A DNA stretch of 64,000 bases. Source: Psychroflexus salis. Lineage in GTDB: Bacteria; Bacteroidota; Bacteroidia; Flavobacteriales; Flavobacteriaceae. Position numbers and translations under genes: made by a program. The DNA lies in NCBI RefSeq assembly GCF_014640175.1, contig NZ_BMGL01000002.1, positions 186,001-250,000 on the forward strand, given 5' to 3'. Of the stretch, positions 1-64,000 are shown one piece after another; the first letter of the stretch is position 1, and every line of letters begins with the position of its first letter. Under the pieces are notes generated by a model. The model was not told the DNA's origin. It saw only the letters and a list, made by a program, of their open reading frames with translations, and made no database searches.

Positions 1-564
1 AGAGCTAAAACTAAAAATGATGGAATTGCAAAATTATTAGTAGTAAGCTATGAAGACTACGACGTGCAAGCCAATAGAAAAGGTTACAATAGTGGTTCGG
101 AAACTATTTCTGCTAAAGGTACAGAACAGCCAGTTAAACTTTTATTAGAGCCTATAGAGCCATTAATAGTTGAGCGTAAAGTGATTCTAGATGAAATTTA
201 TTTCGAATTCGATAAATACGAAATTCAAGCAAAATCTGCTTTAGGTTTAGATCAGTTAATCGAAACACTTAAAAAACACGAAGATATTCGATTAAGAGTA
301 GAGAGTCATACTGACCGTAGAGGTCCAGCAGAATACAATCAACAATTATCAGAAAAACGTGCGCAAAGTACAGTTGCTTATATGGTTGAAAATGGTATTG
401 CTGAAGATAGACTCGAAGCGGCTGGCTTAGGTGAATCTAAACCAATTAACGATTGTAGCTCAGGTTGTACAGAAGAGCAACATAGAGAAAATAGAAGAAG
501 TGAGTTTACTATTATTGAAGAAAAAGAAGGTGTTGAAACCACAGTTGAATCTTCAAAAGAGTAA
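1..564 (+). CDS. OmpA family protein, C-terminal part (5' end outside window)
   Basis: The frame is open from base 1, so this is the end of a longer gene; the visible part is 187 residues. It carries an OmpA-like peptidoglycan-binding domain, starting near YFEFDKYEI and including the SHTDRRG segment and the NRRSEF segment, whose Asp and Arg are the usual diaminopimelate-contacting residues. A Cys pair (NDCSSGC) lies near the end, as is common in this domain. In flavobacteria such proteins often carry upstream WD40-like repeats and sit next to a PorP/SprF gene, but those parts are not visible. Likely role is anchoring an outer-membrane complex to the cell wall. A GTG at 64 is only an internal codon. 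Confidence 0.85.
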   Translation, partial: RAKTKNDGIAKLLVVSYEDYDVQANRKGYNSGSETISAKGTEQPVKLLLEPIEPLIVERKVILDEIYFEFDKYEIQAKSALGLDQLIETLKKHEDIRLRVESHTDRRGPAEYNQQLSEKRAQSTVAYMVENGIAEDRLEAAGLGESKPINDCSSGCTEEQHRENRRSEFTIIEEKEGVETTVESSKE

Positions 565-587
565 TATTCATAAATATTCTTATCAAC

Positions 588-621
588 AAAAAAGCTTCAG
601 TTTTTACTGAAGCTTTTTTTT
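588..621 (+). terminator. Intrinsic terminator after the OmpA-family gene
   Basis: A 13-bp inverted repeat (AAAAAAGCTTCAG and its complement) with a six-base loop is followed by a T run. It begins 24 bases after the stop codon. Confidence 0.85.
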
Positions 622-682
622 GTTGGTTTTATTTTTAGCTGTGCTTTACAATTTATTTTTTATATTTAGTTAAAATTTAATT

Positions 683-1030
683 ATGGATAGGCTGTGTAAA
701 GAATGTGGTGTGAAATTAACAGGTAGAGCAGATCAAAAATACTGCTCAGATTATTGCAGGAATGCCTATAATAACCGTATTAATTCAGATTCAAAGAACC
801 TTATTCGTAACACTAACAATCAATTAAGAAAAAACTACCGTATTCTTGAAAAATTAAATCCAGATCCAACTACCAAGACTTCCAGAAATAATTTACTCTC
901 TAAAGGTTTCGATTTTAATTTAATTACTAGCTTGTATACTACTAAAAAAGGACAAACTTATTTTTTTGTTTACGATTATGGGTACTTGCCTTTAAAAGAT
1001 GATTTACTTGCAATTGTAAAGAAAAATTAG
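683..1030 (+). CDS. Small zinc-ribbon protein of unknown function
   Basis: A 115-residue protein. The N terminus has Cys5-x2-Cys8 and Cys21-x3-Cys25 (CKEC and CSDYC), which looks like a small zinc ribbon followed by a basic, Asn-rich helix. The rest (about 60-115) has no motif I recognise. Similar short proteins beginning with a CxxC and a YCSxxCRN segment occur in flavobacteria and are usually annotated as hypothetical or DUF2116-like. It ends one base before the M28 protease gene, so the two are probably cotranscribed. Nucleic-acid binding is a guess from the zinc ribbon and basic charge only. Confidence 0.75.
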   Translation: MDRLCKECGVKLTGRADQKYCSDYCRNAYNNRINSDSKNLIRNTNNQLRKNYRILEKLNPDPTTKTSRNNLLSKGFDFNLITSLYTTKKGQTYFFVYDYGYLPLKDDLLAIVKKN

Positions 1031-1031
1031 A

Positions 1032-3326
1032 ATGAAATTCATAAAAAATTTTTTTCAACTATTTGTTTTTGGATTAACAATCTACATTAGCTTTAATAGT
1101 CTTCAACCTTCAATTGTACAGAACACTTCGGTAGAACATTTTTCAATTAAAAATGCTTTAAACCATGTAAATAAAATTGCAAAGCAACCCCATTTTACAG
1201 GAACAAAAGCCCATGCTAATGTTCGAAATTATTTAATTTCAGAATTAGAAAATCTTGGTCTTAAAGCACATATACAACAGGATTTTAGTACAACACATAA
1301 CAATGGTTTGAGTATTGCTATTCCAGAGAATATAATTGCTAAAATAGAAGGAGAAGATCCAGACGAGCCTGCTTTAGTTCTTATGTCTCATTATGATTCT
1401 GCAGTGCATTCTGCAATAGGTGCTGCAGATGCAGCTAGTGGAGTTGCAGCAATTTTAGAAGCAGTTCGTGCTTTTAAACAAACAGGGACCACCCCTAAGC
1501 AAGATGTTATTATTTTATTTACCGACACCGAAGAAATAGGATTAAATGGTGCTAATTTATTTGTGGGTAAGCATCCTTGGGCAAAGAATGTAGGCTTAGT
1601 AGTAAATTTTGAAGCACGTGGAACATCTGGACCTAGTTCCATGATTTTAGAAGTGAATGGAGGTAATAAAAATTTAATTCAGCATTTTGCAAATGCACAG
1701 GCAAATAATCCGTTTGCAAATTCTCTTATGTATTCAGTTTATAAGCTATTACCTAATGATACAGATTCAACGATCTTTAGAGAAAATGCAAATGTTCCAA
1801 GTATGTTTTTTGCATTTATAGATAAGCATTTTTATTACCACACTCAACTAGATACTGTTGAAAACTTAGACTTAGCTTCCTTAAACCAGCAAGGAGAGTA
1901 TGCTTTAAGCATGTTAAATTATTTTTCAAGTACTTCATTAAAAAATTTGCATACAGAAGAAGATCATGTGTATTTTAATTTCCCATTTCTTGGTATAATT
2001 CATTTTTCAAGTAAATTAATACTCTTGCTAATCTTCTTATGCCTGTCTTCAACTTTAGTCTTCAACTACATTGCAATTCAGCAGCATAAAATTACTTTAA
2101 GAAGCTTGTTTAAATCATTTACTTATGCCTTGTTTTGTATAGTTTTAGCTTTTGGTTTAGGTTTTTTAGGTTGGAAAACCATAGCTTATTTTTACCCTGA
2201 ACATCAATTAATATTGCAAGGTTTTCCGTATAATGCCAAGAGTATTATACTAGCTTTTTCTTTGTTAACTTCAGGATTATTTTTATACTTCTTTAAGTTT
2301 TTTAGCCTTAAAGTTAATGCCATTAGTTTATTATCGGTTGGAATATACCTTTGGGTATTAATATCAATCTTTGCTTTAATTTACCTTCCAGGTGCTAGTT
2401 ATTTAATTATTCCTGCGTTGTTTGGTGCTTTAATATTAGCAGCTTTAGTTCTTTTTAAATTTAATAATCAGGTATTTCATTTTATACTTAGCATACCATT
2501 AATCTTTATTGTTTTGCCTTTTGTTTATTTTTTTCCAGTAGGCTTAGGTATTGCTAGTATATTTATTAGCTGTGTGTTGTTAATTTTAATTTTACTTTTA
2601 CTATCGCCTTTGTTGTATAATTTTAGGCTATTACAGGGACTTAATTTTTTACTTATTAGTGCTGGTGTTTTTTTTCTTCTAAAAGCACATTTGTATGCAG
2701 ATTTTACTAAAAATCAGCCAAGACCTTCTAGCTTAAATTATTTATACAATGCCGATCAAAACCAATCCTATTGGGTTTCTTACGATGCTTTTTTGTCTAA
2801 TTGGAATGCACCATATTTTAAACAACCAACAAATAATTTAAATAGCTTAGATTTAGAAAGTAAATATAGTAGTAGATTTAAACATTTTTCTAAAGCAGAT
2901 CCAATCTCAATCCCAACATCTGCCTATCAAATTAAGTTGTTAGAAAAAACAGAATCTTCTAAACACTACTTGTTTCAACTTAAGCCAACTACAGATGTTA
3001 ATCGAATTGAAGTCTTTTTTAATAAAGTTCAAAATGTTTCAAATATTAAAGTGAACAATGAAGCTGTTGAAATGAAAAAACATTCATCTTCAACAAAAAA
3101 ATACCTTAAGTTTTTTACTTATCATGTTTCTAATAAAGAAACTTTAGATGTTGAATTTACAGTAGATAACCAAACTGATTTTGCTTTCGAAATAATTGAA
3201 AGTAGTTTTAATTTACATGAACATAAACAACTTCAAGTAGAAAAACGTCCAGTAGACGAGATGCCTATGCCATTTGTTATTAACGATGCAACTATTGTAA
3301 CCTATACAATACAGATTAATGAATAA
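1032..3326 (+). CDS. M28 family zinc peptidase with multi-pass membrane domain
   Basis: A 764-residue protein. A signal-anchor covers about residues 5-25. The M28 aminopeptidase domain spans about 35-300: His120 and Asp122 in SHYDS, Asp133 in ADAASG, and the Glu pair in DTEEIGLNG are the expected zinc and catalytic residues. Six to eight hydrophobic segments follow (about 325-560), then a soluble C-terminal domain of about 200 residues. This order resembles eukaryotic vacuolar or ER membrane proteases (Pff1/ERMP1 type) and their Bacteroidota relatives. Substrate unknown; probably cleaves peptides outside the cytoplasmic membrane. It starts one base after the zinc-ribbon gene and overlaps the next gene by eight bases, indicating an operon. 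Confidence 0.88.
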   Translation: MKFIKNFFQLFVFGLTIYISFNSLQPSIVQNTSVEHFSIKNALNHVNKIAKQPHFTGTKAHANVRNYLISELENLGLKAHIQQDFSTTHNNGLSIAIPENIIAKIEGEDPDEPALVLMSHYDSAVHSAIGAADAASGVAAILEAVRAFKQTGTTPKQDVIILFTDTEEIGLNGANLFVGKHPWAKNVGLVVNFEARGTSGPSSMILEVNGGNKNLIQHFANAQANNPFANSLMYSVYKLLPNDTDSTIFRENANVPSMFFAFIDKHFYYHTQLDTVENLDLASLNQQGEYALSMLNYFSSTSLKNLHTEEDHVYFNFPFLGIIHFSSKLILLLIFLCLSSTLVFNYIAIQQHKITLRSLFKSFTYALFCIVLAFGLGFLGWKTIAYFYPEHQLILQGFPYNAKSIILAFSLLTSGLFLYFFKFFSLKVNAISLLSVGIYLWVLISIFALIYLPGASYLIIPALFGALILAALVLFKFNNQVFHFILSIPLIFIVLPFVYFFPVGLGIASIFISCVLLILILLLLSPLLYNFRLLQGLNFLLISAGVFFLLKAHLYADFTKNQPRPSSLNYLYNADQNQSYWVSYDAFLSNWNAPYFKQPTNNLNSLDLESKYSSRFKHFSKADPISIPTSAYQIKLLEKTESSKHYLFQLKPTTDVNRIEVFFNKVQNVSNIKVNNEAVEMKKHSSSTKKYLKFFTYHVSNKETLDVEFTVDNQTDFAFEIIESSFNLHEHKQLQVEKRPVDEMPMPFVINDATIVTYTIQINE

Positions 3327-4122
3327 TATTAGCGTCTTAGGCTTAGGCTGGTTAGGGAAACCCTTAGCTTTATATCTTCAAAAAAAAGGTTTTAAGGTAA
3401 ATGGAAGTTGTACAAGTTTATCCAAAAAAAGCACCCTTAATAAAGAAATTGAAACACATTTTATACAACTTGAATGGAATGCTATTCAAGGTGATATAGC
3501 CGCTTTTTTAAAAAATACGGAAATTTTAATCATTAATATTCCTCCTAAAATTAAGCAAGACGATGAATCTACCTTTGTTTTAAAAATGAAGTTTTTACTG
3601 CGTAAGTTAAAGGCTTTTAAAATTCAAAAAGTTATTTATGTAAGCAGTACAAGTGTTTTTGAAGATAACACAGAATTTTTAACCTATACAGAACGAGATA
3701 CTCCTAATGCAAGATCGAAAAAAGCTTTACAATTAATTGAAGCAGAACAACTTTTTTTAAACGAGCATAGTTTTAAAACTGCAATTGTCCGTTTTGGCGG
3801 TTTGGTAGGAGAGGATAGACATCCAGTATTTTACCTTTCTGGAAGAAGCCAATTGGCAAACTCCAAAGCCCCAGTAAACTTAATTCACCGCAAGGATTGC
3901 ATTCAGTTAATTTATACAATACTTTTAAATTTCACTAAAAACTCAATTTATCATGGGGTGTATTCTGATGTTTTACCCAAAGAAAAATTTTACCAAAAAG
4001 CAGCTAAAGCAAGAAAATTAATAATTCCTAAATTTTCGAAAGCTATGAGTAAAGGGAAGAAAATTTCTTCACATCAAACTGAATTAGATTTACAGTTGTA
4101 TTTCAAGCATTCTGTCTATTAA
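3319..4122 (+). CDS. SDR-type NAD(P)-binding epimerase/reductase-like protein
   Basis: A 267-residue protein with a Rossmann nucleotide-binding loop at Gly8-x-Gly10-x2-Gly13 (VLGLGWLG) and a VSSTSVF segment at the place where extended SDR enzymes have their catalytic Ser. A canonical YxxxK is not obvious, so catalytic activity is uncertain. The family resembles YeeZ-like NAD-dependent epimerase/dehydratase proteins. It overlaps the M28 protease gene by eight bases and is probably translated from the same mRNA. Substrate cannot be inferred. Confidence 0.8.
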   Translation: MNNISVLGLGWLGKPLALYLQKKGFKVNGSCTSLSKKSTLNKEIETHFIQLEWNAIQGDIAAFLKNTEILIINIPPKIKQDDESTFVLKMKFLLRKLKAFKIQKVIYVSSTSVFEDNTEFLTYTERDTPNARSKKALQLIEAEQLFLNEHSFKTAIVRFGGLVGEDRHPVFYLSGRSQLANSKAPVNLIHRKDCIQLIYTILLNFTKNSIYHGVYSDVLPKEKFYQKAAKARKLIIPKFSKAMSKGKKISSHQTELDLQLYFKHSVY

Positions 4123-4399
4123 ATAACGAAAAATTAAATTTCATATACTTAAGTTTTGAGTGGTCACTTTAAGTTAAAGATCTCTTCCAAAAAGTACTTA
4201 AAGCTGTTCTTTATTGACGAAATTGTAATGTGTTTATTGCACTCAACCATAGTTTATCTAATCGCATATCATTATTTTAATAAGCCTTTTATGCTTATAC
4301 TAAAGCTGAATTAAATATTCTGTATTATAAAAATGGTAAATTTTTGAAGGAGTTGCTTTGTAAGTTTAATTTTGAATTTTCTACCTTATATAAAAAAAC

Positions 4400-5002
4400 A
4401 TGAACCAAGCACAAATTATAGAAGAAGCCTTAACAAGAAGCTACGCATATTCTACCTATAAAACTTTAATTAATCAATTATTTGAAGAAGGTAAAACAAC
4501 GGGAGAAACTCAAACGCAAGCCTTTTTAGGTTATACTAAATTAGGCATACGCCGAATGAAACGTTGGGATAAAACCGCAAAGTTGAGTGCAGAACACATT
4601 GCAGCGATACAGCAAATAACAACACCACAAACTTGGATTGTTATTACGGAAGCTTGGTGTGGCGATGCAGCGCATGCATTACCCATTATTGCTAAATTAT
4701 CTGATTTGAATCTGAATATAAATTTAAGAATTGTCTTGCGCGATGAAAACGAAGATTTAATGAATGCTTTTTTAACCAATGGAAAAAAATCAATCGCGAA
4801 AATGATTGGTTATGAGCCAGAAAAGAAAGAAGTTTTATTTACTTGGGGTCCACGCCCAAAAGGAGCAACAAGTTTATTTGAAGTAGCTCGAGCTCGTGAT
4901 GGTGAAATTACACCAGAAGTTAAAGAAGAGCTACAAATGTGGTTCAACAAAGATAAAGGGAAGCAGATTGCCGAGGAAGTGGTAAGTCTTGCTTTAGGTT
5001 AG
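4400..5002 (+). CDS. Thioredoxin-fold protein with WCGD in place of CxxC
   Basis: A 200-residue cytosolic protein with no signal peptide. The thioredoxin-like fold covers about residues 70-175; the active-site position reads Trp86-Cys87-Gly88-Asp89 where thioredoxins have WCGPC, so only one Cys is present. Annotated in flavobacteria as thioredoxin family protein. A disulfide reductase with two thiols is not possible here; a monothiol, chaperone or binding role is more likely. It stands alone, with a 277-base gap before it in which I see no gene, only AT-rich sequence. Confidence 0.82.
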   Translation: MNQAQIIEEALTRSYAYSTYKTLINQLFEEGKTTGETQTQAFLGYTKLGIRRMKRWDKTAKLSAEHIAAIQQITTPQTWIVITEAWCGDAAHALPIIAKLSDLNLNINLRIVLRDENEDLMNAFLTNGKKSIAKMIGYEPEKKEVLFTWGPRPKGATSLFEVARARDGEITPEVKEELQMWFNKDKGKQIAEEVVSLALG

Positions 5003-5128
5003 TCGCCGTTTTATGATTTTTAATTTTTTAGTTCAGTTGAAGTGGTGAATTTTTAAATATACATTCTAAAATTATTCGCCCAATTTCATATCAAAATGTA
5101 TTAAAAAATTGTACCCTTAAGTATTAAG

Positions 5129-5166
5129 AAACCCTAACTAATTTAAAAATCAATTAGTTAGGGTTT
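5129..5166 (-). terminator. Hairpin downstream of tRNA, probable terminator
   Basis: A perfect 15-bp inverted repeat (AAACCCTAACTAATT and its complement) with an eight-base loop. It lies six bases past the 3' end of the minus-strand tRNA gene, so it most likely ends that transcript. The T tract after it is short. It may also stop readthrough from the thioredoxin-like gene on the other side. Confidence 0.7.
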
Positions 5167-5171
5167 AGTTG

Positions 5172-5245
5172 TGGTCCCACATGGGCTCGAACCATGGACC
5201 CCCTGATTATGAGTCAGGTGCTCTAACCAGCTGAGCTATAGGACC
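5172..5245 (-). tRNA. tRNA with CAU anticodon (Met, or Ile2)
   Basis: Read on the minus strand, the 74-base gene folds into a full cloverleaf: acceptor GGTCCTA pairing with TGGGACC, D arm GCTC/GAGC, anticodon stem CCTGA/TCAGG with loop CTCATAA, and T arm CATGG/CCATG with loop TTCGAGC. The anticodon is CAU and the discriminator is A; CCA is not encoded. It lacks the initiator mispair at the acceptor end (G1 pairs with C72), so it is not initiator tRNA. Elongator Met and lysidine-modified Ile2 cannot be told apart safely by eye. Confidence 0.93.
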
Positions 5246-5335
5246 AATTTTGTATGTAAATTTAGGTTCATTAAATTACAACCTAAATTCTAATGGACGG
5301 CAAAAATAGAGATTAAAGGCATATCTACCAAAATT

Positions 5336-5740
5336 TTATTTTGGTTTTTCTTGACATAATTCTACTAATACGCCATTACTAGATTTTGGATGTAAAAAGG
5401 CAATTAATTTATTGTCTGCTCCCGTTTTTGGTTTTTGGTTAAGTAGCTGAAAACCTTCTGCTTGTAATCGTTTAATTTCAGTTTCAATATTATCTACTGC
5501 AAAAGCGATGTGATGTATACCTTCGCCGCGCTTTTCGATAAACTTAGCAATTGGGCTATTGGAATGAGTTGCCGAAAGCAATTCGATTTTGCTTTCTCCT
5601 GTTCTAAAAAACAAGGTGCTTACGCCTTCGCTTTCAACTTGTTCTTCTTTGTAAGCTTCCGTATTTAATAGAGTTTGGTATGTTTTTGAAGCCTTGGCTA
5701 AATCTTTAACGGCAATGCCTATATGTTCAATTTTTTTCAT
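5336..5740 (-). CDS. mce: Methylmalonyl-CoA epimerase (VOC family)
   Basis: A 134-residue protein of the vicinal oxygen chelate fold. It begins with IEHIGIAVKDL, contains GIHHIAFAVDN near residue 75 and ends with GVLVELCQ, giving the expected His, His and Glu metal ligands of two beta-alpha-beta modules. Length matches methylmalonyl-CoA epimerase, which interconverts the R and S forms of methylmalonyl-CoA on the propionate and branched-chain degradation route. No mutase gene is in the window. A TAACTTTG element (5757-5764) lies 16 bases upstream of the start. A glyoxalase of related fold is the alternative but less likely. Confidence 0.88.
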   Translation of the reverse strand: MKKIEHIGIAVKDLAKASKTYQTLLNTEAYKEEQVESEGVSTLFFRTGESKIELLSATHSNSPIAKFIEKRGEGIHHIAFAVDNIETEIKRLQAEGFQLLNQKPKTGADNKLIAFLHPKSSNGVLVELCQEKPK

Positions 5741-5756
5741 AAATCTATTTAAATTT

Positions 5757-5764
5757 CAAAGTTA
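5757..5764 (-). promoter_or_regulatory. Candidate -7 element for mce
   Basis: Minus-strand TAACTTTG matches the Bacteroidota -7 consensus TAnnTTTG, 16 bases upstream of the mce start. No clear TTTG -33 element is visible at the usual spacing, so support is partial. Confidence 0.45.
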
Positions 5765-5868
5765 GTTATTTTCGGAATACTAATAGAATTTAGCTGAAGT
5801 TGAATTGATGCAGTATTTGCGTTAAGGATTGAAGTGAAAAGCCCGCAAAGCTTAAAACTTTACAAAAT

Positions 5869-5908
5869 GCCTATTTAAAAAGCGACCTTAGAAGCTTTTT
5901 AAATAGGC
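5869..5908. repeat. Perfect 15-bp inverted repeat in the mce-rbfA gap
   Basis: GCCTATTTAAAAAGC at 5869-5883 and its exact complement at 5894-5908 surround a ten-base loop. Both neighbouring genes point away from it, so it is not the terminator of either. It could end an unrecognised short RNA or bind a protein. Confidence 0.75.
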
Positions 5909-6041
5909 TAATTTTGTTGGTTTTTGGCTGCGTACTTGTAGCGGAAAGCCTGTTTAAACGCCTAAATGTTTTAATGCTAAATGCCACGTATTTGTCTTTA
6001 ACACTTTGTTTGTTGTGTGGTAAACTTTAAAAGGAATACCT

Positions 6042-6049
6042 TACTTTTG
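6042..6049 (+). promoter_or_regulatory. Candidate -7 element for rbfA
   Basis: TACTTTTG matches TAnnTTTG and ends four bases before the rbfA ATG. If used, the mRNA would be leaderless or nearly so. No well-placed TTTG -33 element is clear. Confidence 0.5.
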
Positions 6050-6053
6050 CAGT

Positions 6054-6446
6054 ATGGAAACGACAAGACAAAAAAAGATTGCTGGAATTTTGCAGCAGGA
6101 TTTAAGTGATATAATTTCACGCATTTTACGCGATGCTGGACGTGGTAACGTAATTGTTTCGGTTACTAAAGTTCGGGTAACTCCCGATTTGTTAATTGCT
6201 AAGGCTTATTTAAGTGTTTTTCCCGCTGAACATGCCAAGGATTTAATTGGCGAGATTAATAATATGAAATCTAAACTCAAGCATCAGGTGGCTTTAAAAA
6301 CTAAGAATCAGTTGAGAAGAATGCCGGAGTTGACTTTTTATAATGATGACACTTTAGAATACATTGAACAGCTTGAAAAAGCTGCTAAAGGAGAGAACAA
6401 TCCGCTTGAAAACAAGGATTTATTGAAGCCTAGAAAGAAAAAGTGA
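6054..6446 (+). CDS. rbfA: Ribosome-binding factor A
   Basis: A 130-residue protein with the single KH-like domain of RbfA. Recognisable features are the N-terminal TRQKKIAGILQQDLSDII helix, the ISVTKVRVTPDL-like central strand (here VSVTKVRVTPDLLIAKAY) and the LRRMPELTFYNDDTLEY segment. RbfA matures the 5' end of 16S rRNA in the 30S subunit and helps in cold adaptation. The gene overlaps the following permease gene by four bases (GTGA), so translation of the two is probably coupled; that order is common in flavobacteria. Confidence 0.93.
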   Translation: METTRQKKIAGILQQDLSDIISRILRDAGRGNVIVSVTKVRVTPDLLIAKAYLSVFPAEHAKDLIGEINNMKSKLKHQVALKTKNQLRRMPELTFYNDDTLEYIEQLEKAAKGENNPLENKDLLKPRKKK

Positions 6447-7636
6447 AGTTTTCCAGTTACATAGCTAAACGTTACTTATTTTCTAAAAGTGAGCGCAATG
6501 CCATTAATTGGATTACTGGTATTGCTGCACTCGGCATTATTGCTGGTGCATTCTCTTTGTTTGTGGTGATGTCTACTTTTGCTGGTTTAAAAGAGTTTAG
6601 TCTACAATTTTCTAATCAATATGACCCGGATGTAAAAGTGCTTCCAAAATTTGGTAAGACTTTAGAATTTACTTCGCAGACTGAAGCTAAATTATTGGCT
6701 TTACAAGATGTTCAATTAATTAGTAAAGTGGTTGAAGAGCGTAGTTTAGTAAAGTTTAAAAAAAATACTTCGGCTGCGTTTATTAAAGGCGTCGACGCTA
6801 ACTTTTTAGAAGTTACCCAAATGGATCTAGCTGTAGATTTTGGCGAGTGGTTTACGAGTGAATACCAAGTGGTTTTAGGTAACCAAATTGCTCGGACTTT
6901 AGGAACAGGGATTAATGATCCTACGGGTGTAATTACTTTTATGGTTCCGAAAGCAGGTAAAGGCCAAATTACTTCTTTAAACGCTGCATTTAGAACTACA
7001 AATGCTATGGCTACAGGGTTTTATAGAATTAGTGAAGAGTTAGATGGAAAATACATGTTTGCCGATTTGGCTTTTACTAAAGATTATTTGGGTTTTAAGG
7101 ATAATGAATATTCGGCTATTGAAATTAAATTAAGTCCTTTGGCCGATTTAACTAAAGTTAAACAAGGTATTAAAGCGGTCTTTGATGAAGATGTTTTTGT
7201 GAAAGATCGTGTGCAGCTTAACGATCAGCTTTATAAAATGTTGAACACAGAGTATTTAGCTGTATATTTTATTTTTACTTTGGTGATTATTATTGCGCTT
7301 TTTAATGTAATTGGTTCTTTAATTATGGCCATTTTAGATAAGCGAAAGGATATTAAAACTTTAGCCAATTTAGGAGCTACAAGAAGCCAATTGAAAAATA
7401 TCTTTTTTAAACAAGGCATTTACATGACCTTAATTGGTGGTGGTATGGGTTTAATTTTAGGTTTGTTGTTAGTGGTTTCGCAAATGCAATACGGTTGGTT
7501 TTTAATTACACCAAGTTTGGCTTATCCTGTAAAAATTGAAATTTCGAATATTTTAATTGTTACAGCTACGATTTCAGTTTTAGGGATAATTGCTTCTTGG
7601 ATTGCAGCTCAGCGAGTGGAAAAAGTATTGATTTAG
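6443..7636 (+). CDS. FtsX-type ABC transporter permease (LolC/LolE-like)
   Basis: A 397-residue membrane protein starting with GTG inside the rbfA stop region. One membrane helix lies near residues 20-45, then a large periplasmic domain to about 260, then three helices near 270-300, 320-350 and 370-390. This is the MacB-core plus FtsX arrangement seen in LolC/LolE lipoprotein-releasing permeases. NWITGIAALGIIAGAFSLFVV and ALFNVIGSLIMAILDKRKD are typical segments. The partner ATPase is not in the window. Function as lipoprotein release is inferred from the family; a more general export role is possible. Confidence 0.88.
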   Translation: MKFSSYIAKRYLFSKSERNAINWITGIAALGIIAGAFSLFVVMSTFAGLKEFSLQFSNQYDPDVKVLPKFGKTLEFTSQTEAKLLALQDVQLISKVVEERSLVKFKKNTSAAFIKGVDANFLEVTQMDLAVDFGEWFTSEYQVVLGNQIARTLGTGINDPTGVITFMVPKAGKGQITSLNAAFRTTNAMATGFYRISEELDGKYMFADLAFTKDYLGFKDNEYSAIEIKLSPLADLTKVKQGIKAVFDEDVFVKDRVQLNDQLYKMLNTEYLAVYFIFTLVIIIALFNVIGSLIMAILDKRKDIKTLANLGATRSQLKNIFFKQGIYMTLIGGGMGLILGLLLVVSQMQYGWFLITPSLAYPVKIEISNILIVTATISVLGIIASWIAAQRVEKVLI

Positions 7637-7810
7637 GTGTTTTTAAAAATAACAGCAAGATTCAATTAATCAATATGTTAAGTAGTGTTTTTTAGACATA
7701 AAAACATCCTTAGCAAATATTCTTAGTATATCTATATCGGTTGGTGGGTTTGCAGTGGGCTTTTTTGCATCAAGAACACGAAGCACGCAAAAATTAATGA
7801 GCTTACTTCA

Positions 7811-8596
7811 TCAATTTATTGCTAGCTCAACGGGTTTAAATTGATCTATAACAACTTTAAATTGGTCTCCTTGCTTTAAATTAACCATTGGGCCTAAAGC
7901 ACCAGATAAGACCAATTCTCCTTTTTGAAGTGGTGTCTTCATTTCTACCATTTTGTTAGCAAGCCATTGTACAGCCAGGAGCGGATTTCCCATACAGGCT
8001 TTTCCTGTACCTTCGGAAGTTAATTTGTTATTTTGAAACAATTGCATTTGGCAATCTGTAAAATTGATATGGCTAAGCGGAATTTCTTCTTTACTCAATA
8101 CATAATGACTAGCTGAAGCATTATCGGCTACGGTATCGACAATTTGAATATCCCAATTTTGAATTCTGCTGCCAACGATTTCAATAGCTATTACAGCATA
8201 ATCGATGTAATTTTGAAGCTCTTCTATCGACTTAATTTCTTTTGTAATACTTTTCTTTAGCACAAACGCCCATTCAGCTTCAGCTTTAGGTTGCATTAAA
8301 TGGCTAAATGCAAGTTTGTTTTCATCAGGGCTTACTTCCATCGAATTTACAAGAGTGCCAAAATCTGGCTCATTAACGCCCAATTGCTTTTGTACAGCTT
8401 TAGAAGTTAGGCCTATTTTTTTTCCTGTAATGTGATTTCCTTGGCTTATTTCTTTTTCAATGTTTATAGCTTGTACTTGATATGCTTTTTCGATGGATGC
8501 TGTTTCTAACAAGTTACGAATAGGCAAACATGGAATATTATTCGTTTTGGCATGATATAAAATATCAGCAATTTGTTCAATATTGGTGTTGGACAT
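7811..8596 (-). CDS. 2-keto-4-pentenoate hydratase family protein
   Basis: A 261-residue protein of the fumarylacetoacetase/MhpD fold. The segment GKKIGLTSKAVQKQLGV and the PKAEAEWAFVL motif, with its acidic metal ligands, match hydratases that add water to 2-hydroxypenta-2,4-dienoate in aromatic meta-cleavage. The C-terminal VLSGALGPMVNLKQGD segment is also typical. No other aromatic-degradation gene is nearby, so the natural substrate is unsure; a decarboxylase of the same family is possible. It lies ten bases downstream of the DUF456 gene on the same strand and may share its transcript. Confidence 0.82.
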   Translation of the reverse strand: MSNTNIEQIADILYHAKTNNIPCLPIRNLLETASIEKAYQVQAINIEKEISQGNHITGKKIGLTSKAVQKQLGVNEPDFGTLVNSMEVSPDENKLAFSHLMQPKAEAEWAFVLKKSITKEIKSIEELQNYIDYAVIAIEIVGSRIQNWDIQIVDTVADNASASHYVLSKEEIPLSHINFTDCQMQLFQNNKLTSEGTGKACMGNPLLAVQWLANKMVEMKTPLQKGELVLSGALGPMVNLKQGDQFKVVIDQFKPVELAIN

Positions 8597-8606
8597 AAAT
8601 TAGGAT

Positions 8607-9110
8607 TTAAAAAATAATTTCTTTGAATTCAATTAATTTATAAATGTAAATAATGGTGAAGCTTAACCCAACTAAAAATTTCATAAAACTGGAAACAAGA
8701 AAACCAATAAAGGAACCCCAAGCAGAATTTAATGCATTTTTTGTGTTGCTTTTGTTGAAAATAATTTCGGCTACAAATGCGCCCATAAAGGGGCCAATAA
8801 TAAAACCAAAAGGTGGAAAAAAGATTAATCCTAAAATTAAGCCTGCAGTGGCTCCCCAAGCTCCATATTTACTACCTCCGTATTTTTTGGTTCCCATTGC
8901 GGGTAAAAAATAATCTAAAACACTAATACCAATAGCAACAGCAAAAGTAATAACTAGCAAGAGTACATTTTCTGGAACATCTTTAATAAAATATAGACTC
9001 AATAAGCCTAGCCAGGATAATGGTGGTCCTGGAATTACAGGCAAAAAACTGCCAATTAATCCTGCTATCAGTAATATTATTCCTGCTATAAGTATAATGC
9101 TTGTTAACAT
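8607..9110 (-). CDS. DUF456 family membrane protein
   Basis: A 167-residue, strongly hydrophobic protein with about four to five membrane segments. The N-terminal pattern GLIGSFLPVIPGPPLSWLG, the DYFLPAMGTKKYGGSKYG segment and the Gly-rich FFPPFGFIIGPFMGAF segment are typical of DUF456. Function is unknown. It lies upstream of the hydratase gene and follows a candidate -7 element placed inside the neighbouring hairpin. Confidence 0.88.
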   Translation of the reverse strand: MLTSIILIAGIILLIAGLIGSFLPVIPGPPLSWLGLLSLYFIKDVPENVLLLVITFAVAIGISVLDYFLPAMGTKKYGGSKYGAWGATAGLILGLIFFPPFGFIIGPFMGAFVAEIIFNKSNTKNALNSAWGSFIGFLVSSFMKFLVGLSFTIIYIYKLIEFKEIIF

Positions 9111-9135
9111 AAATCCAATCGAGTTAGTTGCAAAT

Positions 9136-9180
9136 AAAAAGCTTCATTTTAACTATACAAAGTTAAATGAAGCTTTTTTT
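9136..9180 (-). terminator. Bidirectional-looking hairpin after the DUF2911 gene
   Basis: GCTTCATTTTAAC at 9141-9153 pairs with GTTAAATGAAGC at 9162-9173, with one bulged T and an eight-base loop, flanked by A and T runs. It lies 107 bases past the DUF2911 stop on the minus strand. The minus-strand sequence TAACTTTG (9158-9165), a -7 match for the DUF456 gene, lies in its loop and arm. Confidence 0.65.
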
Positions 9181-9286
9181 ATTGTATAAACTAGCAGTCT
9201 GCGCTTATTTAAATTTCAGAACTGAGATAGGCTTTACATGCATCTTGTTAATGCAAAAAATAAAGGGACACAGATCTAATTTAAGT

Positions 9287-10129
9287 TTATTGTTTCCATT
9301 TTTCTATGGAATCCTTATTCATTTTTACGTAATCATTATTCCCCGCTTTCTTAGCAGCTTCTAAAGATGCTTCTGCAATTTTAATTGCTTTTTTTTGCAT
9401 TCCAGCTTGGTAATAAATTAGTGCTTGTTGTCTCAGCATCCAATATGGTTTTTTATCTTCCATTTTCATTGCTGTGTCAATCCAACTAACGGCTTGTTTA
9501 ATATCTATACCTTCGTTTAAAAAATAAACAGCAGCGTTGTAATAATCCCTTGCAGAAGGCTCTTTTTGCATAGTCTTTTTGATGCTTTGCATTACTTTCT
9601 GTTCGGTAGGAACTTCTATATTAAACTGAACTTTTGTGTTTTCCCAAGCAATTTCTAACTTAGCTTGGTTAGCTGAAATATCTACTATTTGAAGCGAAAA
9701 GTTTTCAGTAAATGCTCTGGTTTTTGTAGATTTAACTTCAAATTTTGCAGCCACTAAATCTTCGTTCCATTCTTCAGGAAGACCCCAGTTGTCTGTTTTT
9801 GTGTACAAATAAATAACCCAGCTTTCATTCGTTGGTGTAGAGTATAAGGCGTAATTTCCTGCTTTTACAGCAACTCCTTCAATTTTTACGTCATCAGAAA
9901 AACCAATACTCGTGTTGGCATTTGCCCCTGTTCTCCATTTTTTGTTGAAGGGTACCAAGTCGCCAAAAATAGTTCTTCCGTTTACAGCTGGTCTAGAATA
10001 ATTAAGTTCGATAGTAGTTAACCCTACAACTTGTTCAGTTTTTGCACTTGGCGATGCTTGTGGTGTAGTTACCTGTGCAAATGTGCAAAAACTCAATAAT
10101 GCGATTACTAAATTAAAAATGTGTTTCAT
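9287..10129 (-). CDS. DUF2911 domain-containing exported protein
   Basis: A 280-residue protein with a signal peptide ending near FAQ at about residue 19. DUF2911 covers about 25-165: PSAKTEQVVGLTTIELNYSRPAVNGR and WRTGANANTSIGFSDDVKIEG are characteristic. The C-terminal 100 residues are helical and TPR-like (YYNAAVYFLNEG, YYQAGMQKKAIKIAEASLEAA). The family is common in Bacteroidota and has no established function. It is divergent from the metalloprotease gene, with only short spacing between the two starts. Confidence 0.88.
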   Translation of the reverse strand: MKHIFNLVIALLSFCTFAQVTTPQASPSAKTEQVVGLTTIELNYSRPAVNGRTIFGDLVPFNKKWRTGANANTSIGFSDDVKIEGVAVKAGNYALYSTPTNESWVIYLYTKTDNWGLPEEWNEDLVAAKFEVKSTKTRAFTENFSLQIVDISANQAKLEIAWENTKVQFNIEVPTEQKVMQSIKKTMQKEPSARDYYNAAVYFLNEGIDIKQAVSWIDTAMKMEDKKPYWMLRQQALIYYQAGMQKKAIKIAEASLEAAKKAGNNDYVKMNKDSIEKWKQ

Positions 10130-10185
10130 GAAAATTGTTTTTATTTACAATAATAACAGAAATTAACTTGATTTTTTATACTTTT

Positions 10186-12912
10186 ATGAAAATTAAAATA
10201 TTAGGTTTGATGCACTCTATTTTACACTTCAAAAAAATACTTACTTTAAGTGTTTTTTTTATTTTTTGCTTATCTAGTTTTGCCCAGCAAACTAATTATT
10301 GGGAACAAGTAGTTTCTCCTTATATACAAAAGAGTTCACAAGCAACTACTTTTAAAAATTACTATACTTACCAATTGGATACAGAAGCATTTAAGACAGC
10401 TTTAAAAAATTCACCCCATCGTTTTTCTAATCAAAAAAGTACGGTAGAGATTGTGTTTCCTTCTTTTAATGGAGAATTAGAAAGCTTCCGAATATACGAA
10501 ACTGAAGTTTTGTCTTCAGCTTTAGCTGAAAAATTTCCATCTATAAAAACGTACATCGGTGTAAGTACTAAAAATAGGGAAACTAAATTAAACTTTAGTT
10601 TAACACCACAAGGAGTATTTGGAATGCTTGTGCAAAACCAACAAACTCTTTTTGTAAATCCTTTTTCTGCTGAAAATGAAATTTATATGGTTTTTAATAA
10701 GAAGCAAGCAAAACAAGAATTTACAGATAAAATGCTTTGTGAAGCTGATGATATTATGGAACAAACTAATTTGGGTACTTCTTATGATAATGTCCCTAGT
10801 TTAGTAGATAATTCAACACTAAAAAGATATCGTTTAGCCCTTGCGTGTTCAAGTTCATATTCTAATTTTCATTTAGCTCAAGCTTCTGTTCCTGAAACTG
10901 CATCTAATCAAGTAAAGTTAAGTGCGGTTTTAGCAGCTATGGTAGTAACTATTAATCGAGTGAATTTTATATATGAACGTGATGTTGCGGTAACGCTTCA
11001 GCTTGTTGCTAATAATGAAGACTTAATACAATTAGATGCTCAAACTGACCCTTACTCGGATACGGGAAATGATATTAATATAAATCAAGCTCAAATTGAT
11101 GCTGCAATTGGTAATTCAAGTTACGATATTGGACATGTTTTTAATACAGGTGGCGGCGGAGCTGCATCTTTTCAATCGGTTTGTAATCCACAATTTAAAG
11201 CAGCTGCTTATACAGGTTTGCCTAATCCTGTAGGCGATCCTTTTGATGTTGATTATGTGGCTCACGAAATAGGTCATCAATTTGGTGGAAGCCACACTTT
11301 TAATAATGAATGTGGAGGTGCAAGATCTTCTTTTACAGCCGTTGAGCCTGGAAGCGGAAGTACCATTATGGCATACGCAGGAATTTGTCCGCAGAATGTA
11401 CAAAATAACAGCGATGCTTACTTTCACATTGCATCGGTTTTTCAAATGCAGAATTTTATTTCAACTGGTGGTGGTTTATTTTGTGCTGAAAGTATAGATA
11501 TTACTAATACACCACCAAGTATAGATGTTCCATTGCAAAATTATACTTTACCTGTAAACACTCCCTTTTATTTAGATGTTACAGCATCTGATGCTGATGG
11601 AGATGAGCTTACGTATACTTGGGAACAATTGGATAACGAAACAGACTCACCGCAACCGCCACTTCCATTAAATATTGGTGGACCTAACTTTAGATCCTTA
11701 AGTCCAACAACCAATTCGATTCGTTATTTTCCAAATTTGAATTCTGTTGTTAACAATTTTAATCAAACTTGGGAAGTATTGCCAGCTATAGGAAGACAAA
11801 TGGAATTTGCTGTTTTAGTAAGAGATAATAACTTAGAAGCTGGACAAAATGTATTTGATACCACCAACCTTACGTTTATAAATAGTAGTGCTTTTGAAGT
11901 TACTTCGCAAAGTGAATCGGATATAATTTGGGAAGTTGGAGAAACAGAAACCATAACTTGGAATGTTGCTAATACGAATCAAGCGCCAGTCAATTCGAAT
12001 TTGGTTGATATTTTACTTTCTACCAATTCTGGTCAAGACTTTGACCTTGTTTTAGCGAGTAATGTTCCTAATACAGGCTCTGTAGATGTTACTGTGCCAG
12101 ATGTTTTTGGTCCAGCTTGTCGTGTGATGGTTCGAGCTAGCGATCATATTTTTTTCAATGTTAATACTGCTAATTTTAGTATTAATTCAGATGGCCAGTT
12201 AGAATGTGAAGAAGTAGCTAATACAACCCCAGTTTCAATTCCTGAAGGATTGGGGCAGAATGATCCAGGACCAGCAGCCACTTCTGTAATTAGCATTGAC
12301 GAAAGTTTAATTATTGAATCTATTAGTGTTTCTTTAGATATTACCCATACTTACATACAAGATTTAGGAATTTTATTAATAGGGCCCAATACCGAAAATG
12401 TAACCTTATTTAACCGCAACTGCTTAAACCAAGGTGGAATTGCTGTTGAATTTAGTGATTTTGGATCTCCGATTCCTGATACATGTCCAGATCCCTTAGC
12501 TGGAACTTTTCAACCAGCTACTGGAAATTTAAACCAATGGGTAGGAACTAATGCACAAGGAGATTGGACATTGCAATTACAAGATTTTTGGAATGAAGAT
12601 ACAGGACAGCTAAACTCTTGGTCTATTGAAGTTTGTGCTTCAAGTTTATCAACTATAAACCTAGAAGCAAATCGTTTCTCTATCATTCCAAATCCAAATA
12701 CGGGTAGATTTCAAATTAACTTTAAAAGTTTATCTAGTTCAAACTTAACAGGACAATTATTTGATTTGCAAGGAAAATTAATTCAAAATATTCAATTAAG
12801 ACCTGGTGTGTTAAGGCAATCTGTTCAGTTAGAAAATCTTCAAAATGGAATGTATCTGTTTAAAGTTATAGATGGACAAAATAGCTTTGTTGAAAAACTT
12901 TTAATACGTTAG
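10186..12912 (+). CDS. Secreted reprolysin-like zinc metalloprotease with P domain and T9SS tail
   Basis: About 908 residues. A signal peptide ends at SSFAQ. The protease domain carries the extended zinc motif HEIGHQFGGSH (near 11263) followed by the Met-turn segment TIMAYAGIC. Cadherin-like beta regions follow, then a proprotein-convertase P domain (from about SIPEGLGQNDPG to NSWSIEVC), and a C-terminal T9SS type A sorting tail (SIIPNPNTGRFQINF to VEKLLIR). It is predicted to cross the outer membrane by the type IX system and degrade external protein. The start is uncertain: an upstream TTG at 10135 is weak, while ATG at 10186 or 10210 both give a sensible signal peptide. Confidence 0.92.
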   Translation: MKIKILGLMHSILHFKKILTLSVFFIFCLSSFAQQTNYWEQVVSPYIQKSSQATTFKNYYTYQLDTEAFKTALKNSPHRFSNQKSTVEIVFPSFNGELESFRIYETEVLSSALAEKFPSIKTYIGVSTKNRETKLNFSLTPQGVFGMLVQNQQTLFVNPFSAENEIYMVFNKKQAKQEFTDKMLCEADDIMEQTNLGTSYDNVPSLVDNSTLKRYRLALACSSSYSNFHLAQASVPETASNQVKLSAVLAAMVVTINRVNFIYERDVAVTLQLVANNEDLIQLDAQTDPYSDTGNDININQAQIDAAIGNSSYDIGHVFNTGGGGAASFQSVCNPQFKAAAYTGLPNPVGDPFDVDYVAHEIGHQFGGSHTFNNECGGARSSFTAVEPGSGSTIMAYAGICPQNVQNNSDAYFHIASVFQMQNFISTGGGLFCAESIDITNTPPSIDVPLQNYTLPVNTPFYLDVTASDADGDELTYTWEQLDNETDSPQPPLPLNIGGPNFRSLSPTTNSIRYFPNLNSVVNNFNQTWEVLPAIGRQMEFAVLVRDNNLEAGQNVFDTTNLTFINSSAFEVTSQSESDIIWEVGETETITWNVANTNQAPVNSNLVDILLSTNSGQDFDLVLASNVPNTGSVDVTVPDVFGPACRVMVRASDHIFFNVNTANFSINSDGQLECEEVANTTPVSIPEGLGQNDPGPAATSVISIDESLIIESISVSLDITHTYIQDLGILLIGPNTENVTLFNRNCLNQGGIAVEFSDFGSPIPDTCPDPLAGTFQPATGNLNQWVGTNAQGDWTLQLQDFWNEDTGQLNSWSIEVCASSLSTINLEANRFSIIPNPNTGRFQINFKSLSSSNLTGQLFDLQGKLIQNIQLRPGVLRQSVQLENLQNGMYLFKVIDGQNSFVEKLLIR

Positions 12913-12937
12913 TATTTTAAATAATTTTTTTTGAAAT

Positions 12938-14080
12938 TTATTGAGTATTTAATTTTAGCATAAAAAGTTCTGCTGATACTCCATCGGTTAAAAACAGTGC
13001 TTCTGGGTGAATTTTAAAAATATTTGGATTAGTTTTACTTTGTATTAATAAATTTGTTTTCAATTTTTCTGTAATTAATTTTATAGCATAATTTTTAAAA
13101 AGACTACCAAATTCTTTTTCAATAACATTCAAATCAATTCCCCATTTGGTGCGCAAACGCGTCATTATGTATTCGTTATATCGGTCCGTTTTATCTAAGA
13201 TTTCTTCATCTGCAGGAAGGATATTTTTTTGTATTGCTTTTATATATTTTATATTGTTTGCTACATTCCAACTCCGTTTATTTTTTATTAAGCTATGCGC
13301 GGAAGGTCCAATTCCTAAATAATTTTTTCCTGTCCAGTATGCAGTATTGTTTTTGGAGCTAAAATCGGGTTTGCTAAAGTTTGAAAATTCGTAGTGATCA
13401 AATCCGTTTGCTTTTAAGACTTCGATTAAAATTTGGAAATGTTCTTTTGCTAAATCATCATCCACTGGTGGTATCACTTCTTTTTCTATGAAATAATGCA
13501 AAGCTGTGTTGGGTTCTACAGTTAATGCATAACTAGAAACATGCGGAATGTCTAATTCTATTACTTTTTCTAAGTTTTGAATCCACTGATCTTTTGTTTG
13601 ATCGGGAATTCCATAAATTAAATCGATGGAAATGTTGTTGAAATACTTTTTAGCTAAATGAATTGATTTTTCGGCTTCAATGGAGTTATGGGCTCTATTC
13701 ATCAATTTTAAGTCACTTTCAAAAAAAGATTGTACACCAATACTCAAGCGATTTATAGGTGTGCTTTGAAGCATTTTTAAATAACTTTCAGATAAGTCAT
13801 CAGGATTTGCTTCTAGTGTAATTTCTGCATTTTCAATTACATTAAAATTATGGTTTATTGTATTAAATATTTGTTTTAAATCTTTTTCAGTAAGAAGGCT
13901 AGGAGTGCCGCCTCCAAAATAAATGGTTTGAATAGGTAAGTTGAGTTCGTTTTTTCTAATTTCTAATTCTTTACAAATGGCATTTACTAATGCCGATTTA
14001 TGCTTTAAGGAAGTAGAAAAATGAAAATCGCAGTAATGGCAAGCTTGCTTACAAAACGGAACATGAATGTAGATTCCCAT
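12938..14080 (-). CDS. hemW: Radical SAM heme chaperone HemW
   Basis: A 380-residue protein with the radical SAM iron-sulfur motif Cys-x3-Cys-x2-Cys in VPFCKQACHYCDFHF at the N terminus. TIYFGGGTPSLL and NRLSIGVQSF are hallmark segments shared by HemW and HemN; the absence of the N-terminal HemN extension and the 380-residue length favour HemW, which binds heme and hands it to target proteins rather than oxidising coproporphyrinogen. It follows rarA after three bases, so the two are an operon. It converges on the metalloprotease gene across 25 bases. Confidence 0.9.
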   Translation of the reverse strand: MGIYIHVPFCKQACHYCDFHFSTSLKHKSALVNAICKELEIRKNELNLPIQTIYFGGGTPSLLTEKDLKQIFNTINHNFNVIENAEITLEANPDDLSESYLKMLQSTPINRLSIGVQSFFESDLKLMNRAHNSIEAEKSIHLAKKYFNNISIDLIYGIPDQTKDQWIQNLEKVIELDIPHVSSYALTVEPNTALHYFIEKEVIPPVDDDLAKEHFQILIEVLKANGFDHYEFSNFSKPDFSSKNNTAYWTGKNYLGIGPSAHSLIKNKRSWNVANNIKYIKAIQKNILPADEEILDKTDRYNEYIMTRLRTKWGIDLNVIEKEFGSLFKNYAIKLITEKLKTNLLIQSKTNPNIFKIHPEALFLTDGVSAELFMLKLNTQ

Positions 14081-14083
14081 AAT

Positions 14084-15355
14084 TTAATATTTACTTTTCC
14101 ATTGGTCCTTAATTCGCTTTGCTAATTGTTGCTCTTTAGTGTTTTGTGCAGGTTCAAATAAAATTGTGCCTTCTATTTCCTTGGGAAGAAATTCCATTTC
14201 TGCAAAATTATTGGGGTAGTCGTGCGCATATTTATAATTGGTACCGTAATTTAAATCCTTCATTAATTTAGTAGGTGCATTTCTTATAGCCAAAGGTACT
14301 TGTAAATCTCCAGTTTGCTTTACTAAAGCTTGTGCTTTATTAATGGCCATATAAGCCGAATTGCTTTTGGGTGAAGTAGCTAGGTAAATGACACATTGGC
14401 TTAAAATAATTCTCGCTTCAGGAAAGCCAACCGTATTTACTGCTTGAAAGGTATTGTTTGCCATGACTAAAGCTGTTGGGTTGGCTAAACCAATGTCTTC
14501 GCTTGCTAAAATAATTAGTCTTCTGGCTATAAATTTTACGTCTTCACCGCCTTCTATCATTCTGGCTAGCCAGTAAACTCCAGCGTTAGGGTCGCTTCCA
14601 CGAATCGATTTTATAAATGCAGAAATAATATCGTAGTGTTGTTCTCCAGTTTTGTCATATCGAGCAGATTTCTGTTGAATTGCAGCTTCTACTTTTCGAT
14701 TGGTAATTTCAATTTCGTTTGTTTTTTCAGAAAATACAACCAATTCTAAATTGTTTAGTAATTTTCTAGCATCTCCACCGCTCAACATAAGTAAGGCATC
14801 AGTCTCAACTAAGTTAATTTTCTTTTGTTGCAGGATTTGGTCTTCCTGGATTGCTTTATCTACTAATTGAAGCAACTCAGCTTTTGTAAATTCGTTTAAA
14901 ATGTAAACTTGGCAACGCGATAGGAGTGCAGGTATAACTTCAAAACTTGGATTTTCAGTGGTTGCACCTATTAAAATTACCCAACCTTTTTCTACAGCAC
15001 CTAGTAAAGAATCTTGTTGAGATTTACTAAATCTATGGATTTCATCGATAAAAAGTAGTGGTTGTTTGTTTTGAAATAAGCCATCGCTTCGTCTAGCTTT
15101 ATCAATTACATGGCGTACATCTTTTACTCCAGAATTGATAGCACTTAAGGTGTAAAATGGTCTATTAGCTTCTTTAGCGAGTAAGTTTGCTAGGCTGGTT
15201 TTACCAATACCTGGTGGACCCCAAAACAGCATAGATGGTATTGAACCAGAGTTTAAAATCTGCCGAATTGTACCTTTTTTACCAATTAAATGTGTTTGAC
15301 CTATGTATTCTGTTAATGATTTTGGTCTGAGTCGTTCTGCTAATGGTGCTGCCAT
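14084..15355 (-). CDS. rarA: Replication-associated recombination protein A (AAA+ ATPase)
   Basis: A 423-residue RarA/MgsA/WRNIP1 ATPase. Walker A is GPPGIGKTS near residue 45, Walker B is [10 protein letters not shown], and sensor 1 is GATTENPSF. The C-terminal MgsA domain includes [19 protein letters not shown] and SEDIGLANP, both signature segments. The protein acts at stalled replication forks with SSB and RecA. A TAGTTTTG element ends four bases before its ATG. It is the first gene of a two-gene operon with hemW, an arrangement I do not connect functionally. Confidence 0.94.
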
Positions 15356-15359
15356 TTTG

Positions 15360-15367
15360 CAAAACTA
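15360..15367 (-). promoter_or_regulatory. Candidate -7 element for rarA-hemW
   Basis: Minus-strand TAGTTTTG matches TAnnTTTG and ends four bases before the rarA ATG, implying a leaderless or near-leaderless mRNA. A TTG lies upstream but at a shorter spacing than the usual 19 bases. Confidence 0.45.
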
Positions 15368-15428
15368 CGATATTGATGACAATTTTTCTGTACTTTTAGC
15401 TTGGCTCTTTTTTTGAATATAATAAACT

Positions 15429-16181
15429 ATGAAAGTAAAGGCTCATTTTGATTTTTTTGATGTTATCTTATTACCCTTCTTGCTGGTTTTTAGTTTGTGG
15501 TTTGTGTATTGGGTAGAACTCCGTTTTGCACTAAATTTTAATGACTATGGTGTTAGGCCAAGAAGCTTTATCGGCTTACGAGGTGTTTTATTTAGTCCAT
15601 TTATTCATTCTGGTGTAGAGCATTTATACAACAATAGCATTCCCCTTTTTGTGCTGCTCTCTGCTCTTTTTTACTTTTATAAAAATATTCGTTTTAAAAT
15701 TTTATTTTGGGGTTTTGTAGGAACGGGAATTTTAACTTGGATTATTGGAAGAGAGTCTTACCATATTGGAGCAAGTGGAATAGTTTATTTATTAACATCT
15801 TTTCTTTTTTTTAAGGGGATTTGGTCTAGAAATTTTAGATTGATTGCCTTATCTTTAATTGTAGTTTTTTTATATGGGAGTATGGTTTGGGGTATTTTTC
15901 CCCAAAAAGAGCATATTTCTTGGGAAGGACATTTATCGGGTATGTTAGTTGGACTTTTACTTGCGTTGATTTATAAACCACCAGCTACTTCCGTTACAAC
16001 CTATGAATGGGAAAAACCAAATTATGAAGAAACAAAAGATGCTTTTCTTGCACAATTTGATGCCCATGGAAACTTTATTCCTGCAAGCGATTTGGAAGAT
16101 AAAAGTGACGATTTACCTAATCATACGCTAAGTTGTACAGAAGATGTTCAAGTTGAATATACAATAAAGCATAAGAAATAG
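15429..16181 (+). CDS. Rhomboid family intramembrane serine protease
   Basis: A 250-residue protein with about six membrane helices. The catalytic Ser116 lies in HIGASGIVY (GxSG motif) and the partner His168 in GHLSGMLVG. The N-terminal part has the FSPFIHSGVEHLYNNSIPLF segment that forms the helix 1-2 loop and second helix with His and Asn residues of the oxyanion region. A soluble acidic tail of about 60 residues follows the last helix. Substrates unknown. It diverges from rarA and has no same-strand partner. Confidence 0.9.
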   Translation: MKVKAHFDFFDVILLPFLLVFSLWFVYWVELRFALNFNDYGVRPRSFIGLRGVLFSPFIHSGVEHLYNNSIPLFVLLSALFYFYKNIRFKILFWGFVGTGILTWIIGRESYHIGASGIVYLLTSFLFFKGIWSRNFRLIALSLIVVFLYGSMVWGIFPQKEHISWEGHLSGMLVGLLLALIYKPPATSVTTYEWEKPNYEETKDAFLAQFDAHGNFIPASDLEDKSDDLPNHTLSCTEDVQVEYTIKHKK

Positions 16182-16285
16182 ATTTTTGCTTTAAGCTTCA
16201 GTGATAGTACAAGCTAATGTATCCAAGTCGAAAACTTCATCTAAATTAAACCAAGTACTTTTATTAGTTTAGTTTGATGTTGTAG

Positions 16286-16362
16286 CAAATTCTCAAATCA
16301 CCATTCTCAAATCCAGAAATCTCAAATCATCATTTAGAAGTTATAAATCCTACATCCTAGAT
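16286..16362. repeat. AT-rich CTCAAATC phrase repeat
   Basis: Within the 175-base gap after the rhomboid gene, short phrases such as TCTCAAATC recur with irregular spacing (three clear copies) and are followed by ATCCTACATCC. Similar phrase arrays occur at 55590-55700, 55829-55891 and 57498-57650. Confidence 0.5.
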
Positions 16363-17091
16363 TCTCCTTCTTACAATTTCATATAAGAGAGCTCCACAAG
16401 CAACACTTACGTTTAACGATTCTATGTTGCCTAATAAGGGTAGTTTAACCTTCAAATCAACTTGTTTAAGAGTTGATGAGCTAATTCCCTTATTTTCATC
16501 ACCCATGATTAAAGCAAGTTTTGAGCTGATTTCTTGGCTATAAATATAGTTTTCGGTTTTTTCAGTTGCAGCAATTAGCTGTATACCGCTAGATTGAAAA
16601 TAGAATAAGGCATCGTGAACATGGTCAACTTTACAGATGGGAATGTTATATATGGCACCAGCTGAAGTTTTTACGGTGTCTTTATTTACACCTGCCGAGT
16701 TATTTTTAGGAAGGATAATGGCATCTACGCCTGTACATTCAGCCGTACGGATTATGGAGCCTAAATTTCGCACATCAGTAACCCCATCTAACACTAAAAA
16801 TAGCGGATTATCTTTTTTGGTTAAAATATCTTCTATTGTTTTTTCAAAATCTAAAAATTCTATAGGAGATACAAAAGCAATTATTTCTTGATGATTTAAA
16901 TGTTCGTATTTTTTGAATTTTACTTGTGGAACAAAACTGATTTTTACTTGTTGTTTTTTGGCTAGCTGGTTAATTTCTTCATAAAATTCATTGCGTTGTC
17001 CTTTATTGAGTAAAATTTTCTCAATCGCTTTTTCATTTTTAAGTGCTTCAATTACGCTATGAGCTCCGTATATTATTTCTTCTTTTTCCAT
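16357..17091 (-). CDS. rlmB: 23S rRNA (guanosine-2251-2'-O)-methyltransferase
   Basis: A 244-residue SpoU-family (SPOUT) methyltransferase. The N-terminal substrate-binding domain (IIYGAHSVIEAL to about 85) is followed by the knotted catalytic domain with motif 1 (DVRNLGSIIRTAE), motif 2 (LIMGDENKGIS) and motif 3 (LPLLGNIESLNVSVACGALLYE). These match RlmB, which methylates G2251 in the peptidyl-transferase P loop, more than the tRNA enzyme TrmH. A tRNA or other rRNA target cannot be excluded by eye. Confidence 0.88.
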   Translation of the reverse strand: MEKEEIIYGAHSVIEALKNEKAIEKILLNKGQRNEFYEEINQLAKKQQVKISFVPQVKFKKYEHLNHQEIIAFVSPIEFLDFEKTIEDILTKKDNPLFLVLDGVTDVRNLGSIIRTAECTGVDAIILPKNNSAGVNKDTVKTSAGAIYNIPICKVDHVHDALFYFQSSGIQLIAATEKTENYIYSQEISSKLALIMGDENKGISSSTLKQVDLKVKLPLLGNIESLNVSVACGALLYEIVRRRI

Positions 17092-17101
17092 GGTTTTGTG
17101 T

Positions 17102-17136
17102 AAAAAAAATACCCTGCAAATGTATGCAGGGTATTT
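17102..17136 (-). terminator. Intrinsic terminator after the subtilisin gene
   Basis: AAATACCCTGCA and TGCAGGGTATTT form a 12-bp stem with a six-base loop. Read on the minus strand it ends in a run of eight T residues, 21 bases past the stop of the S8 peptidase gene. Confidence 0.88.
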
Positions 17137-17157
17137 GATTAAATATTACTAAAAGAT

Positions 17158-19053
17158 TTATTTTTTTATAAATCTTTTAGTGATTAAACCTTCGTTTGTT
17201 TCTAACTTTAAAACATAGGTTCCTTGATTTAAATTACTTATATCAAAGGAGTAGTTTTTACTTAATTGAAGGATTTCTTCTTTGTAAACCATTCTACCCG
17301 TTACATCAAATACTTCAGCTTTAGCTTTACCACTTATATTTTCTTCAAAGCTTAGGTTTACTTGATTAGAAGCAGGGTTTGGCCATAAACTTAAGCCTAC
17401 TTGTTTTTCAAATTTATCACTACTCAATGTAGTAGCTGTAATACCTGTACCAATAATTGCATATTCTTGACTATTATTAGCTAAGTTTCCTTTATGTGTA
17501 ATTTCAACTGTATATATTGCGCCAGCAACTGGGCTGCTTACAATAACTTGTTCGTAATTATCAACAATATTGTCTCCTTTTATTGCTGGTGCTGTTACAT
17601 CAGTAAGTTGTAATTTCCATGGTAGAAAAGTTTCACCATTTAATGTAATTCTCAAGTCGAGATCATTAACCAATTTTGGGGTAGGAGAGTTTAGTAAATT
17701 ATTTACAGAAGTTCCAGCTGGGTCGTTCCAGCCGATCATGATTTTTAAATCTTCGTTTCCAGATGCGGTAACTTCAAAACTTAAACTTTCGCTTTGCGTC
17801 AATTCTTGTTCGCTAATTATTGAGCTTTCTATATCTTTATTTAATATAGTAGTTGCTGCCTTTTCTGTGTTAAGAATACCCCACCCATAGGTCGCATCTG
17901 GGCCTACATTACCTGCATCAGAAGCAGTATTTAGCGCCAATGCTTTTAATGTGTGAGATTTCAAATAGATACCGAATTCATTATTGTATAATTCTTGTAA
18001 TAATAGCAAACTTCCTGCTACACCTGGTGATGCCATAGATGTCCCAGTAGCAGTACCATAAGAATCGTTGGAACTTGCTGCTGTAGAAAATATATTTGTA
18101 CCCATACCTCCAATGTCTGGCTTTATTCTTCCATCATCTGAGGGTCCGCGACTACTTGAATTATTAATATTTGAAATTACTAGATCTCCAAAGTAAGTTA
18201 CGCTTGCTACATTGGCTACTACTAAATTGTTTTTTGCATTTTTATCTGATGTTAATTTGTCGTAATTAGGTGCTAATCCTCCTTCATATTCTTGGTTTCC
18301 GCTATTTCCAGCCGCGAAAACTGCCAAATGATAAGGTGCAGCGTTAGCTATTAAATCCCAGCTCCTTGCTCCATTATTATAAGCTCCCATAAACCAGGCA
18401 TCTATTGTCTCTCCATTTTCTTGCTCTACAGCTATTCCATATGAATGGTTAGAGATTAAAAAATTATCATCGTTAGCAGCAGTTTGCGCTTCTGTTTCCA
18501 CATTATTTACATCATATACTAATAAATTAGATTTAGAAGCCATACCACGTGCATCTGCATTTACACCGCTAGCACCTATTGTGCCTGTAACATGTGTAGA
18601 ATGAAAGGTGGAATTTGAATTGTTATCTGGTAAAGATATTCTGCTATTGGCACCATCCATGAATTCAACATGAGTAGTTCTTGTTGTACCACCTACTTCC
18701 CATATTCCAACATCCATATTTTCACCTTCAAGGTTTAGATTTAAACTCCCTCCGGGTTGTAGAGCAACTGTTTTTGTATTTGCTGCTGCTGTTGTATTAT
18801 CTGTAGATATATATATTGGCTTTCCCTTTAGTACATCATAAATTTGATGTATAGTATTTTCACTTACAATTGTTTCAGGAACATCATTTAAACTTAGAAA
18901 TGTTTTTACTCTTTGTTCCCTTTCTTGTACGATTTTATCGATTTCTCTTTTAATTTCTTCTTTGTCAGTTTGTCCAAAACTAGAAATGCTTACGGCTAGA
19001 AAAATTATAGCAACTAAATAGTCTTTCATTTTTTTCATGAATTTTTTTATCAA
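17158..19053 (-). CDS. Secreted S8 (subtilisin) peptidase with T9SS tail
   Basis: A 631-residue protein. A signal peptide ends at SSFGQ near residue 28. The subtilase domain shows Asp (MDVGIWEVGG), His (FHSTHVTGTIG), the oxyanion Asn (FAAGNSGN) and Ser (GTSMASPGVAG) in the expected order. A beta-sandwich follows (about 415-545), then a T9SS type A sorting tail (LWPNPASNQVNLSF to ITKRFIKK). Predicted to be exported by the type IX system and to degrade external protein. It lies after the SusC, SusD and lipoprotein genes, from which a hairpin separates it. The start could also be the Met at codon 6. Confidence 0.93.
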   Translation of the reverse strand: MIKKFMKKMKDYLVAIIFLAVSISSFGQTDKEEIKREIDKIVQEREQRVKTFLSLNDVPETIVSENTIHQIYDVLKGKPIYISTDNTTAAANTKTVALQPGGSLNLNLEGENMDVGIWEVGGTTRTTHVEFMDGANSRISLPDNNSNSTFHSTHVTGTIGASGVNADARGMASKSNLLVYDVNNVETEAQTAANDDNFLISNHSYGIAVEQENGETIDAWFMGAYNNGARSWDLIANAAPYHLAVFAAGNSGNQEYEGGLAPNYDKLTSDKNAKNNLVVANVASVTYFGDLVISNINNSSSRGPSDDGRIKPDIGGMGTNIFSTAASSNDSYGTATGTSMASPGVAGSLLLLQELYNNEFGIYLKSHTLKALALNTASDAGNVGPDATYGWGILNTEKAATTILNKDIESSIISEQELTQSESLSFEVTASGNEDLKIMIGWNDPAGTSVNNLLNSPTPKLVNDLDLRITLNGETFLPWKLQLTDVTAPAIKGDNIVDNYEQVIVSSPVAGAIYTVEITHKGNLANNSQEYAIIGTGITATTLSSDKFEKQVGLSLWPNPASNQVNLSFEENISGKAKAEVFDVTGRMVYKEEILQLSKNYSFDISNLNQGTYVLKLETNEGLITKRFIKK

Positions 19054-19060
19054 AAATAAA

Positions 19061-19089
19061 AAAACCTGACATTATAAATGTCAGGTTTT
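19061..19089 (-). terminator. Hairpin between lipoprotein and subtilisin genes
   Basis: AAAACCTGACATT and its complement form a 13-bp stem with a three-base loop. On the minus strand a T-rich tract follows. It lies 21 bases after the lipoprotein stop and 8 bases before the farthest upstream start of the S8 gene, so the protease is either separately promoted or expressed by readthrough. Confidence 0.85.
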
Positions 19090-19110
19090 ATGTTAAATAT
19101 ATTTTTACAG

Positions 19111-19845
19111 TTATTGAACTGTAAATTCAAAGGATTCTGAATCTCCAAAATTGCCACCATCAGCAGCTAATGTTCCATCACCCAAAATTAATTGGAATGA
19201 TCCTTCGCCAAAATCGCAGCAAATACCATCACCAAATGCATCATAAATTATGAACAAATATTCACCTGGTTCTGTAAAACATATACTTTCATTTGTTCCG
19301 TCTAATCCTGCACCATAAGAATTGCTAAACAATGGAGTATTTGATCCTTGTTGGTAAATTTCCCATGAAGTTTCTTCTGAGTAATCATCAAAAGTTATTA
19401 GAATAAATCCTTCTGTACCTGGACACTCTTCAACAACCGTAAAAGTTGTCGGCTCACTAAAGGTTAACCCATTCACTGATTCGCCAAAACTTAGCGTAAT
19501 CTGTGGATTAGAGCTTAAATCAAGTCCATTAAAACTGATCTCGAACTCACCTTTATTTGTTCCAGCTGGTATCATAGCTGTAGGAGCTAATTGATAATTT
19601 GATTCATCAATATTTGTTCCTTCAGCAACTACATTAACATCTAACATCAAATCACCAGAAACATTATTAGACGAATAAATATTTACTGTCGCGCTGCCAG
19701 TACCGTCAGCACTTACTTGGATATTTGTGTTATTAACATCAAAAGTTACATAGCCTTTCGCTGTAATCTCATCTTGAGAACAACTGCTTACAAAAGCAAC
19801 TACGCCCAATATGACCAAAATTTGTTTTATACGTTTCATTATCAT
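19111..19845 (-). CDS. Outer-surface lipoprotein with Calx-beta-like region and DGICC motif
   Basis: A 244-residue protein with a lipoprotein signal peptide and lipobox-like VSSCS, cleaved before Cys near residue 22. Residues 30-135 look like an immunoglobulin-type or Calx-beta sandwich (AMIPAGTNKGEFEISF). From about 140 a second domain follows, ending with the segment FGDGICCDFGEGSFQL, an acidic, adjacent-Cys motif I associate with extracellular Bacteroidota proteins. The start overlaps the SusD stop by one base, so they are cotranscribed. It may be a surface substrate-binding accessory of the SusCD complex; that is inferred from position only. Confidence 0.78.
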   Translation of the reverse strand: MIMKRIKQILVILGVVAFVSSCSQDEITAKGYVTFDVNNTNIQVSADGTGSATVNIYSSNNVSGDLMLDVNVVAEGTNIDESNYQLAPTAMIPAGTNKGEFEISFNGLDLSSNPQITLSFGESVNGLTFSEPTTFTVVEECPGTEGFILITFDDYSEETSWEIYQQGSNTPLFSNSYGAGLDGTNESICFTEPGEYLFIIYDAFGDGICCDFGEGSFQLILGDGTLAADGGNFGDSESFEFTVQ

Positions 19846-21377
19846 TATGGATTTTGAGTGTTAATTTCTGGATTATCTTGTATTTCTCTTTCTGGAATTT
19901 GGAAAGTCATACGATTATCGTTGTGAGGTATAATTTCACCTTGAAATGATAGGTGATTAGTACCCAATCTTTCAGCATTTCGTTGATTTCTTTTAATTGC
20001 CTGATAAGTCTTTCCTTCTCCCCACAACTCAATTCTTGTTTGTAAGAATATTTCATCTAATAGGTCTTGTCCTGAAAGTGTATTTACGTAAGATGCATCA
20101 GGTACTCTTTGGCTCATTAAACTGAATAAAGATTGTTGAGCAGCTCCGGTGTTTCCTGCTTTAGCATTTGCTTCAGCATTTAACAATAACATTTCTGCAT
20201 ACCGCATGTACACATAATCAGCTGAAACGACTTGCGATGCTCCACCGATTACTCTCCCAGAGTCGTAAAACTTATAGAAAGGTTGTAATGGGAAAATTGA
20301 AGCATTAGTACCCTGATTTTCTTGTGGGTGTCCAGAAAATTTAAATTGTAATTTTCTAATATCATCATTTGGGATTTGATCAAACAAATTACTATCAATC
20401 GTTTTAAAATCTCCAGCCCATGCATAACTATAAGAAAAATGATCAACCTGTCCCCACCAAGAAACTAATCCGATGTTTAAATCTTCATTAATATCGATAC
20501 CCCATAACCAGCCAGGTGTATTTACATCGTTGAAACCACCTAGTACTTCACCTTGATTCATAAGAGAAGCTCCACTTTCTGACATCACTTCTGAAGTTAA
20601 GTTTGCAACCTCTTGCATTCTTGACGTTTCTCTTGTTGATGCAATTACATAAGCTAGGATTCCTTTAGCAACAGTTTTATTGATTTGTGCTTTTCCGCTT
20701 CTTTGGAAAGTTTCAAGTAAATCGATTGCTTTGTTTAAATCTTCTTCCATTAAAGCATAAACTTCACTTGTAGTTGATCTCGGTAGACCTATTCCAATCG
20801 CAGCATCATAAAGTGGTAATACTTCATCATTTGGATTGTAATCATTAGCATAGTATAGGTGTAAATTGTAGTATGCAAATGCTCTAAGTGCAAGTGCTTG
20901 ACCTAAAATATGTTGATTGATTTCAAGTTCAGGAACATTGTCTGCACCACCTTGAATTGCTATCACTGTGTTAGCTGAACGAATAATCGTATAGTAAAAA
21001 GACCATACTTGAAGATTTTCACCGAATGTAAAATCTTGTGTAGATTGATATTCGGTTATTCCAGCTCTATACCAACCAAAAGTACTTACAGAAAGTGCCA
21101 TATCACTACTCAATAAATCTGAGTATAAGTCATGAGATTTGTGTCCGAAGTCATCATGTCTTCCATTTCCTCTTCCAGCAAATGTTTCGACCATATAAGC
21201 GTAAATACCATCAACAAATCCAACTGCAATAGCAGGGTTTACTTCGGCAGCTTCCTCAAGTTGCTGAATGTTTAAAAACTGTGATGGTTGCTCATCTAAA
21301 AAGTCACTCTCACACCCATACAATCCTATAAATAGCATTGTTAGGATTCCAATTTTAATTTGTTTTTTCATTTTCAT
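19845..21377 (-). CDS. SusD/RagB family outer-membrane substrate-binding lipoprotein
   Basis: About 510 residues. The signal peptide ends in a lipobox, FIGLYGCES, with Cys as the anchor. The helical TPR scaffold is visible from LRAFAYYNLHLYYAND, a classic SusD segment, and the C-terminal domain includes YVYMRYAEMLLLNAEANAKAG and RIELWGEGKTYQAIKRN. SusD proteins cap the SusC barrel and capture the nutrient. A farther upstream Met at 21395 would overlap SusC by 13 bases; Met at 21377 leaves a five-base gap and is preferred. Translationally linked to the lipoprotein gene downstream. Confidence 0.93.
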   Translation of the reverse strand: MKMKKQIKIGILTMLFIGLYGCESDFLDEQPSQFLNIQQLEEAAEVNPAIAVGFVDGIYAYMVETFAGRGNGRHDDFGHKSHDLYSDLLSSDMALSVSTFGWYRAGITEYQSTQDFTFGENLQVWSFYYTIIRSANTVIAIQGGADNVPELEINQHILGQALALRAFAYYNLHLYYANDYNPNDEVLPLYDAAIGIGLPRSTTSEVYALMEEDLNKAIDLLETFQRSGKAQINKTVAKGILAYVIASTRETSRMQEVANLTSEVMSESGASLMNQGEVLGGFNDVNTPGWLWGIDINEDLNIGLVSWWGQVDHFSYSYAWAGDFKTIDSNLFDQIPNDDIRKLQFKFSGHPQENQGTNASIFPLQPFYKFYDSGRVIGGASQVVSADYVYMRYAEMLLLNAEANAKAGNTGAAQQSLFSLMSQRVPDASYVNTLSGQDLLDEIFLQTRIELWGEGKTYQAIKRNQRNAERLGTNHLSFQGEIIPHNDNRMTFQIPEREIQDNPEINTQNP

Positions 21378-21382
21378 TTTTT

Positions 21383-24300
21383 TTAAAATTTGCAATTAAC
21401 ACCTAATGTGAATGTAGTTAAAGGAGCATAAAACCCTCTACCAGATAAACCACTTTGGCTAGTATTAGGTAAAAACCCTTCTCTTACACTCGACATAAAT
21501 AAATTATCTCCTGTCAAATATACATTTAAATTGCTTACTCCAACGCTGTTAATCAAATCTTTAGGAAAATCATAACCAATCATGAAGTTATTAAAAGCAA
21601 AGAAATCTGTTTTTGTTAAAAACCTTGTAGATAAAGATGAAGCGTTTGCATCTAATGCATCGGCTAATCTTGGTACACTAGTAATATCACCAGGTTGTCT
21701 CCATCTGTTTCTAATATCAGTATGGAAGTTATTTCCTGCTGCTCCAAAACGGTCAGTCATTAACTCTGAATATTGGCTATCATATCCGTAACCACCAATT
21801 TGGTATGTAAACTGAGTAGAAAGCATGAAGTTTTTATAACGTGCATTAATTCTAAATGCTCCTCTTAGATCTGGGATTGCTGATTTTCCAACAAATTTAT
21901 CAGTTGCTTCTGAATATGTTTTTGTAATTCTACGTTCTACAACTGCATCAGGATTTTCATTTAAATATGGAGTCATAGTTTGTATAACATCTCCATTATT
22001 TGTGTTTACATATTGATACCACATTGGTGCACCATCTGCTGGATCAACCCCTGCATATTCTCTCATGTAATATTCAAATATTGAAGAACCTTCTGCGTAA
22101 CCAAATCTACCATTTCTTGTAAGAATTGCTTCCTCACCAGTTGAAGGGTCGATTGGCATAGTTGTTAATTCGTTATTGAAAGTTTCACCATTTACACTTA
22201 CGCTTAATCCCCAATCTTGGGTTTCAACGATTCTTGCATTGATGTCAAATTCAAAACCTTGGTTTCTTAATACACCATCGTTAGTAGTAACTTGCGCTCC
22301 AGGAATCCCTGTTGAAGGAGGTAATCTACGAGCGAAGATTAAGTTTTGGGTATCTTTTATGTAATAATCTAAGTTTACATCCAAAAAGTCAAATAATGTA
22401 GATTCCGCTCCAAATTGATACATATAAGCTGTTTCCCATGTAAGGTTTGGATCTTGAGCTTCTCTAATAGAGAATGCGAAATTACCACCTAAATTTAACG
22501 GATTGAAAGTATCTATACCAGTGTAGAATCCTACACCATTTTCATCTCCAGTAATACCCCAAGATGTTTTTAATTTCAAGAAATTAACTATGTTATTATC
22601 GAATAAAAAGTCTTCTTTGGTCATAACCCAAGACGCACCAACTGAACCAAATGTATCCCATTTGTCGTTAGCAAATCTCGACGAGCCGTCTCTACGAACA
22701 CTTCCTGAGAAGAAATACTTTCCGTCGTAATTATAATTAACTTGTCCAAAATAAGACTCTAATGTTCTTCTTGAATTATAACCGAATGGTTGTCTTAAGT
22801 TCTCTAAATAGTTATTTAATTCGTATAAACCAGGAATTACCGCTAAGGCCTTTCTTGATGAATGGATATTAAAATCGAATGTATTAGACTCGTGAGCTAC
22901 TAATGCTTCAACAGAGTGGTCTCCAAATTTTTTGTTGAATCTTAATAATTGCAATGCATTAGTTGTTAAACGCTCTTGATTAGAAAGAGTAATGTCTCCA
23001 CCTTGCTCTGCAGCTGTTCCGTAGAATGGGTTTCTAGCATTTCTTTGTGTAGTATTACTGTACTGTGCTCCAAAACTGGTTTCAAACTTCAAATAATCAG
23101 TAATTTTCACATCTAATCTAAAAGAACCATTCATCTCATGTCTATCGTTTCCATTGAAATCTAATAAAGCAGCTCCGATAGGGTTCAATAAGTTAGCGTT
23201 TGGTCTTGCTCTAAATCCAGAAGGAGATCCATAATCAAATTGGTTTCCACCGTATATTGGATCAGGAACTAAAACACCATCATCATCTCTTAAATATACT
23301 GGGAAAATAGGCGCCATCTTGTCTGCAAATTCAAATAAGTTTTCTGCACCATCTGTTTGTCCGTTGGCTACAGTTTCTGAGTATGCATAACCGATATTTG
23401 CACTTAGGTCTAACCAATCTTTTACTTTAGATTGAACGTTTGCTCTTGTTGTATAACGTTTATAGCCTGTGTTTATAGCATAACCCTCGTCATCTAATAA
23501 ACCTGCCGATACAAAGTATCTTGTTCTTTCATTTCCACCACCCATTCTTAGGTTAGCTTCGTTTCTTACAGAAGTACTAAAACCAACATCTGCGTAACGT
23601 TCTGGTGTAAATCTTCTTTGAACACCATCTCTAACCATGCTAGTAGCAGGGTCAATTAGTTGACTTACATCATTGGTATCCCACATGTTGTATCCAGCAG
23701 GGATTACATTAGCTGAAAATAAATTTTGATTAGCACGGTTAATTGCTAAACCTTCATTAAATCCTTCAGCAACTGCTCTATTGTACAATCCTTCCCATAC
23801 TGCACCAACATACTCTTCTGGTGATTTCATAACATCATATCTAGGTATTACCTGAGAGTTGATACCACTTCTTAAGTCTACTTCAATGTAGTCTTCACCA
23901 GATACACCACCTTTAGTTTCAATTAAAATAACACCATTTGCACCACGAGAACCATAAATAGCTGTAGCAGTTGCATCTTTTAAAATAGTAGTACTTTTAA
24001 TATCACTTGGGTTAATTGAGTTAATGCTTCCTGAGAATGGAACACCATCTACTACGTATAATGGAGCACGGTTACCATTTACTGACCCAAAACCACGAAT
24101 ACGTACTTGCGATGTCGTACCTGGTTGCCCAGAAGTATTAATAACATTTACCCCTGCAGCTTCACCAGCAAGTGCTTGCGATACGTTAGAGAAGTTTTTG
24201 TTAGATAAAGTTTCTCCAGATACAGTTTTTGCTGTTCCTGTAAAAGATTCTTTAGTCGCTGTACCATAACCTACAACCAGCACTTCGCCAAGTTCTTCGG

Positions 24301-24595
24301 CAGATGGTTCTAAGGATACGCTGATGTTAGATTTGTTAGCTACTGTTGCTTCAACTGTTTTGAAGCCGATGTAACTAAATTCTAAAACATCACTCGGAGA
24401 TGCTTGAATAGCATACTCTCCATTAAAATCTGTTTCGGTTCCGCGGTCTGTTCCTTTCACTTTAACACTCACTCCAGGTAGAGGAATGTTAGCATTGTCT
24501 GAAACTGTACCACTAACCGTTTTTTGTTGCGCAAAAGTTATTTGCACCAAAAACACTAGTAATAGTGTTAGAATAAAACTAAACTTTGTTCTCAT
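21383..24595 (-). CDS. SusC/RagA family TonB-linked outer-membrane protein
   Basis: A 1070-residue protein. A signal peptide ends at ITFAQ (residue 22), followed by the carboxypeptidase-like beta domain (VSGTVSDNANIPLPGVSVKVKGT, about 27-100), a TonB-box-like EVLVVGYGT segment near 104-112, the plug (SQVRIRGFGSVNG to TAIYGSRGANGVILIETK) and a 22-strand barrel ending in VNCKF. With SusD it forms a TonB-dependent importer. No glycan-active enzyme is in the locus, while a secreted subtilisin is, so peptides are the likely cargo (compare RagAB of Porphyromonas). Confidence 0.95.
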   Translation of the reverse strand: MRTKFSFILTLLLVFLVQITFAQQKTVSGTVSDNANIPLPGVSVKVKGTDRGTETDFNGEYAIQASPSDVLEFSYIGFKTVEATVANKSNISVSLEPSAEELGEVLVVGYGTATKESFTGTAKTVSGETLSNKNFSNVSQALAGEAAGVNVINTSGQPGTTSQVRIRGFGSVNGNRAPLYVVDGVPFSGSINSINPSDIKSTTILKDATATAIYGSRGANGVILIETKGGVSGEDYIEVDLRSGINSQVIPRYDVMKSPEEYVGAVWEGLYNRAVAEGFNEGLAINRANQNLFSANVIPAGYNMWDTNDVSQLIDPATSMVRDGVQRRFTPERYADVGFSTSVRNEANLRMGGGNERTRYFVSAGLLDDEGYAINTGYKRYTTRANVQSKVKDWLDLSANIGYAYSETVANGQTDGAENLFEFADKMAPIFPVYLRDDDGVLVPDPIYGGNQFDYGSPSGFRARPNANLLNPIGAALLDFNGNDRHEMNGSFRLDVKITDYLKFETSFGAQYSNTTQRNARNPFYGTAAEQGGDITLSNQERLTTNALQLLRFNKKFGDHSVEALVAHESNTFDFNIHSSRKALAVIPGLYELNNYLENLRQPFGYNSRRTLESYFGQVNYNYDGKYFFSGSVRRDGSSRFANDKWDTFGSVGASWVMTKEDFLFDNNIVNFLKLKTSWGITGDENGVGFYTGIDTFNPLNLGGNFAFSIREAQDPNLTWETAYMYQFGAESTLFDFLDVNLDYYIKDTQNLIFARRLPPSTGIPGAQVTTNDGVLRNQGFEFDINARIVETQDWGLSVSVNGETFNNELTTMPIDPSTGEEAILTRNGRFGYAEGSSIFEYYMREYAGVDPADGAPMWYQYVNTNNGDVIQTMTPYLNENPDAVVERRITKTYSEATDKFVGKSAIPDLRGAFRINARYKNFMLSTQFTYQIGGYGYDSQYSELMTDRFGAAGNNFHTDIRNRWRQPGDITSVPRLADALDANASSLSTRFLTKTDFFAFNNFMIGYDFPKDLINSVGVSNLNVYLTGDNLFMSSVREGFLPNTSQSGLSGRGFYAPLTTFTLGVNCKF

Positions 24596-24630
24596 TTTGT
24601 TATTTATTTGAATTAGCCAACGCCAAAAGT

Positions 24631-24638
24631 CAAAATTA
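24631..24638 (-). promoter_or_regulatory. Candidate -7 element for the SusC operon
   Basis: Minus-strand TAATTTTG matches TAnnTTTG, 35 bases upstream of the SusC start. A TTG lies upstream but only 13 bases away, so the -33 part is not convincing. No sigma or anti-sigma gene is adjacent. Confidence 0.4.
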
Positions 24639-24714
24639 AAAGTTAATTACACAACTTTTTTTTCTTTTTATTTTACATAAACTTGTTAAATCTTAACATT
24701 TTGGCAATATTATA

Positions 24715-26415
24715 TCAAAAAAAACTGCTTAAACTAAGATGAACTTGCGTATTTTCGAATGAAAAATCTTGTGTTTTTGATGTTCCGTTAGCGAAAATAA
24801 GCCTTAAAACTCCAGCTTGAGTTTCAATTCCCAATCCAAAACCAAAACTAAACAGATTTTCACCTATTCTTTCTCGTTCATTTTCGAAATAGCCATAATC
24901 GAAAACAGAGTTTGCATATAAGCTTGAACTCAAAAAGTATCGCAACTCTGTGCTTAAACTGCCAAATGTCGAAGCTACTATGCTATTCTCTTCAAAACCC
25001 CTGATATTGTTTATGCCTCCGAATCGAAATAATTCATTGTCGTAATAAGTAGATGATCTAAGCCAGGCTATTTGTGTTTTTGTGTGTAAAACTAATTTTT
25101 TGGTTAATAGTAAATCGTAGGTTGAGTTCAGCTTTATTCTTAATTGGTTGTCATTTGTTTCTGAAGAACGTTTGCCACTTGATGCAGTTAAAGTGATTTT
25201 TTTTTCATTGAAAAAATTTCCAGTGATGTTATCTTGTTTTGAATAATTTATTTTTGCACCATAAAAAACTGAAGTAAAGTCGCTACCATTAGCTGTTGAA
25301 TTTAACGAGTTGTTTAGTAAGATGCTAGATTGCGTAAAATCTGCTTCTGTTCCAATACTTAATAGTGGATTAATTTGATAATTGAGACCCACAAATTGCA
25401 TGCTGTTTGAAAATGTTGAGTCTTTTCTGAAGATTTGTAATCCAGCTTCCAAGCTCACGGGGCTATTAAATATGTAAGCTAAATTTAAGTTTGCATTAAA
25501 ACGTTGCTGTTCTCTTCCGTCGTTTTTGTACTCGATTGCTAAGGATTCCCCAAGGTGAAGGTTGTTGATCAGTGTTAAGTTTATATACCCATTCAGTTCT
25601 AATGAAGTTTCTTCGGTGCTATTAAACCCAATAAAGCCATCAAAAGTGTTTGCATTGTTTCTTTGTGTGTAGAGAAAAATTTTAGTTGAGTCTGTTGTGA
25701 ATTGTACTTCTGGATCTTTTACGCTCGATGCAAATGCAAGATTTTCGAAGTTTTTGTTTTTATCTCTAATTTTTTCTAAATCAAATACGCTCCCTTCTCT
25801 GTAGCCTAATTTATATTTTGCAAAAGCAATTGGGAATTTTTCGTAACCTTTAATAATGATTTTATCGATTGTTCTTTTTTTGTTTTGCTTGAACTCGATT
25901 TCTGCTGTAATATATCCATTTTCAGCTTCCTTTAGATTTGTAAGTTTAAATTGATCAAACGGTCTACCTTGTTTGTTTAAAATTTCTAAAGCTTGTTTGG
26001 CGAATTCTTTAAATTCTGTAAAGGACATGTATAGGTGTCCTTCTTTTTCGGGGAATTCCGTTTTCTTAAATATAAACGAATCTGTATTTTTTCTGATTTT
26101 AATTCCTTTGTATCTTTTATTCAGCTTTAAATTTGCTTGGTAGACGTTATTTTTTATTTCTTCCAAAGAATGAACTTCCGCAAATATAAATCCCTGCTCT
26201 TTCAGTGTTGCAACTAAGTTGTACGTGTAGTCGCTAAGCGCTTTGGTGTTTTTGAATTCTGTTTTAAAAGAAAACTCTTCAATATATTTATTATTAATTT
26301 TGTCTAAGGTATTTATTTCAAGGCGAATATTTGCATCTTCTTGCGCATTTGCTAAAAATGTACCTAGGGCAGCAATAATGCAATAATGAATAAGAAGCTG
26401 TCGGCAATAAATCAT
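24715..26415 (-). CDS. Omp85/BamA-TamA family outer-membrane protein
   Basis: A 566-residue protein with a signal peptide ending near LANAQ. The N-terminal 250 residues are alternating alpha-beta POTRA-like units (KKRTIDKIIIKGYEKFPIAF begins one). The rest is a C-terminal beta barrel, with the Omp85 signature FGGINNIRGFEENSI (the RGF tripeptide of strand loop 6) and a terminal Phe after an alternating hydrophobic strand (VHLSLSSFF). It is shorter than BamA. Likely assembles or translocates outer-membrane proteins, or is TamA-like. It is divergent from rpsL and upstream of the SusC gene. Confidence 0.85.
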   Translation of the reverse strand: MIYCRQLLIHYCIIAALGTFLANAQEDANIRLEINTLDKINNKYIEEFSFKTEFKNTKALSDYTYNLVATLKEQGFIFAEVHSLEEIKNNVYQANLKLNKRYKGIKIRKNTDSFIFKKTEFPEKEGHLYMSFTEFKEFAKQALEILNKQGRPFDQFKLTNLKEAENGYITAEIEFKQNKKRTIDKIIIKGYEKFPIAFAKYKLGYREGSVFDLEKIRDKNKNFENLAFASSVKDPEVQFTTDSTKIFLYTQRNNANTFDGFIGFNSTEETSLELNGYINLTLINNLHLGESLAIEYKNDGREQQRFNANLNLAYIFNSPVSLEAGLQIFRKDSTFSNSMQFVGLNYQINPLLSIGTEADFTQSSILLNNSLNSTANGSDFTSVFYGAKINYSKQDNITGNFFNEKKITLTASSGKRSSETNDNQLRIKLNSTYDLLLTKKLVLHTKTQIAWLRSSTYYDNELFRFGGINNIRGFEENSIVASTFGSLSTELRYFLSSSLYANSVFDYGYFENERERIGENLFSFGFGLGIETQAGVLRLIFANGTSKTQDFSFENTQVHLSLSSFF

Positions 26416-26498
26416 TCAATAAATATGAGTTTCTAGAACTACAAAACAAGCATAATATTTTGTTTTATCAGAGTAGTTTGAAAATTAATTAATTATCC

Positions 26499-26529
26499 TT
26501 TGTTTCATAAAATTATATTTCTACATTTG
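26499..26529 (+). promoter_or_regulatory. Promoter of the rpsL ribosomal operon
   Basis: TTTG at 26499-26502, a 19-base spacer, and TACATTTG at 26522-26529 match the Bacteroidota -33/-7 consensus exactly in both boxes and spacing. It lies 51 bases upstream of the rpsL start, giving a leader of about 45 bases. Confidence 0.8.
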
Positions 26530-26579
26530 CAAACCCAAAAAATTGGGATAAAAACATTTATTTAATATTGTAGTATAAT

Positions 26580-26954
26580 ATGCCAACAATTTCACAATTA
26601 GTAAGAAAAGGAAGACGTACTATAACTAAGAAGAGTAAATCGGCTGCCTTAGATTCTTGTCCTCAACGACGTGGAGTTTGTACTCGTGTTTACACCACTA
26701 CGCCTAAAAAACCAAATTCAGCAATGCGTAAAGTTGCTCGTGTTAGGTTAACAAATGGTAAGGAGGTAAATGCATACATTCCAGGAGAAGGACACAATCT
26801 TCAAGAGCACTCGATAGTATTAGTTAGAGGCGGGAGAGTAAAAGACTTACCAGGGGTAAGGTATCACATCGTTCGCGGTGCTTTAGATACTGCTGGTGTA
26901 GAAGGAAGATTGCAACGTAGATCAAAATACGGGGCAAAACGTCCAAAAAAATAA
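26580..26954 (+). CDS. rpsL: 30S ribosomal protein S12
   Basis: A 124-residue S12 of usual length. [18 protein letters not shown] and [19 protein letters not shown] carry Lys at both positions (PKKPNSA and VKDLPG) where changes usually give streptomycin resistance, so the sequence reads as wild type. S12 lies in the decoding centre of the 30S subunit. It is the first gene of the long operon, and a strong promoter lies upstream. Confidence 0.98.
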
Positions 26955-26979
26955 GTTGAAAACTGTTTAAAGACAAGAA

Positions 26980-27456
26980 ATGAGAAAAAGACAGGCAAAA
27001 GTAAGACCTATTCTTCCGGATCCTAAATTTAACGACCAATTGGTAACCCGATTTGTTAATATGTTAATGTGGGATGGGAAAAAGTCTATCGCTTTTAAGA
27101 TTTTTTATGATGCTATAGACATCGTAGACGAAAAAAAACAAGACGAAGAGAAATCAGCTTTAGAAGTTTGGAAAGAAGCATTATCAAATGTAATGCCTCA
27201 CGTTGAAGTAAGAAGCCGTAGAGTTGGTGGAGCTACATTTCAAATACCATCTCCTATTCGTCCTGATCGAAAAATTTCAACCGCTATGAAGTGGTTAATT
27301 AGTTTTTCTAGAAAAAGAAATGAAAAATCTATGGCGGCTAAATTGGCTGCTGAAATTCTTGCAGCTGCCAAAGAAGAAGGTGCAGCCGTTAAGAAACGTG
27401 TAGATACGCATAGAATGGCGGAAGCTAATAAAGCATTTTCACACTTTAGATTCTAA
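26980..27456 (+). CDS. rpsG: 30S ribosomal protein S7
   Basis: A 158-residue S7, the normal length. The [19 protein letters not shown] start and [17 protein letters not shown] segment, the rRNA-contacting beta hairpin, are characteristic. S7 starts assembly of the 30S head. It lies 25 bases after rpsL and three bases before fusA, the classical str order. Confidence 0.98.
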
Positions 27457-27459
27457 ATA

Positions 27460-29571
27460 ATGGCACAAAGAGATTTAAAATTTACTAGAAATATAGGTAT
27501 TGCAGCTCACATTGATGCTGGTAAAACTACGACTACCGAACGTATACTTTATTATACTGGAATTAGTCATAAGATTGGTGAAGTTCACGATGGCGCAGCT
27601 ACTATGGACTGGATGGAGCAGGAGCAAGAACGTGGTATTACCATAACATCTGCTGCTACGCACTGTACATGGCCTTATCGCGATGATGAATATATTGTAA
27701 ACATTATTGATACACCTGGTCACGTTGACTTTACAGTAGAAGTTGAACGTTCGTTGCGTGTGTTAGATGGTGTAGTTGCATTGTTTAGTGCTGTGGATGG
27801 TGTTGAGCCTCAATCTGAAACGGTTTGGAGACAAGCTGATAAGTATAGGGTACCACGTCTAGGTTTTGTTAATAAGATGGATCGTCAAGGTGCTAACTTT
27901 TTCAATGTTTGCAAACAAGTTAGAGAAATGTTAGGCGGAAACCCGGTTCCTTTGCAAGTTCCAATTGGAGATGAAATTGACTTTAAAGGTGTGGTTGACT
28001 TAATTTCTAAAAAAGCAATTATATGGAATGAAGATGACATGGGGATGACCTATGAAGAAATCGATATTCCTGAAGAATTGAAAGAAGAAGTTACTAAATA
28101 TAGAACTGAGTTAGTTGAAGCTGTTGCAGAATACGACGAAGAGTTAATGGAAAAGTTCTTCGAAGATGAAGATTCTATTACCGAAGACGAAATTATTGCA
28201 GCTTTACGTGCAGCAACAATCGATATGTCTATTATTCCTATGATGTGTGGTTCAGCATTTAAAAACAAAGGAGTTCAAGCTATGTTAGATGCTGTGATGC
28301 GCTACTTGCCTTCTCCAGTAGATGTTGAAGCTATTGAAGGTGAGAATCCTGAAACTGGCGAGGTGGAAACTAGAAAACCACACGTTGATTCACCATTTTC
28401 AGCTTTAGCTTTTAAAATTGCTACCGATCCTTTTGTTGGGCGTTTAGCTTTTTTTAGAGCTTATTCTGGTAGATTAGAAGCAGGTTCTTATGTGTTGAAT
28501 AATCGTTCTGGTAAAAAAGAACGTATCTCTAGAATGTATCAAATGCATTCTAATAAACAAGAGCCTATTGACTTTATTGAAGCTGGAGATATTGGAGCAG
28601 CTGTTGGTTTTAAAGACATTAAAACTGGTGATACTTTAACTGATATGAATAATCCTATCGTTTTAGAATCTATGACTTTCCCTGCACCAGTTATTGGTAT
28701 TGCGGTTGAGCCTAAAACTAAAGCAGATGTTGAAAAGATGGGTAATGCCTTAGCTAAATTAGCTGAAGAAGATCCAACTTTCGTTGTTAAAACAGATGAA
28801 GCATCAGGACAAACTGTAATTTCAGGTATGGGTGAGCTTCATTTAGATATCTTAATTGATCGTATGAAACGCGAATTTAAGGTTGAAGTTAATGTTGGTG
28901 AACCACAAGTAGAATATAAAGAAGCAGTTAAAAAACTAGCTGAACACAGAGAAGTTTATAAAAAACAATCTGGTGGTCGTGGTAAGTTCGCCGATATTGT
29001 ATTTGATTTAGGTCCTGTTGATGATGATTTTGAAGGTTCAGGATTGCAATTCGAAGATAAAATTAAAGGAGGAAGAATTCCTAAAGAATTTATTCCTGCT
29101 GTACAAGCTGGATTTACTCAAGCTATGAAAAACGGGCCACTGGCTGGTTTTAATATGGACACGCTTAAAGTAACCTTAAAAGATGGTTCTTTTCACGCGG
29201 TAGATTCAGACCAATTGTCTTTCGAGCTTGCAGCTAAACTAGGTTATAAATCGGCTGCTAAGAAAGCAGGGGCTGTAGTATTAGAACCGATGATGAAAGT
29301 TGAAGTAGTAACCCCAGAAGAAAACATGGGTGATATCGTTGGAGATTTAAACAGAAGACGTGGTCAAGTTAACGACATGTCAGACCGATCAGGTGCTAAA
29401 GTAATAAAGGCTATTGTACCTTTATCGGAAATGTTTGGATACGTTACCACCTTAAGAACTTTGTCTTCAGGTAGAGCTACATCAACCATGGAATTTTCTC
29501 ACTACGAAGAGACTCCATCAAATATATCAGAACAAGTAATCGCTGCGGCTAAAGGAACTACTAACGAGTAA
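27460..29571 (+). CDS. fusA: Elongation factor G
   Basis: A 703-residue translation GTPase that moves tRNA and mRNA through the ribosome. G1 is [14 protein letters not shown]3 is [10 protein letters not shown]4 is NKMDR, and the switch segment [10 protein letters not shown] is present; domains II to V follow ([34 protein letters not shown]). It is followed by rpsJ after 11 bases. The tuf gene, which often follows fusA in other phyla, is absent here. Confidence 0.98.
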
Positions 29572-29582
29572 TAGAACTTATC

Positions 29583-29888
29583 ATGAGTCAAAAAATAAGA
29601 ATAAAATTAAAATCTTACGACCACAATTTGGTAGACAAATCTGCTGAAAAAATCGTGAAGACCGTGAAAACTACGGGTGCTGTAGTTACTGGACCAATTC
29701 CACTACCTACTAAGAAGAAAATCTTTACCGTATTGCGTTCTCCTCACGTAAATAAAAAATCACGCGAACAGTTTGAGTTGAACTCTTTTAAACGTCTTTT
29801 AGATATTTATAGTTCATCTTCAAAAACTATTGATGCGTTGATGAAACTTGAATTACCAAGTGGTGTAGAAGTAGAGATAAAAGTATAA
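29583..29888 (+). CDS. rpsJ: 30S ribosomal protein S10
   Basis: A 101-residue S10 (usual about 102). [20 protein letters not shown] and [29 protein letters not shown] are diagnostic. S10 sits in the 30S head and, with NusB, also joins antitermination complexes. A terminator-like hairpin begins 23 bases after its stop, before rplC. Confidence 0.97.
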
Positions 29889-29910
29889 TTAAGTATACAG
29901 TATATTTTAG

Positions 29911-29937
29911 CAGGGCTTTTAGTAAGCCCTGTTTTTT
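29911..29937 (+). terminator. Terminator-like hairpin between rpsJ and rplC
   Basis: CAGGGCTT and AAGCCCTG form an eight-base-pair stem with a five-base loop, followed directly by TTTTTT. It splits the str genes from the S10 group. No TAnnTTTG promoter is visible between it and rplC 30 bases on, so it may attenuate rather than end transcription. Confidence 0.78.
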
Positions 29938-29966
29938 CAATTTTTAATAATAATAATAAATAAATT

Positions 29967-30584
29967 ATGTCTGGGTTAATAGGAAAGAAAATAGGCATGA
30001 CCAGCATTTTCGACGAGAACGGTAAGAATATACCTTGTACCGTTTTAGAAGTTGGTCCATGTATTGTTACCCAAGTCAGAACCGATGAAGTTGATGGTTA
30101 CAAAGCCATTCAGCTTGGTTTCGATGACAAATCAGACAAGAATGCTACGTTAGCGGCTCAAGGCCACTTTAAAAAAGCGGGCACTCCTGTAAAACGAAAA
30201 GTCGTTGAGTTTGATGGTTTTGATGCGGAGTACAACTTAGGTGATGCAATCACCGTAGATTTGTTTAAAGAAGGTGAATTTGTTGACGTTGTTGGAACAT
30301 CCAAAGGAAAAGGATTTCAAGGTGTTGTAAAAAGACACGGTTTCGGTGGTGTAGGTCAAGCTACTCATGGTCAGCATAACCGTTTAAGAGCTCCTGGTTC
30401 TATCGGTGCAGCATCAGATCCTTCAAGAGTTTTCAAAGGTATGCGTATGGCAGGCCAAATGGGAAATGAAAGAGTAAAAGTACAAAACCTTAGAGTGTTT
30501 AAAGTTGTACCAGAAAAGAATCTTTTAGTTGTAAAAGGTTGTGTTCCTGGACATAAGAACGCTTACGTAACCATCGAGAAGTAA
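29967..30584 (+). CDS. rplC: 50S ribosomal protein L3
   Basis: A 205-residue L3. The N-terminal [17 protein letters not shown] and the loop [15 protein letters not shown], with the Gln and His-rich stretch that reaches the peptidyl-transferase centre, are diagnostic ([22 protein letters not shown] follows). Its stop overlaps the rplD start by one base. Confidence 0.98.
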
Positions 30585-31216
30585 TGAAGTTAGCAGTATT
30601 AGATATCAACGGAAAAGAGACAGGCAGAGAAGTAGAACTTCCGAGTGCTGTTTTTGGTGTAGAACCTAACAATCACGCTATTTACTTAGATGTTAAGCAA
30701 CACCTTGCCAACAAAAGACAAGGAACGCATGCAGCAAAAGAAAGAGCAGATATTGTAGGAAGTACACGTAAGATAAAGAAGCAAAAAGGAACGGGTACAG
30801 CCCGTGCAGGTAGTATTAAATCTCCAATATTTAAAGGTGGTGGTCGTGTTTTTGGTCCTAGACCAAGAGATTATCACTTTAAATTAAACAAGAAGTTAAA
30901 ACGATTAGCTCGTTTTTCTGCACTTTCAAAAAAGGTTCAGCAGAAAGCTGTTGTTGTTGTGGAAGATTTTAATTTTGATACCCCTAAAACAAAGGAATTT
31001 AAACAAGTTCTTTATAATCTAGAGCTTATCAATAAAAAATCAACCTTTGTCTTGGCTGAATTAAATAAAAATGTATATTTGTCGTCCCGTAATTTGGAGA
31101 AGTCCAATGTCGTAACTAATTCAGAATTAAATACTTATAGAATTATGAATTCTAATGTAGTCGTTTTTTCTGAGTCAGCTTTAAAGGGTTTAGAATCTAA
31201 TTTCACGAAACAATAG
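30584..31216 (+). CDS. rplD: 50S ribosomal protein L4
   Basis: A 210-residue L4. The tunnel-loop region is clear: [19 protein letters not shown] then [20 protein letters not shown]4 lines the exit tunnel. In Escherichia coli L4 also represses its own operon; whether that occurs here, using the hairpin before rplC, cannot be told. Its start overlaps rplC by one base. Confidence 0.98.
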
Positions 31217-31218
31217 TT

Positions 31219-31509
31219 ATGAGTGTATTACAAAAACCTATAATTACAGAGAAAGCAACCGCTGATAGTGAGTTGAAAAACACATATTGGTTTGAAGTTG
31301 ATGTTAAGTCAAATAAAATTCAAATCAAAGAAGCTGTTGAAGCTGCTTATGGAGTAACAGTAGATTCTGTTAGAACAATGAATGTATATCCGAAGGTGAA
31401 GAGCCGTTTCACGAAAACTGGAGTTATTTCTGGTAGAAAAAAGTTTACCAAGAAAGCCATTATTAAAGTGACGGATGGAGATGTAATAGATTTATATAGT
31501 AATCTTTAA
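31219..31509 (+). CDS. rplW: 50S ribosomal protein L23
   Basis: A 96-residue L23. VLQKPIITEKATADSE at the N terminus and YWFEVDVKSNKIQIKEAVE are typical. L23 forms part of the exit-tunnel docking site for trigger factor and SRP. Two bases separate it from rplD. Confidence 0.97.
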   Translation: MSVLQKPIITEKATADSELKNTYWFEVDVKSNKIQIKEAVEAAYGVTVDSVRTMNVYPKVKSRFTKTGVISGRKKFTKKAIIKVTDGDVIDLYSNL

Positions 31510-31519
31510 CAATTAAAAA

Positions 31520-32347
31520 ATGTCGGTTAGAAAATTAAAACCTACAACACCTGGGCAGCGTTTTAGAGTTGTAAATGGTTTCGACGCCATTACAGCTGAT
31601 AAGCCGGAGAAGTCTTTGCTTGCTCCGATCAAGAAGTCTGGTGGTAGAAACAACCAAGGTAGAATGACGATGCGCTACAAAGGCGGTGGTCATAAAAGAA
31701 AGTATAGAATTATTGACTTTAAACGTGATAAGCACGATGTTCAGGCGGAAGTTTTGAGCATAGAGTACGATCCTAACAGGACTGCTTTTATTGCTTTATT
31801 GCGTTACGATGATGGAGAAAAACGTTACATAGTTGCGCCAACTGGTTTAAAAGTTGGTGACAAGCTTGTTTCATCTTTAGAAAATGCAAGTACTGAAATC
31901 GGTAATGCTATGCCATTATCTAATATTCCTTTTGGTACTATAATCTCATGTGTTGAACTTCGACCTGGTCAAGGAGCTGTTATGGCTCGTTCTGCAGGTA
32001 CATTTGCACAACTTATGGCGCGTGATGGAAAATATGCCACTATTAAGTTGCCATCCGGTGAAACGCGTATGATACTGGCATCTTGTATAGCTACAATTGG
32101 TGCAGTGTCTAATAGCGACCATCAACTGTTAGTATCAGGTAAAGCTGGTAGAAGCAGGTGGTTGGGTAGAAGACCAAGAACTAGACCAGTAGTAATGAAC
32201 CCAGTCGATCACCCAATGGGTGGTGGAGAAGGTCGCGCTTCTGGTGGTCATCCAAGATCTAGAAACGGTATTCCTGCTAAAGGATTCAAAACTAGATCCA
32301 AGAAAAAGTCGAGTAATAAACATATTGTAGAACGTAAAAAGAAATAA
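31520..32347 (+). CDS. rplB: 50S ribosomal protein L2
   Basis: A 275-residue L2 of normal length. [17 protein letters not shown], the [25 protein letters not shown] segment and the C-terminal [18 protein letters not shown], which holds the His required for peptidyl transfer activity, are all present. L2 helps join the two subunits. Confidence 0.98.
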
Positions 32348-32350
32348 GCT

Positions 32351-32629
32351 ATGGCACGTTCATTAAAAAAAGGACCTTTTGTTCATTATAAATTAGAGCG
32401 AAAAGTAGCTCAGAATGTAGAGTCTGGTAAAAAGTCTGTAATTAAGACTTGGTCCAGAGCTTCGATGATAACTCCAGATTTTGTTGGTCAGACCATCGGT
32501 GTGCATAACGGGAAGCAATTTGTTCCTGTTTTTGTAACAGAAAATATGGTAGGGCATAAACTAGGAGAATTTTCACCAACTCGTTCTTTTAGAGGGCATC
32601 AAGGTGCTAAAAATAAAGGTAAAAAATAA
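32351..32629 (+). CDS. rpsS: 30S ribosomal protein S19
   Basis: A 92-residue S19. [18 protein letters not shown] and [23 protein letters not shown] with [14 protein letters not shown] are hallmark segments. S19 is in the 30S head next to S13. It follows rplB after three bases and precedes rplV by five. Confidence 0.97.
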
Positions 32630-32634
32630 GAACA

Positions 32635-33042
32635 ATGGGTGTACGTAAGAGAAATAGTGCAGAAAAATTGAAAGAAGCTAAGCAAGATGTTGCTTTTGCT
32701 AAATTAAATAACTGTCCAACTTCGCCTAGAAAAATGCGTTTAGTTGCAGATTTAGTTCGTGGTAAAGACGTTGCAATTGCAATGCAGATTTTACGGTTCA
32801 GTACTAAAGAAGCTTCTAAAAGAGTCGAGAAATTATTGCTATCTGCAATAGCAAACTGGCAAAGCAAAAATGAAGGTGAAGATGTAGAACAGGCTAATTT
32901 ATACATTAAAGAAATTAAAGTAGATGGAGGTAGTATGTTAAAAAGATTACGTCCAGCTCCTCAAGGTAGAGCACATCGTATTAGAAAAAGATCTAATCAC
33001 GTTACTATAGTTCTTGGGGAAAGAAATAACACTGAAAGCTAA
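32635..33042 (+). CDS. rplV: 50S ribosomal protein L22
   Basis: A 135-residue L22, slightly longer than the 110 residues of Escherichia coli because of an N-terminal extension. [21 protein letters not shown] and the tip-loop region [21 protein letters not shown] are typical. The loop reaches the tunnel and contains macrolide-contact residues, with no obvious insertion. Confidence 0.97.
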
Positions 33043-33050
33043 GATAAACT

Positions 33051-33761
33051 ATGGGACAAAAAACAAATCCAATCGGAAACAGATTAGGTATCATTAAAGG
33101 TTGGGAATCCAACTGGTACGGTGGTAGAGATTATGGAAATAATCTAGCTGAAGACGATAAGATAAGAAAGTATATCCATGCTCGTTTATCAAAAGCTAGT
33201 GTTTCAAGAGTGATTATTGAGCGTACGCTTAAACTTGTAACCGTTACTATTACTACCGCACGACCTGGTATTATTATTGGGAAAGGTGGTCAGGAAGTAG
33301 ACAAGTTAAAAGAAGAGCTTAAACAAATCACGAATAAGGAAGTTCAGGTCAATATCTACGAGATTAAAAGACCAGAACTTGATGCTCATTTGGTTGCTTC
33401 CAGTGTGGCACGCCAAGTAGAAAACAGGATTTCTTATCGTAGAGCTATTAAAATGGCTATTGCCGCAACCATGCGAATGAATGCAGAAGGAATTAAGATT
33501 CAAATTGCAGGACGATTGAATGGTGCAGAAATGGCTAGAGTAGAATCTTACAAAGATGGTAGAATTCCGTTATCTACATTTAGAGCAGACGTTGACTATG
33601 CTTTAGTAGAAGCTCATACTACTTATGGTAGATTGGGTATTAAGGTATGGATTATGAAAGGTGAAGTTTACGGAAAAAGAGAGCTCTCTCCTCTCGTTGG
33701 ACTTTCAAACTCCGACAATAAAGGTAAAGGTAGACGTACAAAACCACGTCGAAAAAAGTAA
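33051..33761 (+). CDS. rpsC: 30S ribosomal protein S3
   Basis: A 236-residue S3. [18 protein letters not shown], the KH-domain loop [14 protein letters not shown] and the C-terminal domain ([24 protein letters not shown]) are clear. S3 lies at the mRNA entry channel. It follows rplV after eight bases. Confidence 0.98.
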
Positions 33762-33777
33762 TTTTAAATTATAAACA

Positions 33778-34197
33778 ATGTTACAACCTAAAAGAACGAA
33801 GCATCGTAAACAACAAAAGGGGAGAATGAAAGGATTATCTCAGAGAGGTCATCGTTTATCAAACGGTACTTTCGGGATTAAGTCACTCGATTCTTCTTTT
33901 GTAACGGCAAGACAAATTGAAGCCGCTCGTATTGCTGCTACTCGTTATATGAAAAGAGAAGGATCTCTTTGGATCAAAATCTTTCCAGATAAACCAATTA
34001 CTAAAAAACCACTCGAAGTTCGAATGGGTAAAGGTAAAGGTGCAGTAGAGTATTACGCAGCTGTTGTTAAGCCTGGTAGAATAATTTTTGAAATAGGTGG
34101 TGTGCCCCTAGCTTTAGCTAAAGAAGCTTTACGCTTAGCAGCCCAAAAATTACCAGTTAAAACAAAATTTGTTGTTGCTAGAGATTATCAAGAATAA
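33778..34197 (+). CDS. rplP: 50S ribosomal protein L16
   Basis: A 139-residue L16. [19 protein letters not shown], the [19 protein letters not shown] segment and [18 protein letters not shown] are characteristic. It lies near the A-site tRNA elbow in the large subunit. Confidence 0.97.
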
Positions 34198-34208
34198 TTT
34201 TATAAATT

Positions 34209-34400
34209 ATGAAACAATCTGAAATTAAAGAATTATCTGTTCAAGAGCTTAACGAAAAGCTTACTAGTTTTTCAAAAGAATTAAGTTCTTTGAAAATGAC
34301 ACATGCTATTAGTCCTTTAGAGAATCCTTCTCAATTAAGAAGTGTTCGTAGAACTATTGCACGTATCAACACAGAAATTACAAAAAGAGAATTACAATAA
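34209..34400 (+). CDS. rpmC: 50S ribosomal protein L29
   Basis: A 63-residue, two-helix L29 of usual length ([17 protein letters not shown], then [14 protein letters not shown]). It binds near the exit tunnel. Its start is 11 bases after rplP and its stop 11 bases before rpsQ. Confidence 0.95.
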
Positions 34401-34411
34401 TTCTACTTACA

Positions 34412-34669
34412 ATGGAAAAAAGAAACTTAAGAAAAGAACGTATCGGTGTTGTTACTAGTAACAAGATGCAAAAATCTATAGTAGTCTCTGAAACTAAAAA
34501 AATCAAGCATCCTAAATATGGGAAGTTCGTACTTAAAACTAAAAAGTATGTAGCGCATGATGAAGAGAATACTTGTAACGAAGGTGACACTGTAAGAATT
34601 ATGGAAACTAGACCTCTAAGCAAAAATAAATGCTGGAGATTAGTAGACGTAATAGAAAGAGCTAAATAA
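34412..34669 (+). CDS. rpsQ: 30S ribosomal protein S17
   Basis: An 85-residue S17 with an OB fold. [19 protein letters not shown] and [29 protein letters not shown] are typical. It binds 16S rRNA early in assembly. Two bases separate it from rplN. Confidence 0.97.
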
Positions 34670-34671
34670 TT

Positions 34672-35040
34672 ATGGTACAGCAAGAATCAAGATTAAGAGT
34701 AGCCGATAATACAGGTGCCAAACAAGTTTTGGTTATTCGTGTATTGGGAGGTACAAAAAAGCGTTATGCTTCAGTTGGTGATAAAGTTGTGGTAAGTGTT
34801 AAAGAAGCAACTCCTAATGGAAACATTAAGAAAGGAGCAGTTTCAACTGCCGTAATTGTTCGTACAAATAAGGAAGTAAGAAGACCTGATGGCTCTTACA
34901 TACGCTTTGACGATAATGCCTGTGTGTTGTTGAATCCAACAGGCGAAATGAGAGGAACACGTGTTTTTGGCCCAGTAGCTAAAGAATTACGTGATAATCA
35001 ATTTATGAAAATTGTTTCACTAGCACCAGAAGTGCTTTAA
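34672..35040 (+). CDS. rplN: 50S ribosomal protein L14
   Basis: A 122-residue L14. [26 protein letters not shown] and the [29 protein letters not shown] segment are almost invariant family marks. It is at the subunit interface and binds ribosome silencing factor. Confidence 0.98.
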
Positions 35041-35053
35041 ATCGACTTTTAAG

Positions 35054-35365
35054 ATGAAAAAAATTAAAATTAAAGTAGGTGATAAAGTTCAGGTTTTAGC
35101 TGGTGAGCATAAAGGTCAGCAAGGATCTGTTCAAAAAATATTTAGAGATAAAGACAAAGCTATTGTTGAAGGTGTAAATCTTGTAAAGAAGCATCAAAAG
35201 CCTAGCGCATCTAACCCTCAAGGTGGTATCAAAGAAATGGAAGCTCCAATTCATATCTCAAATTTATCATTACTTACTAAAGATGGTAACACTACTAGAG
35301 TAGGCTATAAGCTTGAAGATGGTAAAAAAGTAAGAGTTTCTAAAAAATCTAATGAAGTAATTTAA
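35054..35365 (+). CDS. rplX: 50S ribosomal protein L24
   Basis: A 103-residue L24 with the N-terminal KOW motif ([19 protein letters not shown]) and the [13 protein letters not shown] segment that is typical. It initiates 50S assembly. One base separates it from rplE. Confidence 0.97.
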
Positions 35366-35366
35366 T

Positions 35367-35918
35367 ATGAGTTACGTACCAAGACTTAAAGAAGAATATA
35401 GCCAAAAAGTACTTCCAGCTTTAGTTGAAGAATTTGGTTATAAGAATAATATGCAAGCTCCTAAGTTGCAAAAAATCGTAATTAGTAAAGGTGTTGGTGA
35501 AGCCATCGCTGATAAAAAATTAATCGATTATGCAGTAGAAGAGTTAACCATGATTACAGGACAAAAGGCTGTTGCTACAAAATCTAAAAAGGATGTAGCT
35601 TCCTTTAAATTAAGAAAAGGAATGCCTATCGGTGTAATGGTTACTCTACGTGGTGAGCGTATGTATGAATTTTTAGATAGATTAGTAACTTCGGCCTTGC
35701 CGAGAGTTAGAGATTTCAGTGGTATTAAAGCTACTGGTTTTGACGGAAGAGGGAACTATAATTTAGGTATTACTGAACAGATTATTTTTCCTGAAATCAA
35801 TATAGATAAGGTAAATAGAATTACAGGAATGGATGTTACATTTGTAACTTCAGCTGAAACTGATAAAGAGGCTAAATCATTATTAACAGAATTGGGTTTA
35901 CCTTTTAAAAAGAAATAA
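35367..35918 (+). CDS. rplE: 50S ribosomal protein L5
   Basis: A 183-residue L5. [36 protein letters not shown] and [20 protein letters not shown] are diagnostic. L5 binds 5S rRNA and makes a bridge to the small-subunit head. It is followed after one base by rpsN. Confidence 0.98.
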
Positions 35919-35919
35919 T

Positions 35920-36189
35920 ATGGCTAAAGAATCAATGAAAGCACGTGAAGTTAAACGTGCAAAAACAGTTGAAAAATACGAAGAGAAAAGAAAAGTTCTT
36001 AAAGAAGCTGGCGATTATGAAGCTTTGCAAAAATTGCCTAAAAACGCTTCACCAGTTAGAATGCACAACCGTTGTAAATTAACTGGAAGACCTAAAGGTT
36101 ACATGCGTCAGTTTGGACTATCTCGTGTAATGTTCAGAGAAATGGCTAATAAAGGTTTAATACCTGGAGTAAAAAAAGCCAGTTGGTAA
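35920..36189 (+). CDS. rpsN: 30S ribosomal protein S14, zinc-free long form
   Basis: An 89-residue S14 of the C-minus type: it lacks the four-Cys zinc ribbon of the short form, keeping only one Cys in [21 protein letters not shown]. The N-terminal basic helix ([22 protein letters not shown]) matches the long form. It helps build the 30S head. Confidence 0.97.
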
Positions 36190-36214
36190 TTACATTAACG
36201 TAAAAGGAATACAA

Positions 36215-36613
36215 ATGAATATAGATCCTGTAGCAGATTATTTAACACGTATAAGAAATGCAGTAGCTGCATCTCATAGAGTTGTTGAAATTCCTGCATC
36301 GAATTTAAAAAAGGAGATGACAAAAATCTTGTTTGATCAAGGTTACATCTTAAGTTATAAGTTTATTGATGACAATAAACAAGGAACAATAAAAATAGCA
36401 CTTAAATACGATAAGCACACTAACGACCCAGTCATTAAAGCACTTCAACGTATCAGTAAATCTGGTTTACGTAAGTACTCACCAACTGATGAGTTACCAA
36501 GAATCTTAAATGGTCTTGGAATAGCTATCGTATCTACATCTAAAGGCGTAATGACAGACAAGCAAGCGCGTAAAGAGAATGTAGGTGGAGAGGTGCTTTG
36601 TTATATTTATTAA
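36215..36613 (+). CDS. rpsH: 30S ribosomal protein S8
   Basis: A 132-residue S8. [26 protein letters not shown] and the C-terminal [31 protein letters not shown] are typical. In Escherichia coli S8 is the spc-operon repressor; regulation here is unknown. It lies 25 bases after rpsN. Confidence 0.98.
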
Positions 36614-36633
36614 ATAATTAAAGACTAAATAAA

Positions 36634-37176
36634 ATGTCAAGAATTGGAAATAGTCCAGTAAGCATTCCCGAAGGAGTAACAGTTACGGTGAAAGACAACA
36701 CGGTTACTGTGAAGGGTAAATTAGGGGAGCTTCAACAAGAATTTAGCGATATTGATATTCGCTTAGAAGAAAATGAAGTTATTCTTGAACGCAATACCGA
36801 TAAGAAAAACATCAAATCTAAACATGGTTTGTATCGTGCACTTATCAATAACATGGTAGAAGGTGTTTCAAAAGGATTTACAAAAGAACTAGAATTGGTT
36901 GGTGTTGGTTATAGAGCAACTAATCAAGGTCAGAAATTAGATATTGCAATTGGTTTTTCGCATAATATTGTAATGGAATTGGCTCCCGAAGTTAAAATCG
37001 AAACAGTTTCAGAAAAAGGAAAAAATCCAATTATAAAGCTTTCTTCATTTGATAAACAATTGGTTTCTCAAGTAGCAGCTAAAATCCGATCATATAGAAA
37101 GCCAGAACCTTATAAAGGAAAAGGTATTAAGTATGTAGGTGAGTATATCAGAAGAAAAGCAGGTAAATCAGCTTAA
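36634..37176 (+). CDS. rplF: 50S ribosomal protein L6
   Basis: A 180-residue L6 with two repeated alpha-beta domains. SRIGNSPVSIPEGVTVTV begins the first; the second includes GVGYRATNQGQKLDIAIGFSH and PEPYKGKGIKYVGEYIRRKAGK at the end. It lies near the sarcin-ricin loop and factor-binding site. Confidence 0.98.
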   Translation: MSRIGNSPVSIPEGVTVTVKDNTVTVKGKLGELQQEFSDIDIRLEENEVILERNTDKKNIKSKHGLYRALINNMVEGVSKGFTKELELVGVGYRATNQGQKLDIAIGFSHNIVMELAPEVKIETVSEKGKNPIIKLSSFDKQLVSQVAAKIRSYRKPEPYKGKGIKYVGEYIRRKAGKSA

Positions 37177-37188
37177 TAAAGAATAATT

Positions 37189-37545
37189 ATGGCATTTTCT
37201 AAACAAAAAAGAAGATTAAAAATAAGAAAGCGCATCAGAAGAACAATTTCTGGTGATGCTTCAAGACCGAGATTATCGGTTTACAGAAGCAATAAATCTA
37301 TTTATGCTCAGTTAATTGATGATGTTAGCGGTAAAACAATTGCTTCTGTTTCATCATTTCACTTAGGCAAAGAAGCAGAAGAACTCAATAAGGTAGAACA
37401 ATCTAAACTGGTTGGCAAAACTTTAGCTGAAAAAGCATTGAAATTAGGAGTAGATAAGGTCTCTTTCGATAGAGGTGGTTATTTATATCACGGTAGAGTT
37501 AAATCATTAGCAGAAGGTGCTCGCGAGGGCGGTTTAAAATTTTAA
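37189..37545 (+). CDS. rplR: 50S ribosomal protein L18
   Basis: A 118-residue L18. [35 protein letters not shown] and the C-terminal [26 protein letters not shown] are diagnostic. It binds 5S rRNA together with L5. Three bases separate it from rpsE. Confidence 0.97.
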
Positions 37546-37548
37546 AGT

Positions 37549-38073
37549 ATGTATCAAGATTATAAAAACGTAGAAATTGTAAAACCTGGTGGATTAGATC
37601 TTAAAGATCGTTTGGTAGGTGTTCAGCGTGTTACTAAAGTAACAAAAGGTGGTAGAGCTTTTGGATTTTCTGCTATTGTTGTTGTAGGAGACGAGAATGG
37701 TGTTGTAGGTCAGGGTTTAGGTAAATCTAAAGAAGTTGCTGATGCTATTTCAAAAGCTGTTGAAGATGCTAAGAAAAACTTAGTACGAATTCCTTTGCAT
37801 AAAGGAACTTTGCCGCACGAGCAATTAGGTAAATATGGTGGTGCTAGAGTATTGTTACTTCCTGCATCTCCTGGTACAGGTGTTATTGCTGGTGGACCTG
37901 CTCGTGTTGTTCTTGAATCTGTTGGAGTACACGACGTACTTTCTAAAAATCAAGGATCTTCTAACCCACACAACGTGGTAAAAGCAACTTTTGATGCATT
38001 ACTTCAATTAAGGAGTGCACAGACTGTTGCTCAACAACGTGGTATTAGCCTTGATAAATTATTTAACGGATAA
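37549..38073 (+). CDS. rpsE: 30S ribosomal protein S5
   Basis: A 174-residue S5. The double-stranded RNA-binding-like N domain has [21 protein letters not shown] and [23 protein letters not shown]; the C domain has [33 protein letters not shown]. It is involved in decoding accuracy. Confidence 0.98.
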
Positions 38074-38086
38074 ACAGCAAATTAGC

Positions 38087-38266
38087 ATGGCAAAAATAAA
38101 AGTTACAAAAGTAAAGAGTGCTATCAAAAAACCAGGACGTCAAAAGAAAACTCTTGAAGCTCTAGGTTTGAAAAAAATAGGTCAGTCTGTTGAACATTCT
38201 GATACTCCTAACATCTTAGGAATGGTAGCAAAAGTTAAACATTTAGTTTCTGTAGAAGAAATATAA
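38087..38266 (+). CDS. rpmD: 50S ribosomal protein L30
   Basis: A 59-residue L30 (IKVTKVKSAIKKPGRQKKTLEALG, then DTPNILGMVAKVKHLV). The preferred start is the ATG at 38087, 13 bases after the rpsE stop; an upstream frame start at 38015 would overlap rpsE and adds a non-family sequence. Confidence 0.96.
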   Translation: MAKIKVTKVKSAIKKPGRQKKTLEALGLKKIGQSVEHSDTPNILGMVAKVKHLVSVEEI

Positions 38267-38278
38267 AATACACTTAAA

Positions 38279-38731
38279 ATGGAATTACATAATTTAAAAC
38301 CTGCAGAAGGTTCCGTTAAGTCTCAAAGCAAACGATTAGGTCGTGGTGAAGCTTCGGGTTCTGGAGGTACAGCTGGTAGAGGACATAAAGGTGCGAAATC
38401 GCGTTCTGGTTATTCAAAGAAAATTGGATTTGAAGGTGGGCAGATGCCATTACAACGTAGAGTTCCTAAATTCGGCTTTACAAACCCAAATAGGGTTGAG
38501 TATAAAGGTGTAAACCTTGATATACTTCAGTCCTTGGTTGACGAAAAAGGAGTTAAAGATACTTTAGATTTCAACCAACTCTTCGATTTAGGTGTTGTTA
38601 AAAAGAAGGATCTTGTGAAAATATTGGGTCGTGGTAAATTAACAGCAAAACTCAAAGTTAGCGCCCATAAATTTACAAAATCTGCAAAAGCTGCTATTGA
38701 AGCTGCTGGTGGTGAAGCAATAACTCTATAA
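38279..38731 (+). CDS. rplO: 50S ribosomal protein L15
   Basis: A 150-residue L15. LGRGEASGSGGTAGRGHKGAKSRSG, the Gly-rich rRNA-binding tail, and FEGGQMPLQRRVPKFGFTN are family marks. It is a late-assembly 50S protein. It lies 11 bases before secY, a standard junction. Confidence 0.97.
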   Translation: MELHNLKPAEGSVKSQSKRLGRGEASGSGGTAGRGHKGAKSRSGYSKKIGFEGGQMPLQRRVPKFGFTNPNRVEYKGVNLDILQSLVDEKGVKDTLDFNQLFDLGVVKKKDLVKILGRGKLTAKLKVSAHKFTKSAKAAIEAAGGEAITL

Positions 38732-38742
38732 ATCCATTCTGC

Positions 38743-40083
38743 ATGAAGTTTTTTGAAACAATACAAAATATCTGGAAAATCGATGATCTAAGAAATAGAA
38801 TCCTATTAACTTTAGGTTTATTGTTAGTTTATCGTTTTGGTGCACAAGTTGTTCTACCAGGTATTGATACAGCTCAATTAGCCAAATTGTCTGAACAAAC
38901 AGATGGTGGATTACTAGGGCTTTTAAATGCTTTTACGGGAGGTGCTTTTTCTAATGCATCTGTATTTGCTTTGGGTATTATGCCTTACATATCTGCTTCA
39001 ATTGTAGTTCAATTAATGACAATTGCAATTCCGTATTTACAAAAGCTTCAGAAAGAAGGCGAGAGCGGTAGAAAAAAAATCACGCAGATAACTAGATGGT
39101 TGACTATTGGTATAACTTTAGTTCAAGGCCCAGGATATATCTATAATTTATATAATATCCTACCTTCAGCTGCTTTTGTAATGCAAGACTCAGTTGCTTT
39201 TGTAGCTTCATCGGTTATTATTTTAACAACCGGATGTATATTCGCAATGTGGCTTGGTGAAAAGATAACTGATCGAGGTATTGGTAATGGTATATCATTA
39301 CTTATTATGGTTGGAATTATCGCAACTTTGCCTCAATCTTTTGTACAAGAATTTGCATCTAGAGTTTTTCAATCTAATGGAGGTCTTATTATGATTCTAA
39401 TTGAATTAGTTATTTGGTTCCTTATCATATTAGCATCTGTTATGTTAGTTATGGCTGTTCGAAAAATACCAGTACAGTATGCACGTAAAAATGCGTCAGG
39501 TAAATATGAAAAAAGCTCTTTTGCAGGTGCAAGGCAGTTTATTCCACTTCGTTTAAATGCTTCGGGTGTAATGCCAATTATCTTTGCGCAGGCAATTATG
39601 TTCGTACCCGCTGCAGTAGCTGGTTTATCCGAATCTGAAGCTGCTCAAGGAATTACAGCCGCGTTTAACGACATGTTTGGTTTTTGGTATAATCTTGTTT
39701 TTGCTTTGCTTATCATAGTTTTTACTTATTTTTACACGGCAATTACAGTTCCAACCAATAAAATGGCTGACGACTTAAAACGTAGTGGTGGATTTATCCC
39801 TGGTATTCGTCCAGGTACAGAAACTTCTGAATATTTAGATAAAATTATGTCTCAAATTACTTTGCCTGGTTCCATTTTCCTTGCCGTTATTGCTATTTTT
39901 CCAGCAATAATAGTTTCCTTATTAGGAGTTCAACAAGGATGGGGTTTGTTTTTTGGGGGTACATCTTTACTAATTATGGTTGGTGTTGCGATTGATACTA
40001 TTCAGCAAGTAAATTCATATTTATTAAATAGACACTACGACGGTTTAATGAAATCTGGTAAAAATAGAAAAGCAGTAGCATAA
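38743..40083 (+). CDS. secY: Protein translocase subunit SecY
   Basis: A 446-residue, ten-helix membrane protein that forms the Sec channel. Recognised are [17 protein letters not shown], the plug region near [28 protein letters not shown], and the cytosolic loop [13 protein letters not shown]. adk and map, which follow secY in many bacteria, are absent; infA follows after two bases. Confidence 0.98.
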
Positions 40084-40085
40084 TT

Positions 40086-40301
40086 ATGGCAAAACAACCA
40101 TCGATAGAGCAAGACGGGACAATTATTGAAGCATTATCTAATGCTATGTTTCGTGTAGAATTAGAAAATGGTCATATTGTGACCGCGCACATCTCTGGAA
40201 AAATGCGTATGCATTATATTAAATTACTTCCAGGAGATAAAGTTAAATTAGAAATGAGTCCTTACGACTTAACTAAGGCTCGTATAACCTATAGATATTA
40301 A
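40086..40301 (+). CDS. infA: Translation initiation factor IF-1
   Basis: A 71-residue OB-fold protein ([28 protein letters not shown], then [28 protein letters not shown]). It occupies the A site during initiation. It follows secY and precedes rpmJ by four bases. Confidence 0.97.
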
Positions 40302-40305
40302 TAAT

Positions 40306-40422
40306 ATGAAAGTTAGAGCATCAATAAAAAAGAGAAGTGCTGATTGCAAAATTGTACGACGAAAAGGTCGCCTTTATGTAATCAATAAAAAGAATCCCAA
40401 ATTCAAACAAAGACAAGGCTAA
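40306..40422 (+). CDS. rpmJ: 50S ribosomal protein L36, zinc-free form
   Basis: A 38-residue L36 ([20 protein letters not shown], then [16 protein letters not shown]). The C-plus form has a CCCH zinc site; here only one Cys is present, so it is the zinc-free form. It starts four bases after infA and stops two bases before rpsM. Confidence 0.96.
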
Positions 40423-40424
40423 TT

Positions 40425-40799
40425 ATGGCAAGAATTGCAGGTGTAGACATACCAAAACAAAAGCGAGGAGTTATAGCTTTAACCTATATCTTCGGAATTG
40501 GCAGAAGTACCGCTAAAAAGATTTTAGCAACAGCCAAAGTAGATGAAAGTACCAAAGTATCTGATTGGAATGACGATCAAATCGGAAAAATCCGTGATGC
40601 TGTTGGAGAGTATACAATTGAAGGTGAATTGAGATCTGAAGTTTCAATGAATATTAAGCGTCTTATGGATATTGGATGCTACCGTGGAATTAGACACAGG
40701 TCTAGTTTACCACTTCGAGGTCAGCGCACAAAAAATAATTCAAGAACCCGTAAGGGAAGACGTAAAACTGTTGCCAACAAGAAAAAGGTAACTAAATAA
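40425..40799 (+). CDS. rpsM: 30S ribosomal protein S13
   Basis: A 124-residue S13. [29 protein letters not shown] and the C-terminal [28 protein letters not shown] are diagnostic. S13 contacts P-site tRNA in the head. It begins the alpha-type gene group and is two bases after rpmJ. Confidence 0.98.
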
Positions 40800-40807
40800 T
40801 TTTAAGT

Positions 40808-41191
40808 ATGGCTAAGTCAACTAACAAAAAACGTAAAGTAATTGTTGATGCTTTTGGAGAAGCTCATGTTTCAGCTTCCTTTAATAACATCATCGTTTCT
40901 TTATCTAATAAGAATGGAGATGTTATTTCTTGGTCTTCAGCTGGAAAAATGGGGTTTAGAGGTAGTAAAAAAAATACACCTTACGCAGCTCAATTAGCAG
41001 CAGAAGATGCATGTAAAGTAGCTTCAGAATTAGGTTTAAAAAAAGTAAAAGTGTACGTTAAAGGTCCTGGAAATGGAAGAGAGTCTGCTATTAGAGCAAT
41101 TCATAATGCAGGCATAGATGTTACAGAAATTATCGATGTAACTCCTTTACCACACAATGGGTGTAGACCACCTAAACGTAGAAGAGTTTAA
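40808..41191 (+). CDS. rpsK: 30S ribosomal protein S11
   Basis: A 127-residue S11. [38 protein letters not shown] and the C-terminal [18 protein letters not shown] are typical. It lies at the platform near the mRNA exit. A 54-base gap precedes rpsD, the longest inside this group. Confidence 0.98.
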
Positions 41192-41245
41192 TTAATACGA
41201 TTATCGAAGGAATAGACCTTAATTCATAATCACAAATCAAATAGA

Positions 41246-41851
41246 ATGGCAAGATATACTGGTCCCAAAACTAAAATAGCTCGTAAATTTGGCGAAGCTA
41301 TCTTCGGAGATGATAAGTCTTTCGAAAAAAGGAATTACCCTCCTGGACAACACGGAAACAATCGTAGAAGAGGAAAAAAATCTGAATATGCTGTCCAATT
41401 AATGGAAAAGCAAAAAGCTAAATATACTTACGGTATTTTAGAGCGTCAATTCAGAAATATGTTTAAAAAAGCTACTAGAGCTTCTGGCATTACTGGTGAA
41501 GTATTACTTCAATTATGTGAGTCTAGGCTTGATAACATAGTTTATAGACTTGGCGTTGCTCCTACAAGAAGCTCAGCTAGACAACTAGTTTCACATAAAC
41601 ACATTACAGTTAATGGTGAATTAGTTAATATCCCATCTTATCAAGTTAAGCCTGGAGATGTAGTAGGAGTTAGAGAAAAGTCTAAGTCTTTACTAGTAAT
41701 AGAAGAATCACTTCAAAACAATAAATCGGTTTATGAGTGGATGTCTTGGAATTCTGAGAAAAAAGAAGGTACTTTAGTGAATACGCCTGAGCGTTCACAA
41801 ATTCCAGAAAACATCAATGAGCAGTACATCGTAGAATTGTATTCGAAATAA
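41246..41851 (+). CDS. rpsD: 30S ribosomal protein S4, zinc-free form
   Basis: A 201-residue S4. The N terminus ([20 protein letters not shown]) lacks the Cys ribbon of the zinc form. The S4 RNA-binding domain lies at [29 protein letters not shown]. It is a primary 16S binder; in Escherichia coli it represses the alpha operon, but that role is not shown here. Confidence 0.98.
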
Positions 41852-41872
41852 TTAACAAGCAGAATTCAAATT

Positions 41873-42865
41873 ATGGCATTATTTAATTTTCAGAAACCGG
41901 ATAAGGTAATTATGATTGAGTCAACTGAGTTCGAAGGAATCTTCGAATTTAGACCTTTAGAGCCGGGTTATGGTTTAACAGTTGGTAACGCCTTACGAAG
42001 AGTGTTGTTATCAGCTTTAGAAGGCTTTGCAATTACATCTGTACGTTTTGAAGGCGTAGAACATGAATTTTCCACCATTCCTGGTGTTGTTGAAGATGTT
42101 ACCGAAATAATTCTAAACCTAAAACAGATACGTTTTAAAAAGCAACTTGAAGATCTTGATAATGAAGCTGTCTCAGTTTCAGTATCTGGAGCTAATCAGT
42201 TGAAAGCTGGAGATCTTCAAAAATTTATTAATGGTTTTGAAGTTTTAAACCCAGAGCTAGTGCTTTGTAATATGAACAAAGATGTTTCTTTAAACATGGA
42301 ATTATCTATCGAAAAAGGTAGAGGTTATGTCCCTGCTGAAGAAAATAAAGTTGAAAAAGCACCTATTGGAACAATATTTACCGATGCCGTTTTTACACCT
42401 ATAAAAAATGTAAAATATAGCATAGAGAACTTTAGAGTTGAACAAAAAACCGATTACGAAAAATTAGTTTTCGAAATACAATCGGACGGTTCTATTCATC
42501 CTAAAGACGCTTTAACTGAAGCAGCTAAGACATTAATACATCACTTCATGTTGTTTTCTGATGAACGTATTACATTGGAAACAGACGAATTATCGCAAGT
42601 CGAAACTTACGATGAAGAGTCGTTGCACATGAGACAGTTACTTAAAACTAAATTGGTTGATTTAGATTTGTCTGTTAGAGCACTTAACTGTTTGAAAGCT
42701 GCAGAAGTAGACACTCTTGGTGACCTAGTTTCTTATAATAAAAATGATTTGATGAAGTTTAGAAACTTTGGAAAGAAATCGCTTACAGAATTAGAAGAGC
42801 TTGTTGCTAATAAGGGGCTAGATTTTGGTATGGATTTATCAAAATATAAATTGGATAAAGACTAA
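41873..42865 (+). CDS. rpoA: DNA-directed RNA polymerase subunit alpha
   Basis: A 330-residue alpha subunit. The N-terminal assembly domain has [32 protein letters not shown] and [14 protein letters not shown]; a linker follows, then the C-terminal domain ([23 protein letters not shown] to [10 protein letters not shown]), which contacts promoter DNA and activators. It lies 21 bases after rpsD and 24 before rplQ. Confidence 0.98.
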
Positions 42866-42889
42866 TTTGGAGTCTAAAAACACAGAAAA

Positions 42890-43378
42890 ATGAGACACAG
42901 AAAAAAAATTAATCATTTAGGACGCAAGACTGCTCACCGCAAATCCATGCTTGCAAACATGGCTTGCTCTTTAATTGAACATAAGAGAATTAATACCACT
43001 TTAGCTAAAGCAAAAGCTTTACGTGTGTTTGTTGAACCTTTAATTACCAAATCTAAAGAAGATACTACACACAATCGTCGTTTAGCATTTGCTAAATTAA
43101 GAAGTAAAGAAGCTATTATTACTTTATTTAGAGATGTTGCTGCTAAAGTAGGCGATAGACCAGGTGGATACTTAAGAATTATCAAGTTAGGTAATCGTTT
43201 AGGTGATAATGCTGAAATGGCAATGGTAGAATTGGTAGATTTTAACGAAATTTACGACCCAAAAGCTGGTTCTACAAAGAAAAAGTCTACTCGTAGAGCT
43301 GGTAAAAAAGCTAAATCTACTGAGCCAGTTGCTCAAGACAATAAAGAATCTCAAGATAATGAGAAAAAAGAAGACTAA
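42890..43378 (+). CDS. rplQ: 50S ribosomal protein L17 with basic-acidic tail
   Basis: A 162-residue L17. [33 protein letters not shown] and [32 protein letters not shown] are diagnostic and span the normal 120 residues. The last 35 residues form a Lys-rich then Glu/Asp-rich tail (from about [13 protein letters not shown]) absent from the Escherichia coli protein; such tails are common in Bacteroidota. It ends the ribosomal run before a terminator. Confidence 0.97.
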
Positions 43379-43402
43379 TATTTTTAATATAATCTAATTG
43401 AT

Positions 43403-43435
43403 AAGGGATAGGCTTTAGGCTTATCCCTTTTTTTA
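43403..43435 (+). terminator. Intrinsic terminator of the ribosomal operon
   Basis: AAGGGATAGGC at 43403-43413 pairs with GCTTATCCCTT at 43419-43429 (one G-U pair), with a five-base loop, followed by a T run. It begins 25 bases after the rplQ stop and 45 before carA. Confidence 0.85.
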
Positions 43436-43447
43436 TATCTTATACTT

Positions 43448-44560
43448 ATGAAATATCAACAAAAAAAAGATGCCTTAGTTCTGTTAGAAGATGGAAGTGT
43501 TTTTTATGGCAAATCTCCTAATGCAAGTTCTATTAGTACTACTACTAGTTTTGGTGAAGCTTGTTTTAACACTGGCATGACTGGATACCAAGAAATATTT
43601 ACAGATCCATCTTATTTTGGACAGATTATGATTACAACCAATGCACATATTGGTAATTATGGTACAAATAGTGAAGAGTCAGAATCATCATCACCAAAAA
43701 TTGCTGGTCTTGTTTGTAAAAACTTTTCCTTTAATCCATCTCGGGTTAATATGGATAAAAGCCTTCACGACTTTTTAAGTGAAACTAACTTGCTTATTAT
43801 TTGCGATGTAGACACACGAGCACTAGTTGAACATATACGTGAGCATGGTGCTATGAATGCTGTTATCTCTACTGATGTGCACAAGATTGATGAATTAAAA
43901 TCTGAATTAGCTAAGCAGCCTTCTATGAATGGACTTGCCTTAGCCAATCAAGTTTCTACTAAAAAAGTATATGAGTTAAGTGATGAGTCTGACCTTTATA
44001 AAGTTGCAGTTTTAGATTTAGGAGTAAAACATAATATTTTAAGACATTTAAAAAACAGAAAATGTTCATTAAAAGTTTTTCCTTGGGATTCTACTTTCGA
44101 AGATTTACAAAACTATAATCCTGATGCTTTGTTTATTTCAAATGGCCCGGGTGATCCAACACCCTTAAAAAATGCTATAAATGTGGCTAAAAAAGCTATC
44201 GAGACTAATTTTCCTATGTTTGGTATTTGCTTAGGACAACAAATTATTTCATTGGCTTTAGATATTCCCACTGAAAAGATGCATCATGGTCATCGCGGTA
44301 TAAATCACCCAGTTCTTAATTTAGAAACTGGTAAAGGTGAAATTACTTCTCAAAATCACGGCTTTGTCGTAGCAAAAGAAGCAGCCGAAAAAAGTGAACT
44401 TATTCAAATTACGCATAAGCATCTTAATGATGACTCTATTGCTGGCTTTCGGGTTAAGAATAAAAAATGTTTTTGTGTTCAATATCATCCAGAAGCTGGT
44501 CCCGGCCCAAACGATGCCACTTATTTATTTGATGACTTCATTAAACTAATGGCTAATTAA
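43448..44560 (+). CDS. carA: Carbamoyl-phosphate synthase small subunit
   Basis: A 370-residue glutaminase subunit of normal length. The N-terminal domain has LLEDGSVFYGKS, FTDPSYFGQIMITTNAHIGNYG; the class I amidotransferase domain has the nucleophile in GICLGQQ and the His/Glu pair in QYHPEAGPGPNDA. It supplies ammonia for carbamoyl phosphate in pyrimidine and arginine synthesis. The large subunit gene carB is not in the window. It lies after the rplQ terminator, so it needs its own promoter or readthrough. Confidence 0.95.
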   Translation: MKYQQKKDALVLLEDGSVFYGKSPNASSISTTTSFGEACFNTGMTGYQEIFTDPSYFGQIMITTNAHIGNYGTNSEESESSSPKIAGLVCKNFSFNPSRVNMDKSLHDFLSETNLLIICDVDTRALVEHIREHGAMNAVISTDVHKIDELKSELAKQPSMNGLALANQVSTKKVYELSDESDLYKVAVLDLGVKHNILRHLKNRKCSLKVFPWDSTFEDLQNYNPDALFISNGPGDPTPLKNAINVAKKAIETNFPMFGICLGQQIISLALDIPTEKMHHGHRGINHPVLNLETGKGEITSQNHGFVVAKEAAEKSELIQITHKHLNDDSIAGFRVKNKKCFCVQYHPEAGPGPNDATYLFDDFIKLMAN

Positions 44561-44665
44561 TCTCAATTAGTTTATTCCGATGATTGGTATATAATTTGAA
44601 ATGCACATAAAATATTCTGTTTATATATTTTTTAATTTTCAGTAAATACTGTGAGTAAGAGTAAT

Positions 44666-44698
44666 AAAAAAAGCCGTTTTATTTAAACGGCTTTTTTT
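44666..44698. terminator. Bidirectional terminator between carA and the fasciclin gene
   Basis: AAAAAAAGCCGTTT pairs with AAACGGCTTTTTTT around a five-base loop, with A and T runs on either side. It serves the convergent carA and fasciclin genes. Confidence 0.88.
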
Positions 44699-44719
44699 AT
44701 TAAATTTAAGTATTTAAAA

Positions 44720-45232
44720 TTACCATGTTGGTAATAAAACAGAATCAACTATATGGATAACTCCATTTGAAGCTTCAAGATCAGAAACAGTTACTGTAGA
44801 AAGACCGCCATTTGCATCTTTAACTACAACTTTTCCATCTTTTAGCATAATACTTAGACTAGCACCTTGAACAGTTTTTACTTCTGCTGTGCCGCCACCT
44901 TTTTCAACGGCAGCAATAACATCTTTTGCAGTCAATTTTCCTGCAACTACATGATAAGTAAGCACCATTTGTAGTTTAGATTTATTTTCAGCTTTCAATA
45001 AATAATCTACTGTGCCATCAGGTAAGTTTGTAAACGCAGTATTTGTAGGAGCAAATACTGTAAATGGTCCATCAGATTTTAAAGTTTCAACAAGATCTGC
45101 AGCTTTTACCGCAGCTACTAATGTAGTATGATCTTCTGAGCCAATAGCAACATCGACCACATCCTTATTCTGACTAAACCCTAAGGAAGTTACTAACGTA
45201 ATTGCAACTAATAGTAATTTTTGTATTTTCAT
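44720..45232 (-). CDS. Fasciclin-domain exported protein
   Basis: A 170-residue protein with a signal peptide ending at LGFSQ near residue 21. One FAS1 domain follows: VAIGSEDHTTLVAAVKAADLVETLKSDGPFTVFAPTNTAFTNLP, then YHVVAGKLTAKDVI and NGVIHIVDSVLLP, all hallmark segments. FAS1 proteins act in adhesion or cell-envelope contacts. No partner gene is adjacent; it converges with carA across a shared terminator. Confidence 0.9.
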   Translation of the reverse strand: MKIQKLLLVAITLVTSLGFSQNKDVVDVAIGSEDHTTLVAAVKAADLVETLKSDGPFTVFAPTNTAFTNLPDGTVDYLLKAENKSKLQMVLTYHVVAGKLTAKDVIAAVEKGGGTAEVKTVQGASLSIMLKDGKVVVKDANGGLSTVTVSDLEASNGVIHIVDSVLLPTW

Positions 45233-46913
<1,681 letters not shown>

Positions 46914-46938
46914 ATTATAGACTAATTTTTTTTTGTAA

Positions 46939-46985
46939 AAAGCGGCAAGGAGTAATTAACATAAAGTTATGCTTCTTGCCGCTTT
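46939..46985 (+). terminator. Probable terminator after eno
   Basis: AAAGCGGCAAG and CTTGCCGCTTT form an 11-bp stem around a 25-base loop that has some internal pairing. The T tract after it is short, so efficiency is uncertain. Confidence 0.65.
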
Positions 46986-47025
46986 GTTTATTAAGGTATT
47001 AACCTGTAATTAACACTGCTTTTTG

Positions 47026-47033
47026 TAAATTTG
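47026..47033 (+). promoter_or_regulatory. Candidate -7 element for gltA
   Basis: TAAATTTG matches TAnnTTTG and lies 35 bases upstream of the citrate synthase start. At the usual -33 position there is only a weak CTG, so the call is partial. Confidence 0.5.
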
Positions 47034-47068
47034 TAAAAATCAATTTTAACACATAATACAGTAAATAT

Positions 47069-48349
47069 ATGAATGCATCAATTGAGTTTGAAGGAAAAAA
47101 ATATGAACTTCCTGTTGTAACAGGTACAGAAAACGAAAATGCAATAGATATCTCTAAATTAAGAGCTTCTACCGGAGGTTTAATTACATTGGATAGAGGC
47201 TTTAAAAATACTGGTTCTTGCGAAAGTGCCGTAACCTTTTTAGACGGTGAGAAAGGAATTTTACGTTACCGCGGTTATGCCATTGAAGAACTTGCCGAAA
47301 ATGCAAGCTTTCTCGAAGTTGCATATTTGTTAATATTCGGAGAGTTGCCAAATACTACCCAACTTGACAAATTTTACGCAGATATAAAAGAAGAATCGCA
47401 CGTTGATGAAGAAATGAAAAAAATTCTAGATGGATTTCCGAAATCTGCCCATCCTATGGGAGTTGTTTCTTCCTTAACTAATGCTTTAATTGCATTTAAT
47501 CCATCTTCAGTAAATGTCGATTCTGAAGAAGATATGTACAATGCAATTATAAAAATACTCGCTAAATTTCCAGTATTATGTGCTTGGGCTTTACGTAAAA
47601 GAACCGGACAACCTTTAGATTATGGCGATTCATCTTTAAGTTATGTAGACAACGTGTTAAAAATGATGTTTAAAAAAGCAAACCAAGATTACAAAGTTAA
47701 TCCTGTGGTTTCATCTGCACTTAACAAGCTCTTAATTTTGCATGCAGATCATGAACAAAACTGCTCAGCTTCAACAGTTCGTATTGTAGGTTCTTCCCAT
47801 GCTGGTTTATTTGCATCTATATCTGCGGGTATATCTGCACTTTGGGGTCCCCTTCATGGAGGCGCAAACCAAGCTGTTATCGAAATGCTTGAAGGTATTA
47901 AAGAAGACGGAGGCGATACTAAAAAATATATGGCTAAAGCAAAAGATAAAAATGATAGCTTCAGATTGATGGGCTTTGGACACCGTGTGTATAAAAATTT
48001 CGACCCAAGAGCTAAAATTATTAAAAAATCTGCAGATGATGTCTTAGGAAGCTTAGGCATTGAAGACCCTGTATTAGATATAGCTAAAGGTCTTGAAAAA
48101 GAAGCTCTAGAAGACCAATATTTTGTAGATAGAAAACTTTATCCAAACGTTGATTTTTATTCAGGTATTATTTATAGAGCATTAGGAATCCCAACAGATA
48201 TGTTTACTGTAATGTTTGCTTTGGGAAGATTACCAGGCTGGATTGCTCAATGGAGAGAAATGCGTTTACAAAAAGAACCAATCGGTCGACCAAGACAAGT
48301 GTATACAGGTAAAACACACCGACCATTTGTTGAAGCGAATAAAAGATAA
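47069..48349 (+). CDS. gltA: Citrate synthase
   Basis: A 426-residue type II citrate synthase. The active-site segments include the His in HADHEQNCS, the second His in WGPLHGGANQAV and the Asp in NVDFYSGI, with GFGHRVYKNFDPRA between. It condenses acetyl-CoA with oxaloacetate at the entry to the TCA cycle. The azurin-like gene follows after 22 bases and may be cotranscribed. Confidence 0.97.
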   Translation: MNASIEFEGKKYELPVVTGTENENAIDISKLRASTGGLITLDRGFKNTGSCESAVTFLDGEKGILRYRGYAIEELAENASFLEVAYLLIFGELPNTTQLDKFYADIKEESHVDEEMKKILDGFPKSAHPMGVVSSLTNALIAFNPSSVNVDSEEDMYNAIIKILAKFPVLCAWALRKRTGQPLDYGDSSLSYVDNVLKMMFKKANQDYKVNPVVSSALNKLLILHADHEQNCSASTVRIVGSSHAGLFASISAGISALWGPLHGGANQAVIEMLEGIKEDGGDTKKYMAKAKDKNDSFRLMGFGHRVYKNFDPRAKIIKKSADDVLGSLGIEDPVLDIAKGLEKEALEDQYFVDRKLYPNVDFYSGIIYRALGIPTDMFTVMFALGRLPGWIAQWREMRLQKEPIGRPRQVYTGKTHRPFVEANKR

Positions 48350-48371
48350 TTGAAATTAAATAAAAATAAAT

Positions 48372-48902
48372 ATGAAAAAGATTGCAATATTAAGCTTACT
48401 ATCACTTTCACTAATAGCTTGTGGTGGCGAAGCTGAAAAAAAGGAAGATTCAAAAATGACTATCGGTGGGAATGAAACCGAAGTTAAAGATGAAAAAAGT
48501 ACAGAAAGTACAGAAGAAGAAAATGGAGTAATTCAGCTTTCTTTAGAAGGTAATGACCAAATGAAGTACAATAAAAAACGTTTAAGAGCTAAAGCTGGTG
48601 CCGAAGTGGAACTTACATTTAAACACGTAGGTGAAATGTCTAAGCAAGCTATGGGACATAATTTTGTGCTACTTAAAAAAGGAACAGATATCATGGCTTT
48701 TGGTGAAAAAGCAGCTGGTGCAGTAGATAACGACTACATTCCACAAGATACTTATGAAGTAATTGTACATACCGAAATGCTTGGTGGTGGTGAATCTACA
48801 GTCTTAAAATTCACTGCTCCGACTGAAAAAGGTGAGTATGATTTTATTTGCTCTTTTCCAGGTCATGTTGCTTTAATGAAAGGGAAGTTTATTGTGAATT
48901 AA
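48372..48902 (+). CDS. Azurin-like cupredoxin lipoprotein
   Basis: A 176-residue protein. A lipoprotein signal peptide ends at SLIACGG, followed by an acidic linker to about residue 55. The cupredoxin domain shows the type 1 copper ligands: His in MGHNFVLL, Cys in FICSFPGH, His in the same segment and Met in ALMKGKF. It is probably a membrane-tethered periplasmic electron carrier, for example to a cytochrome oxidase or peroxidase. It closely follows gltA. Confidence 0.9.
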   Translation: MKKIAILSLLSLSLIACGGEAEKKEDSKMTIGGNETEVKDEKSTESTEEENGVIQLSLEGNDQMKYNKKRLRAKAGAEVELTFKHVGEMSKQAMGHNFVLLKKGTDIMAFGEKAAGAVDNDYIPQDTYEVIVHTEMLGGGESTVLKFTAPTEKGEYDFICSFPGHVALMKGKFIVN

Positions 48903-48920
48903 TTCTAACTAAATCAAATT

Positions 48921-48954
48921 AAAAAAGCCGATTTCAATTGAAATCGGCTTTTTT
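48921..48954. terminator. Perfect palindromic bidirectional terminator
   Basis: The 34 bases read the same on both strands: AAAAAAGCCGATTTCAA followed by its exact complement, with A and T runs at the ends. It serves the convergent azurin-like gene and clpS. Confidence 0.9.
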
Positions 48955-48970
48955 AATTTATGCTTATTAC

Positions 48971-49261
48971 TTATATAACTTCGGCTGAAATGCCAGCATC
49001 TAATATTTTTATGCAACGCTCTCGCAAATCTTCAAAACTTCCCGTTTTTACCCCACATTTGCCTTTATAATGAATTAAAATGGTGCATTGTTCTGCTTGA
49101 GTTGGAGAATGATCGCAAACTTGAATTAGCGTTTCAATTACATGATCAAAAGTATTAACTTCATCATTATGTACAATTAGCTCATGTTCCTTATCTATTT
49201 GCTCAGCAACTTCTACTTCTTCATATACTTGCTCTTTGTATCCCATGCTTTTTTGTTGCAA
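48971..49261 (-). CDS. clpS: ATP-dependent Clp protease adaptor ClpS
   Basis: A 96-residue ClpS. The pattern ELIVHNDEVNTFDHVIETL, with the Asn-Asp pair that binds N-degrons, is diagnostic, as is QAEQCTILIHYKGKC. ClpS hands N-end-rule substrates to ClpA or ClpC. The start may be Met6 (MGYKEQ). It is the last gene of the tpiA-prmA group. Confidence 0.9.
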   Translation of the reverse strand: MQQKSMGYKEQVYEEVEVAEQIDKEHELIVHNDEVNTFDHVIETLIQVCDHSPTQAEQCTILIHYKGKCGVKTGSFEDLRERCIKILDAGISAEVI

Positions 49262-49281
49262 AAATATAAAATATAGCTTTT

Positions 49282-50112
49282 CTAGATAATTGCTTTAACA
49301 AATTTAGCAGCTATCCAATTTTCTTTTTCTAGATTTTTAATAAAAGTAAGCTTGTGCTTGTTAGCTTCATTTTGAATGATAGGCAAATCTTTTTTATAAA
49401 ATCCACTGAAAAAAATGGCACCATCTTGCTTTAAAAATTTAGCATAAGTAGCCATATCTTCAATTAAGATATTTCGATTAATGTTGGCAAGGATAACATC
49501 AAATTTAGTGTCGATTTGTTCTGCGCCACCTAAAATTACTTTTCCGCTAACGCAGTTACGTTCTAAATTTTCAGTGGTGTTTTCTATACACCAATTGTCA
49601 ATATCAATATAAATAACTTCTTTGGCTCCCTTCATATTCGCTAAAATACCCAGAACACCAGTGCCACAACCCATGTCCAACACTTTTTTATTGGTCCAGT
49701 CATCTTCTAAAATCAACCGAATCATTTGGAAAGTGGTGGCATGATGACCAGTGCCAAAAGACATTTTGGGTTCGATAACAATATCAAATTCAACTTCTTT
49801 TTTCTTATGGAAAGGTGCTCTAACCATACATTGACTACCAACTTCAATAGGAGAAAAATTTTTCTCCCATTCTTCATTCCAATTAATGGTTTCTACTTTT
49901 TCTCTTTGAAAGTTAATTTGAACTTTTTCATTTTTAAAAAGTTCAATTTTGTTTTCAAAACCTTCTTCATCTAGTTCTTCTTGCACATAGGCCGATAAAC
50001 CTTCTTCAGTTTCTTCAAAAGATTCAAAATTGAACAAACTTAATTCTGCTAACAGAATATCGGTAAAAGGTTCTTTTGGCAAAATATGAAAATGATAAGC
50101 AATATAATTCAT
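49282..50112 (-). CDS. prmA: Ribosomal protein L11 methyltransferase
   Basis: A 276-residue PrmA. The N-terminal substrate-binding domain is followed by a Rossmann methyltransferase fold with SAM motif LDMGCGTGVLGILA and the signature MSFGTGHHATTFQM and ILANINRNIL. It trimethylates L11. Its start directly abuts the tpiA stop (no gap), so the two are probably coupled. Confidence 0.93.
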   Translation of the reverse strand: MNYIAYHFHILPKEPFTDILLAELSLFNFESFEETEEGLSAYVQEELDEEGFENKIELFKNEKVQINFQREKVETINWNEEWEKNFSPIEVGSQCMVRAPFHKKKEVEFDIVIEPKMSFGTGHHATTFQMIRLILEDDWTNKKVLDMGCGTGVLGILANMKGAKEVIYIDIDNWCIENTTENLERNCVSGKVILGGAEQIDTKFDVILANINRNILIEDMATYAKFLKQDGAIFFSGFYKKDLPIIQNEANKHKLTFIKNLEKENWIAAKFVKAII

Positions 50113-50865
50113 TTATAAACTATCAATAATGGCTAAAAAATCTTCTGCTTTAAGTGAAGCTCCACCAATTAAACCACCATCTACATCAGCTTTTCCAAAA
50201 ATTTCTTTAGCATTATTTGGTTTTACACTACCACCATATAAAATACTCGTATTTTTTGCTACTCCGTTGTTGTATTTTTCAGCTAATAAACTTCGTATAA
50301 ATGCATGCATTTCTTGCGCTTGCTCTGGACTTGCAGTTTCTCCTGTACCAATTGCCCAAACTGGTTCGTAGGCTATAATTATGTTTTGCATTTCGCTGGC
50401 AGATAATTGAAAAAGTCCCTTTTCTAATTGTGTTTTTACCACATCAAAATGCTTTCCTGCTTTACGGCTTGCTAATTCTTCTCCTACGCAAAACATGACT
50501 TGAAAATCTTCTTTTACCGCTTGGTTGGTTTTAGCTGCTAAAGTTTCATCGCTTTCTTTGTATATCGCTCGACGTTCGCTATGACCAATTATAACATATT
50601 CTACACCAACGCCTTTTAACATTTTAGCCGAAATTTCTCCTGTATGGGCTCCAGATTCATTTTCATTGATATTTTGAGCAGCTACTGAAATGTTTGTGTT
50701 TTTTAAACTTTCAAATGCATAATGTAAGTTGGTAAAAGGTGGAGCAACTACCACTTTGTTTTGATTATTCGCTTTAATTTTCCCTGTAAGTCCTTCTAAA
50801 AGCACTTTGGTTTCAGAAAGATCACAATTCATTTTCCAGTTTCCAGCTACAATTTTACTTCTCAT
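50113..50865 (-). CDS. tpiA: Triosephosphate isomerase
   Basis: A 250-residue TIM barrel of normal length. Catalytic residues are visible: Asn and Lys in AGNWKMN, His in VIIGHSERR and Glu in AYEPVWAIGTG, with the phosphate loop LYGGSVKPNN and GLIGGASLKAEDF. It interconverts dihydroxyacetone phosphate and glyceraldehyde 3-phosphate. An ABC permease lies 11 bases upstream. Confidence 0.98.
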   Translation of the reverse strand: MRSKIVAGNWKMNCDLSETKVLLEGLTGKIKANNQNKVVVAPPFTNLHYAFESLKNTNISVAAQNINENESGAHTGEISAKMLKGVGVEYVIIGHSERRAIYKESDETLAAKTNQAVKEDFQVMFCVGEELASRKAGKHFDVVKTQLEKGLFQLSASEMQNIIIAYEPVWAIGTGETASPEQAQEMHAFIRSLLAEKYNNGVAKNTSILYGGSVKPNNAKEIFGKADVDGGLIGGASLKAEDFLAIIDSL

Positions 50866-50876
50866 ATGTATATAAT

Positions 50877-51947
50877 TTAGTTTAGTTTTAATTTCGGGTC
50901 AAGGTAAGCATGAATTAAGTCTACCAATATATTGATGCAAATAAATAAAAAGGCAATCATCAAAACAGCTCCCATTATAATTGGTAAATCTAAGGCATTT
51001 AAGGCATCTACAATTTCTTTTCCTAAGCCATTCCAGCCAAATATATATTCTACAAAAACAGCACCAGCTAACATCGACGCAAACCATCCTGAAATAGCAG
51101 TAACTACTGGGTTTAAGGCATTTTTAAGGGCGTGGTTTTTAATTATTTGATAATTGCTCAGTCCTTTGGCTTTAGCAGTCCGGATATAATCTTGATGCAT
51201 AATTTCTAATAAAGCATTGCGCATTAATTGGCTTACCACTGCTAAAGGCCGAATACCCAAAACCACGGCTGGTAAAATTAAATTTTTCAACACTAATTGA
51301 TTTTGCTCACCGTAATCGTCTAGCTCGTATAAGTTTCCACTCATGTTTAAACCAGTATATTTTTGTAATACAAAGGCAAAAAGCCAAGCAAAAAGAATGG
51401 CGCTAAAAAACGAAGGAACACTCATTCCCAAGGTTGATAATACTTGAATGCAATTGTCTAAAATTCCACCTTTATTTACCGCCGAAATTATGCCTAAAAA
51501 TATACCAAATAGCAAGGCTAAGCTTATTGCTGAAATAGCTAAAATAGCGGTATTGGGAAGTGTTTCTGAAATAACACTGTTTACCGATTTTCCATTTTTT
51601 TGAAAGGATTCGCGTAAGTGTGGAAATTTTAATACAAGGCAAGTTGAAGCTGTACAAACTAGCGATTGAGCTCTATATTTTCCTGAAGCTAAAGAAGTAA
51701 AATCTGAAGCTTTTGTACTGTGAAATGACAACGGAGATAAATCGTTTAAATACAGTACATATTGTTTTCCTAGTGATTCATCGAACCCATATTTGGCGTT
51801 GATGTTTTCAATTTGTGTTTTACTTTGGTTTTGTCCCAACATCATTTGCGCCGGGTCGCCGGGTAAAACAGTGAATAAAAAAAATATTACACTAACTACC
51901 CCAAATAAGGTGAATAAAGCGTAGGCTATTTTCTGAATTATCGGCAT
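50877..51947 (-). CDS. OppB/DppB-type ABC transporter permease
   Basis: A 356-residue membrane protein with about six helices. The N-terminal segment FLFTVLPGDPAQMMLG is typical of OppB/DppB/GsiC permeases, and the ATPase-contacting EAA loop is near DYIRTAKAKGLSNYQIIKNHALKNAL. The family imports peptides, nickel or similar substrates. No partner permease, binding protein or ATPase is in the window. It is placed between the DoxX-like protein and tpiA, both close. Confidence 0.9.
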   Translation of the reverse strand: MPIIQKIAYALFTLFGVVSVIFFLFTVLPGDPAQMMLGQNQSKTQIENINAKYGFDESLGKQYVLYLNDLSPLSFHSTKASDFTSLASGKYRAQSLVCTASTCLVLKFPHLRESFQKNGKSVNSVISETLPNTAILAISAISLALLFGIFLGIISAVNKGGILDNCIQVLSTLGMSVPSFFSAILFAWLFAFVLQKYTGLNMSGNLYELDDYGEQNQLVLKNLILPAVVLGIRPLAVVSQLMRNALLEIMHQDYIRTAKAKGLSNYQIIKNHALKNALNPVVTAISGWFASMLAGAVFVEYIFGWNGLGKEIVDALNALDLPIIMGAVLMIAFLFICINILVDLIHAYLDPKLKLN

Positions 51948-51953
51948 TAAATA

Positions 51954-53051
51954 TTATAATTTGGTCTGGTCACTATCATTCCAATGCCATTTTTGTTTGA
52001 TTACCGCATCTTCTATAATCAAGATACCTGGATTTGAACGAACGATGGTTTTTATGGCAGTTTCATCGGTAAAATAAAACGGAATTTGGATATTATGTTC
52101 TTTTTGAAGCTTTTGAATAGCTTCATCTCCAGAAGCCGATAAACCAATTACTTTAAAGTTTTTTTGTTCAGCTTTCTCAATTACTTTTTGAATATTTTGC
52201 CAAGCATCATTTTCGCTTTTGCTTAAATTATAAGCAGAAATAACAAGCAGTTTAGGTTCACTTAAAATTTCTTCTGTGTAGTCTTCTCCTTTTTTATAAA
52301 AACCAAAATCTTTAATTTTAGGTACAAAGCCTTCATCTACTAAAACCGTATTCACTTCAATAAATTCACCTGCAATTTCTGGATAGCTTCCTTGGTTGCT
52401 TATAACTTCTTCTTCACCATTGATGTTGAATTTCCAATCGTATCGGTATTCGGCTTGTGGTGCATCTTCTGGTATTTTCATATTTTCTGGAATATTTGTA
52501 CTGATTTTATAAGCTCTAAAATCGAAGTACGGCAAGTGATTCAATACATAATTTCCAAACCAAAAACTGAAAATAAAAATAACTCCAAATAAGCCCCAAT
52601 TTAGCTTCTCAGAAAATAACGGCTTAATTAGTTTTTGATTGAAGAATAAAATTAATATCAAAATCAATAAAATAACATCCTTATAAAAAGATTGCCATGG
52701 AGTTAACGGAATGGCATCGCCAAAACAACCACAATCGGTTACTTTATTGAAGTAAGCTGAATAAAACGTGAGAAAAGTAAAGAACACAATCATAAGTAGT
52801 AAACTCCAATTGGTTACTTTTTTGGCAATACCTAATAGTAAAGTTACTCCGAGAAGCATTTCGTAAATAACAATAAATAAAGCTAGTAATAAAGCATGCG
52901 GAATTAAGAATTCTAAATTTAAGACACCTTCGCCAAAGTATTCTTCTAGTTTGTAGGAAAAGCCAATTGGGTCGTTTAGCTTAATAAATCCACTAAAAAT
53001 GAATAGTACTCCAACAAATATTCTGGCAAATTGTACAATTGCATTTTTCAT
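51954..53051 (-). CDS. BT_3928-like DoxX/MauE protein with thioredoxin-like C-terminal domain
   Basis: A 365-residue protein. The N-terminal membrane part (about 1-160, four helices) has the DoxX/MauE pattern, with GVLFIFSGFIKLNDPIGFSYKL at the start and the CxC pair DCGCFGDAI that MauE-type proteins have. The C-terminal part (about 260-365) has a thioredoxin-like pattern (KLLVISAYNLS, FKVIGLSASGDE) but lacks a CxxC. Probably a redox-related membrane protein. It overlaps nothing and lies five bases after DUF1599. Confidence 0.85.
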   Translation of the reverse strand: MKNAIVQFARIFVGVLFIFSGFIKLNDPIGFSYKLEEYFGEGVLNLEFLIPHALLLALFIVIYEMLLGVTLLLGIAKKVTNWSLLLMIVFFTFLTFYSAYFNKVTDCGCFGDAIPLTPWQSFYKDVILLILILILFFNQKLIKPLFSEKLNWGLFGVIFIFSFWFGNYVLNHLPYFDFRAYKISTNIPENMKIPEDAPQAEYRYDWKFNINGEEEVISNQGSYPEIAGEFIEVNTVLVDEGFVPKIKDFGFYKKGEDYTEEILSEPKLLVISAYNLSKSENDAWQNIQKVIEKAEQKNFKVIGLSASGDEAIQKLQKEHNIQIPFYFTDETAIKTIVRSNPGILIIEDAVIKQKWHWNDSDQTKL

Positions 53052-53055
53052 ATTA

Positions 53056-53598
53056 TTACTTTTTTTCTTCGATTAAAATTAGGGCGAAAACAGCGTAGTT
53101 AATCATATCTTGATAATTGGCATCAACGCCTTCACTTACTTCAGTTTTACCTTGGTTGTCTTCAATTTGTTTTACGCGCAGAAGTTTTTGCAAAATTAAA
53201 TCGGTTAATGAACTTATGCGCATGTCTCGCCAAGCTTCACCATAATCGTGATTTTTGTTAAGCATAAGGTTTTTGGTTTTCCGACTGTGTTTTTCGAAAA
53301 GTTCCATTGCTTTTTTGGTATCTAAGTCAGGCTGCTCGGCTATGCCCAGCTCCAATTGAATTAAAGCCATGATGGAATAATTAATAATACCGATAAACTC
53401 TCCGTTGGTGTCATCAGCCACTTTTTGTGTTTTCTTTTGTTGAATGCTTCTTAAGCGTTGTGCTTTAATAAAAATCTGATCGGTTAACGAAGGTAATCTC
53501 AATATTCGCCAAGCACAACCATAGTCTTTTAGTTTTTTAGCAAAAAGTTGACTGCAGACTTCAATTACTTTATCGTATTGATTAATAGTTTTTTCCAT
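53056..53598 (-). CDS. DUF1599 domain-containing protein
   Basis: A 180-residue protein with two similar halves: KLKDYGCAWRILRLPSLTDQIFIKAQRLR and NHDYGEAWRDMRISSLTDLILQKLLRVKQ. This duplication is the DUF1599 signature in Bacteroidota. Function is unknown; the repeated DYGxAWR pattern with acidic and aromatic residues suggests a nucleotide-binding role at most as a guess. It heads the group that includes tpiA and prmA. Confidence 0.88.
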   Translation of the reverse strand: MEKTINQYDKVIEVCSQLFAKKLKDYGCAWRILRLPSLTDQIFIKAQRLRSIQQKKTQKVADDTNGEFIGIINYSIMALIQLELGIAEQPDLDTKKAMELFEKHSRKTKNLMLNKNHDYGEAWRDMRISSLTDLILQKLLRVKQIEDNQGKTEVSEGVDANYQDMINYAVFALILIEEKK

Positions 53599-53664
53599 AC
53601 TTTGTTCATAAAAAACAAATTTCGTTTAAAATAAATTGCTTTACAAACAAGTAGACTTTATTTC

Positions 53665-53698
53665 AAAAAAAATCCTGAATTTGTCGATTCAGGATTTT
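53665..53698 (-). terminator. Intrinsic terminator after the acyl-CoA ligase gene
   Basis: AAAATCCTGAAT pairs with ATTCAGGATTTT around a six-base loop. On the minus strand a T run follows. It begins six bases past the ligase stop and separates it from the DUF1599 operon. Confidence 0.88.
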
Positions 53699-53703
53699 AA
53701 GGA

Positions 53704-55485
53704 TTAGTTCGGTCTATGTCCGTATATCTTTTCGTACAGATCTATATATTTTGCTTTAATTTCTCTTCTTTTTATTTTCATAGTAGGGGTGAGGTGTCCA
53801 TCTTCAACCGACCAAATGTCTTTGGTGAGTTCAAATTTTTTAATTTTTTCCCATTTACCAAATTTTTGGTTGTGGAAGTCTACTTCTTCTTGTATCCTAT
53901 CGATTAATTCTGATTTGTTTACTAAGTCTTCATGATTTGAATAGCTGATGTTTTTTCGTTTTGTCCATTCTTCAATAAATTCAAAATTAGGCTGAATTAG
54001 TGCAGCTGGCATTTTTTCTCCATCGCCAATAACCATAATTTGCTCTATAAAACGCGATTGCTTCATCATGTTTTCGATTACTTGCGGAGCAATGTATTTA
54101 CCGCCAGATGTTTTAAACATTTCTTTTTTACGATCGGTTATACGCAGGAAGCCTTCACTGTCTACTTCACCAATGTCGCCTGTGTGGAAGTATTCGTTTT
54201 TTATAACTTCGTCTGTTTTTTCTTTGTTTTTGTAATAACCAATCATTACTTGTGGACCTCTTACAAGTATTTCGCCATCTTCTGCAATTTTTACTTGCGT
54301 TTCAGGAATGGGTTTACCAACGGTTCCAATCTTAAAGCCATTGTTTCGTAAGTCGTTTACGGCAACTACTGGAGAAGTTTCAGTTAATCCATAACCTTCC
54401 ATTACACGTATATCGGCAGCATTGAAAACGCGTGCTAATCTAGATTGTAAAGCTGCACTTCCAGAAGCAATAACTTTTAAGTTACCGCCAAGTGCTTCTT
54501 GCCATTTACTGAAGATTAATTTACGCGCTATTTTTAATTTAAATTCGTACCAGGCTCCATTTTGTCCATAGGGTTCGTATTTTAAACCGAGCTCTACAGC
54601 CCAGAAAAATAAATTCTTTTTAATGCCTGTTAAATCAGCTCCTTTGGCAATAATTTTATCGTAAACCTTTTCAAGAAGTCTTGGCACAGCAGACATTACA
54701 TCGGGTTTTATTTCTTTAAGATTATCGCTTATGGTTTCGATACTTTCAGCAAAATAAACACTCACGCCATTATACATATACATGTACTGTAGCATGCGTT
54801 CGTAAATATGGCAAACGGGTAAAAAACTCAAAGCTTTGGCTTGGCCTTCGTGGAGAGGCAAACGCGTAGAACTGTGAATGGCATTACTGCTAATATTTTT
54901 GTGCGATAACATTACACCTTTGGGTCTACCAGTGGTTCCCGAAGTGTAAATTAAAGTTGCTAAATCGTTTTCGTCTACTTTGCTCATTAAAGTTTCAACT
55001 TCGGCTTGGCGTACATCGCTTTCTCCTAATTTTAAAACTTCCCTCCAGCTTTTAGCGCCTTCGATATCATCAAAAGAATAAACATCTTTTAAACTGGGCA
55101 CTTGGTCTTTAATCGCCATTACTTTATCGTACACTTCTTGATCGGAGACAAAACAATATTTCGATTCGCTATGGTTTAACACATATTGATAATCGTCTTC
55201 CGAAATAGTTGGATAAATAGGCACATCTTGCGCTCCAAGTTGCATAACGCCAATATCTACAATGTTCCATTCGGTACGATTGTTAGTTGAAATAATGGCG
55301 ATTTTATCGTTAGGCTGCACACCTAATTCCAATAAACCCCGACTTATTTTGTTGGCTTTATCTACAAAATCTTTAGCGCTTGTTGCTTTCCATTGGCCAT
55401 CGTATTTGGTTACTAAAGCTGCTTCTAAATTATATTTTTCCAGTTGATATTTAGGAAAATCGAATAGTCTTTTAATTGTCGTCAT
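53704..55485 (-). CDS. Long-chain fatty acid-CoA ligase (AMP-forming)
   Basis: A 593-residue ANL-superfamily enzyme. Motif A3 is LIYTSGTTGRPKGVMLSHKN, A5 is GYGLTETSPVVAV, and the hinge and C-terminal catalytic region is seen in YFHTGDIGEVDSEGFLRITDRKKEMFKTSGGKYI. It activates fatty acids to acyl-CoA through acyl-AMP. FadD15-like membrane-associated enzymes of about 600 residues fit best. It starts a single-gene transcript ending in a strong terminator. Confidence 0.94.
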   Translation of the reverse strand: MTTIKRLFDFPKYQLEKYNLEAALVTKYDGQWKATSAKDFVDKANKISRGLLELGVQPNDKIAIISTNNRTEWNIVDIGVMQLGAQDVPIYPTISEDDYQYVLNHSESKYCFVSDQEVYDKVMAIKDQVPSLKDVYSFDDIEGAKSWREVLKLGESDVRQAEVETLMSKVDENDLATLIYTSGTTGRPKGVMLSHKNISSNAIHSSTRLPLHEGQAKALSFLPVCHIYERMLQYMYMYNGVSVYFAESIETISDNLKEIKPDVMSAVPRLLEKVYDKIIAKGADLTGIKKNLFFWAVELGLKYEPYGQNGAWYEFKLKIARKLIFSKWQEALGGNLKVIASGSAALQSRLARVFNAADIRVMEGYGLTETSPVVAVNDLRNNGFKIGTVGKPIPETQVKIAEDGEILVRGPQVMIGYYKNKEKTDEVIKNEYFHTGDIGEVDSEGFLRITDRKKEMFKTSGGKYIAPQVIENMMKQSRFIEQIMVIGDGEKMPAALIQPNFEFIEEWTKRKNISYSNHEDLVNKSELIDRIQEEVDFHNQKFGKWEKIKKFELTKDIWSVEDGHLTPTMKIKRREIKAKYIDLYEKIYGHRPN

Positions 55486-55888
55486 CTTTTCAATGTTGAT
55501 TTACCTTGCAAAATAAGAATATTTTTCAGATTTTCAATATTTTATTGTCTTGTTAAATAAGAATTATGGACTTTATCGACTTACTATTTCAGATTTATGA
55601 TTTTCGATTTGCTGAATTCTGATAGGTGATTTCCGATATGCGATTTCTGAAATCTACAATCTGAAATCTATAATCAATAATCTGAAGTCTGCAGTTCCAA
55701 AGTCTTTAATTTGTCATTAAGAATATTGCTTTCTACAGTAAACAATAGTGTTTTTTGTTTTTTGAAATTAACAATTTTGTGCATTTTATACAACATAAAA
55801 AATGAGTAGATTAAGTGTAAATTATACAACCAAAAATCATAAAATCAACAATCCAAAATCAGCAATTTTCAAATCATTAATCCAAAAT
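55486..55888. other. 403-base non-coding gap with phrase repeats
   Basis: No convincing gene. Two stretches of short phrase repeats lie here (55590-55700 and 55829-55891). The rest is AT-rich sequence with no hairpin I would call. Confidence 0.6.
55590..55700. repeat. GATTTC/ATCTGAAATC phrase repeat
   Basis: Irregular copies of GATTT, GATTTC and ATCTGAAATC-like phrases on both orientations follow one another at about 8-16 base intervals. It has no open frame. Confidence 0.5.
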
Positions 55889-55891
55889 TTA
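55829..55891. repeat. AATCCAAAATC phrase repeat
   Basis: Phrases AATCATAAAATC, AATCCAAAATC, TTTTCAAATC and AATCCAAAATT follow each other directly. It lies just past the 3' end of the TIGR03643 gene. Confidence 0.5.
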
Positions 55892-56179
55892 CCGTTTAGA
55901 AATTTTATTACCAGTAATATGCCGTTGCCTAGAGCATCTAAAACCATTTACATCATCATTTCTGAGTTTGCGGTGTTTTGTTTTTCGGCCTTGTACGCGT
56001 TTGCGCCACATTCTGAAACTGGAGGCTTTCATTTCCAAACGCATAATTTTGATTACGTCGGCTTCTTTTACGCCAAATTGAAATTCTATAGCTCCAAAAG
56101 GAGTACGGTCTTCCCAAGCCATTTCAATAATACGGTCGATTTCTCGTTCAGTAAATTTTTCTTTGTAGTTATCCATCAT
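55889..56179 (-). CDS. TIGR03643 (DUF2805) family protein
   Basis: A 96-residue protein. FTEREIDRIIEMAWEDRTPF, the FQFGVKEADVIKIMRLEMKASSFRMWRKRV segment and RKTKHRKLR make this family recognisable. It is found in marine Bacteroidota and cyanobacteria, with no known role; the helix-turn-helix-like centre and basic tail would suit nucleic-acid contact. It overlaps the alkB stop by four bases, so the two are coupled. Confidence 0.85.
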   Translation of the reverse strand: MMDNYKEKFTEREIDRIIEMAWEDRTPFGAIEFQFGVKEADVIKIMRLEMKASSFRMWRKRVQGRKTKHRKLRNDDVNGFRCSRQRHITGNKISKR

Positions 56180-56760
56180 TCAATAATTCTAAAAGTTAAA
56201 TTTATTCGTTCGTTGATTTCTTTTTTGGTTTTAGGAATTTGATGTTGCCAAAATGCTTGTGTTTTGCCCAACATTAATAGCAAACTCCCATGACTTAAAT
56301 TCAATTCGAATTTTTCTTTGTGATGGTCTTTCCTTCGCATTTTAAATTTCCGAGTTACCCCAAAGCTCACCGATGCAATCTGTGGAAATTTCCCCAATTC
56401 TTTTTCATCATCGGCATGCCAACCATTACTGTCTTTTCCGTTTCTGTATAAATTTAATAAACAAGTGGTAAATTCTAACTGACTCACTTTTTCAATTTTT
56501 TCTTTTATTTTTAGTAATTCTCCTTCAAATACATGTGGGTACATCGTGATGTTAGAGTACGAATACGGCTTATTATTTGTTGCATATAAAGCCGTTAGTC
56601 GAGGTTGGTCGTATATTTTTCCAAACACTTTAATTTGATCATGTTGCCAAGGAATGTTTTTTTCTAAGTATTTAAAAAATTTATTTGCTTCATTTGTTTC
56701 AAAAAAATTAGGATAAAAAACCAATTGCGCATCAGGTAAGTTATATACTTCTTTATTCAT
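56176..56760 (-). CDS. Alpha-ketoglutarate-dependent dioxygenase AlkB family
   Basis: A 194-residue protein of the ALKBH2/3-like type. The iron ligands are seen as HADDE (His-x-Asp) near residue 120 and a distal His in the IPKTKKEINERINLTFR segment region, where Arg and the RxNxTxR motif bind 2-oxoglutarate. The QPRLTALYATN segment is also typical. It removes alkyl groups from bases in DNA. It is followed by the TIGR03643 gene and preceded after one base by a DoxX gene. Confidence 0.9.
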   Translation of the reverse strand: MNKEVYNLPDAQLVFYPNFFETNEANKFFKYLEKNIPWQHDQIKVFGKIYDQPRLTALYATNNKPYSYSNITMYPHVFEGELLKIKEKIEKVSQLEFTTCLLNLYRNGKDSNGWHADDEKELGKFPQIASVSFGVTRKFKMRRKDHHKEKFELNLSHGSLLLMLGKTQAFWQHQIPKTKKEINERINLTFRIIE

Positions 56761-56761
56761 T

Positions 56762-57118
56762 TTATACCCAATAATATAGCGCCCACCAAATCAATGCAAA
56801 TTGTAAAGGTATGCGTAAAATTAATATCCATTTTGGTATTCCTGCCGCTTCTTTTTTACCACGTAACATATTAAAGTGTACCAATAAAAAAACAAGCAAC
56901 ATCAATACAATTCCGATGATAGCCACATTTCTAACTTCTTTAAAAAACAAAGCAGCTCCTAAAATTATTTCTGCAATTCCACTTAAAAACACAAGTGTTT
57001 TATGTGACGGTAAAAATCTTGGCATTACCCGCAGATATGCTTTTGGCTTAATAAAATGCATTATACCAGCAAAAATATACATTATAGCCATGCTGTTTAA
57101 ACCCCAATCTTCTGTCAT
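56762..57118 (-). CDS. DoxX family membrane protein
   Basis: A 118-residue, four-helix membrane protein. MYIFAGIMHFIKPKAYLRVMPRFLP and LSGIAEIILGAALFF match DoxX-like proteins of unknown function. It lies one base upstream of alkB on the same strand, so the two are probably cotranscribed. A link to alkylation repair is possible only by position. Confidence 0.85.
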   Translation of the reverse strand: MTEDWGLNSMAIMYIFAGIMHFIKPKAYLRVMPRFLPSHKTLVFLSGIAEIILGAALFFKEVRNVAIIGIVLMLLVFLLVHFNMLRGKKEAAGIPKWILILRIPLQFALIWWALYYWV

Positions 57119-57667
57119 AATGCTAAATTACTAATGTTATAATTGAAGTATGTTTTTTTGTAAAAACATTAACCTGAAAAATTAGTTTTAAATTTTCAAT
57201 TCTAAATTCTAAATTTTGAATTGGGAGAGAGCTTTTGGCTAGTAGATATTAGCAATTCGAGCTTCCCTGATTAGAGTTTACCGTTTTTAAGATTTTTAAA
57301 TTGAAATATTGTTATGTTTTTCAAATCTCTTTGTTTTTTTGCTCCTAGCTCTAAAGGGAGAAAACAAAACATTCTAACCAAATACCTTAATTTAAAAATA
57401 AAACATATCTATTTTTATGCTGAACTAAAATTTACCTCAAAGATGCGCACCCTTTAGGGATGGGAAATGCAGCACTAAGTTTGAGTATTCTTGCTAGCAT
57501 ATTTTCAAATTTTCAAATCATCAAATCAAGTCATTTTCAAATTGCTAAATTAGCCCATTCTTACATTTCCAAATTGCTATATTTTTAAATAGGCTTATTT
57601 TTAAATTTGCATATTTTCAAATCTACAAATTGACCCATTTTCAAATTGATATAGTACCTTTACAGCC
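57119..57667. other. 549-base non-coding region between doxX-like gene and prfC
   Basis: No gene. It contains a phrase repeat at 57498-57650, a similar short stretch near 57184-57222, and a small imperfect hairpin around CCCTTTAGGG near 57450. Divergent promoters for both neighbours must lie here. Confidence 0.6.
57498..57650. repeat. TTTTCAAATT phrase repeat upstream of prfC
   Basis: TTTTCAAAT(T/C) occurs about six times, with related phrases TTTCCAAATTGC and TTTTTAAAT between, at intervals of about 10-30 bases. It ends just before the prfC start. Confidence 0.6.
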
Positions 57668-59254
57668 ATGAAATTTAAGCAAGAAATTAACCGAAGAAGA
57701 ACCTTCGGAATTGTATCTCACCCTGATGCGGGTAAAACTACTTTAACTGAAAAACTACTGCTTTTTGGTGGAGCTATTAACGAAGCTGGTGCCGTAAAAA
57801 GCAATAAAATTAAAAAAGGAGCTACCAGTGACTTTATGGAAATTGAACGTCAACGTGGCATTTCGGTAGCTACTTCGGTCTTGGGTTTCGAATATAAAAA
57901 CATCAAAATAAATATTCTCGACACACCTGGTCACAAAGATTTTGCAGAAGATACGTTTAGAACACTTACTGCGGTAGATAGCGTAATTGTTGTAATTGAT
58001 GTTGCCAAAGGAGTCGAAGAACAAACCGAAAAGTTAGTAGAAGTTTGTAGAATGCGTAAAATACCAATGATCGTTTTTGTTAATAAATTAGATCGAGAAG
58101 GGAAAGATGCATTCGAATTGCTAGATGAAATTGAACAAAAATTACGTTTAAAAGTTACGCCATTAAGCTTTCCAATAGGAATGGGGTACGATTTTAAAGG
58201 AATTTATAATATTTGGGAAAGCAATGTAAACTTATTTACGGGCGACCCAAAAAAAGATATTGAAGAAACTGTAGAAATCAGCGATTTATCTACACCAGAA
58301 TTAGACGATTTAATTGGAACAGATGCTGCCGAAAATCTTAGAGAAGAACTAGAACTCACTCAAGGCGTTTATCCTGATTTTAGCAAAGATGAATACGTAA
58401 ATGGAAATTTACAACCTGTTTTTTTCGGCTCTGCTTTAAATAATTTTGGCGTACGCGAACTACTCGATTGCTTTGTAGAAATTGCTCCATCTCCACGAAC
58501 CAAAGAAAGCGATATCCGATTGGTTAAACCTGACGAAGATAAATTTACAGGCTTTGTATTTAAGATTCACGCCAATATGGATCCCAAACACCGCGATCGA
58601 CTTGCCTTTGTAAAAGTAGTCTCAGGAAAATTTGAACGCAATAAACCCTATTTGCACGTCCGCCACGGAAAAAATTTAAAATTCTCTAGCCCAAACGCTT
58701 TTTTTGCAGAAAAAAAACAAGTGGTAGACGAAATGTATCCCGGTGATATTGTGGGATTACACGATACTGGAAACTTCAAAATTGGCGATACACTCACCGA
58801 AGGTGAACAACTCAACTACCGCGGAATTCCCAATTTTTCGCCAGAGCATTTTAGGTACATTAACAATGCCGACCCGATGAAAAGCAAGCAATTGTACAAA
58901 GGTATAGAACAGCTAATGGACGAAGGTGTCGCGCAGTTGTTTACACTAGAGCTCAACGGAAGAAAAATTATTGGTACAGTTGGCGCCTTGCAATACGAAG
59001 TAATTCAGTATCGCCTCGAACACGAATATGGAGCCAAATGTTCTTACGAAAACATCAACGTGCACAAAGCCTGTTGGATAGAACCCAAAGACCCAAAAAG
59101 CCAAGAGTTTGCTGATTTTAAACGCGTAAAATCTAAATACCTGGCTACAGATAAGCAGGGTCAATTGGTATTTTTAGCAGATTCGTCTTTTTCCTTACAA
59201 ATGACGCAACAGAAATATCCAAATATACATTTTCACTTTACATCAGAATTTTAA
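57668..59254 (+). CDS. prfC: Peptide chain release factor 3
   Basis: A 528-residue GTPase of usual length. G1 is SHPDAGKTTLTEK, G3 is DTPGHKDFAEDT, G4 is NKLDREG. The C-terminal part (YRLEHEYGAKCSYENINVHKACW) is typical of RF3, not of EF-G. It recycles RF1/RF2 after termination. A TACCTTTA element (57655-57662), close to the -7 consensus, ends five bases before the start. Confidence 0.95.
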   Translation: MKFKQEINRRRTFGIVSHPDAGKTTLTEKLLLFGGAINEAGAVKSNKIKKGATSDFMEIERQRGISVATSVLGFEYKNIKINILDTPGHKDFAEDTFRTLTAVDSVIVVIDVAKGVEEQTEKLVEVCRMRKIPMIVFVNKLDREGKDAFELLDEIEQKLRLKVTPLSFPIGMGYDFKGIYNIWESNVNLFTGDPKKDIEETVEISDLSTPELDDLIGTDAAENLREELELTQGVYPDFSKDEYVNGNLQPVFFGSALNNFGVRELLDCFVEIAPSPRTKESDIRLVKPDEDKFTGFVFKIHANMDPKHRDRLAFVKVVSGKFERNKPYLHVRHGKNLKFSSPNAFFAEKKQVVDEMYPGDIVGLHDTGNFKIGDTLTEGEQLNYRGIPNFSPEHFRYINNADPMKSKQLYKGIEQLMDEGVAQLFTLELNGRKIIGTVGALQYEVIQYRLEHEYGAKCSYENINVHKACWIEPKDPKSQEFADFKRVKSKYLATDKQGQLVFLADSSFSLQMTQQKYPNIHFHFTSEF

Positions 59255-59744
59255 TTTTTCTCGATTTTTTAGAAGCCAAGAACCTGCTTTCCGTTTCAAT
59301 TCCGCAGTTTTCAGCAAGCAAAACATCAGCACAACAAGAGCTTCCTTTGGTCGCTTTGTTGCTTGTGTTTTTCTAACTTCAAACTTTACGGGATTTTCAC
59401 TTCAATCAGGGCTAGGGCATTCTACTTTTAGTTCAAAAAAGAAGGGTGTTTACGATTTTAGATTGAATGAATTGAAAATGGGAAATACGAACAATACATA
59501 GATTTTACTAATGGAATAGTTAGTGCAAGGATTACAAAAATTCTCTTCTAATACAATCAAGACTAAATTTAAATCTTCAAATCTATTTTTTGAGTGAAGC
59601 TTAAATGTTTCAAGAAAAACACTAAGTTATTCGAAGTTTTTACTTCGCACTTGATTCGGATTAAAAAAGTGATCATCAACAACTGTAATTTCGTACTTGA
59701 TGTGGAATCTTTTACTCGTTAGTTCGTCGTACGTCCCTAAAACA
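59255..59744. other. 490-base non-coding region after prfC
   Basis: No intact gene. The first 170 bases (59270-59430) are less AT-rich than the rest but hold no open frame of note. A six-base-pair hairpin (CGAAGT/ACTTCG) lies at 59632-59647, which could weakly end the cysteine synthase family gene on the minus strand. Confidence 0.55.
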
Positions 59745-60725
59745 TCAATCCAAATACCCCATTTTCTTCATCCAATCGTCGTTGTACATTTTGCCAACAT
59801 ATCGACTACCGTGATCGTGAAAAAGGACTACTACCACATCGTCTTTTTTAAAATGATCTTTTAATTGTAGCAAACCTTTTACTGCTGCTCCAGCAGAATT
59901 TCCTAAAAACATACCTTCTTCTTTAGCTAATTTTTGGGTATAGACTGCTGCATCTTTATCGGTTACTTTGGTAAAACCATCAATAATTTCAAAACGAACA
60001 TTTAAAGGTAAAATGTCTTCGCCAATTCCTTCAGTAACATAGGGATAAATTTCTTTTTCATCAAATTCTCCTGTTTCGTGGTATTTTTTAAATACCGAAC
60101 CATAGGTGTCAATTCCCCAAACTTTTACATTTGGATTTTTCATTTTTAAGTAGCTGCCCACTCCAGAAATGGTTCCGCCAGTTCCAACGCCAACAACAAA
60201 ATGCGTAACTTTACCATCAGTCTGTTCCCAAATTTCGGGACCAGTAGTTTTAAAATGTGCTTTACAATTCGATGGATTGTCGTATTGGTTTACGTACCAA
60301 GAATTTGGAGTTTCTTCTGCTAAACGCTTTGATGTGGAGTAGTAAGACTGCGGATCATCTGGAGCTACATCGGTAGGGCAAACGTGTACTTTGCAACCAA
60401 CGGCTTTTAAAATATCCATTTTTTCTTTACTTTGTTTATCGCTCAATACACAAATTACTTTGTAGCCTTTTACAATGGCAACCAATGCTAAACCCATTCC
60501 AGTATTTCCAGATGTACCTTCAATAATGGTTCCGCCAGGTTGTAATCTTCCATCAGCTTCCGCATCCTCAATCATTTGTAAAGCCATACGGTCTTTGGTT
60601 GAATTTCCTGGGTTGAACGTTTCGTATTTGGCTAGTACTAAAGCATCGATTTCTTCAACAATAGAATTCATTTTTACCAAAGGAGTATTTCCAATGGTTT
60701 CAATAATATTATTAGCGTATTTCAT
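59745..60725 (-). CDS. PLP-dependent cysteine synthase / cystathionine beta-synthase family enzyme
   Basis: A 326-residue fold-type II PLP enzyme. The PLP Lys lies in NPGNSTKDRMA; the substrate loop is EGTSGNTGMGLA; the phosphate-binding loop is GVGTGGTISGVGSYLK. The length and absence of C-terminal CBS domains point to a cysteine synthase or the catalytic core of cystathionine beta-synthase. The substrate is uncertain. A TACATTTG -7 candidate lies upstream (60751-60758). Confidence 0.9.
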   Translation of the reverse strand: MKYANNIIETIGNTPLVKMNSIVEEIDALVLAKYETFNPGNSTKDRMALQMIEDAEADGRLQPGGTIIEGTSGNTGMGLALVAIVKGYKVICVLSDKQSKEKMDILKAVGCKVHVCPTDVAPDDPQSYYSTSKRLAEETPNSWYVNQYDNPSNCKAHFKTTGPEIWEQTDGKVTHFVVGVGTGGTISGVGSYLKMKNPNVKVWGIDTYGSVFKKYHETGEFDEKEIYPYVTEGIGEDILPLNVRFEIIDGFTKVTDKDAAVYTQKLAKEEGMFLGNSAGAAVKGLLQLKDHFKKDDVVVVLFHDHGSRYVGKMYNDDWMKKMGYLD

Positions 60726-60750
60726 TCTTTTGCTTGCTATTTTTTAAATG

Positions 60751-60758
60751 CAAATGTA
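60751..60758 (-). promoter_or_regulatory. Candidate -7 element for the cysteine synthase gene
   Basis: Minus-strand TACATTTG matches TAnnTTTG exactly, 25 bases upstream of the start. No TTTG is seen at 19 bases further up. Confidence 0.5.
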
Positions 60759-60793
60759 ATAAAGCACTTTGTTAAGAACGAAAAAGATAAAGT

Positions 60794-60982
60794 TTATGTA
60801 GTTTTCTTTTTCTTAATGCTTAGGTAAAAAAAGAATATACTAATTAAAAATACAATTGCTCCACCCCAAACATAGCCTTTGCCATAATTGGTAATTACAG
60901 AATAATCAAGAATATATTTATAAAGAATTGAGCCCGAATATAATAATAAAATACAAGCGATAATGAAATAGAATATTTTCAT
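60794..60982 (-). CDS. Small two-helix membrane protein of unknown function
   Basis: A 62-residue protein with hydrophobic helices at about 3-25 and 37-56 and a lysine-rich end (KKKKTT). No family recognised. It lies between the cysteine synthase gene and the Bor-like gene on the same strand; it may be translated independently. A hydrophobic shadow is the alternative, but the helix spacing and charge pattern look real. Confidence 0.6.
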   Translation of the reverse strand: MKIFYFIIACILLLYSGSILYKYILDYSVITNYGKGYVWGGAIVFLISIFFFYLSIKKKKTT

Positions 60983-61003
60983 GTAGAAAAAGTAGTGAAA
61001 TAC

Positions 61004-61041
61004 AAATGCTGGCTCACTTTTAAGTTAAAGAGCCAGCATTT
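61004..61041 (-). terminator. Intrinsic terminator after the Bor-like gene
   Basis: AAATGCTGGCTC and its complement form a perfect 12-bp stem with a 14-base loop. It lies 16 bases past the Bor-like stop. The T tract after it is short. Confidence 0.75.
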
Positions 61042-61056
61042 AAATTAGTTTAAAAA

Positions 61057-61350
61057 TTACTTAGTAACTTTTGTAGTTGTTGGGTTGTAAATACCAAAAG
61101 TTAAACTGTTAATTAACCCATCTACAAACGTATGCGTAATAGTTACTTGGTAGTTTTCAGCACCGCCTGCCATTTCAACTGGGTCAGATTGGCTAATGTT
61201 TGCTAAACCATAAATTAAATAATGATTTTTCTTTTTAACTTCAACACCAGTTTGTGAACCATTTCCTACGTTGTAGGTGTAAGTGTAGCAAGAAGTCATT
61301 ACAAAAGCGAATGCTAAAAGCATGCAAATTTTAGTTACTTGTTTTTTCAT
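61057..61350 (-). CDS. Bor-like lipoprotein
   Basis: A 97-residue protein with a lipoprotein signal peptide ending at VMTSCYT. The second half (GGAENYQVTITHTFVDGLI, LTFGIYNPTTTKV) matches the phage lambda Bor protein pattern, in which GGAEN and LGIYTP segments are conserved. Bor family lipoproteins are known in Enterobacteria and also occur in Bacteroidota. Lambda Bor is linked to serum resistance; a role here is unknown. No phage gene is nearby. Confidence 0.7.
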   Translation of the reverse strand: MKKQVTKICMLLAFAFVMTSCYTYTYNVGNGSQTGVEVKKKNHYLIYGLANISQSDPVEMAGGAENYQVTITHTFVDGLINSLTFGIYNPTTTKVTK

Positions 61351-61412
61351 GATAATAATTTAAATTTTTACTAAAATACTAAAAAGTTAAATTATAATAA
61401 ATTTTTATTCAA

Positions 61413-61601
61413 TTATTCTTTCAGTAAAATTTTTAGAGCAAACAAAAGAATAACAAAAGCTACAAATCCTAAGAGAATTTTTAAACTTCCTTTATACTGT
61501 TTTTTGTGTAATTTTTTATCGCCTTTGTAGCTAAAAATCATCAGGATTACAAAAGCAATCACAAAAAATCCAGCAAACCACCATTGTCCTTCAGAAAACA
61601 T
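61413..61601 (-). CDS. Small membrane protein of unknown function
   Basis: A 62-residue protein with two helices (about 6-26 and 42-60) and a KKLHKKQYKG basic loop between them. No family is recognised. It starts 33 bases from the divergent MazG-like gene. It lies next to two other small envelope genes, so the three may be related by position. Confidence 0.65.
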   Translation of the reverse strand: MFSEGQWWFAGFFVIAFVILMIFSYKGDKKLHKKQYKGSLKILLGFVAFVILLFALKILLKE

Positions 61602-61634
61602 ATATTTGATATTTCAAACAAAAGTAGTTTTAAA

Positions 61635-62027
61635 ATGATAAATAAACCTTTAGATGCCGTTAAAAAATTTCATGAAACCTATGGTTTGGGTGTAAGTAAA
61701 GATCCAGTTGCTAGTCTTGGAAAGGCTAAAAACCTGCTCCGTTTTAATTTAATGAAAGAAGAAAACGAAGAGTATTTAGCTGCTGCAAATGCCAACGATC
61801 TTATAGAAGTTGCCGATGCACTTGGCGATATGCTTTATATTTTGTGCGGTACAATGCTTGAGCATGGAATGCAAAATAAAATTGAAGAAGTATTTGATGA
61901 AATACAAAGTAGCAACATGAGTAAACTTGGTGAAGATGGAAAACCAATTTACCGTGAAGATGGTAAAGTGTTAAAAGGCCCCAATTATTTTAAACCTAAC
62001 ATTGCGCAATTTTTTGAAAAGAAATAA
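61635..62027 (+). CDS. MazG-like nucleotide pyrophosphohydrolase
   Basis: About 130 residues. The all-alpha NTP-PPase pattern is EENEEYLAAAN followed by ADALGDMLYI, matching the ExxE12-28ExxD metal-binding motif of the MazG/HisE superfamily. It probably removes pyrophosphate from a nucleoside triphosphate. The upstream Met at 61584 would overlap the divergent gene; the Met at 61635 starts the conserved part and is preferred. It converges on the deoxynucleoside kinase gene with three bases between. Confidence 0.85.
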   Translation: MINKPLDAVKKFHETYGLGVSKDPVASLGKAKNLLRFNLMKEENEEYLAAANANDLIEVADALGDMLYILCGTMLEHGMQNKIEEVFDEIQSSNMSKLGEDGKPIYREDGKVLKGPNYFKPNIAQFFEKK

Positions 62028-62030
62028 AGC

Positions 62031-62645
62031 TTAAAAGAGACCGTTAATTTCAGCATCAATTTTATTGATAATGTTTCCTAAATCTTCTGGATTGGATACA
62101 AAATCCATATTGTCTACATCTATAATAAGCAAATTGCCTTTGTTGTAATCATGTATCCATGCTTCGTAGCGTTCGTTTAAACGGTTAAGATAATCTATAG
62201 AAATTGAATTTTCATAATCTCTACCGCGTTTCTGAATTTGGTTCACTAGATTAGGTACGGAGCTACGCAAATAAATTAATAAATCTGGAGCTTTGGTAAC
62301 CGATTCCATTAAATCGAATAATGACTTATAATTGCTGTAATCTCGGTTGCTCATTAAGCTCATGGCATGTAAGTTAGGAGCAAAAATATAAGCATCTTCG
62401 TAAATGGTACGATCTTGAATTACATCTTTACCGCTCTCTCTAATGTCTAGAATTTGTCTGAAACGGCTGTTTAAAAAGTAGATTTGTAAATTAAAAGACC
62501 ATCTCGACATATCGTTGTAAAAATCTTCTAAATATGGGTTTTCTAGTACGTCTTCATACTCAGGTTCCCAGTTGTAATGTTTGGCTAAAAACTTAGTTAA
62601 TGTTGTTTTTCCAGCTCCTATATTACCAGCAATTGCTACGTGCAT
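62031..62645 (-). CDS. Deoxynucleoside kinase
   Basis: A 204-residue dNK-fold kinase. The P loop is AGNIGAGKTTLTKFLAKHY at the very start, and the ERS/DRS-type motif is QDRTIYEDAYIFA; the lid region RGRDYENSISIDYLNRLNERY follows. It phosphorylates deoxynucleosides in salvage, perhaps deoxyadenosine or deoxyguanosine, but the exact substrate cannot be told by eye. It is downstream of an unknown exported protein and a sugar transferase. Confidence 0.9.
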   Translation of the reverse strand: MHVAIAGNIGAGKTTLTKFLAKHYNWEPEYEDVLENPYLEDFYNDMSRWSFNLQIYFLNSRFRQILDIRESGKDVIQDRTIYEDAYIFAPNLHAMSLMSNRDYSNYKSLFDLMESVTKAPDLLIYLRSSVPNLVNQIQKRGRDYENSISIDYLNRLNERYEAWIHDYNKGNLLIIDVDNMDFVSNPEDLGNIINKIDAEINGLF

Positions 62646-62650
62646 AAATT

Positions 62651-63436
62651 TTAATTATTAGGGGTAATTTGATAAATATGAATCATTTCTCCGTCGTAAA
62701 GATAAAGTTTTTCATCATTTAAGTGTACTTGATTGAACTCAATTTTGGGTAATTTTAAAGTGTTCAGTTTATTTTGTTTTTGATTAAAATAATAACTTTC
62801 TCCATCTTTGTTAATTAGTAAAATATTGTTTTTGTATACTTCTAAGACGTCAAACACTTTTTCGATTTTTTTAATTAAACTTCCATAGGTATTAAATTGA
62901 TATAATCCTGATGTAGTTTGAAGCCAGCAAAAGTTAAAATTACTTTTTTGATGCAAAACTTCTTCAGCTATAGGAAGTGTTTGTAATTCTGTTTTTTGGC
63001 GTTGGTAATTAAAAATTTCAAGTTCTTGTAAGTCCGCATTAAAAATCCACAAACTCTGGTCGTTTGCTGTAGTACAAAAATCAACTAATTTATAATCTGC
63101 TAACCGATCAAACGAAATGCGTTTAAGCTCATTTAATCGGTTATCTAATATTAAAGTTGTATTTGCTTCTTTATAAAATAGTGTGATTTGAAGTGGGTTT
63201 AGTAAATCTACATAATAAATATCTCCAAGTTGTAAATCTTTAAATTCAACTAATTGTTCTCTGTTTTTTTTAAATAAAGTGTTCTGCTTAACGTAGTACA
63301 TGTTATTAAACTTGTCTACACCTATAAATTGAGTAGCTTCAAGTGGAACGCTACTTATTTTTTGGACAATATAATCCTGTGCAAAATTTTTATTTACAAC
63401 AAATAAGCTAATGAAAAGAAATATAAATTTTATCAA
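62651..63436 (-). CDS. Exported protein with beta-propeller-like pattern, unknown function
   Basis: A 261-residue protein with a signal peptide ending at NKNFAQ near residue 19. It has repeated short strand patterns (for example FDVLEVYKNNILLINKDGESYYFN, NDEKLYLYDGEMIHIYQ) as in beta-propellers, and no catalytic motif. Similar proteins sit next to the deoxynucleoside kinase in flavobacteria, without known role. It lies five bases after the kinase start and six bases after the sugar transferase stop on the same strand, so the three form one transcript. Confidence 0.75.
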   Translation of the reverse strand: MIKFIFLFISLFVVNKNFAQDYIVQKISSVPLEATQFIGVDKFNNMYYVKQNTLFKKNREQLVEFKDLQLGDIYYVDLLNPLQITLFYKEANTTLILDNRLNELKRISFDRLADYKLVDFCTTANDQSLWIFNADLQELEIFNYQRQKTELQTLPIAEEVLHQKSNFNFCWLQTTSGLYQFNTYGSLIKKIEKVFDVLEVYKNNILLINKDGESYYFNQKQNKLNTLKLPKIEFNQVHLNDEKLYLYDGEMIHIYQITPNN

Positions 63437-63442
63437 ATTAAT

Positions 63443-64000
63443 TTATTGGCCTCTAAAAAACACGATGGTACTTAGTGTTTTTAAGAATATGCGTAAATCT
63501 AAGAAAATATTTCTTCTTTTTATATAGTACAAATCATATTGAAGCTTCTCTAGGCTATCTTCTTCAGAAGATGCATACTTTGCATTAACCTGAGCCCATC
63601 CTGTTAGTCCAGGTTTTACAACATGTCTTATTTCATAAAAAGGAATTTTTTTTCTTAACTCTTCAACAAAAACAGGTCGTTCAGGGCGAGGTCCAATAAA
63701 ACTCATTTCTCCTTTAAGGACATTGATAAATTGCGGTATTTCGTCTAATCTAGATTTTCGTAAAACTTTTCCAAATTGCGTAATTCTAGTATCGTTTTGT
63801 ACAGCCCATTGTGCCCCTTTTTCTTCAGCATTGGTTACCATACTTCTTAACTTTACAATTTTAAATTTTTTCCCATTTTTTCCTACACGTTCTTGTTTAT
63901 AAAATAATGGTCCTGGATTGCTAAATAAATTAATAACGAGAACAAATGGAATAACTATAATTAAAAATACTAAACCCAACAATGCAATAAGTACATCAGC
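63443..64000 (-). CDS. Bacterial sugar transferase (WcaJ/ExoY family), 5' end outside window
   Basis: The visible 186 residues form the C-terminal part. The membrane helix (LVFLIIVIPFVLVINLFS) is followed by GPLFYKQERVGKNGKKFKIVKLRSM, then GKVLRKSRLDEIPQFINVLKGEMSFIGPRPERP and VKPGLTGWAQVN, the invariant catalytic and substrate segments of the bacterial sugar transferase domain. It adds the first sugar phosphate to undecaprenyl phosphate in surface-polysaccharide synthesis. The frame runs open through base 64000. Confidence 0.92.
   Translation of the reverse strand, partial: ADVLIALLGLVFLIIVIPFVLVINLFSNPGPLFYKQERVGKNGKKFKIVKLRSMVTNAEEKGAQWAVQNDTRITQFGKVLRKSRLDEIPQFINVLKGEMSFIGPRPERPVFVEELRKKIPFYEIRHVVKPGLTGWAQVNAKYASSEEDSLEKLQYDLYYIKRRNIFLDLRIFLKTLSTIVFFRGQ

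Follow-up and report, generated by a model that had tools for sequence, protein, structure and literature searches.

RagAB of the proteolytic bacterium Porphyromonas gingivalis is a SusCD-type pair that imports oligopeptides, and the accessible part of PMC11817032 describes four alleles of the rag locus and proposes their horizontal transfer. BT2263-2264 of Bacteroides thetaiotaomicron is cited for peptide import in the accessible part of PMC10132118, which also presents a polysaccharide utilization locus (PUL) of Flavobacterium collinsii (TRV642_0198 to _0209) with five peptidases and predicted oligopeptide uptake. SusCD pairs lacking CAZymes are often filed as “unknown,” e.g., in the F. collinsii table of that same part (PMC10132118). 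In F. psychrophilum, the SusCD pair THC0290_2100/2101 is upregulated with a collagenase and a peptidyl-dipeptidase, and oligopeptide import was proposed from this coexpression (PMC9723704, accessible part). A ragB/susD mutation of Flavobacterium johnsoniae, as described in the accessible part of PMC10197871, was considered and has no bearing on the present locus.

The locus lies in the window, i.e., the whole 64,000-nucleotide stretch of Psychroflexus salis DNA that was analyzed, and encodes a SusCD-type pair, a surface-lipoprotein candidate, and an S8 subtilase (Table 1). Its SusD, however, is no close relative of RagB, which ranks after 17 other sequences in a profile search (E 4e-15), and its chromosomal slot holds a far wider range of types than the rag locus (many SusC pairs at 23 to 36% identity), with a subtilase gene attached. 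BT2261-2264 likewise combines SusCD with a surface lipoprotein, but BT2263 is by fold a more distant SusD, and to our knowledge no protease belongs to that system. The solved sequences closest to the S8 domain are KP-43 and SubHal, Bacillus enzymes for which we know of neither a T9SS tail nor a transporter partner. The F. collinsii PUL also joins SusCD to peptidases, but those named are S9, S37, M24, and M43, and the accessible part of PMC10132118 describes no S8 and no slot.

We put a probability of roughly 0.6 on the following reading: a SusC-SusD-lipoprotein importer lacking CAZymes is paired with a dedicated, T9SS-exported subtilase in a slot where the importer is replaced over evolutionary time between border genes that persist. 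It is built on sequence comparisons of gene content, the T9SS tail, linkage across genera, two slots, importer turnover, and a terminator ahead of the protease gene. The subtilase would be exported via the T9SS and would cleave proteins at or near the cell surface, peptides would be captured by the lipoprotein and SusD, and SusC would import them with TonB-derived energy. Such a slot would extend the variation known from the rag locus to a large family of environmental, protein-recycling bacteria.

Table 1. Features of the importer-subtilase locus and its borders (window positions)
Feature	Coordinates	Strand	Basis
BamA-like outer-membrane protein, upstream border of slot	24715..26415	-	TIGR03303, POTRA, and ShlB matches, all below cutoff
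SusC/RagA-type TonB-dependent transporter, 1070 aa	21383..24595	-	TIGR04056, TIGR04057, plug, CarboxypepD_reg
SusD/RagB-type lipoprotein lid	19845..21395	-	PF07980, PF14322; AlphaFold model and fold matches
Surface-lipoprotein candidate, 244 aa	19111..19845	-	DUF1735-like (Calx-beta-like) N-domain and C-terminal beta-domain
Terminator-like hairpin with a 13-pair stem, in the lipoprotein-protease gap	19061..19089	-	
Candidate Bacteroidota -7 promoter box TATTTTTG, ahead of protease ATG 19038	19051..19058	-	
S8 subtilase, KP-43/SubHal-like	17158..19053	-	PF00082; 5fax and 1wmd matches
Type A T9SS sorting domain, residues 556-631	17161..17388	-	PF18962, TIGR04183
Terminator-like hairpin 3' of protease gene	17107..17136	-	
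RlmB 23S rRNA methyltransferase, downstream border of slot	16357..17091	-	TIGR00186, 219 bits (cutoff, 160)

Gene content and predicted cargo

The original prediction described a probable peptide-uptake locus of four codirectional genes without a glycoside hydrolase. The gene content stands as described: the open reading frame (ORF) list places all four on one strand, with listed overlaps of 13 bp (SusC/SusD) and 1 bp (SusD/lipoprotein), and neither these genes nor the two border genes gave a CAZyme match in Pfam. The list gives 16 ORFs of ≥100 aa at positions 12000 to 30000, and neither a CAZyme nor a regulator was seen among them; seven were run against Pfam, and the others were recognizable by eye as housekeeping genes or, in one case, as a spurious frame. 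The locus is therefore not a PUL in the sense of CAZymes adjoining SusCD, whereas CAZymes do accompany each of the three further SusC genes that exceed the TIGR04056 cutoff in this genome (GH5; GH16 and GH3; GH13 and GH2).

By domain content, the pair belongs to the SusCD importers. SusC has the plug, barrel, and SusC/RagA signature of a SusCD outer-membrane importer (TIGR04056, 705.8 bits against a cutoff of 368; TIGR04057 also above cutoff), and the adjacent SusD exceeds the cutoffs for both of its Pfam domains, with a model (pLDDT, 84.6) that matches SusD folds at Z values of up to 40. The nearest of these (Z 36 to 40) are structural-genomics SusDs with no ligand given, and no ligand information was found in published text on BfUbb-ButCD and BT1439-1440. 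The original prediction called for comparing the SusD substrate cavity with those of RagB and glycan-binding SusDs; at the level of the whole fold, these references tie (RagB, Z 30.9 to 31.5; starch SusD, 30.7; laminarin SusD, 30.4), with the peptide transporter BT2263 (Z 22) below RagB and starch SusD; in profile searches, laminarin SusD (E 4e-19) and starch SusD (E 1e-6) lay on either side of RagB. SusD structure did not discriminate between peptide and sugar.

The lipoprotein has a sole Pfam match, to PF08522, at 19.9 bits, below the cutoff of 25.9. In its model (pLDDT, 93.1), residues 28 to 138 match DUF1735-type structures (Z 10 to 11) and resemble the N-domain of EndoBT-3987. The C-terminal beta-domain also occurs in T9SS-tailed proteins; an initial match to a T9SS trypsin-like protein suggested a protease-specific domain, an idea dropped because matches in other ORFs also include thioredoxin-like and endonuclease I proteins. 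Peptide binding by the lipoprotein is a putative role.

These similarities bear on an unlikely alternative, in which the cargo is glycans or glycopeptides set free elsewhere, with the protease removing protein from glycoproteins and the enzymes that cleave the sugars encoded at other loci. The equal nearness of sugar-binding SusDs and the EndoBT-3987-like domain agree with it, as does the scarcity of S8 among loci of this SusD subfamily, most of which lack it, and for one glycan PUL the presence of peptidases was taken to hint at a glycoprotein substrate (PMC6298971, accessible part). It fits poorly with a locus devoid of CAZymes in a genome whose three other SusCD loci have them, and with a protease that accompanies such importers in two slots.

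The protease has a family S8 subtilase domain (PF00082, 98 bits; SubHal 5fax, E 1e-23; KP-43 1wmd, E 3e-23) and probably starts at ATG 19038 rather than at the ORF end, 19053. The His, oxyanion Asn, and Ser are present in all 34 SusCD-linked S8 genes (35 alignment rows, the P. salis gene being entered twice); the catalytic Asp position, assigned by motif, holds Asp in 19 of these genes and Glu in the other 15, including that of P. salis. The proposed reading presumes an active enzyme. Its tail marks it as type A T9SS cargo, and a single C25 peptidase is encoded in the genome (PF01364, E 2e-105, in a 1297-aa frame), as expected of the sortase PorU. With a complete tail and this single C25 peptidase, it is very improbable that the TonB-dependent transporter instead helps export the protease, for which Oar and PopC of Myxococcus are a reported precedent (PMC6434023, accessible part).

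We infer that peptide uptake is the best reading of the locus. The protease linkage and the lack of a CAZyme strengthen that part of the original prediction, while the cargo itself stays presumptive, given the SusD fold tie, the different partners of some cassettes, and the Glu at the Asp position.

Linkage of the subtilase to SusCD

The synteny between protease and SusCD that the original prediction named as a test holds when followed from the protease and fails when followed from the transporter. A scan of 199 genomes of the family with the S8 (threshold, E ≤ 1e-120; the six best candidates of each genome were scored) found close homologues in 12 genomes outside Psychroflexus, and in 11 of these the gene adjoins SusCD: nine in the slot occupied in P. 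salis and two in a second slot, between the RNase HII gene (rnhB) and Porin_10. Their SusCD partners are of several types. Within Psychroflexus, S8 occurs in 16 of the 25 assessable slots. From the other side, only 7 of the 80 SusD loci nearest to that of P. salis have S8 and 73 lack it, and seven Psychroflexus slots hold SusCD without it. Since linkage fails from the transporter side, the transporter is the core and S8 an add-on. Other cassettes carry arylsulfotransferase-like proteins (P. planctonicus, with a T9SS tail; Christiangramia) or an FG-GAP protein.

In a 38-row S8 tree, which omits ten of the eleven other-genus linked loci, the SusCD-linked S8s of both slots fall on one side of a supported branch (value, 99), apart from 13 other relatives. 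The S8 in the slot of genome G020 was not counted as linked because it is inverted and groups with those other relatives. Covariation with SusC, as the partial r corrected for RlmB, was highest for SusD (0.98) and the lipoprotein (0.78), followed by S8 (0.51), the BamA-like gene (0.33), and the rhomboid gene (0.32), so that S8 only moderately exceeds the border genes; the ranking was kept and the P values were left unused because the rhomboid and BamA-like controls also gave P near 0.001.

It is improbable that S8 has no functional link to the importer and simply sits in a busy site, moving with whatever moves. Its absence from 73 of 80 SusD loci, some covariation of the control genes, and a hairpin suggestive of partly separate expression would all suit such an arrangement. 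Against it, SusCD lies beside 11 of 12 homologues that were picked irrespective of SusD, and these neighborhoods cover two unrelated slots and two different gene orders. Of nine plasmid records for S8, none covered 80% of the query.

Importer turnover in the slot

The four-gene unit fills a slot between a BamA-like gene, which in P. salis adjoins rpsL-rpsG-fusA, and rlmB. This border pair recurs across genomes; no published description of the slot was found in the open full-text literature. The second slot holds cassettes of the same subfamily. At the level of sequence, the slot transporter varies far more than the border genes, and this variability is an addition to what the single sequence of the locus could reveal. 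Genomes G021 and G025 share 92% identity in RlmB and 87% in both the rhomboid and BamA-like proteins but 34% in SusC; many slot types are 23 to 36% identical in SusC, the 31 slot SusC genes (including that of G035, from the second slot) form 13 types at 55% identity, and the slot of G017 is empty.

Several comparisons point to movement of whole cassettes. First, the cassettes of G003 and G102, a member of another genus, are 76% (SusC), 74% (SusD), 68% (lipoprotein), and 60% (S8) identical, and the surrounding genes are 44% (RlmB), 51% (rhomboid), 31% (BamA-like), and 70% (rarA) identical; these identities indicate a cassette transfer, protease included. Second, the S8 of G006 falls inside the second-slot S8 group (branch value, 100). 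Third, on a tree of RlmB and rhomboid, the hosts of the P. salis-type SusC do not group together as a clade (AU P, 4e-77), and SusC types change 11 times (minimum, 7). On the opposing side, the types are still more clustered on this host tree than shuffled labels (13.8 changes). The interval between the BamA-like gene and rlmB may, at somewhat below even odds, serve the whole family as an exchange hub for peptide importers. Entire SusC-SusD-lipoprotein cassettes would be swapped between conserved core genes, inside a genus, across genera, and from one slot to the other, with a one-clade T9SS subtilase recurring. If so, these bacteria retain the knife (the protease) and switch the mouth (the importer).

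A credible but less probable account of the same variation invokes no exchange: an ancient tandem array would have contained several SusCD pairs, of which lineages retained different members. The slot of G004 contains two SusC genes, and those of G012, G023, and G024 contain at least three pairs each; one SusC type is common to all four and another to G012 and G024. Same-type SusC and RlmB identities are, moreover, often close (60 and 62% for G000-G001, 64 and 61% for G003-G024, 89 and 85% for G005-G008). Since SusC types recur in tandem arrays, variation within the genus may reflect array loss rather than exchange, and differential loss may explain part of the variation. As the whole explanation, it is opposed by the G003-G102 cassettes, far more alike than their border genes, by the position of the G006 S8, and by the large ancestral array that 13 SusC types among 31 genes would require.

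Extreme importer divergence between near-identical flanks, together with an empty slot, could also mark a surface-receptor site that changes mainly under phage or bacteriocin attack, with a protease that serves defense or targets surface proteins and with nutrient type secondary; the rag locus of P. gingivalis is likewise variable (PMC11817032, accessible part). We consider this quite unlikely, as it leaves unexplained why a one-clade T9SS subtilase stays with the importers. Because the many SusCD types of the slot are strongly diverged but share much the same surroundings and a recurring protease, cargo specificity could be tested by whole-cassette swaps.

Hairpin ahead of the protease gene

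The hairpin predicted between the lipoprotein and protease genes is real, with a loop of 3 and a T tail. Terminator-like sites are not enriched region-wide (7 versus 5.4 ± 2.0 in shuffles) but far exceed chance at this junction: 22 of 32 SusCD-linked S8 loci have such a hairpin ≤170 nt upstream of S8 (shuffles: mean, 0.37; maximum, 3). None occurs at 15 SusC/SusD or 14 SusD/lipoprotein junctions, a weaker control because these stretches are mostly coding. The position of the hairpin is kept across loci and its sequence is not, and the protease may therefore be a transcription unit of its own.

The Bacteroidota -7 consensus is TAnnTTTG. In 9 of 32 loci, such a box lies ≤70 nt from the start of the protease gene, against an expectation of 2.5; a count of 9 was reached in 1 of 300 shuffles. 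The evidence for a protease promoter is nevertheless weak, since the P. salis candidate has no TTG at the usual spacing and the box is not enriched ahead of SusC (4 of 16, versus 3.1). The lower protease dose that had been deduced from the hairpin stays conjectural: a terminator kept in place and a candidate promoter fit separate transcription at least equally well, and a mere attenuator is not favored over a separate unit.

Gene content of the unit

An earlier reading of the Psychroflexus salis window placed SusC, SusD, a lipoprotein and an S8 subtilase with a T9SS tail in one direction, and this arrangement is borne out by ORFs and domain matches. As also predicted, no glycoside hydrolase, or indeed any CAZyme, is present at the unit; the three other SusC genes of the genome above the family cut-off have CAZyme neighbors (GH5; GH16 and GH3; GH13 and GH2).

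Genes of the importer-protease unit (window positions)
Gene	Position	Strand	Basis
SusC	24595-21383	minus	ORF and domain matches
SusD	21395-19845	minus	ORF and domain matches
Lipoprotein	19845-19111	minus	ORF listing
S8 subtilase	19053-17158	minus	ORF and domain matches

Domain search identifies the S8 tail as a type A T9SS sorting domain, and SubHal and KP-43 are the nearest solved relatives of the protease. His, Asn and Ser are retained in 34/34 S8 genes, but the position expected to hold the catalytic Asp (assigned by motif) carries Glu in 15/34. These comprise 14 of 17 Psychroflexus slot genes, including that of the window (residue 119 in ORF numbering, motif WEVGG), and one of the 17 SusCD-linked genes from other genera, the remaining 16 having Asp. 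The SusD model (64-row alignment, pLDDT 84.6) finds its best fold matches among structural-genomics SusDs, with RagB and starch SusD tied, while the N-domain of the lipoprotein model (pLDDT 93.1) is DUF1735-like (Z 10-11). Another protease with a T9SS tail, of the reprolysin-like M12B type and carrying a P-domain, is encoded at 10135-12912 (plus strand), ∼3.4 kb past the RlmB border.

Linkage of protease and importer

The unit occupies a chromosomal interval (the first slot) that was assessable in 25 of 27 Psychroflexus genomes (G000 to G026, without G007 and G016). In 21 genomes, the BamA-like gene and rlmB are on one stretch with a SusCD unit or nothing between them; G006 ends within S8, G021 is divided between two contigs, and for G012 (only a fragment) and G024 the stretch does not extend to the upstream border. 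Past the BamA-like gene, 16 genomes have rpsL and G002, G006, G009, G010, G013 and G026 have other genes, so the borders that stay constant are the BamA-like gene and rlmB.

An S8 gene comes after the SusCD genes in 16 slots (G000, G001, G003, G004, G005, G006, G008, G011, G012, G014, G015, G019, G021, G022, G024 and G025). SusCD occurs without S8 in G002, G009, G010, G013, G018, G023 and G026, six of which have a second ORF of ∼270 to 300 aa with a lipobox-like start (judged by eye), whereas G009 has a fragment of one; a Pfam search of two such ORFs gave no match. S8 is inverted in G020, and the slot is empty in G017 (stretch L202, reverse strand; draft genome, 79% completeness), where the BamA-like gene directly adjoins rlmB. 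Tandem SusCD pairs of unlike types occur in G004 (two SusC genes) and in G012, G023 and G024 (at least three pairs each), and one SusC type is common to these four slots. SusC and SusD of G009 (L206, 7307-11852) each appear split into two reading frames, through decay or assembly error. In G012, ∼1.4 kb between SusD and S8 (L208, 17178-18579) replaces the lipoprotein gene, contains an HTH_32 ORF and looks like an insertion-element remnant.

For selection independent of SusD, S8 was searched in 199 family genomes, approximately one per genus, with the six best candidates scored per genome (E ≤ 1e-120). Twelve genomes outside Psychroflexus matched. SusCD adjoins S8 in 11, of which nine belong to the first slot (recognized by RlmB in eight and by an rpsL/BamA-like border in one) and two to a second slot at RNase HII (rnhB)/Porin_10, one of these two being the Mangrovimonas locus already in the named SusD set. 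SusCD types vary among the 11 loci, and the order is SusC-SusD-S8-lipoprotein in five. The twelfth match, G145, has a run of S8 genes and a long frame but no SusC.

From the SusD side, of the 80 named loci whose SusDs are nearest (best 80 of 312), 34 belong to the first slot (RlmB, or both rpsL and the BamA-like gene, in the same stretch), 28 have an RNase HII or Porin_10 neighbor, and 18 have neither, some of them on short contigs or from outside the family. S8 adjoins SusD in only 7 of these best 80: P. planctonicus, four Winogradskyella records, strain ALC-1 and Mangrovimonas. The proposed synteny thus holds when followed from the protease but not from the transporter; the importer is the core of the unit, and the protease an accessory rarely seen without an adjoining importer. 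Other cassette partners are FG-GAP proteins and arylsulfotransferase-like proteins, the latter found after S8 or after the lipoprotein (L187, 10511-12163, the P. planctonicus slot; L112, 12275-13597).

In a quick-method S8 tree of 38 rows, which lacks ten of the 11 SusCD-linked loci from outside Psychroflexus, a supported branch (99) separates 17 Psychroflexus slot genes and seven second-slot genes from G020 and 13 further S8 relatives, most of the latter encoded in longer frames. The G006 S8 is placed, with support (100), among second-slot S8s.

Importer turnover and predicted function

SusC and SusD types conflict with border genes in pairwise identities. G004 and G024 share 94% identity in RlmB, yet 36% in SusC and 22% in SusD; G021 and G025 share 92% in RlmB and 87% in both rhomboid and BamA-like proteins, yet 34% in SusC and 52% in S8. 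Clustering of 31 SusC genes (30 from Psychroflexus slots plus G035, a second-slot genome) at 55% identity gave 13 types. On a host tree of RlmB and rhomboid (22 genomes, including G102 of another genus; G006, G009, G017 and G018 not placeable), the types of the cassettes nearest rlmB require 11 changes, where the least possible is 7 and shuffled labels give 13.8 (as low in 3/200). A single clade for hosts of the window-type SusC is rejected on this tree (AU P = 4e-77). Two SusC types recur within tandem arrays of several genomes, and differential loss can therefore account for part of the pattern. It does not explain the likeness of the G102 and G003 cassettes (SusC 76%, SusD 74%, lipoprotein 68%, S8 60%) compared to genes outside them (BamA-like 31%, RlmB 44%, rhomboid 51%, rarA 70%). 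The SusC type of G002, G010 and five more genomes is never found with a regular S8 (six have none, and in G020 it is inverted); all 16 S8-bearing slots have other types.

Peptide uptake following extracellular proteolysis is the best reading, because the T9SS protease accompanies CAZyme-less importers in two slots and moved with one between lineages. The predicted protease would cut protein outside the cell, and the importer would then take up the peptides. The many importers without S8, the arylsulfotransferase-like and FG-GAP partners and the tie between RagB and starch SusD count against it. Among SusCD systems, RagAB and BT2263-2264 are known to take up peptides (as cited in PMC10132118), an oligopeptide role was proposed for a Flavobacterium psychrophilum SusCD from co-expression with a collagenase (PMC9723704), and rag alleles and rag transfer have been described (PMC11817032). 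Full-text searches of mainly open-access literature turned up no paper describing either this slot or a unit of S8 with SusCD.

The junction before the protease

A hairpin predicted between the lipoprotein and protease genes is indeed present, with 13 pairs and a terminator-like form (19061-19089). Folding revealed strong hairpins, unrelated in sequence, before S8 in 13 of 15 Psychroflexus junctions (G021 not among them); G012 retains its hairpin ahead of the inserted stretch, and G024 has none. Automatic counting found a hairpin before 24/34 S8 genes and, at a stricter length, in 22/32 loci versus 0.37 in shuffles; control junctions, mostly coding, had none (0/15 SusC/SusD, 0/14 SusD/lipoprotein). 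In 9/32 loci, a TAnnTTTG box is located no more than 70 nt from the start of S8; in the window it lies at 19051-19058. These features suggest that a transcript terminates downstream of the importer genes and, with less confidence, that the protease has its own transcription start.
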